Assembly (NCBI GenBank): GCA_013368375.1
Contig: JAACJP010000001.1
Span: 868,001-932,000, forward strand
Length of the DNA stretch: 64,000 nt
Direction of reading: 5' to 3'
Origin: Tricholomella constricta
Lineage: Eukaryota > Basidiomycota > Agaricomycetes > Agaricales > Lyophyllaceae
A model generated the notes under the pieces. The model saw only the letters and a program-made list of their open reading frames with translations. It was not told the origin of the DNA and ran no database searches. Shown here in pieces: positions 1 through 64,000 of the stretch (position 1 is its first letter; the number at the start of each line of letters is the position of its first letter). The translations under genes were made by a program, and so were the position numbers.

Positions 1-175
1 GTGTGAAGCCAAGTATATTGAGAAAGAGAGATAGAAACGAGAACGAGAACGGGAACTGGTCTTAACAAATGGTAATATCGAGGTAAAGAGTCTGAAAAGA
101 AGTGGTGCCATCATATATACGGTGGACGTGCGTGGGAAAGCGTAAGTGATTGCGAGTTTAGGGGCGGTCGTGACA
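1..175 (-). repeat. LTR, family A (partial, runs off left edge)
   Basis: Read on the minus strand this stretch starts TGTCACGACCGCCCC at position 175 and matches, with scattered differences, the first part of the solo LTR at 12664-13021, including its TATA-like segment and leader. The other end lies outside the window, so whether it is a solo LTR or the end of an element cannot be decided. Its TG end abuts position 176, in the middle of an open reading frame, so it interrupts the N-terminus of the following gag-like gene. The putative target duplication (GTACC, 176-180) cannot be checked. Confidence 0.8.
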
Positions 176-3111
176 GTACCCCAGCCAAGTACCAACTTCC
201 AGCAACGACGCGATTCGGGGCGGCGACAGCCGCACCGACCAGCAAAATTCAAACCCGGGGCCGAGTTCAAGTGGAGAGGGAGTGCAGGGGCGCGCAGAAA
301 ACGCGCCCCCACCCCCAACTTACATGGGCTCGCAGCCCCAATTATACCAATATCCTCCGGTTGGCCACATGAGCCAACCGCCCCATCAGGGGCAACAACC
401 ATTCCCGACGGTTGGCCATATGAGCCAACCGCACCACCAAGGGCAACAACCACCTATGGGTGGTTTTTATCTGCCAGGACTGGCATTCCAACAGATGCCA
501 TCAATGGCGGGTTTCATGGGGTACCCGCAACCGACGTGGTACCCCCAAATGCCCATGCAGCCTGTACCGCACAATACGCGGTACAACAAGTCGGAGAAGA
601 TGGAGGTAGACGACCAAAGTCGTCTGCAAGCAAATGTTCTGCCGGCGCAAGTGGTGCACGGTGAACCGTTGCGGCAACATGTCGCACCGAACGCAGACGA
701 CAAAGTGTCGTCGGCGTCGAGTTCGCGGAGGATGGCAGACGATCACAGAGTATCGCCTGCTTCAAGTTCGAGGAGACCATTTGCAGACGATGGTCTCCTT
801 TCTTCTCTCTTGGACCGATTGGAAGACGCGGGTATTCACCACGAATTTTGTGATTTCTTCGACGATGGAATGGCGCAGCTGGTCATAACCCAGCTGCTTG
901 ATGCATACGATGGAGCTCGCGCAGATTTGAGACGCGTGAAAGCGAGAGAAGCAGCCATGGCTGAGCAACTCAGCCTGGCAAGAAAACGGCCGGCAGTAGC
1001 GTCGCCGGATCGCGGGGAGGGACCATCGTCCCGACCCATAAAAAGGCAGCAAACAGAGGTGCGTCGAGAAGAACGCACCTCTTACGAGCCGCGACGACAA
1101 GAGAGGAGCGAGCCCAGGCGTCCGGAACGACACCTGGAACAGGAGAATCGGCGGTACAACCGCCACCCCGACCAGGAAGTGTGGCGTGATGAACGCCCAC
1201 TTGATTATGGTTCTCAACGGGAAGAGCGCCGCGAGGACCAAGGGACGCGTGAAGTGCGCCCCTTACCTGCTCGAGAAATCGAGCGCACGGCGTCGACATC
1301 GTCGACGTCAGCGGAAACAAAGCCGCAAAACCTATCCGGAGCGTTACCGCCCCCGGGAGAAAGCCGGGTGCGGAACCCAGAACGAGGTTCTCAGAAGAAG
1401 GAACCTGTTGGCAAATACACGTTGCCAGCGCCAGCCCCTGCACCACCTAGTACGATGGTGCAGCCCCCAACGCTGCCATCCAAAGGCAAACAGAAGGCCT
1501 CGGATCCATATGCCGAGGCTATGGATGAATCGGACTGGGGCGAGTCGTCCGACGACGACAAGCCTGTCAGCAAGAAGAAGGCTGCCGGGCAAAAGCAGCA
1601 TCGCGAGAATATGGCTCGCAAAGCTGAGAAGGAGATGCCGGGGCGGATCCCTGACGAGCTCGGGGTGGTCTTCATCAACGACCGCCACGAGAGGGACAAC
1701 CGCTTTTGGGATATGTTAGTGCGGACGATATATGTATCGTCCGCCCAGAATCGTGCCTATGCACTAGGCACCGCAGCTCGAGTATCCGAAAGCAAGTTGG
1801 GGACGGGACACAATTCTCATCCCCCATCGGGATGGCTATATGCCGTCGCACCACGCGGGTTCCCAATGAACCCTCGTGAAGTTGATCAGTTGTATGCACT
1901 GATCAACGATCGGCACCCCGGCGTGACGGATGAAGAGCGGGCAGAGGCCTTTATGCTCTTTAGGGAGTTCTGGCGAGTCTCCCTCTCGGTAGCGCCCCAT
2001 TTGCGCGACCGATCCATGGCTCGAGCAGCCATGGATGAATTTAGAAGCGTCAACCGACCGTTCGATACACGGTCACCCATTTGGCAGGCCGCGCCAATTA
2101 GGCGGCCTGGGAGGGCCTTCGAATATAGGCTGGACAAGCCTACACGAGGCGCTGGCCTTCCTCAGCCAGGCCCCGACCATGCCCTCGATGTCGAGCACTG
2201 GTGCCGACATATGATTCACCATGGGTGTATTGGTTCAAAGAACCAATACGGAGGAATCGTCATGGACTACCGGTTCCGCGTACATAGGCGTGGAACTTGG
2301 GGATACTTGTTGGCGAATGTACTTGCGCCAACTACCCACAGCATGCGGTCATAGTTCATGCGACTTTTCGCAACCATTACCGCGCAGCCATACCTCTACT
2401 CAGAGGCTGTGGCTGCCCATAACGAGGCCAATCCAGATCGGCCTTTCACACCGATCGAAGGCCCTGAGGTTACCATACCTCGCATCCAAGTGATCCCTCC
2501 GGAAGTGCGGATCACTGAACAAGGTGTCTTGCAACACCTTATCAACATTGGTATTCCAGTAAGCTGGATATGGTCTACATTATTTAGACCATAACTACTC
2601 TAACTCAGGTCCCTATAAGGACCTGTTCCGCAATGTTGACGACGATCGAGTTTGCCGTCTAGATGAAATGGGCGTCCCGCCCGCCATTCCTGAGTGGGAT
2701 GGGTGGTACCATCCTACCACCGATGACATCACGCGCATCCAAACACTGATGCACGTGAAATTCCAGACCGAATCACTAGACTGTCTAGTGAGTTCAGAAT
2801 AGATGTTTGTGGGTGAAGACCCACACTTCCGAGGACTCCGTGTTCAGGTGGGGGAATATCTCCCCCCAGGCCTGCATCACCCAGCTTCATCGGGATCGAC
2901 GTCCATCAACGTCGAAATGGCGGACCCGGCGGCAGCTATACCTGCCCCCGCGACACCTTCCACAGTCATGGCAGCTCCAACTGGAGCTACCGAAACCCAA
3001 GTGGACCCCGTGTCGGCCCTTACAGGGCCTTTATCACTGGCGGTGATTACCACCAGCCAGGGTCCGGTGGACAACAACACCACCGACCCCGACACAGTGA
3101 TGGAGTCATAG
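176..3111 (+). pseudogene. Hairpin-rich gag-like ORF of LTR element B1, 5'-truncated, two in-frame TAG stops
   Basis: The frame is open from the LTR-A junction at 176 to a TAG at 2352-2354, resumes in the same frame to about 2550, and after a candidate intron (2551-2608, GT...CTAAC-TCAG) continues to a TAG at 2800-2802 and a final stop at 3109-3111. The start is lost to the LTR insertion. The N-terminal half is low-complexity (Pro/Gln repeats, then Arg/Glu/Ser-rich). The C-terminal half, from about position 1640, looks like a folded domain that I do not recognise; it has no zinc knuckle, protease or RT. A plausible polypurine tract and a 3' LTR (3468-3655) follow, which is why I treat it as the coding region of a non-autonomous LTR element. 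The DNA is packed with short perfect inverted repeats (see findings). It could instead be a host gene beside an LTR. Confidence 0.6.
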
Positions 3112-3467
3112 GTCGGGGAGACAACCTAATCCCCCCGTCAACGAACCGACCTCGACACGTAGGGCGTACCGTCGGGGCGACCGCCATTGTCAGGTGCAGA
3201 CCACCTGACTCCTGAAGAGCACTCCGCAGGTTGCGTATAAACGCAACAGTGGATGTCCTCACCACCACTCATCGTCGCACGGCATTTTGAGGCCGTGCAG
3301 TGGCGCTAATGCATCCACTTGTCGTTAAGTCGAGAATACGTATCATACATACGTATTCTTGCATTATTTGATAGGTCTAGGTCGTCAGGACCTAGACCCT
3401 CCTTTTATTCTCTTTTCCTGCTCAACTCCCTGGTGAAGATCGCTACACGCGATCTTAAAGGGAGGTA
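3112..3467 (+). other. 3' non-coding region of element B1 with hairpins and a candidate polypurine tract
   Basis: No reading frame of note is present. There are perfect inverted repeats at 3333-3358 (10-bp arms) and at 3374-3383/3389-3398 (10-bp arms, 5-nt loop). The segment ends in a purine-rich run (AAAGGGAGG, about 3457-3465) immediately before the LTR, as expected of a polypurine tract. Confidence 0.5.
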
Positions 3468-3655
3468 TGTAAGGGCGCCCACTATCTTATCTAATATCGG
3501 TTATCTTATCATATCTTATCAAGACGATTACGCTATTGTTTGGCAACACCTTCTGGTGTTGCCTATTTAATTCATTACATTAAATAAGTATATACAACCT
3601 TGTACACCTATACGTAGCATCGACAGGCTTGTCAAGCTTACGTCTAGCGTGAACA
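3468..3655 (+). repeat. LTR, family B (3' LTR of B1)
   Basis: This 188-bp segment begins TGTAAGGG and ends GAACA. It is preceded by a purine tract and is homologous in inverted orientation to 8930-9129. Shared blocks include the hairpin with arms at 3542-3550/3555-3563 and the TATATA-containing stretch. The 5' mate lies left of the window. Confidence 0.75.
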
Positions 3656-4057
3656 GCAAGGTCCCCAAACTCTGTAACTCCGTTACACTATCACCGGACT
3701 TCATCAACATGCCAACCCTGCTTGAGACACACTGCACTGCCCGCAGATTTGAAGTCATCTTTCTGCCGAAATTTCACTGTGAGCTCAACTTTATTGAACA
3801 GCGTTGGGGCTATGCGAAGCGGCTGTACAGGCTACACCCTGAGTCCTCCCGCGAAGATCAGCTGGAGAAAAATGCACTTGAATGCTTGGATGCGGTCCCA
3901 CTTGATACAATGCATCGGTAAGTCCGTTCACATGTCAATATGTCCCTTAATTGATGCCCGATTTGCTAGATTTGCAACGCGCTCACTCCGTTTCATGGCC
4001 GCGTATCAGATGGGGCTCAATAGAAGACAAGCTGCATGGGCTGCAAGGAAGTATTAG
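3656..4057 (+). pseudogene. C-terminal fragment of a DDE (Tc1/mariner-like, DDE_3) transposase
   Basis: Translation gives the family motif LPKFHCELNFIEQ, containing the last D/E-region acidic residue, followed by WGYAKR, and after an intron (3918-3969, GTAAGT...GCTAG) the tail RFATRSLRFMAAYQ and AAWAARKY. These motifs are characteristic of a large agaricomycete transposase family. The N-terminal catalytic part is absent: coding begins at the end of the family B LTR, so the LTR element probably truncated it. The fragment ends at a stop at 4055-4057. It is an inactive remnant. Confidence 0.75.
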
Positions 4058-5088
4058 GGCCACAGAGTCCTTCCAGAGAGCCTTTTGTCAGAACTTGGGG
4101 CTGCCAGTGAGCATTAGACTGACATTGCTGATCTTCACATATGATTTGCCTAAAACTTTGCCATTTCTTGACCATTTTCTAATTCCTTACAGCATACTAA
4201 TCCTACTGTATATACCAATACTTTGATCAAGTTAGAATTGCCTTAATGTATTTCCATGTCCTGTAGATACCAAATCTCTTGAATTTAACCGGATTTGGAG
4301 GCGAGCGTCACAGAAAAGTAATGTCATGTGATGTTGGCGGGCTATGGATGTCGTCTACCTTACGATTAGATGACGTTAGTTGATAAGATAGTAAGCGCCC
4401 TTACACCCGGATTGATTTTATATGTATGGCCAAGTAATTCTGGATTCACTACACACTATTTCAGAAGGCTAGGATTCCGGATTGATTGTACATGCTATTC
4501 CGGATTAATTCTTTCTCCCGGAAGCAGGGCAATATGGCCAAGCAATTCAGGATTTAGTACACACTCTTCCGGAAAGCCGGACTGTATGCGCAAGGGATTC
4601 CAGATTGGCTGCACATATCTGGATGAGATACGCCGTCTGCCGGAACGCGGGGCTATATACCCACATCACACATTTCCCAGCTGACGGCATCCGTTTTTTG
4701 TCCTGTCCGAAACCAGCTTCCCAGATTGCATGTGCTCTTTTTTGGAAAGCCACAATGTATCCCCCCATTTGTGTGCTGATCAGATGACATTTCCCACATC
4801 CGGGGAAGAATTCCAGATCGAATATGCATGCTTCCGGTAAGGCAGATGTAAGCCCCGTGTCCGGAAACCCCCATTACTGGCTCGGGTCCAGATGATGGCA
4901 TTTGTGTTTTGTCCTGTCCCAATCCAGCTTCTGCTACAACCGAAAATGCTTTCCCTCATCCGGACAATTATTCCAAATTGCATGTGCACTCTTTTGGAAA
5001 GCCACAATGTATCCTCCCATTTGCGAGCTGATCAGATGAAATTTCTGGATCAAATATGCATGCTTGTATGCCCCAGTGTCTGGAAACG
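4058..5088. repeat. Degenerate repeat region with a duplicated unit
   Basis: No gene is recognised. A unit of about 180-190 bp occurs twice, at about 4688-4870 and 4905-5088. Both copies share TGTCCTGTCC, GGAAAGCCACAATGTATC, GAGCTGATCAGATGA-like and ATATGCATGCTT blocks in the same order. Shorter related phrases (TTCCGGA, GGATTGA) recur from 4400 onward. Confidence 0.55.
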
Positions 5089-5300
5089 GATTGATCCCCT
5101 GACCTGAGAGGGCCCCAGCTGCAGCAGTGGCCCCGGCAAGGTCGACGGATTGATCTCCTGACCTGAGAAACGGATTGATCCCCTAACCCGAGAGGGGGCC
5201 CGGCAACTGACCCGAGATGGGACTCGGCTGTAGCAGTGGCCCTGGCGAGGTTGACAGATTGATCCCCTGACCCGAGAGGAGACCCAGCTGCAGCAGTGAT
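5089..5300. repeat. Tandem repeat with unit starting CGGATTGATCCCCTGAC
   Basis: Four imperfect copies begin near 5090, 5147, 5171 and 5254. Each starts with A/CGGATTGATCCCCTGACC(C/T)GAG, and the longer copies continue with CAGCTGCAGCAGTG-like sequence. The units differ in length (about 25-85 bp). No coding function is evident. Confidence 0.6.
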
Positions 5301-5399
5301 CTGGGCTCTCTGAGAGTGTACCGAGCCCGCTATTGCCGTAAGTTACACTACAGTGTATCAGGTCCGCTGCTCCGTCAACCACTGCAGGCAGCGGTCTAT

Positions 5400-5820
5400 G
5401 TTCCGTGGGAAACATGGAAAGGAAAGATGTTTTTCAACTTCCAAAGAAACATGGATAAGAAACGGGTAATATCTTTCTTAGGAAACACTTAATTAAAATA
5501 TTTTATTTATCCCAGATTTCTCTTTGGAAAAATTTATCATTTTTCTTTGACTGTTTCTCCAGAACCATGACAGGTGTTTCCCAATTGTTATGTGGGAAAA
5601 ATGATGAGTTTTTCTTTCACTGTTTGCAAAGAAACATGAAAGATCTTTCCCATATGTTTCCTAGGAACCACAAAGGGTGTTCTTTCACATGTTTCTCTGG
5701 TAACACAAAGGATTTTTCTCAGATGTTTCCCCCAATCTGAGAAAGATGTTTCCGATCAATGTTTCCAGGGATAAACGTTAAATGTTTCCTGAGGGAAAAT
5801 AAAATTAAGAAATATATTTT
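5400..5820. repeat. A+T-rich degenerate repeat (GGAAACATG-like words)
   Basis: The words GAAACATG, TGTTTCC and TTTTTCTTT recur at irregular spacing on both strands. A very similar word set fills 7320-7770. No reading frame is convincing. It may be a diverged satellite or the inside of a decayed DNA transposon. Confidence 0.45.
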
Positions 5821-5824
5821 ATGT

Positions 5825-6065
5825 TTCTGGCGAGTGCGCGATGAGTGAGCAGTGAGTGAGCCATGAGTGAGCAGTGAGTGAGCCATGAGTGAGCCGTGAG
5901 TGGCCAAAAAGTGAGCGATGAGTGCGCGGTGAGTGTACAATGAGTGTGCAAGGAGCCTGAGAGTGCCGGGCGAGTGCGCATGATGAGCGTGTGATGGGTG
6001 TGCGATGGGTGCATGGGGGGTGCACGGGGAGTGCGTGGGGAGTGTGCAGGGAGTGTGCAGTGGTT
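5825..6065 (+). repeat. Minisatellite built from GTGAGYR/GTGYGN heptamers
   Basis: From 5831 the sequence is an array of 7-bp-phased words (GAGTGAG, CAGTGAG, CCATGAG) that drifts into GTGTGCA/GGGAGTG words by about 6060. Apparent reading frames here on both strands are by-products of the repeat. Confidence 0.7.
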
Positions 6066-6351
6066 GCGTTCAACTCACAAAATAAATATACTGACTCAAC
6101 TAATTTTGTTAATGAGGGTGAGTGGCGCCCTGGACCCCAGACAGAGTGCGCACTCAGATGCGCTCGTTTCTATCTGTACGGGTTCAAATGGAGAACAAGT
6201 GAGCGCCACCCATTCTGTTTGAACCCATGAATGGTGACACGTTGGTTGCGCGTCTACTGTCTACGCCTCGACATGCTTGTATTATGTAATCATCCAGCTG
6301 TCCAACATCACACGTGACCATTCAAATCGCCAGCTCACAGCCCAAGTCACT
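6066..6351. other. No gene recognised
   Basis: This is the stretch between the minisatellite and the gag remnant. I see no conserved motif, repeat or intact frame in it. Confidence 0.4.
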
Positions 6352-8821
6352 TCAACACAGAAATCGGTGATTGCACTGGTCTGTGTTCAGTTCCAACGTG
6401 CACCAGTAATACAAGATGGTCATGTCGACATGGGGCTTTTGGTCTCCACATCCTTGTTGCTTCTGAAATGCCAGTTTGGTGTATGGCTTATCATTGGATG
6501 CGCCATATGGATGTCGAAACTTGTTGAAGTTATTTTGTCGGGTGTTTCCTTGCCCCCCATCCGATTTCCTCAGTTGACTTGGTTGAGTCCGCTGAGCAGA
6601 TATATTCTGCTCAAAGAAATCAGCCGGCTTCTGGGCTGCTTGATATGCTAAGCCCAGAGCTAAGAACTCTTCAGCTGTATTGATTTCGGGTGATAGCCTG
6701 TCATTGAAGAGTGATTTTTGCATCTCGCACGGAAGCGTCCTGAGGAACTTGTCCAAGAACGTCCAATTGTCTGTTCTTACTGCCATATTCATGGCATTAT
6801 CAACAAGGTCATCATATAGACCTTGTATGCCCTTGCTCGCCGAGTAAGTAACAGCATTAAAGTCGTTACGGGTGTCCTGCATGGTTGAAGGCAACACGAA
6901 CTGGTCATACAACCCTAATATGATGTCTCTGAATGTCCAGGCCTGCTTGTTGTGGTTCACGTGTATAAATGACAGTTATACCACTTCTGAGCTTCACTGT
7001 TGAGAAACTCGGATGTTATCAGAATGCACCCTTGGTTGTGTTTTGCTCCTCCAAATTGGCTCACAGCCAACATAACTATGAGGCTCGACAACCATTCTTC
7101 CAGGTCACCGAACTTTGCGCTACCACTGTACGTGCCTACGGACTTTGAGTCCACATGGCGAGACTTCATCCCATTGGGTAGCGACAGTCATATAGACAAT
7201 CGCTCGTGAATAAGTTGATGCAGTCGTTCATGCATCTTAGTCTTATGCTGCTCTCTGGCAGCATGAATACCGTCTGCAATGGATTGACTCTGGTAGATCG
7301 GTGCAGGCATCGAATAACCTCAAGCACTGCGGGCGCCCGTGAGTGTTTTCTTGGGAAACACGCAATAAAAACATGTCTTCCCTGTTCTGAGAAAACAGGC
7401 ATTAGAAATATATAACCTGTATTTTCTGGAGAAATGATATATTTTCTCCACATGTTTCTATTACAAAATTCCTTTCAAGTTTCTCGCAAAAAATGCAATG
7501 TGTTTCCCAAATCTTTCATAAGAAAAAGAAATCGCTTTTTGGGAAACATGTGTGGATTTCCTTTGTCCTTGAACGATGTTTCTAGCCTTTTACTGTGGAA
7601 ACACTTGAAGTGTACCCTGCATGTTTCCACAAAAATAAATATAGTGAATTTCTCTAGAAACATTTGATCTGTTTCCTTATTATTTCCCAAAGAACTATTT
7701 AAATGTATCTAGTAAGTGTTTCTTAAAAAGCCAGAAACCATCTTTCTATTGAGTGTTTCTCAACAAACACTGATGGCCGCCTGCAGTGGAGTCTGATCTC
7801 GAGGCTGCGCAAATGCCATAGGTTCGTTAATGCGAACCCGCATACCTTGATGGCTGTTAGCCATGCCGTCGTAGGGTTTCTTCCGACAGCCCCAATTCTC
7901 AGTCCAACGTCTGAACCCTGAGTCTGCGAGGCGGCAGGCCCATTGCCTTGCCATCTCATCGACGGGCATATGTCCCTCAAATACGACTCCTTGGTCGTTG
8001 CATTTTGCAGCAGCCGCCCGACAACGACAATCATCTTCCAATTCTCTGAACTGGCGCGCTTGATGCAGCGCAGATACTGCCATAGCCGCCTCATCGAGGG
8101 GCTGGTTTGATCTGGATGCGACTGCTGGAGGAGTGAAAAGGTTGTCCCAGCGACCTTTCCCTTTGTCTAATGGAGCACTCTGGGCAATAGGTGTCCCAGC
8201 AATTGAGCTAACCGCTGAATTAGAAGTTCCCTTAGGGTACTTCTTCCTGTATTCCGTAACTACTATGGATAGGGCTTCCAAGTATCAGTCAGCATATTCT
8301 TGTGCGACCAATTCTTCAACCGTCTCTGCGCCGGTTGATCGCAGAACAAGCCTATCCGCTCGTTCCTCAAGTCTCCTTTGTCGATGTTTGCTACGAATGT
8401 CAGTGGTGTCCCAGAATTGCCTCACATGTAAGGCAAGCAGATCCCTCTCGCTGGATTCCTCCTCGTTCTCGTCGGGGTTGGACAAGTCATCTTAGTCCGA
8501 CTCTGCTTTGATTAAGGTCAGGGAAGTAGCCCCGAACCATCTGTTAGATAGACAGCTGTCTGGCCATCTAGTCGTTGCAGTAGGTCCAGGTTGTTCTGAC
8601 CTGGCCAATTCATCGGCCAAGTTTCCAGGCACACTATTGCGTGGGTTTGGCCGGGTTTCCTCAGGTTCAAGTCCTAGGGTGTTCTGAGCTGGTGGACTTT
8701 GGCCACCAGCTACTAATCCAGCTTCCACTGGATGTAGTGGAAGCTGTGATGGAGGGTGCGCTGTGAGCGCATCCTCGTGGACCAGAGTTTGGTCCTTTCT
8801 GGGTGTGGGAGTTGGTGTCAT
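6352..8821 (-). pseudogene. gag gene remnant of LTR element B2
   Basis: Reading on the minus strand from an ATG at 8821, downstream of the family B LTR, the frame is interrupted by stops near 8490 and 8283, resumes to 7760, is split by a repeat-rich insertion (7320-7770), and continues at 7169 and, after a one-base shift near 6958, to 6352. The last part is a recognisable retrotransposon gag domain: YSGSAKFGDLEEWLSSL, then AWTFRDIILGLYDQF and FLRTLPCEMQKSL. The N-terminal part is Pro/Glu-rich and disordered. No zinc knuckle or pol follows, so the 3' part of the element is missing. The coding DNA again shows perfect hairpins (e.g. 8719-8729/8736-8746). Confidence 0.65.
7320..7770. repeat. A+T-rich degenerate repeat inserted in the B2 gag remnant
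   Basis: TTGGGAAACA, TGTTTCC and AAAAAGAAA words recur throughout, as in 5400-5820. It separates the two homologous halves of the gag remnant, so it is an insertion or expansion inside the element. Confidence 0.5.
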
Positions 8822-8929
8822 GGGGTCTCGGATAAAGTTTTGAGTTTTGGGTGTGCATGGGTACGCAGCAAAAGAAAGCTAGGTAGCTTAAAAAAATGTA
8901 ACGGTAGTTACATTTTTGGGCGACCTTGC

Positions 8930-9129
8930 AGTTCACACTTCACGTAAGCTTGACAAGTCTGTCGTTTGCTACGTAGAGGTGATGTTACAAGGTCTTGTAT
9001 ATACTTATTTGATGTAGTCAAATAAATAGGCAATGCCAGAAGGTGTTGCCAAATAATAATGTAACCAAATAATAATGTAATCGTCTCAATTAGATAAGAT
9101 TATAATATTAGGTTGTAAGTGCCCTTACA
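8930..9129 (-). repeat. LTR, family B (5' LTR of B2)
   Basis: On the minus strand the segment starts TGTAAGGGCAC at 9129 and follows the family B LTR at 3468-3655 to about 8930. The hairpin GGCAACACC...GGCATTGCC is present but already mismatched. The gag remnant lies downstream on the same strand, so this is the 5' LTR. There is no matching target duplication beside it, as expected when the other LTR is lost. Confidence 0.7.
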
Positions 9130-9931
9130 GAAATGGTTGCTCCGGCCCTTACCCCACGGTCCGTGATAGGTGCCCGGTGTGCAGAGTCATGGGTGTTATC
9201 ATTGCCTTCATCCATGTTGTCTCCCGGTGTGTGGGGTTGGCTATTGTCATCTTTGTCGCTCTGCTGGTTGGACCCACCAGCATCATGCCTGTTGCGGGGT
9301 TCGAACTGTTGTTTGCCTCATCGGAGTTGTTCTGATATAGATGTTCCCATAGTTGTTTGACCCTGACTGTCCCTTGATTCCATGGTCGGGAATGCGTCTA
9401 TGGGATTTTTACTTCAAACTCTCTGCCTTCATATCCACATTCTGATTTGTCGTCGGAATCAGAGAAGACTTCCGTGATCTCATTGTCACAGGCATGTTGA
9501 CCAAAATCGGAGGATGATGTATCGAGGATCGTATCCAACGAAGGCGCAGAACATTGTAATCGTACACCTTGCGCTCGTGCTGCTGTCTCTAGAAGAGATT
9601 TTTACGTGCCCATTTCACAGTATACGGACTGAAAAATGAACAAAATTTGTAAATTTGACTTTTAATTGATGCCTCTGAGGCTACATAATGTTGTAGAATA
9701 TTGGTTAATGGGCGGTTCAAAGGTAGTCTCTGGTAGCCGACCTTAGTACAGATGAGAGGCAATCTTTTATATAAGGTCTGCTCTTCTTGGCAGAGGCTTT
9801 GGCTGACGGGTTGATTCAGCGTTAAGTCAGTGTTAAAGCATGGTTTCAAGGCTCACGTGTACAAGATGTACGATGGGATTGAACTTTTAGACTAGATGAG
9901 GAGACAATTCTAAGTGTATTTGAGCCATACA
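9130..9931 (-). pseudogene. Hydrophilic ORF remnant, probably retroelement-derived
   Basis: The minus strand from about 9590 to 9131 reads as short frames rich in Asp, Asn, Ser and Gln, broken by stops. Composition resembles the disordered tails of the neighbouring gag-like ORFs. I do not recognise a domain. The remainder up to 9931 shows nothing I can name. Confidence 0.3.
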
Positions 9932-10123
9932 TGTAACGGGCGTTACCGAATATGGTAGCGTGTGTTGTTTGTCTTTGTTTATTTTAGAAGGCGCTGGCCT
10001 GTATATAGCCAGCGCCGCTATATTAGATGAGACAGACTTAACTCATACCAATATCTACACACAATCCAATCAGCGGTCGTGTTTAGTTCGGTGTGATTCT
10101 ATAAGTCTACCCCAACCCTTACA
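9932..10123 (+). repeat. 5' LTR of the gag-only element
   Basis: This 192-bp LTR has TG...CA ends and a TATATAG box near 10004-10010. It matches the 3' copy with about four substitutions (roughly 2%), so this element is older than elements C, D and F. Confidence 0.92.
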
Positions 10124-10178
10124 ATTTTTTAAACACCCTTGCTTCAAGGGAACAACACTAAATTCTTAATTCCACAAC

Positions 10179-13100
10179 ATGTCATCTAAATATAGAAAGA
10201 AGACTTCGAAATCGAAGTCTTCTTACCAAATCCGGGTGGCATCCGCGGCTCCGGACAACCCCCAGTTGCGAGACGAGAACCTCGCACCGGGAATTGGAGT
10301 CGCCGGGGGCGACGACAATGTAGAACCCACATGTGACGTGGCAGTGTCACACCAACTCGATGATGGAAACCATCATCGTGAGGACGAGTGCAGCAGCACT
10401 CGACCTCTGAGCGCAATGGTAGCGAGGCCCAACCGGTCTCGAAAGGAGGGATTGTCCCACCAGCCCGATGATGGAAACCATCATCGCGAGGACGAGCGCA
10501 GCAGCGCTCGACCTCTGAGTGCAATCGCGGTGCGGCCCAACCTTTATCGAAAGGATGGGTTGCAGACGGCTTCGGGTCGAATTGACCGGAGGCCCAAAGA
10601 AGAACCCGTAACGGGTAGAGCGCAGGAACACCACGGAGTGTTCCCCCCGCCCTTTGATAACATATCAAGGGGATCAGTAAAAACGCAGGACGACGCACAC
10701 GGTCGTCCAGCAATATATGGCCCCAGTGAACTCACTGACGTGCCAGAATCACGGTCGTCGAAAATGATGTCGACAGCAGCACGGCGAAATCGCCGTGCTG
10801 AAAAGAAACTAGTTAAACTAGAAGGCAGCGGCACACTGCCACCGTTATCGGCGGTGAACGACCGCGACCTGTTGGTTGAAAGCATCGTATTGAGTATACG
10901 AATGCTTAGCCAGGATGGCATTATGCTACCCCGGGATGTACTAGTTAATCTAGTGAACAACGCATTTGAGAAATGTGTCGATAGAGAGGATGGACAATCC
11001 ACCCTCCGAAAAGATCAAGAATTAGTGGTAGAATCTATTGTTCTACAACTACGTTCAGGAAGCCGAACGGGAGTAACTCCCTCGAGGGCGCAACTCAGTT
11101 TTCTCGTGAAGGAGGGACTGAGGATGTACGACGACACATCCGAACAGGCGGTGCCGTCGATAGTCCAGCAGGGACTAGAGTATCAGGACCGACGGGGATT
11201 AACCCAGCGGAAGTCGACGCCCCCATCGCATGATACGATGGAGGCAGTGAACCAAAGTCTGCGGCAGCCCCGCCAGCCGGACGAGACGAGGTCGCAGGTG
11301 CGCGTGCGACACGCAGCCTATGAACGGGCGATGAACCCACCATTGGCGGGACCAGCGGTAACTTCATACAGCTGGACCCGGGATCTGTCAGGAGAAGGGC
11401 CAATGTCGTATCGACAAGGGCCATCGTGCAATGACAAAAATGTCACACACTTCGGTGAACAGCCCAGTGGGCAGATTACCGAGGTGGCCAGGGGTAGTGG
11501 ACGCAACAGCGCTGCGACCACACGGCCACGTCCGGAGGCGAGGATCGACGGAGCGTACCCATCGGGATACGAGGTCGACGATGCTGACTCGGACGTGGAC
11601 GAGGACTCGGAAGGCGAGGAGGGAAGCCGACGCAATGATGCGCCGACTCCACCAGCAGGACTGAGAAACAGGCCTGGGGGACGGGTGACAACGACACCCC
11701 GACCAATTTATGATAGCCACCCAATGGGTGGATGAGATGTGCAGAGTAATCCGCTGCACAACCCACAGTACTACGGAGGGACTCGACTACCTAGTCAGAC
11801 ACCGGGGGTACGTTACGGGGAAGGGCAGACTCAGCCACCCATCCCCCATCGACCGGCACGGTCGTTTGGCGCTCGCGGACTGCAGCGCCAGGGAGAGTAT
11901 CTCCTGAAAGTCCATAGGCGATACCATGCGACGATCGATGAGAAATTGGAAATACCAATTGCTCTGCCGCAAGGGGCGAGGCCCCGGGGACTACGAGTCC
12001 CCATACCCGATGACTACAACGGGTCGCCAAGTATGGAATTATTCGATACTTGGCTGTACGGAATCCTACGCTGGATGGAAATCAGCCAGCTTGGGGGCCA
12101 GGACCGTGAGCGAGAACGGATCGCGTACACGGGAATGTACCTCAAAGGGGCCGCTGCCGTGTGGTTCACGGATAACGTTGACGGGATACACCGCCGACGG
12201 AGAGATTGGACGTTCAAGGACGTCATAACCAGACTATATGACCGGTTTATTCACGAAGCGTCTTTGCAAGACGCCTCTGTGGGATTCGAAGGCGCAGTAT
12301 ACAGCACTGAAGGAGGAATTAATGAATTCTTCCATCAATTGAAAAGATATGCGGAACGAATGGCAATGCCACCAGATCCGTATACGTTCAAGCGCCGGTT
12401 TATGACCGGCGTTCCAAGATATCTGCGCAAGGAAATATTGCACAGGGGATTCACGGCGGAAACGTCGAGAATGCGGGAAATACTCGAGGCCGGCTTAAAA
12501 ATTGAGCAGGCCAATAGGGTACTTCGAGGGTACGATGAATACGAGGCAGGTCCATCGTGGACAAGCGCGGGACCGTCGGAAACCACGATGGCCCCAGTAG
12601 CGGCAACGAGGGCGGCGAGGTCGGCGTCCACACCAGGTTTCGGGGCTGGGGTGGTAGGGGATCTGTCACGACCGCCCCTAACGACCACCCCTAAAACTCA
12701 CATCCACTACGTTTTCCCACGCATGACCACTGTATATATATGGCACCACTTCTCTGTTGGACTCTTTACCTCGATATTACCATTTGTTACGACTAGTTCC
12801 CGTTCCCGTTTCTTATTCTCTCTTACTCTCTCGGTTTACTCAGCTCCGCAATTGTATCACTTGTGCTCATTCGTTCGAACAAGCTCCGGTGAACATCCTC
12901 GTCAACGCTCACGACCTCCGATTACCCGATCGGAGCCCGTCTTCCTTGACGATGTCAGGCCTGTCCGCTTCGGTGGTCTCGGAATAACTCCGCAACCAGC
13001 GTGCTACGCAAGGTCCTAACAGGATCATCCGCAAATGCGGGGGACCCATGGGAGGTCAGTGGCAACGAGCCAGACGATTCTACGGACAGTTCGGCTTCAG

Positions 13101-13202
13101 GGCGAGCGTCGGGATCGGAGTGGCGAGGACGAGTCCATGGACAGCTCGGCTTCAGGGCGAGCGTCGGGATCAGAGGCCGGTGAGGCGGAAAGCACGGCGT
13201 GA
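10179..13202 (+). pseudogene. Gag-like protein of the gag-only element, split by an in-frame TGA and a nested LTR
   Basis: An ATG at 10179 opens a 518-codon frame ending in TGA at 11733-11735. The same frame then continues without interruption to 12663, where the solo LTR enters. If the LTR and one duplication copy are skipped, the frame continues at 13027 to TGA at 13200-13202. The N-terminal half is disordered and repetitive. The second half contains a retrotransposon gag domain (LFDTWLYGILRWMEISQLGG, WTFKDVITRLYDRF, FFHQLKRYAERMAMP). No CCHC knuckle is seen. The stop may be a CGA-to-TGA change. A perfect 7-bp hairpin (11717-11731) lies just before it. The coding DNA is full of short inverted repeats (see findings). 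Confidence 0.75.
12664..13021 (+). repeat. Solo LTR, family A, nested in the gag-only element
   Basis: This 358-bp segment starts TGTCACGACCG and ends TCCTAACA. It is flanked on both sides by GGATC (12659-12663 and 13022-13026), a perfect 5-bp target duplication. A TATATATA box near 12734 is followed by a pyrimidine-rich leader. The same LTR occurs inverted at 1-175. Internal sequence was lost by LTR-LTR recombination. It is younger than its host element and disrupts the gag frame. Confidence 0.93.
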
Positions 13203-13373
13203 GCGGCGCTAGGGGCGGGACAACGATACCGCCCACGAAAAAAAAACCCATAGATATATAAAATTATATGTCTATACACTATAAGATAACAGGTAGAGGA
13301 TTTTGAGAAGTCCGCTGCCCAAACAACGGGATTAGGATAGATCGAGCCCGGGGCTCAATCTAGAGGGGGAGAA

Positions 13374-13565
13374 TGTAACGGGCATTACCGAATATGGTAG
13401 CGTGTGTTGTTTGTCTTTGTTTATTTTAGAAGGCGCTGGCCTGTATATAGCCAGCGCCGCTATATTAGATGAGACAGACTTAACACATACCAATATCTAC
13501 ACACAGTCCAATCAGTGGTCGTGTTTAGTTCGGTGTGATTCTATAAGTCTACCCCAACCCTTACA
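13374..13565 (+). repeat. 3' LTR of the gag-only element
   Basis: This is the second 192-bp copy, directly preceded by the polypurine tract and followed by the ATACA duplication. Confidence 0.92.
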
Positions 13566-13570
13566 ATACA

Positions 13571-14593
13571 CCTTCACCGAACACTCTAACGGCCTGGAAT
13601 GACTTATGATAATCGCCCTCCAACACTTCGGACACCTCAAGAGGCCAGGAAAGATTGCTACCGAGCCTGTGGCAGCTGCATCGAGCACTACTTAAATGCC
13701 TCGAAAACCTGCAATGAAGGATGGTGTCAACGGAACAACCCCACGTATGCGCAGGTCACATCCTGGATCTGATTTGAGAATATGCATGTGAAGTCACCTA
13801 TCGCAGCAATGATGATGCTGTTCTGGCGCCGACCTTCATACCAAACCACCACTTTACAAACATCGGTATGAGTTCTTCCATGACACCACAGAGCCGTACT
13901 GCCCTCGATTGACCGCCATGAGTGAGGCCTAGAGGTGCCATAGTTGCCTCGACACGCGACCATAAATTGTCGGGCTGAGATAGTGAGGAACCTCAGGAAA
14001 CGTGACCATTATCTAGCTCACATGATACTCCGAGAAGACCGAATCGACCCGTCCGCCAAAACCTCTGCCAAGAAGAGCAGACTAGTTCAAAGGGCTTCCC
14101 GAATTTTTTTTTTGTCACCCGAAATTGGGACTTGTTCCAAAGTGGTGGTGATTTAGTGATCTGCATAGCTTGCCGGCAGTAAAATTTGAGTTCATCATCA
14201 TCATCACCAACCTTGAGGTACATACTTACATACCTCACCTCGCGGCAACACTAGATGGTGTCTAAGCTAACAGCACCGTAGACCCTTGCAAGGCACTCCA
14301 ACTATTTCCGACATTTGACCGGGTCCTCGAATAGTTGGGCAATTCGATTGGCTGATCCCAGAAATTGTATCTCTTCCCGTTATACGCAAGGACTCGACAT
14401 AATGGTTTTATTGCAAATATACTGCACGAGCAATGGGTGCTTTCCTCCTGATACTGAGTAGTGATAACAAAATACAAAGTAAATAATAAACATAACATGA
14501 TATAAAGGAAACAATGGAGAGCGAGAGATAATAAATGACGATGGACGAGTGCTGATAGTGAACGTAGACGTCGAAGGATCCAGATGGCAAGGT
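13571..14593. other. Host intergenic region downstream of RNR2
   Basis: No gene or repeat is recognised. A short minus-strand frame at 13727-13963 has no motif I know. A run of T at 14104-14113 is noted only as low complexity. Confidence 0.4.
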
Positions 14594-16114
14594 TTAAAAA
14601 TCTTCGTCAAGTACGCTGTTCAGTTATAGATAAGCTTCAAGCCCGATCAAAGGAGGGAGGAGACCACGTACAACGTAGACGACGACGTCGCTGCCTCAGA
14701 TGTCCCCGAATGGTTGATGCCAGCTTTGGAATAATCTGATACCCGTTTCTCAAAGAAGTTGGTCTTGCCTTGCAGCGAGATCATGTCCATGAAGTCGAAC
14801 GGGTTTGTCTTGTTGTACATCTTCTCATTGCCGAGTGCGACGAGGAGACGATCAGCAACGAACTCGATGTATTGGCACATCAAATCCGCATTCATGCCAA
14901 TAAGTTTCACAGGCAGGGCATCTGATAGACAATCAGGAAACAACCAACGTCGAATAAGGTCCGTGATCATACCTGTGAGAAAAGCCTGCTCAATGACGAC
15001 GGCTTGAGCGATGATAGCTTTGATGGTGTCGGGATGAGGACGACGCTTAAGATGGCTAAAGAGGAGGCACGCAAAGTCGGTATGCATCCCCTCGTCGCGG
15101 CTGATAAGCTCATTAGAGAAGGTCAGGCCGGGCATCAAACCACGTTTCTTCATCCAGAAGATGGACGCGAAGGATCCCGAGAAAAAGATACCCTCGACCG
15201 CGGCGAAGGCAACCAAACGTTCTGCGAAGGTAGAGTCCTTGTCGGTGATCCATTTCAAGGCCCAATCTGCCTTCTGCTTGATGCAAGGAATGGTTTCGAT
15301 GGCGTCAAACAGATATTCGCGTTCGGCGTTATCCTTGATATAAGTGTCGATTAGGAGGGAGTACGTCTCTGAGTGGATGTTCTCCATCATTATCTGAAAG
15401 CCGTAGAAGCAGCGAGCCTCTGCAACCTGCACCTCGTTAGAAAAGCGTTCAAGGAGATTCTCGTTGACGATTCCGTCCGAAGCGGCAAAGAAAGCAAGGA
15501 CATGAGAGATAAAATGACGTTCGTTGTCGTTCATGCGGTTGTTCCAGTCATGAAGATCTTTGGAGAGATCCATCTCTTCCGCTGTCCAGAACGACGCCTC
15601 CGCCTTTTTGTACATCTGCCAGATCTACGGCACGCGTTAATAAGGTTCAGGATTACACACATGCAGGGAGATACCAACTTCGGGGTACTGAATAGGAAAC
15701 AAGACGAAACGGCGTCTAGACTCCTTGAGGAGGGGCTCCTCACCTGTGGCATGGTTAGACCAGCATCGTCGAGAGAACGTTGGGCGCGTACTCTCGGGTA
15801 AATCAAGGTCACCAACGAACTTCTTTCTCAATTCCTCCATCTGACCTTCAGACCTGAGTGCCGCCTCGTCATCACCCACGAGCGATTTCGGAGACTCGGA
15901 TAGTCGTGCGTCGTCGATGATGTCCTTGGTGGTCGGCCTCATTGAAGACTTGGCAGGAGTGCTCAGGGTGAAGGCAGCTAAGGACTCAGCAGCCTGATAA
16001 TTGATGAAAATAAATAAGCCGGTCGTGACGCGACGCGACGCGACGAAGGCACAGTACCCTTTTACTGGGCGTGGGCTCAGGTGTGGAGACACGGAATGTA
16101 AGAGTGGGGGCCAT
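14594..16114 (-). CDS. RNR2: Ribonucleoside-diphosphate reductase small subunit (R2)
   Basis: This enzyme subunit holds the di-iron/tyrosyl radical used to make deoxyribonucleotides. Six exons on the minus strand (16114-16058, 15993-15792, 15743-15679, 15624-14973, 14921-14675, 14615-14594) join in frame to a 414-aa protein, the usual length. The metal ligands are visible: Asp in AEEMDLSKD, Glu/His with the radical Tyr in ENIHSETYS, Glu in VEGIFF, Glu/His in RDEGMH. Several introns stay open when unspliced, so a naive frame runs to 14647 and ends wrongly. The 22-nt last exon supplies the family's acidic C-terminal tail (VLDEDF), which binds the large subunit. The 5' splice site of the last intron (14674) and of the third (GTTGGT, 15678) are the least certain. 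The start is the first ATG (MAPTLTF). Confidence 0.95.
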
Positions 16115-16418
16115 TGACGTCGAGGATATAAATTTACAGAGAGAGAGGCGTTGGGATGGAGGTGAGGGAAGGAGAGGATTATCAACGGAACCCTGGTTTT
16201 TGTAACAAACACACGTATGGTCGTGTTTGGTGATATCAACCATCATTAATGACTTCAAGGTCGAGACGTAATACTCGGAAGATCACACCCGATGGAGCCG
16301 AATTGAGCCTGCCAGCTGCGACTTAAGGCTTAGCTTCCGCCTTCACACACAAGAAAGCCAACCTTCACATGCACCACAACCGACACGGCCAAGAGTTCTG
16401 ACATTTAGTTTCAAAGAC
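16115..16418. promoter_or_regulatory. Shared divergent promoter region of RNR2 and IMP2
   Basis: Only 304 bp separate the two start codons, which point away from each other. The region must contain both 5' UTRs and promoters. I see no unmistakable TATA box or MCB-type (ACGCGT) site in it. Confidence 0.6.
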
Positions 16419-17237
16419 ATGTTACGCCGGGCATGGGCTTTGTTTCGGACGCTGCCTGCGTTTCGCCAAGTACCGTCGTTGCTCTACTGGTCACCAACAG
16501 TGTTGTTTGCCACGACCGCCCTTTATGTTCCTATACACATTACAGGACGCAGCATGCAGGCGCGCTCTTATTAAGCTCCTGTTCAAATCTTTTAACAGGT
16601 CCTGATCAGCCTTCTCTCAATCCTGATTCGTCGCCTTGGAGAGACATCGGCATTTTCGACCGCGCCTCCGTCCGTGTATCGCGCGATTATCAGAAGGGCG
16701 ACGTTGTGGCTTTACGGTGTGCATTTATCGCCTCTTCATGCCAGCTTGTTGACTGATCTACCATCATATATAGCTCTCCGGGTGATGTGAACCACATGCT
16801 TGTCAAGAGGATCGCCGGGATGGAGGGGGATGTTGTGAGGACCCTTCCTCCCTACCCGGATCTCATAGTTCATGTTCCGCGAGGTCATGTATGGGTAGAA
16901 GGTTCCTTCATCTCAGTATATCAATCATGGAATTGCGTCTCACAATTGTTTATAGGTGACGAACCCTTCTACAGCGACGACAGCAACTTGTTTGGACCTG
17001 TATGTCATCTTTCCTCACTTCTTAGGTCTTATGCTCAACTTTTCCATATAGGTTCCGGCTGCGCTGATCGATTCCAAACTGATAGCTATCGTCTGGCCCC
17101 TCCCGCGTGTCGGCCGTGTTTCCAGACCCGAAACTCCTCGCGAAAGCGAGGCACAGTATCGCCACGCCATGGCAACATTTGAGAGGGACAGAAGCAGATC
17201 AGCCAAAGTCACTTTTGATGGTGTCGCGAAATACTGA
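16419..17237 (+). CDS. IMP2: Mitochondrial inner membrane protease subunit 2 (S26 peptidase)
   Basis: IMP2 cleaves sorting signals of proteins of the mitochondrial intermembrane space and is a type I signal peptidase homologue. Five exons (16419-16559, 16610-16716, 16774-16901, 16956-16999, 17052-17237) join in frame to 201 aa. An N-terminal hydrophobic segment is followed by the catalytic serine box GRSMQPSLNPD (Ser45) and the lysine box MLVKRIAGMEGD (Lys94), then the S26 segments HVWVEGDEP and SDDSNLFGPVP. The first intron would have to use a GC donor (CAG|GCGCGC) to give the conserved MQPSLNP join; all other introns are GT-AG. It lies head-to-head with RNR2. Family membership is certain; the first splice junction is less so. 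Confidence 0.92.
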
Positions 17238-19091
17238 AATCACATACAAATTAGGGCCCGCTCAGCAACCGGGCCAGTACACAACCCAGAGTTAGATTGG
17301 GGTAGCGGTAGGATTGTTTGATACAGGATGACCGGGAATCAAAGCTCTGGTCGCCTTGGGTCCGTTTATGAGATGATCCTGGTCTAGTTGGATTGTGATG
17401 AACCCCAACCCAAACCTGGCGCACCCTCCAGGTCCGGCTGAACCGGGGGTGAACCTGGGCCAAGTTACTTCTCACGCCAGCGCAACCAAACAAGAGGTCA
17501 TCACGTGTTGCAATTCAGTGTGTTGAACTTTGCATTTCTGAAAAATGATTTCTTCGTCTTTCTCCCCAACCGTCAAAGTCGTTGGCCCACCCTGGGTCAT
17601 GTCTGTAGCTGCCCGCCTTGCTTCCCTTCACTGCCCGACCAGCTCTCTCTTGCCTCAATAACCTCACCATCAAGTGGCTTTGGTCTGGCACTTGCAGAGG
17701 ATTTAGGGCGACACTATCAACTTGCTACCAGAGTTCGACCACCTGCGCTTGGCTCCCTGGGCTGGTCTTACTCAACATCTACTTACTGCTCTATTCTTGC
17801 CACTTTCCTCTTTCCTGACATGCTTACCTTGCTCCTCAGCGGGCAGATAGGAGACAAAAGGTGTGTATCAGCTGTATTGTGCGCCCCTTTTCTTTTCATA
17901 TACAGGATGAGTCGACATGGGTAAAAAAGTCAGTATATACTATGATTCACATTCTTTTTGCTCACAGTCTTCTCGTTACAGGTGGCGCGATGACCATTTC
18001 ATAAGGTAAAAAATGATTGATGTTGAAAACAAAGACATGCTAAATCATTTCTCAGGTCTCTGCTCTCTTCCCTTCCTTGCACAAACCTCTTAGGTGGTCA
18101 CCCATGTTTGGTCCCTTTGTAAGTCACAGCTGCCTCTTCGAGGACTCCGTCTCATTCATATTCCACAGATTCCTTGCTGACACATTTTCCGCTGCATTTA
18201 TTCATGGTGAGTCACAGCTTCTTCTCGAGGAGCTCATTCTCACTTGAACTTGATAGCTATGGTGCTTTCTCTCTATCAAACATCTTCGCAGTTTGACAAA
18301 TCTCGTCGTTAATCAATCCAGAAGGTGACACTTTCAACTTATTTTAGGTCCTCTGTAGTTTTTACTGTAGCTTCTCCTGTATGTGTATACCAATATATTC
18401 TATCTTTTCCATCATGCAAGTGCACCAGACAGCAGAGAAAGTGAATGCCAAATGAATAGTACCAGGGCATAGCGACCATTTCAGGTGGCTGACCTTGATC
18501 ACGTGCTAAACCTGGGTTGGACTGGGTTCAGGCGCCGGATGGTCTCCACACCATCAATCCTGGGTTGATCCTGCTTGTGGCAAGCTTGTGTTGGCCATGG
18601 TCCGGACTGCGATCACCTCAGGCAACATCAAACCCAGGATCACCGCAATCTATTCCCCGGCTGTGTAGTTGGTTAAATTTGGTTAAGGATCTTAATGGAC
18701 ATACGCAACCCCTGCGAAAATTGTGTGACCAAAAAAGTGGACCTTCCTGATTTGGAATTTGGTCCGGTGACGGCTTAATCTCTCTTGATCTTACATCTAA
18801 ATAGCAGTCGACAGTCATTGTAGGACAGTTCTGCCACAATTATGCATGAGAAGTACCAGGATATGTATGTGTAAGTAGTTGCCCTCTGAATAGCATTTCC
18901 CTTCTGAGCAACCAAGCGAGACTTTTGTCATGGGCATATGCAAAAGGTGCTTTCAGAGCAGTAAAGGGGGTGTTACCACGGTGTAAGGTGTGTATTTGCT
19001 GTAGATTACCCATAGACTGTGCCCGCTGGTAGAGAGACCGTTTCCCCATAGGTATAGCCCCAGAAAATAGGTTTTTGAGGGCGGTCGGCGC
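17238..19091. other. No confident gene; degenerate repeats
   Basis: About 1.85 kb between IMP2 and element C. Phrases such as AACCCAACCCAAACCTGG (near 17400) and CCTGGGTTGGACTGGGTTC (near 18513) are inverted relatives, suggesting a decayed small transposon around 17.25-18.65 kb. The repeated phrase GTCACAGCT occurs near 18120 and 18210. Short open frames have no recognisable motif. Confidence 0.4.
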
Positions 19092-20127
19092 TGATAGAGC
19101 TAGAAGGCCTGTAGGTGCTGTACACAACAACAAAACAACTAACAACTATGGGGGGCGAGAAGTGTTAAAAGTTCCCAAACACGCGAGTGTGCAGGGTTTG
19201 AAAGTGGTGGTTCGGCGAAAGTAAAGACGATCCGACTTGTAATTAGTCGAACCGACGGCGGCGCAATAGAATACGATCGTTCACAGGTGGAACGGGTCGG
19301 CAACACGACTTTCGTGTTGGTTGTGCGACAACGAGACGAACGAGACGAATACGGAGAACTCACGGGTTCGGGCGACGGTTATGAGACGATGGAGACGGCG
19401 GTTACGAGGTTTACGACGGTGGCGACGGTTTATACGATGAGAACGATGCGGAGACGACAGAGACGACGGTTTTGAGCTATTAACTCTGAGAGTGAGGGAA
19501 AATACGGGCTGTAATTCACTGGGGCAAGTAGGTAATACATGGGTATGTTTTTATACAATACGACCGACTTGCCTCGCGCGAGCCGGCGAGGCAGGTGTTT
19601 TACTGGTTTATTTGGGGGAAGCGCCGCCAAGCTTGGTACCGCGCGACGCTTTTTAGAGAGTGTGGCGCTCTTTGGCTCGGCAAAGGGGCTTTTGATCGGC
19701 TCGAGGCGTCGGGTCGGATGTATGATCGGTGATGGCTTTGCGATCGGTAGTGGCTCTTGGGTGCGGAGCTCCGTGGTACGGCCGGATCCTTCCTGCGGCT
19801 AGCTAGGCAACGGTGTTTCCTAGGATTATTTCAAATCGGGTTTGGTTGTTGCCGGGTTGAGACCTTGGCATACAAACGTGCGCGGTCGTTGACAGGTTAT
19901 ACGGCGTTCCGTGCTCCGCGCGCCCAGAGAGGAGAACTGGCGTTCCAAGTTACTTTGTCTCTTGGTCGGTGCGTCGGTCGTTTGGTCGTATTGTCGGTCG
20001 GTCGGTCGTATTGTCGGTCGGTCGGTTTAGCGCTTTGGTCGCATTTGGGACCGTGTTCGTCGTGGCGCAACGGTTGATATCCGTAGAATGGGTTGGTTCA
20101 GTGTACAGCGTTGGACGGTGCTCATCA
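19092..20127 (-). repeat. 3' LTR of element C
   Basis: This 1036-bp copy matches 37084-38119 throughout; I see substitutions only at four sites. The polypurine tract abuts its inner end. Small open frames inside it are shared by all LTR copies and are not genes. Confidence 0.94.
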
Positions 20128-20143
20128 TCTCCTCCTTACTTGA
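20128..20143 (-). promoter_or_regulatory. Polypurine tract of element C
   Basis: On the minus strand the bases TCAAGTAAGGAGGAGA directly precede the LTR's TG. The identical 18-mer including TG occurs at the 3' LTR of element E (44314-44331) and inside pol at 32115-32132. Confidence 0.85.
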
Positions 20144-20247
20144 AATACCGACTGTCCTCAGTCGGTCCCGCGCGTTGGTCAGGGGGCGTTCTCCTTGGAA
20201 AAAGGGGCGGACATAGGAGCGAGTGGCGGTGCCGACGCGTTGGCGAC

Positions 20248-20257
20248 ATATATATAT
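20248..20257 (+). promoter_or_regulatory. TATA-like box of antisense cargo gene 1
   Basis: An alternating TATATATAT run lies about 35-40 bp before the ATG at 20288 and on the same strand as the cargo gene. A short 5' leader would follow. This is suggestive only. Confidence 0.4.
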
Positions 20258-20287
20258 CCTGGTTCTTGGTTTGTTTTACCCATCGTT

Positions 20288-21540
20288 ATGTCGGGACCTC
20301 CTGTCGATCTCCGTCGTATTCTCCGCAATTTGGGACGAGACTGGGAGGAATGGCAATCGCTGTCGGACGACTCGCCTCGTTACGAGCGTACTCGCGTGCT
20401 GCAATATTTGTTAAACGGCGTCGAAGTGCTTAGGTCACCAGCAGCTGAACCCTGGCGCTGGGCGTGGCGCGACGAAGAATATGCTTTGCTCGACGTATGG
20501 TCTTCGGTCGCGTCTGACCCTGAATGGTCCAGACGGTTCGCGGGGCTACAGCCGAGTGTAAGTTCGCTTCTTCGTTGGCTTGATCGTTCCCGAGGATTAA
20601 CGCGCTAGCTGGTAGTCTGACTACCCTCACCGACGGGCGGTCATTCGGGAGCCTCGCGCCGCCTCTGCTGGAGAACAGGCAGGGCCTGTCGTTCGGGATC
20701 GCATGTGTGCTTCCTCGGTTGGGGACGGGGACGAAGAAGAGTCTGTAGTCGAGATCTCCGGGGAGTCGGTATTGGCGGCGCAGCGGAGGCGACACGATTT
20801 GTGGCTGGAGCGTCTTGAGGAGTTTAAAGAGGAGTACCCGGAGCATTACACTCGTAGCGAAGCGGTAAGTCATCGGTTCTCGTGCAATCTTGTTCTTCCT
20901 CTCATTTGTTGGCTAGTGCGACCGTTGTGCGGGCTACGCTTTGGACTGTGTTCAGCGCAACGGGATTGACGCTTGTGCGGTTTGCGAGATTCAGTCGAAG
21001 CAATGTGAGACGAGTGAGGTGGGGTCGTTTCCGCCGGCTCCGCACCAGTTTGTGCCATGCTTAGTAGAGGGGCGCTCTTGCGACGCGTGCGCGCCACCTC
21101 CGTTGTTCGTCGAGGTCCGTTCGCCCGACCTGGCGAGAACTGCTCAGCGCCTTGTCGTGACTCGTTCTGCGGGTTCGGTGGACCGAGGCGTGGGTCTCCT
21201 CTATCAAGGTCCGGTGTTTCGCCCTGAGGACTTCCTCCGTATTTCGCGGTTCGGTCTTGCGGATATAGATCGGGCGCTATCGGCGCGCACCGTTTTCTTG
21301 CGTACTTTGGTCCAGGAAATTCAAGTCCTTGAATCGCGCCAAGAGATTATGTGTTCGTCGGCCCGTCAGCTTTACGAGCAGGTCGTGTCTACGTCGTCGG
21401 CCCTTGACTTGCTTCAGGCCCGGCGCGTCGAGTTAGTTGGTGCGTCTGTAATGGGTGCTCCGAGCGGTGGGGGTAGCGGTAGTGGAAGCGTTGTCGGTGG
21501 TGGCGTATGCGACGATGGTGGCGAGGGTTCGTCGTTTTGA
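20288..21540 (+). CDS. Antisense cargo gene 1 of element C: Zn2Cys6-cluster protein (380 aa)
   Basis: Three exons (20288-20557, 20616-20864, 20917-21540) on the strand opposite to the retrotransposon join in frame, all introns phase 0 with GT-AG ends. The first exon (270 nt) encodes a helical domain rich in Trp. The second is an acidic/basic linker with QRRRHDLWLERLEEFKEEYP. The third begins exactly at a cysteine cluster, C-x2-C-x6-C-x8-C-x2-C-x6-C (CDRC...CAVC...C), the spacing of a fungal Zn2Cys6 DNA-binding domain. The C-terminal half contains FGLADIDRALSARTVFLRTL and a predicted helix. It is a diverged paralogue of cargo gene 2. A nuclear DNA-binding regulator is the natural inference, but no target is known. 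Confidence 0.8.
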
Positions 21541-21756
21541 CTCTAGGTTTGTCGTGTTTTGTGGTCGGGTTGCGCTCATTATTGGTCGCGTATGCCGTAT
21601 ATACCTGTTTTGTTGTGCGGGCCCTAAAATTGGGTCGTTCTGTTATAATTCGAACTATTCGTTCTAGGTGGCGTAAGTCGGTTCTTCGTTTTGGTCGGTT
21701 CTTTTATTGGTGGCGTCGGTTGCTGGCGTCGGCCGCCGCTCAACCTGTAGGTCGTG

Positions 21757-21797
21757 TCTCCTCCTTACTTGAAATGCCGACTGCCCTCAGTCGGTCC
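21757..21797 (-). repeat. Internal copy of the polypurine-tract region in element C
   Basis: About 40 bp here match 20128-20168 with two substitutions, including 16 bases of the polypurine tract and the adjacent GACTG...CAGTC hairpin. It lies between the two cargo genes and suggests they arose by duplication of a unit [purine tract + antisense gene]. Confidence 0.8.
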
Positions 21798-21935
21798 GGA
21801 GACCGGTCGAGAAAATTCTAGAACTGGCGCGTGTGTGGCGTGAGATGGTGGTGGCGGTGCAACAGAATTTGACGGCGCGTCCTGGTTTGTTTAGAGTGAC
21901 TGTCCCTTTTTCGGTTCCCTCCCTTTTCAACCATC

Positions 21936-23801
21936 ATGGCCACCGTCGTGTCTGACTTCAAGCGCGTCCTCCGGTATCTGACCACCGACTACATTCGATG
22001 GTGTCAACTTCCCGACGACGCCACTCGCGAAGAGCGCTTCGAGGCGCTCGAGGACATACGGGACGGCGTGACCGCGCTTCGGAAACAAGAGGCGGGCCCC
22101 GGGCGTTTGGAATGGCGGGAGGAGCAGGAGGCGTTGTCCCAAATATGGGCACGCATCAAGGACGACCGGGAGTGGTCGGAAAAATTCGCGGATCTGGAGC
22201 CCGAGGTGCGTCCGTTTCTGACTTTTGGTATGTAGGTGACCGACTTGGTCTTGTGCGTTCTTGAGGACGAGTACACCCGCCGGCGCCGTGAACGACATCT
22301 TCAATCGGGCACATCTCGAGGCGCCGGAAATGTGCCACCGGTCGTATCTGGCGAACCGCCAGTCGAGCAGGGTCCCCGTCCGGATGTTGGCGACGTCGAA
22401 GTGCGCGACACGGAGTTGGCGGTGGAGGCGGAGAAGAGGCGCGGTAGTGTGGGCGCAATCCCGCCGCCGGTCGCGGGGGGGGCATCGTCCGGCGTTCCTG
22501 CGGCGCCGTCGCCCAAGGGGAAAGGCAAGTCCTCGCGGCCTCCCATTTTTGTGCCTCGTATGTCGGTCGGTGGCGGGTCGCGTGCTGGTAAAGACGCTGC
22601 GGCCGACGTGCGTATCTCATGCGATTTTGTCTTCTGTCGATTGCTTAATGTTTTTTGGACAGACTGCCCCGTCCGCTTCGCGATCGCTTCGTACGCGTGA
22701 GTCCGCCTTCCGATCGGGGCCTATCTTTAGCGCTGTGAGTGGTCTGCCCCTAACTAGCTTGGTAGGTGCAACGCCCGCTGCCACTGGGTCCGACGAGGTG
22801 ACGGCTTCGAGTCGGAAGCGCAAGCGCGACGTCGCGGATGACGGGGAAGGGTCGTTAGTGGAGGTCCCGGAGGCGGAGTCGGGGAAAGGCAAACGGAAGC
22901 GGCGCACGACCGACAAGTGGCTCGGGCGCCTCGAGGACTTCAAGAAGGAGTGCCCTCACCACTTGGTGCGCGATGTAGCGGTAGGTTATCGGTTGGGCTC
23001 GTGCGGTCGTCGGCGCTGACCCTTTTCTAGTGCGATCGTTGCGTGGACTCCGGCGTCGACTGCCTGCAGAAGCCTGGCGTCAGTCCTTGTGCGCTCTGCA
23101 AGATCCACGCCAAGAAGTGTGAGACGACGCGCGACGGCGTCCCCCTTGTCGTTCCGAGGGCCTCTGGTTCGCGATCGCGGCGCCGAAACATATCGCGCCC
23201 TATCGTCGAGGATGTCGAGGAGGAGAAGCCCGTCACTGCGCCCGCGCCCTCGCTGCACCGGTCCCCTCAGCCCTTCCTGGCGGATCCCCGGGAGCGCGAG
23301 CGCGAGCTGGCGGCGGCCACCCACCACCTTGCGATGATTCAGGTCGCCGGCTCTGCGGGCATGGGCGCGGGTTTTTTGCATCAGGGCGCTTTGCCTCAGG
23401 CGGAGGCCTTGCTCCGTAACGAGGACCTAGACGGTCTGGGGTACATGGCCTCGACCGCGATTATCGACAGCTTCGACCTCGCCGACGTGGACCGCGCGCT
23501 TTTCTCGCGCAACGCCTTTCTTCGGACCTTGGTTCAGCAAGCGCAGGTTCTGGAGTCCCAGCAGGAGATAACGCGCTGGTCGCTGCGACAGATTTACCAG
23601 CAAGTGGAAGGCACCGTGGACGCGCTGAGGCTGCTTCGGGAGCGGCGCTCGGAGTTGGTCGAGGAGGCGGCGGGCGAGTCCGACTCCAGTGAAGGGAGCG
23701 CGGTGAGTACCGATGACGAAGATGCCGAGGGCGACGGCGAGAGCGACGGAGTCGAGGAGGGCGGCGACGGGATCGAGGGTGGCGATGTCGTAATGGGGTG
23801 A
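21936..23801 (+). CDS. Antisense cargo gene 2 of element C: Zn2Cys6-cluster protein (566 aa)
   Basis: Four exons (21936-22205, 22266-22607, 22663-22980, 23031-23801) join in frame, all phase 0 with GT-AG introns of 50-60 nt. Exon 1 is exactly 270 nt, as in cargo gene 1 and the element E copy. Domains in order: N-terminal helical domain (about residues 1-90), disordered linker, basic segment KGKRKRRTTDKW (candidate nuclear localisation signal), C-x2-C-x6-C-x8-C-x2-C-x6-C cluster starting at exon 4, then a conserved C-terminal domain (DSFDLADVDRALFSRNAFLRT, RWSLRQIYQQVEG) and an acidic tail. The splice sites work only in the antisense transcript. The reading frame is intact although the host element is broken. 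Confidence 0.85.
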
Positions 23802-24154
23802 GCGAGCGTCGCGGAGTGTCGGTCGGCTTGGGCGCGCTTGGTATCTTGGTCGCGCGCTCGGCCGTGTTTATTATTTTGTTGTGGTTCTGTGCTGGGGTGG
23901 TCCTAATGGACCACCATGCAATATATACTGGCGTTCGGCAATGTTTGTGCGAAGTGGCGACAGAGTCGGAAAGAGTGATTGAGTGGAGTTTTGTTGTCTG
24001 AACATAGTGAATCGTAAACCCGATCGGTGGTCGGTAATAGGTCGGTACTGAAAAAAAAGCATAGGTCGTCGGTATATTCGGTCGGTCGAACGGTGTGTGT
24101 CGGTGAGAAGGGTGCTGATTAAAAGGGAGGGTATATGGTTTCGCGGAATGTCGA
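23802..24154. other. Spacer between cargo gene 2 and the end of pol
   Basis: About 350 bp of non-coding sequence separate the stop of the plus-strand cargo gene from the stop of the minus-strand pol gene. It would hold the convergent 3' UTRs. I see no further gene. Confidence 0.5.
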
Positions 24155-25129
24155 TCAGTTCTGCTCTTCTTCCGACTCCGAGTCGTCGCTTACGACTTCG
24201 GGTCGGTCTTCATTGTCGGTGATCGTCGTCGCCTCTAGTTCTCGGAGTCGTTTGGTGTCTATGTCCAGCGCGTTATCGGGTAGGAGAATATTATTTCGCG
24301 CGAAGTAGGGGGTGAGTCGGAACGCTGCTACAGGCCGGTGTAAGACGGTGCCATCCAATTCGCAGAGGATGTAGGCGCCTCCACGGTTGCGTGAGATCAC
24401 AACGAGCGGACCTAGGTATCTAGATCGCATTTTGCGGTTGAGCGACTTCTCGATTTTCGTGTTGCGCATGAGGATGAGGTCTCCGCGTTTAAAGTTATAG
24501 TCGCGCAAGGTTCTGGCGTGTTGAAGCTCAAAGCGAATCGCCGCTTGTCGTCGCGCCGCGTATACGTCTGAATGCAGTCGCTCTAGGTCGGTCGTTCGTT
24601 TTTGTAGGGCGATTGCGCGACGTGTCAAGAGGTCGGTGGAGGACAGTATTGAGTCGGGTGGCGGTTGGAGGTACGTGGCTTCGACGATATCGAGTGGCAG
24701 GAGGGGCTGCGTGCCTGTCGCAGCGTAGTAGGGGGAACATCCCATTCGTTTGCGGATTGTGACGCGTTCCGCCCAGAAAACGGAGTAGGCGGCTTGCGAC
24801 CATTTATTTTCGATTCCGTCGGCGGCTTTGAAAAGAGATTGCCGGACGTCGAAGTGGGATCGCTCGACTAGCCCGTTGGCTCTAGAGTTGTAACCTGAGA
24901 TCCGAATGTTGTGTATGTGGTATTTCTTTGTGAGGTGTTCGGCGGCTTTGATGAAGGCTGGGCCGTTGTCGGTTACGATTTCGCGCAGTCCGCCCCACCG
25001 GCAGATGATGTCTTCGTACATCCAATCGCCGAGGGTGCGACTGTTTTCCTTTCGGAGCGCGCGCCATTCAGGAAAGTGAATCAAGGAGCAACGACCTTGG
25101 ACAATGTATTTGAAACCATTCGACGGCGG
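24155..25129 (-). pseudogene. Element C integrase, C-terminal part (after element D)
   Basis: The minus-strand frame continues the integrase begun at 31527-31742: IHFPEWRALRKENS, then the catalytic Asp segment IVTDNGPAFIKAAEHLTKKY and SRANGLVERSHFDVRQSL with the last Glu of the DDE triad, then a GPLVVISRNRGGAYILCELDGT segment and an acidic tail ending EEEQN. The first catalytic Asp sits before the break (YIDTMHLP). Homology to the element E integrase shows that removing element D and one GGCGG copy restores continuity. Confidence 0.88.
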
Positions 25130-25633
25130 TGTTAGGGCAACCCTTACAGTGGAGCGCTATCGCACTGGCAAGGGGGAATCCGAAGTTATATTGATGTACA
25201 GTAACGAATGTAAGTAAGGCTTACCTGGCAAGGGGGAATCCGAAGAGAATAGTGTAAAGGATTCCCAAATGCCAGGGGGCCGACTATATACGAGTGTAGG
25301 ACGTGAGGGCCGGTCCTCCAGAGTGTACTGTACATGTAATAGTAACGAATGGTGTGCGGCGCGTGTATGGACACGTTCCCGACGCTGTCCGATCCTCGTG
25401 GCCCAGGGTACGGGCACGAGGCGGGGCAGCCGACGTCGGGATGTCGGGTGGTCGGGATCGGCGTCGGGCGCGCGCGGGGAGTGAGGGGAAGCGACAGGAA
25501 GTGAGTAAGTATGTACACCGACGCTTGGGTCGGAGCGTCGGGTCGGGATCGCGATCAGTCAGTCAGGGGCGAGCGCGTGAGTCGGGGAACGATCTGTGAG
25601 CGTCGGAGAGCGTGAACGAGAGTTCCCCTGACA
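25130..25633 (-). repeat. 3' LTR of element D
   Basis: This 504-bp LTR has TGTCAGGGG...CCTAACA ends in sense orientation. It is preceded on the minus strand by the purine tract complementary to 25634-25648. Confidence 0.95.
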
Positions 25634-28600
25634 TCACCCCCCCTTTTGAATCGCAACGGCTCGGTGCGGGGTGACGGTGGCGAAGACGGCGGGGGATAGA
25701 GTGAAGATGCCACGGATGTGGCGCGCAGCATCAGGATTGTCGCGGTGGAACTTGCGAACCAGGTCGGGTGCGGCGACGTTCTCCCGGGGCTCCCACGAAG
25801 CTTCTTCATAGCCGTAGCCTTTCCACAAGATCTTGTACTGAAGTTTCTTGCGGAAGATGCGACTGTCGAGGATTTTGTGGACTTCGTAGTGGGGTTCGTC
25901 ATCGATGATGTCTGGTGGCGGCGGAGGGTCGGACTGTCGACCTTCGATTGGGTCAGCGACGGCGGGGACAAGCTTTATGACGTGGAAGACTGGGTGGATG
26001 CGTTTCATGGACTGAGGCAGCAGGAGGCGGTATGCGAGCGGGCCAACTCGCCTTTGCACGACGAAAGGGCCAAGGTAGCGATGCGATAATTTCTTAGACG
26101 GTCGGGTCGTAGAAATGTCGGTCGCGTCCAAGTACACCTTGTCACCCGGCTGGTAGTCGGGTGTCGGGGCGTGTCGCTGATTGTAATACCGCTCCATGTC
26201 GTCTTTGGCCTTTGAAAGCGCCGCCTTGGCTTCCTCCTGTGCTTCCTTCATGCGCTCCACGAACTCGTCGGCCGACTCGTTCTTGGAAGCGCCCCGACGA
26301 GGCTCGAAGCCCATGCGCGGATGCCGACCAGTGTCGAGCAAGAAAGGGGTCTGCTGTGTCGCCGAATGTACATGGTTGTTGTAACTGAATTCGGCGTCGG
26401 GCAAGAGGTCCTCCCAGTCGTTCTGGCGCTCGTTGCAGAAGACCCGCAAGAACTGTTCCAGCTCCTGATTGACACGCTCGGTCTGTCCGTCGGTCTGCGG
26501 GTGGTACGCCGTCGAAGCCGACAGCTTGATACCCAGGAGTCGGTACAGTTCTCGCGTGAATTCGGCGACGAACTGTGGACCTCGATCGGAGACAAAGGCA
26601 TCTGGGAGACCGTGGAGCTTCCAGACGTGGCGACGGTAGAGGTTCGCGGCTCCCAAGGCCGAACAGGTCGTGTGCGATGCGATGAAATGCGCGCGCTTTC
26701 CGACCGAATCTACGACGTTCATGATCGCGTCGTGGCCATTGGACTCGGGGAGTTCGGTGATGAAGTCCACCGATACGACATTCCATCGGCCTTCGGGAAT
26801 TGGGAGCGGCTGCAGCTGTCCGACGGGGAGTTGGCGGCGGGGTTTTGTGCGCAAGCACATGTCGCAGGTGCTGGTGTATGAACCGATGAAGCGTGACATC
26901 TGGGGCCACCAGTAGTTGCGCGACACCAGCTCGAGCGTCTTCCAGCGACCCGGGTGACCGGCGACCTTGGAGTCATGATGCTGCTCCACAATGCGTCGGC
27001 GGAGGTCAGGAACGTTCGGGACATAGATCCGTCCACGGAACGTGAGCAGACCACCTTCCTCCCCCCACTCGCCAAAGCGTAGGGAGCGACCGGCAGTCTT
27101 GGATGCCTTGACCAGTTGTGCCGCTTTCGCGACCGCGTCCTCCTGTGCACCGTCGCGATTGCCCTTGCGGATCGCTTTCAGCACATCGTCTTCTTCTCCG
27201 ACCAGTGCCAGACCCTCGGTCGCGCGAATCGCGAAGAACTCGGGTTTGAGGAGCACAATGTCGGCATTGTCGCCACTTCCGTCGCCGTGATCAGCGCGAC
27301 GCGACAGGGCGTCGGGTTTGCCCATGCTGCGTCCCGGACGGTGGTGGAGGGTAAAGTCGAAGTTGGCAAGGTAGAGCGACCAGCGGGCTTGCCGCCGATT
27401 GAGTTTCTTCGCGGTGAGGAAGTACTCAAGGTTCTTGTGGTCGGTCAAGATCTCCACCTTGTGCTTTGCGCCTTCCACAAAATGTCGCCACTCCTCCAGA
27501 GACCGGATGATCGCCAGCATCTCCTTGTCGTGGATCTCGTAGTTCCGCTCGACTGCGTTCAAGCTCTTCGAGTAGAACGCGACCGGGTGCCACTTGCCAT
27601 CGGACGGCGACTCTTGCGACAGGACCGCGCCCGTCGCGAAGTCGGACGAGTCAGCTTCGATGCGGTACGGTCGGTCGTCGTCGGGGAATGCAAGCACCGG
27701 TCGCGACGTGATCGCAGACTTCAGGAGGTCAAAGGCCGACTGCTCCGACGCTTCCCAGCGCCAGGCAACGTCCTTGCCCGTCAAATCAAACAGGGGTCGG
27801 GCGTGGTGCGAGAAATCCTGGATGAACCGTCGGTAGAAATTGGTGAAGCCCAAGAACGCTTGCACCTCTTTCTTGTTCCTCGGCGCCGGCCACTCCGACA
27901 CTCCAGCGACCTTGACCGGATCCATTTCCGCTTGCCCGTGCGAGATGATCAGCCCAAGATACTCGACCTTGGTCTGTTCAAACTCGCATTTCTCGGGTTT
28001 TAGGAACAACTTATGTTCGCGGAGTCGGTCCAGCACGAGTCGCGCGACCCGACGGTGTTCCTCGAGAGTCTTGGTGTAAATCAAGATATCGTCGAGGTAC
28101 ACGCAAACAACACCCTCGGCGATCAGATCGCGGAAGATGTCATTCATCATGGTCTGGAATGTGGCGGGGCTGTTCGTGAGGCCGAAGAACATGACAAGCG
28201 GCTCGAAGAGACCGCGGTTCGTCCGAAACGCTGCCTTCCACTCGTCGCCTTCCTTGATCCGAACATTGTTGTACCCCCATCGGACGTCCAGCTTGGTGAA
28301 GTACCGCGCGCCGCGGAGGTTGTTCACCAGTTCGCTAATGAGCGGCAGTGGGTACCGGTTCTTCACCGTCAGCGCGTTGAGCGTCCGATAGTCCTGCACC
28401 AGCCGGAGCGCACCATCCTTCTTCTTGATGAAGAACACTGGCGAAGCCATGGGCGACTTCGACGGACGGATCCGACCCGACTCGAGGTTCTCCTTGAGGA
28501 ACGCATCGAGCTCGACTTGCTCCGCTGGCGACAGTGGGTAGACTTTGGTGCCGGACGGCGAAGCGCCTGGCTCCAACTCAATCGCGTGATCCCACTGTTT

Positions 28601-29678
28601 GCGATCGGGGAGTTCGTCGAACGCGACCTTGGAGAAAACGTCCTCAAAGTCGTGGAGGTGGGTCGGAACGGCGTCGCGGAATGACTTAGGCGCAGAGTTC
28701 GCGGCGTGCGCCTCAGCGAGTCGCTGCGATGTCGTTTGACTGGCGCGAATGTGCATTTCGGTCGGAGGGGGGTGGATCGCAGTCGCAAAGATGCGATCGC
28801 CGTTCAGGAAGGTCTCCACCAGGAAGTCGTCCGACTCTGGATCGGGTTCCTCCATGATCGGAGTGTAGGGGAGGAACTCGTCGGTGTCGGAGTCGTCTTC
28901 GACGTAGGGGCAGGTCGGGGCTCGCAGGTCGGGCTCGACTGTCGGGATGCCTTCCGCCCGACAAGCCCGAATGGCGGCTCGCAGCTTGGTGCGTGAACGA
29001 CGCTCCTCCTTGACTTCAACCTTGCAGGTGTCGCAACGTGTCGGCGCTCTACTCATTTTCACCTTTCCCGTTGCCCAATCAATGTCGGGGTTGTGGTCTC
29101 GGAGCCAGGTGAATCCGAGAATGAGATCCTGCTTTCCAATACCCGCGACCGCGAACAGAACGCGCTCGGAGTGACCGTCGTAACGTAAGACTGCGTCCAC
29201 GACGTATTCAATGGCACCCGCCTCATTAGGGGTTCCGTCAACATTGTAGGCACGTGTCGGGCGATTCAGCCGTCGCGTCTTCAGCTTGTGCTTTTCAACG
29301 AAGGCAGTGTTGATGAAGCAGGCCGATGCCCCGCTGTCAACGAGGGCAGCGAGCGAATGCGTCTCTTGGGTGTCGGTGGTCTCGAGCTCGACCTTGAGCG
29401 ACAGGGATAAGGAGTCGGGGGAGGCGGCGATCACGAAGCGACGGGGCAGTCGCTTTTCCCAGCGCGGTAGTCCGCGACGCGACGGTACAGTCGGCTCGGT
29501 CGGAGCGACCGAAGGAGATGGCGTTTGGTCAGGAGAGGATTGTACGTCTTCGTCGATTGGTTCACCCGTAGAAGTAGCAGCAATATTAAGTATACTGGGG
29601 TACTCTACAGATAGGGGGGCGAACCGATTACGACTAGACAACGGGGGCGTACTTTTCACCCGTTGTGCGACTAAAAAT
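25634..29678 (-). CDS. pol: Element D Pol polyprotein (protease, RT, RNase H, integrase, chromodomain)
   Basis: The frame is open from the end of gag to the 3' LTR, about 1345 codons. Domains in order: aspartic protease (LAALVDSGASACF, near residue 105; ILGFTWL), RT (about 405-570; catalytic YLDD in VCVYLDDILIY), RNase H (about 640-760; RIEADSSDFATGAVLSQ, DHKNLEYFLT), integrase with His2Cys2 zinc finger (HPGRWKT...CDMCLRTK), DDE core (VSVDFITELP, VSDRGPQFVAEF, NQELEQF) and a C-terminal chromodomain (YEVHKILDSR, YKILWKGYGYEEASWEP). No upstream ATG fits; the frame is -1 relative to gag and overlaps its end, so it is probably made as a Gag-Pol fusion by frameshifting. Chromodomains of this class direct integration to marked chromatin. 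Confidence 0.95.
29671..29678 (-). promoter_or_regulatory. Candidate -1 frameshift site of element D (five T before TAG)
   Basis: The gag frame ends GAT TTT TAG. A slip of one base back on the T run lets TTT re-pair with TTT and continue as TTA GTC into the open pol frame. It is not a classic X XXY YYZ heptamer, so the mechanism is inferred only from frame and context. Confidence 0.45.
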
Positions 29679-30891
29679 CCTCTTCCGTGGCCAAGGCGGT
29701 CGGGTCGGCCGACTCGGGAGTCGGGTCAGCTGGGATCGCATCCTTGCGCGCCAGTAGCTGCATGATCAGCTCATCCAGTTCCTCTGGCATGATGTGGCGC
29801 AGGTCAAAGCGCTTTGGGCAGTCGCGCCAGAAGTGCCCCGGCTGCTTGCATCGACGACAGGTGTCGTCCTGAACAGGACGTCCGCGGAGCCGGTCGATGT
29901 CCATAGGGACACCTGGGGGAAGAGACGGCGTCACGGGCGTGCTGAGAGAGTGCGCCGGTGCCGACACACGAACGGGAGCGGTCGGTGGGGCAGTGGTTCG
30001 CCATCGGAGCATGGGCGCGACCACAGGCATCGGAATGGGGGCAGTCGGGCGACTCGCAGTCGGAACTGTCGGAGCCGACCGACGGTGGAAGTCCTCCTCG
30101 GTCCTCATGATGAAGTCCTGGGAGCGGGCAATCGCTAGCCAGTCCTCAATCTTGGAGTCGTCGGGCCGACCCGTGGTGATGCTCCCAAGCCTCCTTGAGA
30201 GCTTCGGGTCCATGCCCCGACGGAATTTGAGGACCAGATGGCGGCCGTCTGGGTAGTCGGCCTTGATCCACAGCGCCTTGAACGAGTCAATGTACTCGTC
30301 GATGGTGCGCCCATTCTGGAAGTACGCTGTCGACTCAAGGGTGAGCGCAGCGTCGGCGACTTCGTCGAACAGGAAGAACTCCTTTTCGAAGTTCGACGCG
30401 AAGTCCTTCCAGGTCGGGAATGCGCGCTTTACCGACCCATACTGAAAGACCCGACCGACGAAGTCGGCGGCGCGACCGTGTTGCATGTATGACAACACCC
30501 AGCTGATTCGGGCGTGGTCGTCGGCGAACTGTCCGACGCTCAGGGAGAAGTAGAGCTGGCACGCGTTCCAGAAGGCGCGGCCGCCCGATCGAGCGCCGTC
30601 GTACACGGGAGGGGGCGACGGCCGAATGTGCGATCCCGATCGCGGAAGGGGAGGGGACGTCGGCAGGGGCTGCGCCGGCGTCGCGGGGGTCGTAGGTGCT
30701 GCTGGGGAGGCAGCGGAGGGGTTCCCCAAAACGATGGTATCTAAAAGAGCGGCGATGCGGTCCATGGTGGCCGAGTTGGTGGTGTTGGATTGTGAGAGAG
30801 CCGACATTGCGGTTTCAAGGCTCACCAGTCGTTCCTCTGGCGTGAGCGCAGCAGGAGACGGAGGCGTGTCAAATTCACCGAAGTCGGACAT
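29671..30891 (-). CDS. gag: Element D Gag
   Basis: This 406-codon frame starts at an ATG (MSDFGEFDTPPSP). A retrotransposon gag domain lies at about residues 105-245 (RAFWNACQLYFSLS, FPTWKDFASNFEKEF, RTIDEYIDSFKALW), followed by a CCHC zinc knuckle CRRCKQPGHFWRDC near residue 345. The last codons are GAG GAT TTT TAG, with the pol frame one base back. It forms the virus-like particle and packages RNA. Confidence 0.93.
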   Translation of the reverse strand: MSDFGEFDTPPSPAALTPEERLVSLETAMSALSQSNTTNSATMDRIAALLDTIVLGNPSAASPAAPTTPATPAQPLPTSPPLPRSGSHIRPSPPPVYDGARSGGRAFWNACQLYFSLSVGQFADDHARISWVLSYMQHGRAADFVGRVFQYGSVKRAFPTWKDFASNFEKEFFLFDEVADAALTLESTAYFQNGRTIDEYIDSFKALWIKADYPDGRHLVLKFRRGMDPKLSRRLGSITTGRPDDSKIEDWLAIARSQDFIMRTEEDFHRRSAPTVPTASRPTAPIPMPVVAPMLRWRTTAPPTAPVRVSAPAHSLSTPVTPSLPPGVPMDIDRLRGRPVQDDTCRRCKQPGHFWRDCPKRFDLRHIMPEELDELIMQLLARKDAIPADPTPESADPTALATEEDF

Positions 30892-31000
30892 CTCGAGACG
30901 GGACTGGGCGACGATCGGAGCAGGCGCGCGCTGGACGGGTTGCGTGTAGCAGACACGTGTTTCGGCGCGGAGGCTGATCGGTCGGTTTCGTCGGGTCTCC

Positions 31001-31017
31001 GGTTTACACTATTCTGC
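31001..31017 (-). promoter_or_regulatory. Self-priming primer-binding site of element D
   Basis: Directly after the 5' LTR the minus strand reads GC then AGAATAGTGTAAA (31015-31003). These 13 bases are exactly complementary to TTTACACTATTCT in the same LTR (31146-31134). A TATATA box at 31178-31173 lies about 30 nt before that segment, so it would be the 5' end of the transcript. That is the arrangement known from Tf1-type self-primed elements. Confidence 0.75.
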
Positions 31018-31521
31018 TGTTAGGGCAACCCTTACAGTGGAGCGCTATCGCACTGGCAAGGGGGAATCCGAAGTTATATTGATGTACAGTAACGAATGTA
31101 AGTAAGGCTTACCTGGCAAGGGGGAATCCGAAGAGAATAGTGTAAAGGATTCCCAAATGCCAGGGGGCCGACTATATACGAGTGTAGGACGTGAGGGCCG
31201 GTCCTCCAGAGTGTACTGTACATGTAATAGTAACGAATGGTGTGCGGCGCGTGTATGGACACGTTCCCGACGCTGTCCGATCCTCGTGGCCCAGGGTACG
31301 GGCACGAGGCGGGGCAGCCGACGTCGGGATGTCGGGTGGTCGGGATCGGCGTCGGGCGCGCGCGGGGAGTGAGGGGAAGCGACAGGAAGTGAGTAAGTAT
31401 GTACACCGACGCTTGGGTCGGAGCGTCGGGTCGGGATCGCGATCGGTCAGTCAGGGGCGAGCGCGTGAGTCGGGGAACGATCTGTGAGCGTCGGAGAGCA
31501 TGAACGAGAGTTCCCCTGACA
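31018..31521 (-). repeat. 5' LTR of element D
   Basis: This 504-bp LTR has a TATATA box at 31178-31173 and predicted transcript start near 31146, giving U3 of about 375 bp and R-U5 of about 129 bp. Confidence 0.95.
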
Positions 31522-31526
31522 GGCGG

Positions 31527-34316
31527 TAGGTGCATAGTGTCGATGTACATTTTTGCAAACAGTGGCGCGGGTGTCGCAACGACCGGGGGGATCAGGACCT
31601 TGGTTGTTTGCTGGATCTGGCATATGTGACATGTCTGTACGAACCACACGACGTCGGCCCGAACATTAGGCCACCAGAAGCGTTCGAGCAAGGTTGCGCG
31701 TGTCGCGTAGAAGCGCTTATGTCCGAGGTTGTCGTGGACGGATCACAGAATCTCTAATCGTGCATTGGGGCGGGCGACTAGTTTATGTGCGCCTTGGCTA
31801 TCTCTTCTCCAGAGTCGTGTTCCGTCTAGGAAGAACCCGGTGGCGTATCGAATGAAGGTGGCGTACTGATCGTCGGACATGCCTTCTGGCCGTTCGAGGT
31901 TGGTCAACCATTGTCTAACCGCATCTATGCGTTGGTCTTGGGCTTTAGCGGCGTCGGTCCTGGGTACGTCGTCGTATGACATGTCGGTCGAATTCGCATT
32001 TGGGTCGGTTATTCCTGTATCGTCGTCGGTACGGATTCTGGGTTGTCGTGGGGAATCGGTTGCGAGTTCGTGAGTCGTTGAGTCTGGTGGTACCGCGTCC
32101 GTGTATACTGCCCCCATCTCCTCCTTACTTGAGACCTGAGCCATAGCGAAGATCTGGCATATGTGTAATGGCGACGGCGGCTGTGGCAGCGGTTGAATAA
32201 TGTGCATGAGTCCTTGCATTCGGTCGACCCAATCTTCGAAGTCGGCTTCTTCTGCGTCGTAGTTGTCGGCTGGATCGTCGGGTTGTCGTGGGCGCCGGGA
32301 CAAACCGTCGGGTCCATGGAACGTGCCTTTAACATGGACAAGTTCGAAGTGGAACATGAGGACAGATACGATCCACCTGTTTATGGAAGCTGACGGCTGG
32401 ATGTCGGGGTTGGAGAGCATTCCTTTAATGTAGCGCGCGTCGACTTCGACGACCAAGTTGCGGACGCCTATAACGTACAGGCGTAAAGCGCCAAGCGCCC
32501 GAAATAGGCCGTAAAATTCGAGTTTTGGTTGAGAGAACCGTGATTCGCGGTCGTTCAGTGTAATGGAACCGAACCGATTGTATCTGCGTCGTTTCCGATC
32601 GACGGGGTCGGCTTGACAGAGGTAGAATCCGACTGCTATGTGTGAAGTGTCGACGGCCAGGATGACGGGGTCGTCCGAGGCGTAGTCGATGGGTACGAGG
32701 GGTTTCGCTTCTGCGATCGCCTCGACGATGTCACGCTGTGCTGCGATCTGGTCGGGGCCGAATTCGAAGACTGCGTCCTTGCGGGTTAGTTTTACGAGGT
32801 GGTGTGCGCGATGAGCAAAGTTTTTGACGAATATCCTTAGTACTCCGACTGTTCCTAAAAACGCGCGTAACTCTGATAGGGTGGCGCACGACTTCCAATT
32901 ACGCAGTAAAGCGAGTCGGTCCGCGTCGGGTATGCGACCCTTGGGCGTGCAGACGTGTCCGAGGACTTTAAATTGTGGTGCGCATAAAATCAGCTTCTTG
33001 CCGGAGAAGGTGCCGCCGCAGTACTTCATGCGCTGGAGGATTCGGTTGACGTTGTTGAAGAACTCCCAGATCGCGAATCGCACATCGGCGTTGTCGGGGT
33101 GTGTTTTCGGCAATCCTGTGTCCGGGTCGGGGTACCAAGTTGCTGGTCCCTTTATAGCAGCGTCGTCGATATAAGGTAGTGTATAGTCCGGGATCTCCGG
33201 TTGTAGGATGTGAGTGACGTCGTCGTGGAAGATTGGAACGGAGTTGGTCCAGCCCATAGGTAAGGTGACTAGGCGTAACGCGCCGAAAGGTGTTTGGAAA
33301 GTGGTAAGGTCGCGCGACGATGGTGCGATTAGCCGTTCGTCGTAGCCGACAAACAGGTCCAACATTGCGCCACAAATGCGACCGGCGAATTGTTCGGCGA
33401 CATGGTCTGGTATCGGAGTGACCCCCGAGTGTCGGATAGTTACTCGGTTGAGCGGTTCGAGGCTGTGGACGAGGCGGAACTTGCCATTTTTCTTTAGAGT
33501 GCAAAACCAACGCGATCGGTAGCTGGAGTTGGACGGTTCGTAAACGCCAGCGGCGAGTTTAGTTTTGATAATGTCGCAAACTTCATCGTAGATGCCAGGC
33601 GGTATGGGGATATTTCGTTCGATCCAGGGTGTGTGTGCGACGACCGGGATATCGATAGGGGGAAAGAAATCCGATCGAAAACTACCGCGTTCGGAGTCGT
33701 CCCATGCGAAAGCGAGATTCTGCTTACACATGAGGTCGTGCATAATTGCTCGTTCGGAGGGCGTTAAGAAGTCTGGGTGTTCACGGTCTAAGTCGTCTTT
33801 TCGCTCTAGAGTGTAGCGGCCGGTGGGTTGGAAAGGTGGCGGGTTGGGGAGCAGAGTCGGCATGTTGGCGAGAGGGTCGCCCAATATTTTGCGCTCGATG
33901 CGGAAGTGGTCGGGACAACTTGCTATGATCAATCGCACTTTTTGCGCTACTGGTTTGTACTTCTTTTTGGTTTGTACGCCTTTGATTTTCACCACGAAGG
34001 CGTCGGTGGCGGCGTTGGTCAGGGATTGGGTGTGGCGTCCACTATGGCGCTCGTTGTGCGGTAAAATAGTGCAGAGGGTCGTTCGTTTTTGAGGGTTAGA
34101 GTTGGTATTATCGGATTGGTCGGCGATTGCTGGTGCGGTTAGTTCGGATGCCGCGACGTAGAGTGAGGCTAGTTGCGCGTCGTAGGTGGCGTCGCTATTA
34201 AATTCGGTCGGTAGTTCACAGAAAGAAAGGACAGTCGGGGTATAGCTTAGTGGGTCGTACTCGAGGAGGAGTGCAAGATCGCCGTGATCTCGACTTATTT
34301 CCTCGAGAGTATACGA
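31527..34316 (-). pseudogene. pol: Element C Pol, RT-RNase H and N-terminal integrase
   Basis: The frame is open from the frameshift site (34316) to a TGA at 31740-31742, then continues in the same frame until element D. Motifs: RT with SLEPLNRVTIRHSG, QTPFGALRLVTLPMGWTNS and catalytic YIDD (TLPYIDDAAIKG); RNase H with LAVDTSHIAVGFYL and VKGTFHGPDGLSRRP; integrase zinc region RFYATRATLLERFWWP and CHICQIQ, followed by the first catalytic Asp in MYIDTMHLP. The premature TGA replaces the Arg codon found at this point in element E. The N-terminal 100 residues before the RT are not similar to anything I know. Confidence 0.9.
32115..32132 (-). promoter_or_regulatory. Candidate central polypurine tract in element C pol
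   Basis: The 18-mer TCAAGTAAGGAGGAGATG is read in frame as SSKEEM between RNase H and integrase. It is identical to the 18 bases spanning the polypurine tract and the first two LTR bases at the 3' LTRs of elements C and E. Confidence 0.7.
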
Positions 34317-36598
34317 AAATTTACGTCGGTCTTGGGGCGGCGACGTTGTCCGCGCGCGAAGGTCGGTATCGCGATGACCTCTCGAGTGTTCGGGTCGGTG
34401 ATGGTTATGATCGTATCGTCGGAGGATCTCGTTTTCACGTTAGAGCAAGTAAGTACGTCGAACGGGCGGCCGAGGAGTATATCGTATGCGGGATTGCGAA
34501 TGACGTGCATTTGGAGGTAGAGCGTGACCTCTCCTATCGTACAAGGTACGTTTCGTGCTAGACCGAGCGACGGGTCGGTTGTTCCATTCGCTGATTGCAT
34601 CTGCAGCACTATAGTTGGGTCGTATTTGACCCCTAGTCCATGGCAAACTTCTTCCGACATGGCTATGATCTGGCACCCGCTGTCGACGATGCTTTCTATC
34701 TGTTCTCTCGCGTCGACCATTATCATGATCGACCTGAGTGCGTGCGATTCCATTGCGACGATCAGTCGGTCCGGATGCTCGCCGGGTAGTAGTGTCTGGT
34801 AATACGTGTCGTAGATGTCGCCGGTGACTAGCGCTCCGGGCGGTGGCGTCGCATTGTCGCTGTTGGATTCGCAAGGTAGTGCGTCGAGTTCCTCAATGAA
34901 CGCCGACGTGGGGACTTCTTGGTATACCGTTGTGAGGTTGCCGGCGACGATACGCTTCGGTGTATTAGCTTCCCTAAACTTTCCGCGAACCTCTGGCGCT
35001 ACCCCGCAGAGTTCTCGAACTGTGACCGGTATGGTGGCGTCGAGTGCGCGTTCGAATAGAGTCGTTGATTTGGTCAGATCTGTAATGGGCGCTTGTGTGC
35101 GGTACGCGCTGTCGGCTTTCGCCTTCTCCGTGGCGGCTAAGTTTCGCGTGGTAGGGGGGATGTATCGGTTCTCAGGAATGTTAGAGAAAGGGTGTACTGG
35201 AGTCTGGTCGTGGGCATTGCCTGTGGCGTCGGTCGTGGTACTGGGGATCAGAGGTATGTTGGACGGCGGCGGGGGAGCCTTGGCCTGGCTTTTCGTCGCG
35301 TCCGAGACGGGCTGCGACGCGGGCGCTGATTTGTTGACTGGTGCGATCCTTGGTTGGTCGGCGTCTTGAACAGTTTCGACCGTGACGGGTCGCTTTTGCG
35401 GTGCGCGGCTAATAAGTTCTACGCCGTCGAACACCTCTTTCCTTGCGCGCAGGGTGTTGAGTTCTCGTTCTAACACGATCATGCGATCCTCGATTTTCAA
35501 GTTATGGTCGGTGACATCGTTAAACTGTAGTATTTCCAACATCATGCTCTCGGTCGGGTTCGCGTTCGCTGATAGCTGTCCTGTCGCCATTTGGCCGGGG
35601 TTGCGTCTGTGCCACTCGTCTAACTTGTCTTTTATGTATCGACCTGGAGTTCCCGCCGGTATGCGCGCGCCGCTTGGTAGGCCTATCTTGTTGTCGTCGG
35701 TTCGTCGGCAGCGTCCTTCGGTCGCGTATGTTTGATGTATGGGACAGTTAGGAATATAATGTCCTTCACCACCGCAGAAGTGGCAGTTGTCATTAGGTGA
35801 CTGATTCGGTCGGCCGCCGTCGCCTCCTTTGTCTTGTCCTAAGCGTTGGATATGTTGTTCCAACAGGTTGATTCTTTCGTAGAGCTCTTCCAACTTGAGG
35901 GGCTGTCCCGTGTTAGGCGACTTGGTCGCGCCCGTTAACGACCCGCTTGGCGCGATCGTAATTTGTGGGGGCGCGCCCGATGGCGCTTCCTGCCGTTGGC
36001 CGGCGTTTGTTCCGTGGAGGATATGTTCAGCCGCAGCGCGAACGGTTTCCGTGGCGTAGGGGTCGTCGGGATGGTGGTTCGGGTTTAGGATCTCGAGCCT
36101 GCGATGGATCTTTGACCATAGATCGGACTGGAACGCGCGACGGAATTGGCGGTCGCGTTCGTTTATCGAAAGTCGGTTTTTGCTGACAAGGAACTGGGTA
36201 ACAGAAAGGAACTGTCGGTAATATTCCCCGAGGTCACTATTCGACTGGATCCCGAGTCGGTGTCGTTCCCTGATCAGGTAGTCGAGGTCGGCCATTGAAT
36301 ACTTTCTTTCTTCGCTTGCGCCTGGGTAAAGCGCCATTATCGCTTTTCGCCAGTCGTCGTATGTGGTACCGACTGCGAATTCGTCAAGTTGCTCCCACAG
36401 ATCCGCGGTATCGATGTCGGTGTATCGCGTAGTGTGCGTTTTCTTTTCTTGCTCATCTACGACGTTACACTCGATGAAGAGATGATTTAAGTCCGAAAAA
36501 TATCGGCGCAGTTCACGCGCGCGTTCGGGTACGAACGTCGGCGCCGAGCTTTGTCCGCGTGCGGGCATCGGCTTTATAATGATTGGTGGTTGTGCCAT
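34295..36598 (-). CDS. gag: Element C Gag-protease
   Basis: The longest open stretch reaches into the LTR, but the first ATG is at 36598 (MAQPPIIIKP), giving about 767 aa; element H has the same start at 63488. A gag domain (RARELRRYFSDLNHLFIEC, DLWEQLDEF) is followed by a CCHC knuckle CHFCGGEGHYIPNC near residue 280, a long disordered stretch, and a retropepsin-like segment near residue 665 (SIVDSGCQIIAMSE, DILLGRPFDVL). The protease is thus encoded in the gag frame, as in some Ty3/Gypsy lineages. The frame ends at 34295, overlapping the -1 pol frame. Confidence 0.9.
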   Translation of the reverse strand: MAQPPIIIKPMPARGQSSAPTFVPERARELRRYFSDLNHLFIECNVVDEQEKKTHTTRYTDIDTADLWEQLDEFAVGTTYDDWRKAIMALYPGASEERKYSMADLDYLIRERHRLGIQSNSDLGEYYRQFLSVTQFLVSKNRLSINERDRQFRRAFQSDLWSKIHRRLEILNPNHHPDDPYATETVRAAAEHILHGTNAGQRQEAPSGAPPQITIAPSGSLTGATKSPNTGQPLKLEELYERINLLEQHIQRLGQDKGGDGGRPNQSPNDNCHFCGGEGHYIPNCPIHQTYATEGRCRRTDDNKIGLPSGARIPAGTPGRYIKDKLDEWHRRNPGQMATGQLSANANPTESMMLEILQFNDVTDHNLKIEDRMIVLERELNTLRARKEVFDGVELISRAPQKRPVTVETVQDADQPRIAPVNKSAPASQPVSDATKSQAKAPPPPSNIPLIPSTTTDATGNAHDQTPVHPFSNIPENRYIPPTTRNLAATEKAKADSAYRTQAPITDLTKSTTLFERALDATIPVTVRELCGVAPEVRGKFREANTPKRIVAGNLTTVYQEVPTSAFIEELDALPCESNSDNATPPPGALVTGDIYDTYYQTLLPGEHPDRLIVAMESHALRSIMIMVDAREQIESIVDSGCQIIAMSEEVCHGLGVKYDPTIVLQMQSANGTTDPSLGLARNVPCTIGEVTLYLQMHVIRNPAYDILLGRPFDVLTCSNVKTRSSDDTIITITDPNTREVIAIPTFARGQRRRPKTDVNFRILSRK
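34316..34322 (-). promoter_or_regulatory. Slippery heptamer A AAT TTT, candidate -1 frameshift site of element C
   Basis: In the gag frame the codons are GTA AAT TTT CGT. The heptamer A AAT TTT fits X XXY YYZ exactly in phase. The -1 frame entered there is open through RT and RNase H. It lies seven codons before the gag stop. Confidence 0.7.
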
Positions 36599-37062
36599 GA
36601 TAGATGGTATTGGTTTCGGGATAGGGGACGGGGAGGGGGAATACGACGGTGAAGAAGAATCTGAGATTTCTGGGGTCGCGGGCGATAGATAGGGGAGTCT
36701 AAATTCAACTCCTTGATCGGTGGTAGGAGGTTCCGACGCAAAGGGGTCGAAAGCTAGGTCGAGTTGCGCGGTTGGTTCGGGGAGCGGTGTTTGATCGGTC
36801 GGGGTAGGCGACGGTAGTGTCGACGAAGGGCTATAGAAGAGCGGGCTGAGGTTGTTATGGATCGCGCGGTGTGGGGTTACTGAGCGGAAGAACGGGGAGA
36901 GCGATTCTGAGTCGGTGTCGACTTGTCCGAGAGCAGCGCGAATTTCGGCACGGAGGGTTCGGGCTTTAGCTTCTTGTCGGGTTGCGGGCGGAATGGTCGA
37001 CGAGTCGTAGGTTTTTATGAACAAGAGGAATGAGGTTGCGTGTTCGGCGGTGGCTTTTAAAA

Positions 37063-37080
37063 CCCTCGCGGTGGGCTCCA
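37063..37080 (-). promoter_or_regulatory. Primer-binding site of element C
   Basis: Three bases after the 5' LTR the minus strand reads TGGAGCCCACCGCGAGGG. TGG at this distance from the LTR is the expected complement of a tRNA CCA end. The tRNA species was not determined. Element H has nearly the same sequence after its 5' LTR. Confidence 0.6.
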
Positions 37081-37083
37081 GAA

Positions 37084-38119
37084 TGATAGAGCTAGAAGGC
37101 CTGTAGGTGCTGTACACAACAACAAAACAACTAACAACTATGGGGGGCGAGAAGTGTTAAAAGTTCCCAAACACGCGAGTGTGCAGGGTTTGAAAGTGGT
37201 GGTTCGGCGAAAGTAAAGACGATCCGACTTGTAATTAGTCGAACCGACGGCGGCGCGATAGAATACGATCGTTCACAGGTGGAACGGGTCGGCAACACGA
37301 CTTTCGTGTTGGTTGTGCGACAACGAGACGAACGAGACGAATACGGAGAACTCACGGGTTCGGGCGACGGTTATGAGACGACGGAGACGGCGGTTACGAG
37401 GTTTACGACGGTGGCGACGGTTTATACGATGAGAACGATGCGGAGACGACAGAGACGACGGTTTTGAGCTATTAACTCTGAGAGTGAGGGAAAATACGGG
37501 CTGTAATTCACTGGGGCAAGTAGGTAATACATGGGTCTGTTTTTATACAATACGACCGACTTGCCTCGCGCGAGCCGGCGAGGCAGGTGTTTTACTGGTT
37601 TATTTGGGGGAAGCGCCGCCAAGCTTGGTACCGCGCGACGCTTTTTAGAGAGTGTGGCGCTCTTTGGCTCGGCAAAGGGGCTTTTGATCGGCTCGAGGCG
37701 TCGGGTCGGATGTATGATCGGTGATGGCTTTGCGATCGGTAGTGGCTCTTGGGTGCGGAGCTCCGTGGTACGGCCGGATCCTTCCTGCGGCTAGCTAGGC
37801 AACGGCGTTTCCTAGGATTATTTCAAATCGGGTTTGGTTGTTGCCGGGTTGAGACCTTGGCATACAAACGTGCGCGGTCGTTGACAGGTTATACGGCGTT
37901 CCGTGCTCCGCGCGCCCAGAGAGGAGAACTGGCGTTCCAAGTTACTTTGTCTCTTGGTCGGTGCGTCGGTCGTTTGGTCGTATTGTCGGTCGGTCGGTCG
38001 TATTGTCGGTCGGTCGGTTTAGCGCTTTGGTCGCATTTGGGACCGTGTTCGTCGTGGCGCAACGGTTGATATCCGTAGAATGGGTTGGTTCAGTGTACAG
38101 CGTTGGACGGTGCTCATCA
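37084..38119 (-). repeat. 5' LTR of element C
   Basis: This 1036-bp LTR is followed on its outer side by GCGC, matching the bases left of the 3' LTR. Confidence 0.94.
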
Positions 38120-38624
38120 GCGCGTTGACGCGACTCGTTCACTCCTTCTACTTGGATTAGTCAGCGCATTGATGGTGGTTTTGGGCCTGTTCTTGCGTCG
38201 TCGAGTAGTTAAGCTCGTACACACATCGGACACACATTCTGACACATGTAAGCACAAGATGTATATATTCTCAAAAAAGTCTTTGGGACAGATTTTTGTC
38301 ATAGGACTTAGATCAATTTGTATGACCTCTTTTATACATAAAATATCGCACTTATTTAGATCACGGGAGTAACAAGGAAATCTGTCCCAAAGAAATTGAT
38401 ATTACAATGTCACTGATGACTTTTCGCCAGCCAAACATGTTGCCAAAATGCTTGTGGAAGGCTGCAATTTTTGGGCCGCAAATCCCTGCGTGTGTTGGAG
38501 TTTTAAAGTGGCAGGGGTCGCGTGTGTCCAATCTTAGCAAACAAGGCTGTAAGCACGTATGCACGCGCAACCATCATTGCCGATTCAACCACCAGTCAAA
38601 ACTTGAATGTCTCAGTTGATTTTG
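38120..38624. other. Unassigned sequence with a small inverted-repeat element
   Basis: No gene is recognised. A perfect 16-bp inverted repeat (TCTTTGGGACAGATTT at 38280-38295 and its complement at 38379-38394) brackets about 83 bp of A+T-rich sequence and could be a tiny MITE-like element or a hairpin. Confidence 0.45.
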
Positions 38625-40681
38625 CGCGAACTGCTTCAGAGTCAGGTGGGGGCAGAGGGAGCGGGGTCTAAAGGAGCGGGGTCCAGAGAAGTCGTAGCCA
38701 CGAATGATGGATAGCGGTGATGTGTACCACCCAAGGCTGAGCGCCGACCGACGCTCTGATGGACGCACCGACCACTATGAAGGCGTACCGAAGCGGAAGT
38801 GACAAACACGACCAAAGTACCGATCGGAGACGCGCCACACCAGTCGGATGCCCCTTTTCTTGGCACACGGGCTTCGGGATAACCGAAGAATCAGCCAGCA
38901 ACCACGCATGTTCGTACCCTAGACCCCTATGCACGGCTGAAACCACCCCCGAATTCGAAATACACTACGAAAGCACTCCTCTCCTCCGATCGCCCAGCCA
39001 CGGCACTGATCCGGCCGCGTCACAGAACCCCGCGCCCATGGACCCCTTGATCATAAATCCGATATAACCGACCCGACGTCCACATCCGATCAATAAACAT
39101 GTCCGTATCCGATCCGATGACCCCCTCCGATCAATAGCGCGCCACACCGTACCGCCTCCCAAGCTTGGCGGTGACTCGCCAATATACCAACAAACACCTG
39201 CCTGGTCGCTCCTAGGAACGGTAACCCTATCGGATAGATATAAAAGACGCACCATGTGGTAGCTACATCCCCCAGTGAAATACACCCCATATTATCCCTC
39301 AAACTCAGAGTCAATAGCTCAAACAAACCCGTCCATCGTCGTCTCGGAGTCGTTCCGATCGTAAAACTCGTCGCACACCGTTGCACGCCGTCGCAAACAT
39401 CGCCAGAAATCGTATTCATTAACCGTCGTTCAGCCAAATCATCGTCACAAAGAACTCGTAAGTTCTCCTCGTCAGTCTCGTTCATCTCGTGTCGCGCACC
39501 GGACACTCCAGTCGCACTTGCGACCGATATACGTCGCAACCGGTCACATATCGTTGCGACTGTCATAGACCAGTCGGTTCTCTGACTAGTAGCGGGTCCA
39601 ACCATACCTACTCTTACCAGCCCAGCACACTCGCGTGTTCGGGAACTTTTAACACTTCTCGCCCAAATTTAGTTGTTAGTGGTTTTGTTGTTGTGCACAG
39701 CACCTACAGGCCTTCTAGCTCTATCAGCGGATACCCGAGGTCCACCAAAACGGACCCCCCAAATATATTTTTGGCTGACGAGGAGCGAGATGGCTACACA
39801 AAAGGAGAGACGACGTAGAAAGCAACAAAAACGAAAGAAGGGCTAAGTGGCGGGTGGGCGAGTGAGAAGACGGAACCGAGCTAATATAGTAAACTGATTA
39901 AAATAAAATAGAAAAAGCGGCAGGGCCGAATGCGTACGATTAGAGGTTTGACGAAGTCAAACTAAGAATCGACAAAGGTGAGTGCGGAGCATGACGTGGC
40001 GGAGCCAGGAGGATGAAGCTTACCGGAGAACCAGTGATGAACAGAAGATAATTTAGGGGAGAGACAGGATGAACCTGTTATCACTGGAAAACTGGAAGAG
40101 AGGTGAGCTGGAGCGCAGTTGGCAGAAAGGCATGGAGTGCATACCTGGGCTGGGATGTCGAAGACTGAAGAAAAGGAGAGGCGGAGCCTCCCAGCCCAGG
40201 GTTTCATATTTGCAGCCCCGATCCTCCTGAAAAGCTTCCTTGTGCACCACATCTGCTAAACGATAGCGCGGTGTGGAGGTTCAAAGAGGAGCGAGACTGA
40301 ATGTGGGGCCATTCGAACTCAGCGGGCATGATCCAAGTGATCTGCCCTGAGGACGAAGCGCTGAGACACGTGGAGGGGTCTGGACACGGGCGCAGAGGCC
40401 TGCAAAATCACTCATTACCCCTGGAACCTGTTGTAATATAAAGCTAATACGTGTTGTAAGTAAAGAGACCGTAAATGAGTAAAAACGGTCACATACCTCA
40501 GTCGTTATTGGGGAATTGACTGAGGTACAGGGCGCGCGCCATCACGTGAGCTCCAGCACGTCAATTAGGGCGAGTCGCATCCATCTACAACAGAACCCGT
40601 AGTTACAACAACCTCTGCGCGATCTGCTTCAGAGTCAGGTGGGGGCAGAGGGAGCAGGGTCTAGAAGGAGCGGGGTCTATG
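38625..40681. repeat. DIRS/Ngaro end region, left copy (interrupted by a solo LTR)
   Basis: 38625-38717 plus 39727-40681 match 52365-52445 and 51468-52422 almost perfectly. In both places the sequence is broken by an E-type LTR at the same base, after GCGG. Because it also flanks the tyrosine recombinase gene at 52.6-53.6 kb, it is probably the repeated end region of that element. Short frames in it are not convincing. The copy stops abruptly at about 40681, where element E pol begins. Confidence 0.65.
38718..39726 (+). repeat. Solo LTR, family E
   Basis: This 1009-bp segment starts TGATGTGTACC and ends CTCTATCA, with GCGG on both sides (38714-38717, 39727-39730). Its 3' part is closely related to the element C LTR. 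Compared with the other E LTR (44330 onward) it lacks about 22 bp but otherwise shows very few differences. Confidence 0.88.
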
Positions 40682-41932
40682 GAAGCGAGACAGACAAGGT
40701 GCACACAAATTAGTCGCCCGACCCGGCACACGACTGGAAATCTTACGATCGGTTCACGACAACCTGGGACATAAGTGATTCTATGCGACTTGTGCGACCC
40801 TCCTCGAGCGCTTCTGGTGGCCCAACGTTCAGGCTGACATCATGTGGTTCGTGCAAACATGCCACATTTGCCAGATCCAACAGACAACCAAGGTCCTTAT
40901 CCCCCCAACCGTCGCGCCTGCGCCGCTCTTCGCGAAAATATACATCGACACTATGCACCTACCGACATCCAACAGATTCAAATACATAGTTCAAGGGTGC
41001 TGTTCCCTTATCCGCTTCCCCGAATGGCACGCGCTACGAAAGGAAAACAGCCGCATGTTAGGAGATTGGATGTACGAAGACATCGTCTGTCACTGGGGGG
41101 GGCTACGCGAGATCATAACCGACAATGGACCAGCCTTTATCAGAGCGGCCGAACATCTCACAAAGAAATACCATATTCACAACATTCGCATCTCGGGTTA
41201 TAACTCTAAAGCCAACGGGCTCGTCGAACGACCTCACTTTGACGTCAGACAATCTCTCTTCAAGGCAGCCGACGGAAATGAAAACAAATGGTCGCAATCC
41301 GCTTACTCGGTCTTCTGGGCGGAACGCGTGACGATCTGCAAACGGATGGGATGTTCCCCCTATTACGCCGCGACAGGTACCCACCCACTCTTACCGCTCG
41401 ATATCGTCGAAGCCACATATATGCAACCCCCACCCGATTCTATCCTTTCCTCCACCAATCTCTTAACACGTCGTGCAATCGCCTTACAGAAACGCACCAC
41501 CGACCTAGACCGACTACATTCCGACGTCTACGCGGCACGATGGCAAGCGGCGATTTGGTTCGAACTCAAACACGCCAGAACCCTTCGCGACTACAACTTC
41601 CAGTGGGGAGACCTCATCCTCATGCGCAACACAAAAATCGAGCGCTCAATCGTAAAATGCGACCGAGATACCTAGGGCCACTGGTTGTTATATCACGAAA
41701 CCGGGGCGGCGCCTACATACTCTGCGAACTAGACGGCACTGTCTTGCACTGACCCGTAGCAGCATTCCGACTTACCCCCTACTTCGCACGGAACAACATC
41801 CCCTTGCCCGATAGCGCTCTAGATATCGACACCAGACGACTCAGAGAACTAGAAGCAACGACGCTCACCGACGATGAAGACCGACCCGAAATCGTACACG
41901 ACGACACCGAATCGGAAGAAGAACAGAACTAA
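40682..41932 (+). pseudogene. Element E integrase (5'-truncated, degenerate)
   Basis: Close homologue of the element C integrase on the plus strand: LVARPGTRLEIL, TLLERFWWPNV, CHICQIQ, YIDTMHLP, IITDNGPAFI, ANGLVERPHFDV. It starts mid-gene at about 40682, so LTR, gag and RT are missing. A TGA near 40769, a small deletion near 41645 that shifts the frame, and another TGA near 41750 show that it is dead. The tail DDTESEEEQN matches element C. Confidence 0.88.
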
Positions 41933-42293
41933 TTATCCAGGCCTCGACCACTGGTATACCCCTTTAATTGACACCATCCTTACCAACACACACTTTCCAA
42001 CTGACCGAATATAACGAATATAACACCGACCGGGCGCTCCATACCGATCACATTTCCGATTCGCTACTTGGTAATTAACAAAGCTCCACTCAATCTCTCT
42101 TTCGCCAGCTCCGTTTTCCAAGCCAATCACTTCAAACATCCATGCAATTCATATAAATGGCCCAATTTTAGGGTCCGCCCCAAAACGAGACACAGGAAAA
42201 TCTACACAAAAATAATAATAAAAAAAAGGGGGATCGGGCGCGCGACCAAGATGCCAAGCGCGCGCCGACCGACCGACGCCCGATGACGCACAC

Positions 42294-44146
42294 TCACTCC
42301 ATCGCCACCTCCTCACCCTCGCCGCCAGCTGCACCGGTTTCATCGCCCTCGTCACCTTCGACCTCCCCAACCCCACTGCTCGAAGCGCTATCCTCACTGG
42401 AACCACTTTCATCCAATCCATTGCCAACTAGCTCGGCGCGGCGTTCCCGAAGTGCCGCCAAGGCGTCTACTGTACCGGCGACCTGCTGGTACAACTGATG
42501 CAGCGACCACCGCGTAATCTCTTGCCGGGACTCGAGGATCTGCACCTCCTGCACCAGAGTGCATAAGAAAGCGTTGCGCGAAAAGAGCGTGCGATCCACA
42601 TCCGCGAGATCGAAGCTGTCGACGATCGTGGTCGGGCGCGTATAGCCCAAACCTTCCAAATCCTCGTTATGGAGCAGACCCGGCGCGTTAGGGAGCGCTC
42701 CTTGCGACAAGAAACTGACGCCCATGCCCGCAGAACCAGCGGTGTGGAGCATCGAAAGGCGATGGGCAGTCGCCGCCAACTCGCGTTCTTGATCAGCGGT
42801 CAACACTGGAAGCGACTGACGCATCAACGAAGGGGGTTTGGCGTCGGGCTTCTCCTCGTCGGAATCCTCGACCATGGGGCGCGACATGACCCGACGGCGC
42901 AAACGCGAACTTGATGCCTTGAGAGTAGCAACCACCTGGTCGCGGCGGGTCGTCTCGCACTTCTTCGCGTGGATCTTGCACAGCGCGCAAGTACCGACAC
43001 CGGGCTTCTGAATGCAGTCGACCCCAGCGCCCGTACAGCGATCACACTCGAAAACAAATCAGTTAAGTCCGAAATACGGCGACCCGAACCGGAAAAAACA
43101 ACAAACTCACTGCTTCGTCGCGCACCCAATAATCGGGGCACTCCTCCTTGAACCGTTCGACGCGGGCCTGCCACTTGTCACCCATCGCGCGCCGCTTCCT
43201 TCTGCCCCCAACCATGTCCGCCTCCTGAATCTCCACCACCGACCCGTCCTCCTCGTCAACAGCGACTTCACGCTTGTGCTTGCGCTCGGGAGGCGCCGAC
43301 GCGTCACCAACAGCAGTAACGGGCATCGCACCTACGGTCGTTAGTGGGAGGCCACTGCGGGGGCTAAACACGATGCCCGAGCGAAGGGCGGACGTACCTC
43401 AACGGGGACAACGACGGTCTTCGCGCGAGACCCACCAACCGACATACGATGGGTAATCCATGTCTCCGGCCCCGGGGCACCTCCCACGCGGTCTTTCCCT
43501 CGCTCCTCTCCCGCCGACGGCGTCGAAACCCCGGGCGCACCACTGCCAGAAGCCGGCTCGTGGACCGACGCAGGCACAGAGACCGACGGCGTCACGCTAT
43601 CGCTGTCACTACGGGCCCACATCGCCTTCATGGCAGCGGTGTCAGCAACGAGAGCCGCATTTTGCCCTTCGAGCTGCCCTTCACCATGCCCCCGACCCCC
43701 TCCGCCACGCGGACCCCCTTCAAGACCCTCCGGAGCGACCGATTGAGAAGCGCGATCGCTCGTGGCCGTACCCAAGCAACGGCGCCATTCACGACGGTGG
43801 CGCGTATAATCGTCCTGCAGGACCAACGAAAGAGGATGACAAACAAGAAGAGCAGAACCCAAAGGAAAAGACACACCTCCGGGCACAAGTCCGCGAATTG
43901 CTTCTCCCATGCCTCATCACCTTCGATCGCGGCCCACAGCACTGTCAGTGCGTCCACCTCTTCTCGCCATTCGTAATGCCCTGGACCCGCCTCCTGCCCT
44001 CTGAGCACGGCTAACCCTTCTTGGAGGGCCTCGAGGACACTAGTTCGATCCTCGCGAGACGCGTCCTCCAGAAGCTGACACCAATGGACGTAATCGAGGC
44101 CCAGGTTCCGGATAACACGTTGAAAATCGGTGATAGGCTTGGACAT
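42294..44146 (-). pseudogene. Antisense cargo gene of element E: Zn2Cys6-cluster protein, probably decayed
   Basis: On the strand opposite to element E, exon 1 (44146-43877) is again exactly 270 nt and exon 2 starts at 43814. Exon 4 (43046-42294) begins at the cysteine cluster C-x2-C-x6-C-x8-C-x2-C-x6-C and ends in the conserved C-terminal domain (DSFDLADVDRTLFSRNAFL, LYQQVAGTVDAL) and an acidic tail. The third exon region (about 43390-43111) reads GRRKRRAMGDKW before the cluster. Between exons 2 and 3 the intron present in cargo gene 2 seems deleted and the frame is off by one base, so the gene is probably broken, although an unusual splice cannot be excluded. Protein similarity to cargo gene 2 is high across all parts. 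Confidence 0.75.
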
Positions 44147-44313
44147 GGCGGTGAAGAGAAAGGAGGGAACCGAAGAAGGAAGAAGGCATTAAAAAGAAAT
44201 TGGATGCGCCATTAAATTCCGTTGCACCGCCACCGCCTCCCACGCCACACCCGCGTCAAGGCTAGATCCTCCGGACCGAATAAACACCGGACCGACTGAG
44301 GACAGTCAGTGTT

Positions 44314-44329
44314 TCAAGTAAGGAGGAGA
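44314..44329 (+). promoter_or_regulatory. Polypurine tract of element E
   Basis: TCAAGTAAGGAGGAGA immediately before the LTR, identical to the tract of element C. Confidence 0.85.
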
Positions 44330-44855
44330 TGATGTGTACCACCCAAGGCTGAGTGCCGACCGACGCTCCGATGGACGCACCAACCACTATGAAGGCGTAC
44401 CGAAGCGGAAGCGACGAACGTGACCAAAGTACCAATCGGAGAAGCGCCACACCAGTCGGATGCCCCTTTTCTTGGCACACGGGCTTCGGGATAACCGAAG
44501 AATCAGCCAGCAACCACGCATGTTCGTACCCTAGACCCCTATGCACGGCTGAAACCACCCCCGAATTCGAAATACACTACGAAAGCACTCCTCTCCTCCG
44601 ATCGCCCAGCCACGGCACTGATCCGGCCGCGTCACGGAACCCCGCGCCCATGGACCCCTCGATCATAAATCCGATATAACCGACCCGACGTCCACATCCG
44701 ATCAATAAACACGTCCGTATCCGATCCGATGACCCCCTCCGATCAATAGCGCGCCACACCGTACCGCCTCTTCAAAAACGAATCGCGCGGTACCAAGCTT
44801 GGCGGCGACTCGCCAATATACCAACAAACACCTGCCTGGTCGCTCCTAGGAACGG

Positions 44856-45048
44856 TGGAGTGTCGCTACGCGGCACTCTGGGCCATTAGAATGTGAGAGG
44901 GCGACGTTGTTTGGTGTTGTTTGGCAGCAGCTTCGGCAGCTTAGTCATAGCATTACTCTTTTGGACATTTCGATACAGAATAATCATCTCATTCTGCCGT
45001 CTGCGCTCTCAACTAAGTCAGGTCGAGGGATCAACTTAGCCATCTCCA
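44856..45048 (+). repeat. 5' LTR of element F
   Basis: 193 bp, identical by eye to the 3' copy; TGGAG/CTCCA ends are perfect inverted repeats. Confidence 0.95.
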
Positions 45049-45389
45049 TCTGGTGACGACAGCGATTCAGCCTCATTTTAAAGCAACAAGTAATCGAAGT
45101 TTATTTTTTAAAGCTCAAAGTCCTCGAAGAAAAAACCCGAAGCAAAGAATTCGCGATCAAAGGAAGAAAAGACAACTCCCTCGAGCTGGCCCATCGAACA
45201 CAGTTTAGAATCAACGGTAGATTCGCCTCTCGAAGACCAGTCAGTCCGTTACCCCCCTCGAGTGCTCCATCTAGTTCTGCAGCATCACCACAACCGGACT
45301 CCTTGGGCTTCGGATCGCACCGCTCAACACCGTTCACATCACCGGCACCACAGATAAACCCACAGCAAGCGTTCCTAGACCCGTCAGAA

Positions 45390-46604
45390 ATGGCTGCCAT
45401 GCTTATTGAACCCTTTTGGGGAGACCTTCGGGAAAACGAGAATGCGCAAGATTTTTGGCGAGCTTTCTGCCGGGCCATGGCCGGCAAAGACGACGCCCAC
45501 AAGCTCGCGGAGTTCGAGAATTTTCTGCACTCGGACAGCATCGCAGACGAATGGTTTTCGGGACTAGACCCAGCGGCGAAGTCGACATGGCCGCTGCTCA
45601 AAGCCGCATACGACGCAAGGTGGCCGAAGGCTACAGTGGTGAGGAAAACGGCGACAGAGTATGAGGAGGAGTTACTCACGACGAAGTTATCGGAGGACGA
45701 GTTGGGGGAGATGAAGGTCGTTTCGGGGCGCAAAGTTTACACGCATGTAGCGTGGGCGGACGAGATGGGGCGACTGGCCAGGGAAGCAGGGGTCGAAGCG
45801 GGGGCGGTCTACATAGGCCAGGTCAGGAAAGGGTTGCCGGCCGTCATCAAAGCCAAGTTAGCCGATGAATATCAGACATGGGCGCTGTTCCTGGGGGCCG
45901 TGAGGGGGATCAGCGTAACATATATCAAGGAGAGGGTGGCCGAAGAGAAGAAGCGGAAGGATATCTTGGAAGCCGTGAAAGGCCGAATCGCGCAGCTCGA
46001 GACACCCAGGACAACACTCGGGCGGCAGCTCGCGAACACCACGTTGGGTACAGCGACCATACCGCCAGCGGTGGGCACGACCCTGTTCGGGCAGGGCAGC
46101 GGCACGAGACACAACCCACCAGGCACGTACGGCAGGGGACCTCCCCGCCAATTCACTGCTGAGGAGAAAGCCGCGTTCCGCGCCAGGTACGCAACACTTC
46201 CGCATCACCCGGATTCCGAGGCAGGACGGCTGGCGCACCAGGCGCAGCAACAAGCGTGGGCCAAGGCCCACGGAGCTGGAGGACCGGTAACAGAGCTCAC
46301 ACCTTATCCGCTGAGGCCGGGTACAAGCAGAGTTAACAACAATGAATGCTACAAGTGCGGTATCAGTGGCCGCGACCACCCAGGACACGGACACCTTAGC
46401 TTCAACTGCCCAACACCGGACAACAAACAGCTTCACCCCCACGAGCAACGCTGGAGGGCCATCTGCACCAACATGCTGCGCGAACCCAAAGATAACACCA
46501 GGCCGGTGCGCTTTGTGGCGATAGACGATTACGGCACCGTAGAGGAAGTAACGGAGGCGGGAAGCGCGGAGGAAGCGGGAAAAGAGGGTGGGCCGTCCGA
46601 GTAA
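45390..46604 (+). CDS. gag: Element F Gag
   Basis: The first ATG of the frame is at 45390 (MAAMLIEPFWGDL); the frame is open further upstream without an ATG. The gag domain (AQDFWRAFCRAMAGKDD, FENFLHSDSIADEWFSGLD) is followed by a basic linker and an unusual zinc-knuckle-like segment CYKCGISGRDHPGHGHLSFNC near residue 315. Gag ends at 46604; the pol frame is -1 relative to it and overlaps it. Confidence 0.85.
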   Translation: MAAMLIEPFWGDLRENENAQDFWRAFCRAMAGKDDAHKLAEFENFLHSDSIADEWFSGLDPAAKSTWPLLKAAYDARWPKATVVRKTATEYEEELLTTKLSEDELGEMKVVSGRKVYTHVAWADEMGRLAREAGVEAGAVYIGQVRKGLPAVIKAKLADEYQTWALFLGAVRGISVTYIKERVAEEKKRKDILEAVKGRIAQLETPRTTLGRQLANTTLGTATIPPAVGTTLFGQGSGTRHNPPGTYGRGPPRQFTAEEKAAFRARYATLPHHPDSEAGRLAHQAQQQAWAKAHGAGGPVTELTPYPLRPGTSRVNNNECYKCGISGRDHPGHGHLSFNCPTPDNKQLHPHEQRWRAICTNMLREPKDNTRPVRFVAIDDYGTVEEVTEAGSAEEAGKEGGPSE

Positions 46605-46606
46605 GC

Positions 46607-49600
46607 ATGCAACACCGGACGGCCCTGGAAGCGACAACGAACGACGGGGGCAGGGTCTCCACCGGCGACAGGGTGGCGGAAGGAGACGCAGTCGAAACCC
46701 GCTCTGTACTTCTTGACGAATCAAACATCATTAATCTGTACACCGCGGGACATGAGCAACAACGAGACAAAGACGGGAAGAACATACAACCTTTCGTGCA
46801 AACCATAAGCTTAGAGGGTCCGGGGGGAGAAGTTGTGCGAGTCTGGGGGATGTTCGACGATGGGGCCATGGTGGCGGCGATGTGTAGTCGGGTATATGAG
46901 AAGGTGAAACACCGCTTGGGCGCGACGAGACCGTCCAAAAGGAAACTCCGAATGGCAGATGGGAAAGTGGTAGAAGCGGAGGCAGTATGGGAAGGGATGA
47001 TCGGACTGGGCGGGGTTCGCATACGGGGTTCCTTCGAGGTTTTCGACAGTGGGGGAAGCTGGTCCTTCCTCTTCGGCAAGCCGTTGATGGTCGCCTTTGA
47101 TGCCGTGCATTACTACCGACGCAATGAAGTCACCATAACGGTGGGCGACACAACGGCGACGCTATCAAACCAGTTCAGCAATACGCAGTTTGGCGACCAC
47201 ATAATACATTACCTTGGTTTCGGTGAGGCGCACCATATCGATGGAGAAAGCACGCAAGGGGAGAGAAGGGCTGTGGGAAGTGGGCCAGAGATGGGTAGGA
47301 ACGAGCAGGAGGATGTCGGAACAGAGCAAGGGTGCGCAAGGTCAGGGGCCCCAGAAACGGAGGAGCTCGGCAGCTGGAGCATAGCCCCCGTATGCTTCGT
47401 ATCCGAGGATGCGCCATCCGACGACCCAGGCCCATCCATGCCTGCTAACGCGATCAGTTCGGAAAAGGGCATATATACACGGCGAACGAACCCGTTTCAG
47501 CCAGCGAGAGTGGCGGAGGTGTTACGGCAGGTGACGGTGGGGGACGATCTGTCGGAGGCCGAAAGGGCGGAAGTAAAGGCTTTCATAGCACGAAACGCTG
47601 ATGTGTTTGCGTTGTCAGTGGGGGAGGTGTTACCGGTTGAAGGAGCAGTGCATACCTTAGACATTCCGGAGGAGGCGACATTCTCAAAGAGGGTTCATCA
47701 ACGGCCACTCACTCCACCACAGCGGCAGTACCTGCATACGAAGATCAATGAGATGCTGGACGCCGGCGTTATCGAGCAATGCGAACCTGGACAAGTGAAG
47801 TGCGTGTCGCCGACGACGTTGGCACAAAAGGTCCACCAGGGCGCCGGACTCACCCTCGAAGAACTACAGCACCGAGTAAACGACCAATGCATAGAGAATG
47901 GGCTCGCACCATACTTTCCGATGCCAGAGAGGCCACCAAACCGGCCGGTTGCAGATAAAGAAGAACCCGAACCTAAATGGCGTATTTGTCAGAATTTTGC
48001 GGAGATCAACAAGATCACCAAGGTCGCGCCAATGCCGCAGGGCGACATTCGCGCCAAGCAGCAGAAGTTGAGTGGGAAGAGATGGGTCTCGTTGTTTGAC
48101 TTTGCAGCGGGGTTTTACGCAGTGGAGGTGGCGGAGGCTTCAAGGCCGTCTACGTCGAAGGGCGGGGGTACTTCTGGTACCGGAAGATGCCCTTTGGCCT
48201 AACAGGAGCACCGTCAACATTCGCACAGATGACCGCGCAGAGCCTGCACGACTTACTAGTGCAAGAAATCCTGGAACTGTTCGTCGACGATGGAGGCACG
48301 GCGGCGGACAAGTTCAGAGACATGATGGGGAAGCTGGAGACCATTTTCGGGCGGTGTCGAGAGAAAGGGTTGTCGATTTCGGCCGCCAAAACGCTGCTGT
48401 TTGGGACTACGGGGGTGTTCGCAGGCGCTTCTGTGGGCCCGAAAGGTGTGCAACCGGACATGGCGAAACTGACGGCGATTGTCAATTGGCCGCAGCCAGA
48501 GGACGCACAAAATCTTGCAGCATTCCTGGGACTAGCGGGCTGGTTTCGAGACTTAGTGCATGGGTATGCGAAGGTTGAAGCACCGTTGAGGAACTTACTG
48601 CGGGAGGTGGAGATACCGGCCGGAGCATCGAAGTCGGTTTATCGGAGGACAATGGCGAATTTCAAGCTAGTGGACAGGTGGACTACAGCGCACTCGGAGA
48701 GTTTCCTCGCGTTAAAAAAGATACTCACGTCGGAGCCGGTATTGCGCGCACCCAAGTGGGATGGAACGCCCTTCGTCGTCACCACAGACGGCTGCATGGA
48801 CGCATTCGGTGCAGTGCTTGCGCAGCGGTTCGAGACGATCACCCCCAATGGCGCGTCCGTCACGAAGCTCCACCCCATAGGTTTCGCATCCAAACGAACC
48901 TCCACAGCAGAGGAGAAGTATAAACCGTTCTTGCTGGAGTTCGCGGCCTTGAAGTTTGGTCTGGACAAGTTCTCGGACACTGTGTGGGGGTTCCCCGTTA
49001 TCATTGAGACGGACTGTCAGGCGCTTCGAGACGTACTGATGAGCGACAAACTGAGCGCTACGCACGCACGATGGAGAGACGGGATCCTAGCCCATCAAAT
49101 CATCGACGTACGACACGTCCCAGGGAAAATAAACGTAGTGGCAGATGCGCTGAGCCGGAGGGCAGAAGGAACGGAGAAGAAGGCGGGAGACGGCAGCGAG
49201 TGGTCGGTCTGCGAGGACTGGGAGTCAGTGACGGGACTGGTTCACGACATCTTCAGCATGACAACACTAACCGAAGGAGAGGCATTGCGGCAGAGGTTTG
49301 TGGAGGAGCCGGTGTTTTTGGAGGTCGTAGAGGCTTTGCTGGAGTTGGACCACGGGAAGGACGCACAAGACAGGAGGCGAGCGAAGCACAGGGCGTCGGA
49401 ATACCTCATCGAAGGGGGGAAGCTGTGGCGAGTCGGCGGGGGACGGAGGGCCAGGGCAAGGGCACGAGTGGAGTGTGTCACGAGGAAGGAAGCGATTGAG
49501 TTGGCAAGGCTGGAACATCAGAAAGGAGGACACTGGCAGCGCGATCCATCAAGAAACGGCTTACCGACACGATCTGGAGCCCAGGGTTGGATGCGTCCAT

Positions 49601-50753
49601 CATCCTGGGCATCAAGGATTGCGGGCACTGCAAGAATTTCGGGAGCACTCACCTGCATGCGCTCCTGAATCCCATCACACGGCGGCACCCGTTCGAGCTG
49701 TTAGTCGGCGATTACCTCGCGATGCCGGTAGGGGTGGGCGGCTACCACACGGTCGGTCTATACCTCGACACCTACTCTCAACACGTGTGGGGGTACAAAT
49801 ACAAGACGTCAGGAAGTTCGAAGACGACGGTCGGCGCTCTCTCAAGCATCTTCCACGGATACGCGCCGGCGGAGACCTTCATGGCGGATGGGGGCAAACA
49901 TTTTGACAGTGAGGAGGTACGAACCTTCTGCGCGGAATGGGGCACGACAACGCACGTGGTGGCCGCCTATTCCCCGTGGGTTAACGGTCTGGTGGAAGGA
50001 ACCAACAAGTTGCTCCTGCACGTCCTGAAGCGGTTGTGCTCACCAGGGTTGGGGGAGGATGAGTACGAGAAGATGAGCGCAGCGGACCTGCCAAGGACTT
50101 GGCCGAATCGTTTTGATGAAGCGCTAAAGATTCTGAATTGGCGCCTACTACCAGCCTTCGACTTCACCCCGAAAGAATTGCTCTTGGGCCTCGTAGTCAA
50201 TACACCACGGACGGCGTTATCGGATAGCACGGCGGCGCTGACGGGAGACGCAGTCACGACGCAGATGGCTTACGCAGCACAACAAAGACTAGACGGCTAC
50301 GCGGCGGCCGTCAAACACGCCATCAAACGGAAGAGCGCTTTTGACAAGCGCGTACTTGCCGAGTCTAAACACGAGGTGGTATTCGAAAAGGGAGACCTAG
50401 TGCAAGTGTACCGAAACGATCTAGACTACACGTTCAAGGCGGACCGGAAACTTTTACCGAAATGGTCTATACCCCGCCGAGTGGTCGATCGCAACGTGAA
50501 TTCCTACACGCTGGAAACGCGGGAGGGGGACAGTATAGCGGGCAACTTTAGCGCAAGGCGGCTGCGGAGGTTCTGGCCAAGGGCCGGAACGAAGTTGGCG
50601 GAAGAGCAGGCAGAAGTGGAACGGCAGAGGCGACAACGGCCGTCGCAACAACAGGGCCACGAGCAGAACCCGACAACGCAGGGCAACGGAGCGCAGCTTG
50701 AGGAGGAGAATGATCCGACGTCAGGGCAGGGCGACGCGGGCGTCGCCACGTGA
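46607..50753 (+). pseudogene. pol: Element F Pol with two frameshifts (protease, RT, RNase H, integrase)
   Basis: Three frames in series encode one polyprotein. 46607-48202: protease-like segment with an atypical DDG (WGMFDDGAMVAAM) and the start of RT (RVHQRPLTPPQRQYL, RICQNFAEINK, SLFDFAAGFYAVEV). From about 48150, one frame back: MPFGLTGAPSTFAQM, the RT catalytic FVDD (LELFVDDGGTA), RNase H (TTDGCMDAFGAVLAQRF, HVPGKINVVADALSRR) and HQKGGHW. From about 49550, one more frame back: CGHCKNF, LLVGDYLAMPVG, FMADGGKHFD, SPWVNGLVEGTNK. The first shift lies in CAAGGCCGTC, where a short deletion between repeats is likely. The second looks like a one-base loss. Confidence 0.85.
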
Positions 50754-50765
50754 AGGGGGGGCACA

Positions 50766-50958
50766 TGGAGTGTCGCTACGCGGCACTCTGGGCCATTAGA
50801 ATGTGAGAGGGCGACGTTGTTTGGTGTTGTTTGGCAGCAGCTTCGGCAGCTTAGTCATAGCATTACTCTTTTGGACATTTCGATACAGAATAATCATCTC
50901 ATTCTGCCGTCTGCGCTCTCAACTAAGTCAGGTCGAGGGATCAACTTAGCCATCTCCA
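50766..50958 (+). repeat. 3' LTR of element F
   Basis: 193 bp, preceded by the polypurine tract and followed by ACGG. Confidence 0.95.
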
Positions 50959-51467
50959 ACGGTAACCCTATCGGATAGATATAAAAGACGCACCATGTAG
51001 TAGCTACATCCCCCAGTGAAATACACCCCATATTATCCCTCAAACTCAGAGTCAATAGCTCAAACAAACCCGTCCATCGTCGTCTCAGAGTCGTTCCGAT
51101 CGTAAAACTCGTCGCACACCATTGCACGCCGTCGCAAACATCGCCAGAAATCGTATTCATTAACCGTCGTTCAGCCAAATCATCGTCACAAAGAACTCGT
51201 AAGTTCTCCTCGTCAGTCTCGTTCATCTCGTGTCGCGCACCGGACACTCCAGTCGCACTTGCGACCGATATACGTCGCAACCGGTCACATATCGTTGCGA
51301 CTGTCATAGACCAGTCGGTTCTCTGACTAGTAGCGGGTCCAACCATACCTACTCTTACCAGCCCAGCACACTCGCGTGTTCGGGAACTTTTAACACTTCT
51401 CGCCCAAATTTAGTTGTTAGTGGTTTTGTTGTTGTGCACAGCACCTACAGGCCTTCTAGCTCTATCA

Positions 51468-52436
51468 GCGGATACCCGAGGTCCACCAAAACGGACCCCC
51501 CAAATATATTTTTGGCTGACGAGGAGCGAGATGGCTACACAAAAGGAGAGACGACGTAGAAAGCAACAAAAACGAAAGAAGGGCTAAGTGGCGGGTGGGC
51601 GAGTGAGAAGACGGAACCGAGCTAATATAGTAGACTGATTAAAATAAAATAGAAAAAGCAGCAGGGCCGAATGCGTACGATTAGAGGTTTGACGAAGTCA
51701 AACTAAGAATCGACAAAGGTGAGTGCGGAGCATGACGTGGCGGAGCCAGGAGGATGAAGCTTACCGGAGAACCAGTGATGAACAGAAGATAATTTAGGGG
51801 AGAGACAGGATGAACCTGTTATCACTGGAAAACTGGAAGAGAGGTGAGCTGGAGCGCAGTTGGCAGAAAGGCATGGAGTGCATACCTGGGCTGGGATGTC
51901 GAAGACTGAAGAAAAGGAGAGGCGGAGCCTCCCAGCCCAGGGTTTCATATTTGCAGCCCCGATCCTCCTGAAAAGCTTCCTTGTGCACCACATCTGCTAA
52001 ACGATAGCGCGGTGTGGAGGTTCAAAGAGGAGCGAGACTGAATGTGGGGCCATTCGAACTCAGCGGGCATGATCCAAGTGATCTGCCCTGAGGACGAAGC
52101 GCTGAGACACGTGGAGGGGTCTGGACACGGGCGCAGAGGCCTGCAAAATCACTCATTACCCCTGGAACCTGTTGTAATATAAAGCTAATACGTGTTGTAA
52201 GTAAAGAGACCGTAAATGAGTAAAAACGGTCACATACCTCAGTCGTTATTGGGGAATTGACTGAGGTACAGGGCGCGCGCCATCACGTGAGCTCCAGCAC
52301 GTCAATTAGGGCGAGTCGCATCCATCTACAACAGAACCCGTAGTTACAACAACCTCTGCGCGATCTGCTTCAGAGTCAGGTGGGGGCAGAGGGAGCAGGG
52401 TCTAGAAGGAGCGGGGTCTAGAGAAGTTGTAGCCAC
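51468..52436. repeat. DIRS/Ngaro end region, right copy
   Basis: Nearly identical to 39727-40681. Its first 60 bases (GCGGATACCCGAGGTCC...) are related to 52437-52500, so the end of this element contains direct repeats, as in the split-direct-repeat layout of Ngaro/PAT-type elements. No gene is seen. Confidence 0.6.
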
Positions 52437-52622
52437 GAATGATGGATACCGGATACCAGAGGTCCGCCGAAACGGCCCCCCGAAATATATTTTTGGCTGA
52501 CGAGGAGCAAGATAGCTGTAAAAGGAAAAGGCGAGAGTGTTGATGATGGGGTGGATGGTGGTGCTAAGGGATGTAAAAGCAAGGAGCTCAGGGGAAACAA
52601 CTGAAAACTAAGAGGGAGGACA

Positions 52623-53640
52623 ACGCTAGAGAGAGGCCAGCTGCTGTTCGGCGTGCACAGTGGGGTTATCCCAAATATAGATCTTCCATGCCGCTGACGA
52701 CCAGCGACCCAGTGCCTGTATGATGTCCTTGGACAGCCCCAGGCTGGCATAGAAAGCGGCACCGCTGGCATGTAGCAACTGTCCACCAAAATCCTGCCTG
52801 AGCAGAGAGAAGAACCGCCGGCTGAACCAGGCCCGGGTCGGGTGAGAGCCGTCTTCACACAGGAAGAGGGCGAGATGGCTCCCGTGAACCTGATCATAGT
52901 GAGAAGCGTATTCCTGGAGCAGGGACACCAGGTCCACGGACTCCTGAGCAGTGAAAAGGATATCTGTGCTGCGATAGAATGGGTCCGACTTGTGATACGG
53001 CAGGTGATACTGCACCCACCAGGGAACGTCCGCGAGGATCGCCGAATGACCTTCCGCCAGTCAAAAAGAGCCTTCCCATGCCTCTGAATCAGCTCACCAG
53101 AATGATGGCAGCCATAGAAGCAGCATGAGAGGATAACTGCGAACAAGAAATCATCATACGACCCTGAAACCTGGGCTGATTGGAGGAAGGAGACGAGATG
53201 AACGACATGGAGGGGGAGCTTACAGCGGACGGGATCAGCCTGAACCTTCTTTGACACGCGAATCGTCGCCTGGATGAGGGGATGAGACCGATTCTCATCA
53301 AAATCGGGGAATACGTCATGAAGAAAATGGTGAATGCCCGAGAGGTATTTGGGTCCAGAAGCGATATATCGGGAGGTGAAGGCAATGTATTGAGACAATG
53401 TGAGAGGAGTGGGATCCAACGGCAGCTTAGCGTTTAAGCAGAAATTGATGTAATCACGTGCGCCAGTGGCGTAACCAAGCGCAGTGGACTTTTCAATAGC
53501 ATTGACCTGTAAGTGCCAAGCATACAAATCCAGGGCGTCTAAGTCCACAGGGGGGCGAGTTGAGCACGTCGCGCTCAACCCACCCAGCACGCTTAAAAGC
53601 ACTCCCTCCAGCGCGCCAGCAGGAGCTCCCATGGGGGAGA
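52623..53640 (-). pseudogene. Tyrosine recombinase of a DIRS/Ngaro-type element
   Basis: The minus-strand frame 53632 to about 53020 (DLYAWHLQVNAIEKSTALGY, PLTLSQYIAFTSRY, LSCCFYGCHHSGELI) and, after a frameshift, 53015-52626 (PTRAWFSRRFFSLL, ALGRWSSAAWKIYI) together form a tyrosine recombinase with the terminal Tyr in KIYI. Both expected catalytic Arg positions (CHRSGEL and the H-x-x-R box in related proteins) read His here, consistent with G-to-A changes. It is therefore inactive. In DIRS elements this enzyme replaces integrase. Confidence 0.8.
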
Positions 53641-53642
53641 AA

Positions 53643-54342
53643 AGGTACGGACACGGTCAGCTGGAAATTTATGGTGATACTCCTCCAGCATCAAGCGAGA
53701 GAGGAGGTCAGCATGAACATTCTCGTCACCCAGGATGTGGCAAACTCAGATGTTGATGTTTGTGCAGAGAGCAATGCCGGTGATTGCAAGAAGAGGACCA
53801 TTATGCAAAAACTCGGCGATGTGCAATGCGTTCAGGGCCTCAACCGAGTTCAGACTGTCTGTCCAAACCGGAAGCTGCCGAGGTGGCGAGGCGAGAGTAG
53901 CGACGTGGTGAATGGCCAACAAAATGGCAACAAGTTCAAGGAAAAAGATGTCGATCTGGACAGAAGGTGGGCATGGTTCGAGACCATAACAAAATCCCCT
54001 GTTGCTGTAGACGAATCCAAGACCCTTGGAAGTGCTTGCATCTGTCCACACTACCATATCTGCCTCGTCAACCCACCACAGGCCCTCGTCAATGAAATGA
54101 ACCCCGATAGCAGCAGGAATGACGCCCTTTAACCATGAAAGGTCTGCAACAATGGCAGCGTTAAGGGGGATGCCGCGTGAAGAGAGGGACTTCCCACTCA
54201 TTTTGCGATAGAGCTCGGTGAGCGCCGGCCAGCCCCAAGGCAAGACATTCAAGAGCCAGTTCAGATGTCCTGCAAGATTCTGCCAGGACTGCAAAGGAGG
54301 GTGGCAGCGAGAGGAACCAAGGAACTCCTCGATATGTTCCAC
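53643..54342 (-). pseudogene. RNase H segment of the DIRS/Ngaro-type element
   Basis: LQSWQNLAGHLNWLLNVLPWG, then MVVWTDASTSKGLGFVY (first RNase H acidic residue), FFLELVAILLAIHH and WTDSLNSVEALNAL, followed after a stop by HADLLSRL. These are the RNase H motifs of agaricomycete DIRS-type proteins. The RT palm domain that should precede it is absent: at 54342 the sequence passes directly into the gag-like part, so RT was deleted. Confidence 0.8.
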
Positions 54343-54349
54343 ACTGCCT

Positions 54350-55590
54350 TCAATTCCTTGTCTCGGAATTCACAAATGGTGTTGAGGTCGCAATCCTTGA
54401 TGGCGTAATTGCCTGCAAATTCCTCTTCCTCACTCTTCCATTCCCCTTCATCAAACGGCCAAAATCTGTGGCGCAGACCATTCATAACTGACTTGATGAA
54501 GGGTTGGTTTGGATGGTCATGTAACATTGATTTGAGTTTATTGACATCAAAGGGGGTGTCTACCTTAACGTGAGAGTCCATGGCATGGAGGGAGGTGAGA
54601 ATCCGGGGGTTGATAAGAAGATGAGAAGGAGGGGAGGGAAGAGGAGGAGCGGACTTGGTGTTAGAGAGCCGCCGGAGAGACATTTTCAGAGAAACGAGAC
54701 AGGGAATCGCTCCAGACATACCCGCAGCAGAAATGGGGAGCATCCAGAGGAAGAGAGTCTGCCTTGCACTTGCCCTCGAGATGCTTAGGCCCTGCCAGGG
54801 CCTGCGCCACCCAATCCCCCACCTTGTCCTCCTCTGACTGAGCGCCTGGCTTGGAGAAGAATGAGGCATGTTCCTTCATCTCTGGCTCTGTGCTTGCCCC
54901 CACACTCACTGCAAGAACTGTGCATATGGCCACCCAAGCAAGGAGTCTCATTGCAGAAGCCAAGATTGCAGTTCTGACACGGGATATTTTTTCTTCTAGG
55001 GCTCGACGAAGATGCCGAACTAGTTCCTTGAGACATCTTACACTTAGACGATGGCACAACCGACAAGGGTCCCCGAAAGACTTGAGCAAAGAGTGGGGTC
55101 TGTAGCTCAATGTGATCATCGAGTTAGAAAGGTAGCTTCACATAGTGGTCTCGGGTATCAATGTTGAACTGGATTGCCACCATAGGATTCGGGGAGGCAC
55201 AAAACAGCTCCATGACCACCTTATGGTAACCCTCCAGCTCCTGCATGCCATAAATATAAACGAGCCCAACAGCCTTCGACCAGGTCTCGAAGACCCGGCA
55301 CCAGTTGGCCTCCATACAAACCCCCCGCTTTGCCTGAAGATTGGTCATGGCAAATAAGGGCGAAGCCCCCGGGAAGCTCGCTCTGTTCATTGTTTGGGTC
55401 ATAACCATGGTCCATCAAAGCGTACAGCTTTTCAAAATCAACGAAATGATCCTGCACGATGGCCCGTCACATAGAACAGGAAGGAAGCGGCTGTGTTTGC
55501 AACACATTGACCACAGCATTGATAACCTTGTCAGTGGTGTAAACCCTGCAAAGCTTCCAAGTTTCGTTAAGGTGGGGGTCACCAAGTGAT
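54350..55590 (-). pseudogene. Gag-like region of the DIRS/Ngaro-type element
   Basis: Several overlapping minus-strand frames encode FVDFEKLYALMDHGYDPN (from 55457), YHKVVMELFCASPNPMVAIQF, a cysteine-rich segment CQNCNLGFCNETPCLGG...CSECGGKHRARDEGTC, and FDVNKLKSMLHDHPNQPFI. These are recognisable pieces of the gag/RT N-terminus of this class, now in different frames and with stops. It is cut at 55594 by an E-type LTR fragment. Confidence 0.7.
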
Positions 55591-55594
55591 GCGG

Positions 55595-56112
55595 TGATGT
55601 GCACCACCTAAGGCTGAGCACCGACTGACACTCCGACCACTATGAAAGCGTACCAAGGCAGAAGTGATGGACACGACTGAAGTACCGATCAGAAATGCGC
55701 CACAACAGTCAGATGATCCCTTTTTTGACACACGGGCTTCGGGATAACCGGAGAATCAGCCAGCAACTGCACATGTTTGTATCCCAAGCCCCTATGCATG
55801 GCAGAAACCACTCTCAAATTTGAAATACACCAGAAAACACTCCTCTCCTCCGATCGCCCAGCAACGGCACTGATCTGGCCGTGTCACGGAGCTCTGCGCC
55901 CACAGATCCCTTGATCATATATCTGGTATAGCTGACCTGACGGCCACATTCGATCAATGCCATGCCCAGATATCCAACCCGACGACCACATCCGATCAAT
56001 AGCGCGCCACATCGTCCTGTCTCTTCAAAATGAGTCACATGATACCAAGCTTGGCGGCGACTCTCCAATAAACCAACAAACACCTGCCTGGTTGCTCTTA
56101 GGAACAGTAACT
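55595..56112 (+). repeat. Degenerate 5' half of a family E LTR
   Basis: Starts TGATGTGCACCACC after GCGG (55591-55594) and follows the E LTR with many substitutions to about 56112 (CCTGGTTGCTCTTAGGAACAGTAA). The 3' half is missing. It is clearly older than the other E LTRs. Confidence 0.8.
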
Positions 56113-56713
56113 CTATCGTAAACAGAAGTTGCCGAAGTTTGAGATATTTGAGTGGACCCTGACATCGCGTCTTTCTTTTTCATCGGTATGGCCTTTTCAA
56201 GATGGATGGATGGATGAATCGAGAGCTTGCCAAGATGTGTTCAGCTTATGGCCCTCTATATTGAGCCTTGAGGAGCAATTTTATGTATAGTTGCCAATTT
56301 TATGGCTTATGATATCTGCCCAGAGCCATGGGTTATGGGAAATGGGAGGTTTTTCAAAATTCCCTGTGAACAAAGTCGGTGGATGGCCCAAACCTATGGG
56401 TTATTGTAAATATGGGTTTATACAGCTATGGGTTATGACAGCTTCAACTGTACATACAAACCTCAGTGAATTACACCCCATATTCATCAGGAAAAAGTTC
56501 ATCAACAAAGTAGGTCAATGTGACCTCCATAGGCCTTTAGGCCGGTTAGGTTAGTCCCTGATTTATAGACGGCTATAGGTACACTCTGAGACAAGTAGTC
56601 CAGTGTAGGAGGTCGTAGGCTCACATCCACATAGGCTATTAGGTCTTATAGCTGACATAGGATGATAGATATAGATTGTGTAGGTACATTGCGTACGACA
56701 TGAATTTTAGCTA
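56113..56713. other. A+T-rich spacer
   Basis: No gene. Small repeats GATGGATGGATGA (about 56203) and recurrent TATGGGTTATG words (56280-56460) are all that stands out. Confidence 0.4.
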
Positions 56714-59700
56714 CTACTCATCATCAGATAATACAAGATCCGCCCACTCTCTCTTGGCTGCCTCAAAGTCAACGTCTTCTAACTGAACCCTACGATTGCC
56801 GGTTGCAGTGTCGACTTTTGCATGTTTGCTGTTCAGATGAATAAGGGGTTAATTGTCGAGACGAGATAATCACATTGGCATACCAGGCACATTTGAGGAT
56901 GTGTTGAAGAAGGTGAGGGACAATGCTTGCATCCCTGGTTTTTATTTCGAAGTCTTCAAGTGTGCGAAGATGACAGTTAAATTTTTCTTGGTAGCCAGCA
57001 ACAGAGAAAGGGATGTCCTGATGCTCGCCGCTCTGCCATTCGTCGAGACAGCATTCAACCTGACCCCACAACTGTTAATGAGGGTTACTAACCAAGAGCG
57101 GGCCACATACTGCAGTCAGAACAAACACAACGGTCACAACGGGTATCCCACCACCAAGAGAGTACTCTCCGTGAAGAACACCTTTGGTGGTCTTGGCTTT
57201 GAACCACATTTTGTTGATCACTGCCTGGATGGTAGGATGGCGGTATATCTCAGTGCGCTCCTTGGGATCCTACAAGCTTCCGAGTAAGTGCCGATCTATC
57301 AGGATAGATGAAATATACCTTATAAAGGAAGGCAGACCTCTCAAGAAGGTCCTCGACCTTATTTCGGTTGGCTCGCTTTCCATTCTCGGCAGCAAGGCCA
57401 TAGTGTGACTCTGCAAGAGGGCGACACAGTGTTTTGACTTGGCCTCGTGTTTGCGAAGATCGAGCCGTAATCTAAAGAGAAATGAAGTAGGCAGAGAATT
57501 CAGTCTGCAAATAAACCATGAATCATACCAGTTTAAGGACATCCTCGTCAAACTCGACTTGGACACCATGGTCTTGGCACGCTGAAACCCAGACAGCCCC
57601 GGCCCACTCGCGATCATTATCACGGCTTGGGTAGGGATTTATAGTGCTGATACGGGCGCGATAGGCCATTATGGCATCCTCCAGGATGTTCTTGCTAAAT
57701 TCGTCGAAGTCGGAAGCACGGGGGCGGTCGCGAGTGCCCGTTGAACCAGTTTTGGCCTTCTTCACAATAACAGTCGATGCCGCTCCAGGTGTAGCAGGTC
57801 GATCCTTCCGAATACCAAGTGAAACCTCCTGCGTAGACCTGCTAGTAGTGAGCTCATCTTGAGGAGAGGGACAAAAGGTTTCTTGATGCTGAGTAGTGTG
57901 TCCATGCTCACGGCACTCGGAGGCCGGAAGGCGAGGGCATGCATCAGCATAAAGATATTGTGCTGGCCCCTCATAGTCGACAAGGTTACTTCCTAAGTTA
58001 AATTCATCATCGCTATCTGTAATAAGGGTAAGTATTCTGAGCATAGACAAAAAAACGGAGGTATATTCACCGTCCTGGGGAACAGGCTGATCCTGAGTGT
58101 AGTAGCTAGCATTCAAGTATCGATAATAGGGCTGAACAGAGGGGTTATTGGATTCTGGGCGAGATCTAGGTGCTCTTTCATGTTCATATAAAGCGGTGGT
58201 GTGTTGACTTGATTTCTGGTGGCTGACTAACGACACAGGAGCACCAGAAGCAGGCGCTGGAACTCTAGGTTCCATGGCTGGTGTTTCTGGAAGTACAGCT
58301 CCAGGAAGCCTCCTAACCAGTGGACGCGGTGATGAGCACCGTTCCGCGCTGTACACAGAACCTGCCCATAGTACGGACATCAACCGCTGCGCCACGACGA
58401 ACACGGTCCCGGATGCGACCAAAGCGCCGAACCGACCGACCGACAATACGACCGACCGACCGACAATACGACCAAATAACCGACGCACCGACCAAGAAAC
58501 AGAGTAACTTGAAACGCCAGTTCTCCTCTCCGGGCGCACGGAGCACGGAACGCCGTATAACCTGTCGATGACCGCGCACGTTTGTATGCCAAGGTCTCAA
58601 CCCGGCGACAACCAAACCCGATTTGAAATTATCCTAGGAAACACCTGGCCCAGCCATTCGCAGAGAGGATCCGGCCGTACCACGGAGTTCCGCACCCAAG
58701 AGCCACTACCGATCGCAAATCCCCTACTGATCATACATCCGACCCGACGCCTCGAGCCGATCAAAAGCCCCTTTGCCGAGCCAAAGAGCGCCACACTCTC
58801 TAAAAAGCGTCGCGCGGTACCAAGCTTGGCGGCGCTTCTCTCAAATAAACCAGTAAAACACCTGCCTCACCGGCTCGCGAGAGGCGAGTCGGTCGCATAG
58901 TATAAAAACATACCCATGTACTACCTACCTCCCCCAGTGAATTACAGCCCGTATTTTCTCTCACTCTCAGAGTAATAGCTCAAAAACCGTCGTCTCTGTC
59001 GTCTCTGCACCGTTCTTGTCGTATAAACCATCGCCACCATCGTAAACCACCTCGTAACCGCCGTCTCTGTCGTCTCGTACTCGTCGCCCGAACCCGTGAG
59101 TTCTCCGTATTAACTTCGTTCGTCTTGTTGTCGCACAACCGACACCAAAAGTCGTGTTACCGACCCGTTCTGCCTGGGAACGATCGTATTCTATCGTATC
59201 GCCGTCGGTTCGACTAATTACGAGTCGGATCGTCTTTACTTTCATCAAACCACCCCTTTCAAACCCTGCACACTCGCGTGTTTGGGAACTTTCAACATTT
59301 CTCGCCCCCCATAGTTGTTAGTTGTTTTGTTGTAGTGCACAGCACCTACAGGCCTTCTAGCTCTATCAGCGGGGTGGGCCGAATAGCCTATGACTTATGT
59401 TCAACAGTGTAACAAAAGCAGAAATTGTACGACTGACTTGGTGTGCCAATAACGGGTCATCTTCCTTGCCAGAAACATGGTAAACCAGCCTCTTTCCATT
59501 GTGATTGACTACCTTCAGGGGAGGAGCTACAGTGACACTTGAAAACTAGATGCAAAAAAAAAAGTGACGATGAGATCCGATAAGAAATTAATGATCAGAT
59601 GCTCACGAAAGACTCCTCTTCTTCATAGTCATTGTCATCTGTGAGGATGTATATAAGAGACTGTTAGATTGGGCAGCAATAACAAAATACCTGGCAGAGC

Positions 59701-59995
59701 GCTTGCTGTTGGTCTAGTAAAACCCCTGTGCTCTTCTTGTTGTTGCTCGGCACAAAGAGCAGCAACAAAGGCTCGCTTTTTTGCTGCCTCTGCCTTTGCA
59801 CTTTCTGCTGCCTCTGAAAAGTACAATGAGTTGTTGATTGATGAGAAATAAGAAAAAGTATTTACCTTTTTCCTTTTGCTTCTCAGTCAGCTTCCTTTGA
59901 CGGCCAACGGTACTCGAGGATGCAGGTTCACCAGGCTGTACTGGCTTCAGAGCAGTCGTGGAGGTTGCTTTGGCTGAGTTACGAGTAGTAGCCAT
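56714..59995 (-). pseudogene. DUF6532-type gene disrupted by a solo LTR
   Basis: Ten exons on the minus strand join in frame once the LTR is ignored: 59995-59866, 59813-59691, 59638-59607, 59545-59438, 59387-59369 plus 58325-58071, 58016-57529, 57471-57319, 57269-57111, 57059-56884, 56828-56714, giving 585 aa. The N-terminus is basic and Ala/Gln-rich (RKLTEKQKEK, AEAAKKRAFVAAL). The C-terminal half has the features of DUF6532 proteins of agaricomycetes (RASDFDEFSKNILEDAIMAYR, SQTRGQVKTLCRPLAESHYGL, YRHPTIQAVINKMWF, CCLDEWQSGEHQDIPFSVAGY). Function is unknown. Apart from the LTR in exon 5 no stop or frameshift is seen. It is head-to-head with a Plavaka transposase gene and may be transposon cargo. 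Confidence 0.8.
58330..59368 (+). repeat. Solo LTR, family C, inside the DUF6532-type gene
   Basis: This 1039-bp segment starts TGATGAGCACCG and ends CTCTATCA, is homologous to the element C LTRs and is flanked by GCGG on both sides (58326-58329, 59369-59372). It inserted in exon 5, antisense to the gene. An open frame starts inside the LTR and reads into the downstream exon, so LTR-initiated chimeric transcripts are conceivable. Confidence 0.93.
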
Positions 59996-60237
59996 GAGCA
60001 GATGGTAAAAGATTTTGGAGATTAAGGGGAAATGTACAATATGGCAGTCGTTAAATAGAAAAAATAGGTGGCAGTGTAGAATTAAGAAAATCAACAGAGA
60101 CGCGCTGGTAACGTGATGTGCACTGGACTCCTATAAAATGGGAAGAGTCAGAAAAAAGATAACTGATCGAGAATCGGGCCCGGTCGGAAAGAATAGATAA
60201 TGAAATTGAACAGAAACCACTTCACTGACCTCCCACA
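59996..60237. promoter_or_regulatory. Divergent promoter between the DUF6532-type gene and the Plavaka transposase
   Basis: 242 bp separate the two start codons. The region is A+T-rich on one side. No specific motif is assigned. Confidence 0.45.
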
Positions 60238-61984
60238 ATGTCGCTCTTTTGTGGATTTTGCGGTAAAGGACCATTTCCTACCCTTCCTGGACTCAATCGC
60301 CACATTTGTCAGGCACTTTCCTGTGACCGGGCCTCCAAGGAGGAGTTCGGCAAGTTTTCCAATGATCTTTGGCACCGGCAGCCTGACCCAGCCGCTGACA
60401 CCCAAGAACAGCCTCTGGAATGCACTCAAGCAGAGCCTAGTGAAGATTTCAATGAGGCTCTCGCTCATGCCGAGCAGATGTTTGACCCACCTAATATCCC
60501 GCCTGCTATGCCGCTGTCACCCTCAGCCCCTTTAATATTGAGACACGCTACGGTTGAAGAGGTGCCTGATGAGGACGCTTCCCTTGGAGACGAGCTTTAT
60601 GTTGAACCTTGCCTACCGGAATTGAAGGCGGGGGCAAAGTGGGACGAGGGCGAACCAGAATTTGAAGCTATTCGCAGGCATCAGAACGAACATGGTGAAA
60701 GCCAGTGGGGACCTTTTGCAGATGAGGAGGACTGGCAGTTGGGAGAATGGTTAATTCGTAACGTTGGACAGAAGCAAACGGACTCTTATCTGAAGCTTCC
60801 CATTGTACGTGTCGCTGCTTGATAAGCTTTCTCTGTGGACTGAACAAACTCTTACTATATAGACAAAGAACCGAACTAAACCCTCATACCATGGCAATCG
60901 TAGCTTCCTGCAAAAAATTGACAGCTTGCCGACTCAAGGCCCTCAATGGACGTGTGACATTGTCACTGCTTCTGGAAACCGCATGAACGACAATGGTCAG
61001 CCTATGCCCACTGAAAATCTGGAGCTCTGGAGGCGCGACCCAGTGGAGTGTGTCAAGGAGTTGATGGGAAATCCTGTGTTTCGTGATTCTATGGCATATG
61101 CACCTGAGCGGGTGTTTACAGATGATGGAGGGACAAACGGTGTATATGGGGAGGCGTGGTCCGGTAATTGGTGGTGGGATATTCAAGTCTGTCCTAAAGT
61201 CCGTTATGTTTCGAAGCTTTAGTTAACAATATATGTGGTAGAAAAAATTACCTGTTGGCTCAACCGTCGCACCCCTCATTCTGTCCTCAGACAAGACCCA
61301 TCTGTCTCAATTTCGAGGTGATAAAAGTGCATGGCCAGTATACCTGACAATTGGAAACATCAGTAAAGCCATTCGACGCAAGCCCAGTGCTCATGCTACC
61401 GTCTTAATTGGTTACTTGCCAGTTGCAAAGCTTGACAATTTTACTGACGAGAGCCATTCTATGGAAAAATACCGGCTATTCCACTATTGCATGCACCGGC
61501 TGCTTCAGCCTTTGATCCAAGCAGGAAAGGAAGGTATCAATGTCACCTGTGCTGATGGATTCCTGTCGTGTCTTCCCAATCCTCGCTGCATATGTCGCCG
61601 ACTTTTCGGAGCAGTGCCTGGTGGCATGCTGCAAAGAGAGTTATTGCCCAAAGTGTCGAGTACATCCTGATGAAAGAGGTGATCCTGAACCATCCATGCC
61701 ACGCAATCAGGAAAGGAGTCGAGTTATCTTGGAGCAGAAAAGGACAGGACGACACGTACGTGCATTTGCAGATGAGGGCTTCCGTGCCGTGTACCATCCT
61801 TTCTGGATTGATCTTCCCCATTGCGACATCTTCTCGTCCTTCATGCCAGATGTCCTCCATCAGCTGCATAAAGGTGTCTTCAAGGATCATCTTGTGAGCT
61901 GGTGTGTCTGTCGCAGGTGTATATTTTTCTTCCTTACCTATAACTACTTACCGTTTCCTTATCTCTCTTGATCGCTTATCACGT
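60238..61984 (+). pseudogene. Plavaka-type transposase, 5' two-thirds, frameshifted and truncated by element H
   Basis: Plavaka is a CACTA-related cut-and-paste family of mushrooms. ATG at 60238 begins an N-terminal zinc finger (CGFCGKGPFPTLPGLNRHIC). Exons 60238-60804, 60863-61186 and 61242 onward join in frame through 58- and 55-nt introns. Motifs: [98 protein letters not shown] frameshift near 61565 (before VFPIL) breaks the protein. At 61985 the LTR of element H cuts it inside or just after an intron; the rest must lie beyond element H, outside the window. Confidence 0.88.
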
Positions 61985-63057
61985 TGATGGACACCGTTCT
62001 GCGCTGTACACCGAACCAGCCCATAATACAGACATCAACCGCTGCGCCACGACGAACACGGTACCGAACGCGACCGAAGCACTAAACCGACCGACCGACA
62101 ATACGACCGACCGACCAACAATACGACCGGCGCACTGACCAAGAGACGAAGTAACTAGAAACGCCAGTTCTTCTCTTTTGGGTGCACGGAGCACGGAACA
62201 CCGTATAAACTGTCAACGACCGCGCACATTTGTATGCCAAGGTCTCAACCCGGCAACGACCAAACCCGATTTGAAATTATCCTATGAAACGCGTTGCCCA
62301 GCCATCCGTGGAGAGGATCCGGCCGTACCACGGAGTTCCGCCTCCAAGAGCCACTACTGATCACAACTCTTGTACCGATCACGAATCCGACCCGACGCCT
62401 CTAGCCGATCACAAAGCCTCACCGCCGAGCTAAAGGGCGCCACACTCCCTAAAAAGAGTCGCGCGGTACCAAGCTTGGCGGTACTCCTCCCAATAAACCA
62501 GTAAAACACCTGCCTCGCCGGCTCGTGAAAGACGAGTTGGTCGCCTAGTATAAAACATAACCATGTAGTACCTACTTTCTCCAGTGAATTACAGCCCGTA
62601 TTTTCCCTCACACTCAGAGTGAATAGCTCGAAACCGTCGTCTCTGTCGTCTCTGCACCGTCCTCATCGTATAAACCGTCGCCACTGTCGTAAACCTCGTA
62701 ACTGCCGTCTCTGTCGCCTCGTACTCGTCGCCCGAACCCGTGAGTTCTCCGTATTAACCTCGTTCGTCTCGTTGTCGCACGACCGACACCCAAAGTCACG
62801 TCGCCGACCCGTTCCACTCGGGAACGTCGCGTTCCATCGCCCCCGTCGCATTCCATTGCCCCCGTCGCATTCCATCGCCCCCGTCGCGTTGTTGTCGGTT
62901 CGACTAGCTACGAGTCGGATCGTCTCTTACCTTCGTCAAACAACCCTTACAAGCCCTGCACACTCGTGTGTTTGGGAACTTTTAACATTTCTCGCCCCCA
63001 TAGTTGCTAGTTGTTTTGTTGTTGTGCACAGCACCTACAGGCCTTCTTCCACTATCA
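61985..63057 (+). repeat. 5' LTR of element H
   Basis: This 1073-bp LTR starts TGATGGACACCG and ends CACTATCA. It is longer than the C LTR because a block near 62825-62885 (CCCCGTCGCATTCCATCG-like unit) is repeated about three times. Confidence 0.88.
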
Positions 63058-63487
63058 TTCTGGAGCCCACCGCAAGGGTTTTAAAAGCCACCGCCGAACA
63101 CGCAACCTCATTCCTCTTGTTCATAAAAACCTACGACTCGTCGACCATTCCGCCCGCATCCCGACAAGAAGCTAAAGCCCGAACCCTCCGTGCCAAAATC
63201 CGCGCTGCTCTCGGACAAGCCGACACCGACTCAGAATCGCTCTCCCCGTTCTTCCGCTCAGTAACTCCACACCACGCGATCCATAACAACCTCAGCCCGC
63301 TCTTCTATAGCCCTTTGTCGACACTACCGTCGCCTACCCCGACCGATCAAACACCGCTCCTACCACCGATCAAGGAGTTGAATTTAGACTCCCCTATCTA
63401 TCGCCCGCAACCCCAGAAATCTCAGATTCTTCTTCACCGTCGTATTCCCCCTCCCCGTCCCCTATCCCGAAACCAATACCATCTATC

Positions 63488-64000
63488 ATGGCACAACCAC
63501 CAATCATTATAAAGCCGATGCCCGCACGCGGACAAAGCTCGGCGCCGACATTCGTGCCCGAACGCGCGCGTGAACTGCGCCGATATTTCTCGGACTTAAA
63601 TCATCTCTTCATCGAGTGTAACGTCGTAGATGAACAAGAAAAGAAAACGCACACTACGCGATACACCGACATCGATACCGCGGATCTGTGGGAGCAACTG
63701 GACGAGTTCGCAGTCGGTACCACATACGACGATTGGCGAAAAGCGATAATGGCGCTTTACCCAGGCGCAAGCGAAGAAAGAAAGTATTCAATGGCCGACC
63801 TCGACTACCTGATCAGAGAACGACAACGACTCGGGATCCAGTCAAATAGTGACCTCGGGGAATATTACCGACAGTTCCTTTCTGTTACCCAGTTCCTTGT
63901 CAGCAAAAACCGACTTTCAATAAACGAACGCGACCGCCAATTCCGTCGCGCATTCCAGTCCGATCTATGGTCAAAGATCCATCGCAGGCTCGAGATCCTA
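63488..64000 (+). CDS. gag: Element H Gag (partial)
   Basis: The frame begins at the same ATG as element C gag (MAQPPIIIKPMPARG) and is open to the window edge, 171 codons. It is nearly identical to element C in this part (e.g. RARELRRYFSDLNHLFIEC). Integrity beyond the window is unknown. Confidence 0.88.
   Translation, partial: MAQPPIIIKPMPARGQSSAPTFVPERARELRRYFSDLNHLFIECNVVDEQEKKTHTTRYTDIDTADLWEQLDEFAVGTTYDDWRKAIMALYPGASEERKYSMADLDYLIRERQRLGIQSNSDLGEYYRQFLSVTQFLVSKNRLSINERDRQFRRAFQSDLWSKIHRRLEIL

What the first reader, a model, noticed from the sequence alone, without database searches (positions are those of the whole stretch)
20288..23801. LTR retrotransposon carrying spliced antisense genes for Zn2Cys6-cluster proteins
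Seen: between pol and the 3' LTR of element C, two genes lie on the opposite strand, with 3 and 4 exons. Every intron is phase 0 with GT-AG ends, the first exon is exactly 270 nt in both, and the last exon opens exactly at C-x2-C-x6-C-x8-C-x2-C-x6-C. Both proteins are well diverged from each other yet both frames are intact. Element E carries a third homologue (42294-44146) at the same place. Known: that cysteine spacing is the fungal Zn2Cys6 DNA-binding signature, and splice sites in antisense orientation are not removed during retrotransposition. Inference: the elements encode their own transcription regulator, possibly acting on their 1-kb LTRs or on host genes, and selection maintains it. 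I am not aware of such cargo being described.
Basis: partly seen in the sequence, partly recalled or inferred. Interest (0 to 1): 0.93.

Follow-up and report, generated by a model that had tools for sequence, protein, structure and literature searches.

The report
Retrotransposon with swappable antisense regulator genes
A family of fungal jumping genes carries, on the opposite strand, a pair of selected and probably spliced genes for zinc-cluster-like, transcription-factor-like proteins, and copies of the element with near-identical replication genes can carry very different versions of the pair.

Summary
Two antisense genes lie between pol and the 3' LTR of element C (20288-21540, 21936-23801), with open frames, GT-AG phase-0 introns, 270-nt first exons and last exons opening at C-x2-C-x6-C-x8-C-x2-C-x6-C. 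Element E's copy appears frame-broken. Of 83 integrase copies counted genome-wide, 73 have gene 2 and 63 both. Selection is purifying (omega 0.17 gene 2, 0.30-0.39 gene 1); exact presence/absence of an intron supports splicing. Foldseek's only three PDB matches, at non-significant E, are Gal4, Leu3 and 1cld, zinc-cluster factors; PF00172 stays below cut-off. Best reading: element-encoded, probably self-regulating nuclear regulators (0.6); action on LTRs untested. Antisense accessory ORFs at this place are known in plants; brtn in Botrytis is another antisense extra gene. A zinc-cluster pair was not seen in ten paper searches.

The parts
19092..20127 (-). 3' LTR of element C (the element reads on the minus strand)
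   Evidence: 99.6% identical over 1036 bp to 37084-38119
37084..38119 (-). 5' LTR of element C
20128..20168 (+). box 1: PPT complement CTCCTCCTTACTTGAAA plus palindrome CCGACTGTCCTCAGTCGG (20148-20165)
   Evidence: directly follows the LTR
20248..20257 (+). TATATATA stretch 31-40 bp before the ATG of gene 1, conserved in the relatives aligned
   Evidence: by eye
20288..20557 (+). gene 1 exon 1 (270 nt)
   Evidence: 270 open nt then GT in 10 of 12 fetched relatives, the start pattern not matching in L040 and L047
20616..20864 (+). gene 1 exon 2
20917..21540 (+). gene 1 exon 3 with stop; cysteine cluster 20917-21006
   Evidence: omega 0.30
21757..21797 (+). box 2, same PPT-like stretch and palindrome (21777-21794)
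21936..22205 (+). gene 2 exon 1 (270 nt)
22266..22607 (+). gene 2 exon 2
22663..22980 (+). gene 2 exon 3 with the basic KRKR-like stretch; the intron before it (22608-22662) is present or absent among relatives
23031..23801 (+). gene 2 exon 4 with stop: cysteine cluster 23031-23120, long predicted helix, acidic tail
24155..25129 (-). C-terminal integrase part of element C's pol; identity of recombinant copies falls just 3' of its stop
31743..34439 (-). RNaseH-bearing part of pol of element C, parted from the integrase end by a nested element
   Evidence: PF17917, PF17919
42294..44146 (-). gene-2-type copy in element E, apparently frame-broken; cysteine cluster 42957-43046
44292..44309 (-). palindrome (one mismatch) before the gene of element E

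Best explanation
The element is a Ty3/gypsy-type LTR retrotransposon that encodes its own pair of paralogous nuclear regulators on the opposite strand. SHOWN: two antisense genes in fixed order (3' LTR, box 1, gene 1, box 2, gene 2, pol end), kept by purifying selection, with the same six-cysteine spacing in very divergent versions, and each preceded by a strongly conserved promoter-like box with a palindrome. SHOWN: the coding part is far more divergent, at silent sites too, than the pol beside it, and has been exchanged between elements in at least some cases. INFERRED: the genes are transcribed from their own box promoters beside the 3' LTR and spliced; the proteins enter the nucleus (basic stretch), pair through the long C-terminal helix, bind the palindrome (CCG/CGG ends) before both genes through the zinc cluster, and act through the acidic tail, so that the pair regulates itself. 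A further effect on the element's sense transcription or silencing is the likely payoff but is not shown. Exchange probably happens by template switching between co-packaged RNAs.
For: Family trait: gene 2 next to 73 of 83 integrase copies, both genes at 63, neither listed at 8, of which two were looked at and one holds a gene-2 tail beside a nested insertion. Omega: gene 2 exon 4 median 0.166 in 107 unsaturated pairs against integrase 0.056; gene 2 exon 1 0.164; gene 1 exon 3 0.30, exon 1 0.39. Cysteines: the motif was found in 62 of 72 loci and 9 of 9 further, more distant loci, always with the same spacing although the patterns allowed other loops; six cysteines invariant in 13 rows down to 34% identity. 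Model of exon 4: residues 1-33 lie on the 1cld domain, rmsd 1.9 A over 31 residues; Foldseek's three matches at E <= 10 are Gal4, Leu3 and 1cld. Palindrome: 109 exact genomic sites, control 0; box kept where the protein is 43-45% identical. Splicing: intron 2 of gene 2 is seamlessly absent in L017 and L020. Exchange: C37 and C12 copies are 97-100% identical to C in the integrase windows and fall to about 50-80% within about 150 bp of the pol stop; 13 of the 30 pairs with integrase pS under 0.15 have gene 2 pS over 0.4; integrase data reject gene-2 class D as one clade, p-AU 8e-7; gene 1 and gene 2 divergence are uncorrelated, rho -0.08 over 66 pairs.
Against: No RNA, binding or localisation data. 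PF00172 below cut-off: 1 of 13 rows listed it at 9.0 bits, 1 of 3 distant copies at 14.4, full-length proteins none. Profile-profile probability 4.6%, only the second half aligned; PDB profile search found only PPR1 at E = 2.3. Structure models are weak (pLDDT 52 and 62), the 35-residue model found nothing, and the Foldseek E-values are 4.9-8.4. C's own proteins lack the basic residues of the first cluster helix seen in the genome's ordinary zinc-cluster hits. No relatives among predicted proteins. The box also holds the PPT, so its conservation may serve reverse transcription. Exchange is not rampant: on the integrase tree class D needs only 2 changes (shuffled mean 8.3), the rejected clade turns largely on L037, whose integrase is partial, and gene 2 and integrase divergence correlate weakly (rho 0.34; 0.28). 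An invariant palindrome sits oddly with the idea that variation tunes DNA specificity.
Confidence: 0.6

Rival explanations
1. The proteins are DNA-binding anti-silencing or counter-defence factors that free the element from host chromatin or small-RNA silencing; their divergence reflects an arms race with the host or competition between elements, as for plant VANC proteins.
For: Integrase is 87-100% identical in 82 of 83 copies while gene 2 falls to 30-45% in many; cassette exchange; VANC proteins are TE-encoded, bind sequence motifs and diverge with their targets (PMC5735166 abstract).
Against: The candidate target here, the palindrome, hardly varies. No methylation or silencing data. Omega stays well below 1 over the last exon.
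Confidence: 0.2
2. The box is a replication element (a second polypurine tract plus a hairpin in the genomic RNA) and the proteins are structural or nucleic-acid-handling accessory factors, not transcription regulators.
For: CTCCTCCTTACTTGAAA is the complement of the PPT beside the LTR and recurs before gene 2; 96 exact sites in the genome. The spacer of the palindrome is purine-only on the sense strand in the 50 sites listed.
Against: The box, a GTGGCGGTGC stretch and, for gene 1, a TATATATA stretch sit at promoter distance before the ATGs. The few arm changes seen (L018, L020, L044, L084, E) are not matched by a change on the other arm, though two would leave a G-U pair in the antisense RNA. 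The fold matches are to transcription factors.
Confidence: 0.12
3. Antisense transcription itself is the function (dsRNA, or interference with the sense transcript); the proteins matter little.
For: The genes lie wholly antisense to the genomic RNA; a dsRNA role for antisense transcripts is proposed for plant elements (PMC7264820 passages).
Against: Purifying selection fits the protein frame best (0.17; complementary frame 0.30, others 1.55-2.03), and cysteines are kept at 30-36% identity.
Confidence: 0.04
4. Recently captured host genes carried as passengers.
For: Gene capture by retrotransposons is known (PMC7264820 abstract and passages).
Against: Same place and order in 63 of 83 copies and deep divergence between versions. 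No separate host gene stood out in the capped list, but matches away from pol were not checked one by one.
Confidence: 0.04

Closest known systems
Antisense accessory ORFs (aORF-3R) of plant LTR retrotransposons: Grande1 gene23, RIRE2, Retand TRP28, PvRetro13
   Same: Antisense to gag-pol, between pol and 3' LTR, family-wide, own upstream promoter (Grande), nuclear or possibly DNA-binding product; regulatory role proposed (PMC7264820 passages and section 7; PMC11963269 passages)
   Different: Plants; other domains (TRP28, SMC-like); neither paper's text holds the word intron, and PMC11963269 not the word zinc; no two-gene exchanged cassette in the passages read
brtn, antisense gene of Boty-like elements of Botrytis cinerea
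   Same: Antisense extra gene in a fungal LTR element (title of Zhao et al. 2011, seen only in reference lists; mention in PMC8365987)
   Different: Its product, place and structure were not seen here; ascomycete host (recalled)
Fungal Zn2Cys6 transcription factors (Gal4, Leu3, LAC9, PPR1)
   Same: Cysteine spacing, two short helices in the model of exon 4, long helix for possible pairing, acidic region
   Different: Below the PF00172 cut-off; cluster in mid-protein at an exon start; first-helix basic residues missing in most classes seen; encoded by a retrotransposon
HTLV-1 HBZ
   Same: Antisense retroviral gene beside the 3' LTR acting as a transcription regulator (function recalled; start of the abstract of PMC10186651 in the listing gives antisense genes under promoters within the 3' LTR)
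   Different: bZIP protein, single gene, animal virus (recalled)
VANC proteins of Arabidopsis VANDAL transposons
   Same: TE-encoded, sequence-specific, diverging protein aimed at TEs (PMC5735166 abstract)
   Different: DNA transposon, plant, different protein; anti-silencing shown there, nothing shown here

Membership tests
Zn2Cys6 (PF00172) binuclear cluster proteins | Six cysteines as C-x2-C-x6-C-x5-12-C-x2-C-x6-8-C (spacing recalled) | tested here: met
   62 of 72 loci (the rest have broken frames, lack the start of the exon or have no gene listed), 9 of 9 distant loci, alignments
Zn2Cys6 (PF00172) binuclear cluster proteins | Score above the Pfam gathering cut-off (21 bits) | tested here: not met
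   best 14.4 bits, residues 1-32 on profile 3-32; 9.0 bits for the window's gene 2 exon 4; none for the full-length proteins
Zn2Cys6 (PF00172) binuclear cluster proteins | Cluster fold: two short helices around the metal site | tested here: inconclusive
Zn2Cys6 (PF00172) binuclear cluster proteins | Binds CGG-containing DNA | not testable with these tools
   candidate CCG..CGG palindrome before both genes
Antisense accessory ORF of LTR retrotransposons (aORF-3R type) | Between pol and 3' LTR, antisense, in most copies of the family | tested here: met
   73 of 83 integrase copies with gene 2, 75 with either gene
Antisense accessory ORF of LTR retrotransposons (aORF-3R type) | Transcribed from an own antisense promoter | not testable with these tools
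   conserved box, GTGGCGGTGC and TATATATA stretches only
Ty3/gypsy LTR retrotransposon | Two LTRs and RT-RNaseH before integrase | tested here: met
   LTRs; RNaseH domains above cut-off upstream of an integrase-like end (rve only at E 0.07, PF00078 and a gag family not listed for C, zinc knuckle E 0.06); pol relatives carry PF17919, PF17917 and mostly PF17921
VANC-like anti-silencing factors | Loss of DNA methylation on the own family | not testable with these tools
   none

The most novel reading that the evidence does not exclude
The antisense pair is an exchangeable compatibility module of an LTR retrotransposon, comparable in logic to phage immunity regions: each version sets which elements, or which host silencing state, a copy can work with, and recombination puts different versions on the same replicating backbone, so that the divergence is maintained by selection against common versions.
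Probability: 0.2. Interest if true: 0.93.

Novelty: new variant of a known kind. Interest (0 to 1): 0.76.

Why it matters
LTR retrotransposons are usually seen as gag-pol machines driven by host factors. Here a fungal family carries what look like its own paired transcription-factor-like proteins, with introns, promoter-like boxes and a candidate operator, in versions that differ far more than the pol beside them. The function of antisense accessory ORFs is described as undetermined in the 2020 review consulted here (passages and section 7); this family has many natural variants, a defined candidate site and a recognisable cysteine motif, so the question becomes testable. It would also mean that some fungal zinc-cluster-like gene models may belong to transposons.

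Tried and rejected
Pfam, PDB-sequence and profile-profile searches did not place the proteins above cut-off. Two protein searches found no relative (7995 candidates scored; 7996), while pol gave 1660, the named ones among the best 120 being Sphagnurus paluster and Meripilus lineatus; distribution in other species stays open, as candidates must share 5-residue words and few annotated fungal proteins may be held. A viral-contig scan gave 135 pattern matches and no relative. The 35-residue structure model gave no Foldseek match. LTR half-site idea: GTCGG 14 in C's LTR against 3.8 expected, but 7 in E's LTR and GTCGGTC only 1 there; kept as weak. Counting: of 114 integrase matches, 24 were left out (14 short or secondary fragments, 10 at 37% identity or less); of the 90 kept, 7 at 47-51% had no gene match nearby, and 83 are the denominator. 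Gene 1 was accepted at 1.5-9.5 kb, so a neighbour's gene can be counted, as may be the case at C37:152274. Match lists were cut by the tool. Of the 8 copies with neither gene listed, two were looked at: L095 holds a gene-2 tail beside a nested insertion, L096 shows nothing similar. In dN/dS work only loci with a last exon of at least 235 residues and a found integrase were used (41 loci; 28 distinct); the trees used 25 of them. The motif count uses a pattern with fixed spacing except the third loop, so it cannot show copies with other spacing; one search used a looser one.
Full report
WHAT IS THERE. Element C runs on the minus strand with LTRs at 19092-20127 (3') and 37084-38119 (5'), 99.6% identical over 1036 bp; GCGC stands at both outer flanks. 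Its pol is split by a nested element with terminal repeats that begin at 25130 and 31018. Between the pol end (integrase part 24155-25129) and the 3' LTR lie two + strand genes. Gene 1 has exons 20288-20557, 20616-20864, 20917-21540; gene 2 has exons 21936-22205, 22266-22607, 22663-22980, 23031-23801. Introns are GT-AG and phase 0. The last exons open exactly at the six-cysteine motif and are 41% identical.

IT IS A FAMILY TRAIT. The last exon of gene 2 has 198 matches in the 44-Mb own genome. Of 114 integrase matches, 24 were left out as short or secondary fragments or distant, and 7 at 47-51% identity were set apart; of the remaining 83 copies (75% identity or more), 73 have gene 2 within 2.5 kb 3' of pol on the other strand, 65 have gene 1 within 1.5-9.5 kb, 63 have both and 75 have either (73 follows from the printed 65, 63 and 75). 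The 7 relatives at 47-51% have no listed match nearby. Of the 8 with neither listed, one (L095) shows a gene-2 tail beside a nested insertion and one (L096) shows nothing; six were not examined.

SELECTION AND SPLICING. Nei-Gojobori omega in unsaturated pairs: gene 2 exon 4 median 0.166 (107 pairs, range 0.10-0.33), integrase 0.056; gene 2 exon 1 0.164, gene 1 exon 3 0.30, gene 1 exon 1 0.39. In the other frames of exon 4 the value is 1.55-2.03, and 0.30 in the complementary frame that shares third positions. Exon 1 is 270 open nt followed by GT in 10 of 12 fetched gene 1 relatives and in 12 of 15 gene 2 copies tried. Intron 2 of gene 2 is present in some relatives and absent in others, clearest in L017 and L020, where the exon-exon junction is seamless (by eye). 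Gene 1 intron 1 has a TACTAAC-like branch site in relatives.

THE BOX. Each gene is preceded by a 41-bp box, TCTCCTCCTTACTTGAAATNCCGACTGNNNNCAGTCGGTCC-like, about 120-180 bp before the ATG; beside the LTR it contains the complement of the polypurine tract, and before gene 2 it recurs inside the element. The palindrome has 109 exact sites in the genome and 141 with up to one mismatch, against 0 and 2 for the reversed control; the 17-nt PPT-like stretch has 96 exact sites. In L084 and L085 the box stays nearly unchanged although the protein is only 43-45% identical. Gene 1 has a conserved TATATATA stretch between box and ATG. The CCG..CGG ends suit a zinc-cluster dimer site (general knowledge, not tested); a replication role is the main rival for the box.

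THE CASSETTE IS DIVERGENT AND AT TIMES EXCHANGED. Integrase is 87-100% identical in 82 of the 83 copies, while gene 2 falls to 30-45% in many of them; silent-site divergence differs too: against C, integrase dS is mostly about 0.3-0.5 where gene 2 dS is 1.2-1.9 in the distant classes. Elements on C37 and C12 match C at 97-100% in the integrase windows and drop to about 50-80% within about 150 bp of the pol stop; gene 1 is then at about 80% and the LTR at about 94%. Of 30 pairs with integrase pS under 0.15, 13 have gene 2 pS over 0.4. Integrase DNA rejects the gene-2 class D as one clade (p-AU 8e-7, quick trees), but this turns largely on L037, whose integrase is partial, and the class labels are otherwise clustered on the integrase tree (class D: 2 changes, shuffled mean 8.3); gene 2 and integrase divergence correlate weakly (rho 0.34 over 378 pairs). 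Gene 1 and gene 2 divergence are uncorrelated over 66 pairs of 12 elements (rho -0.08). So modules are exchanged at least now and then, most simply by template switching (inference).

MECHANISM AND NOVELTY. I commit to element-encoded, probably self-regulating nuclear regulators (0.6), with anti-silencing as the main functional rival. The place and orientation are known from plant aORF-3R genes (PMC7264820: passages and section 7; PMC11963269: passages), and brtn of Botrytis is an antisense extra gene in a fungal element (reference-list title; PMC8365987 passages). VANC proteins are the nearest functional analogue (PMC5735166, abstract and outline). The ten answered paper searches (two of them returned nothing at all), judged by titles and starts of abstracts, listed nothing on a zinc-cluster gene pair in a retrotransposon; the library lacks most subscription journals. 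The host is probably an agaricomycete fungus, judged only by the named species among pol's best matches.

Noticed in passing
about 25130-31317: A nested gypsy-type element with a chromodomain (PF00385) and terminal repeats that are 100% identical over the 300 bp reported splits the pol of element C.
   Followed up: partly
44856-50958: A second nested element with identical 193-bp terminal repeats sits inside the LTR of element E; the parts of that LTR on its two sides match the other LTR region at 93.4% and 99.5%, which hints at conversion or a tandem arrangement.
   Followed up: no
58322-64000: Further LTRs and internal sequence of the same family as C in the other orientation, running off the window; a cassette lies at G000:C1:937949-940840 beyond the window end.
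   Followed up: partly
L028 (element E) and 44292-44309: Element E has one box and a gene-2-type gene only, as if recombination between box 1 and box 2 had removed gene 1.
   Followed up: partly
L023 (G000:C22:438583-442350): Upstream of gene 2's third exon the locus holds pol-like sequence instead of exons 1-2 (by eye).
   Followed up: no
19965-20027: Array of GTCGG/GTCGGTC repeats in C's LTR, resembling half of the palindrome; weak in E's LTR.
   Followed up: partly
10340-10555: Two tandem 108-bp units, 84% alike, inside an open frame at 10170-11735.
   Followed up: no
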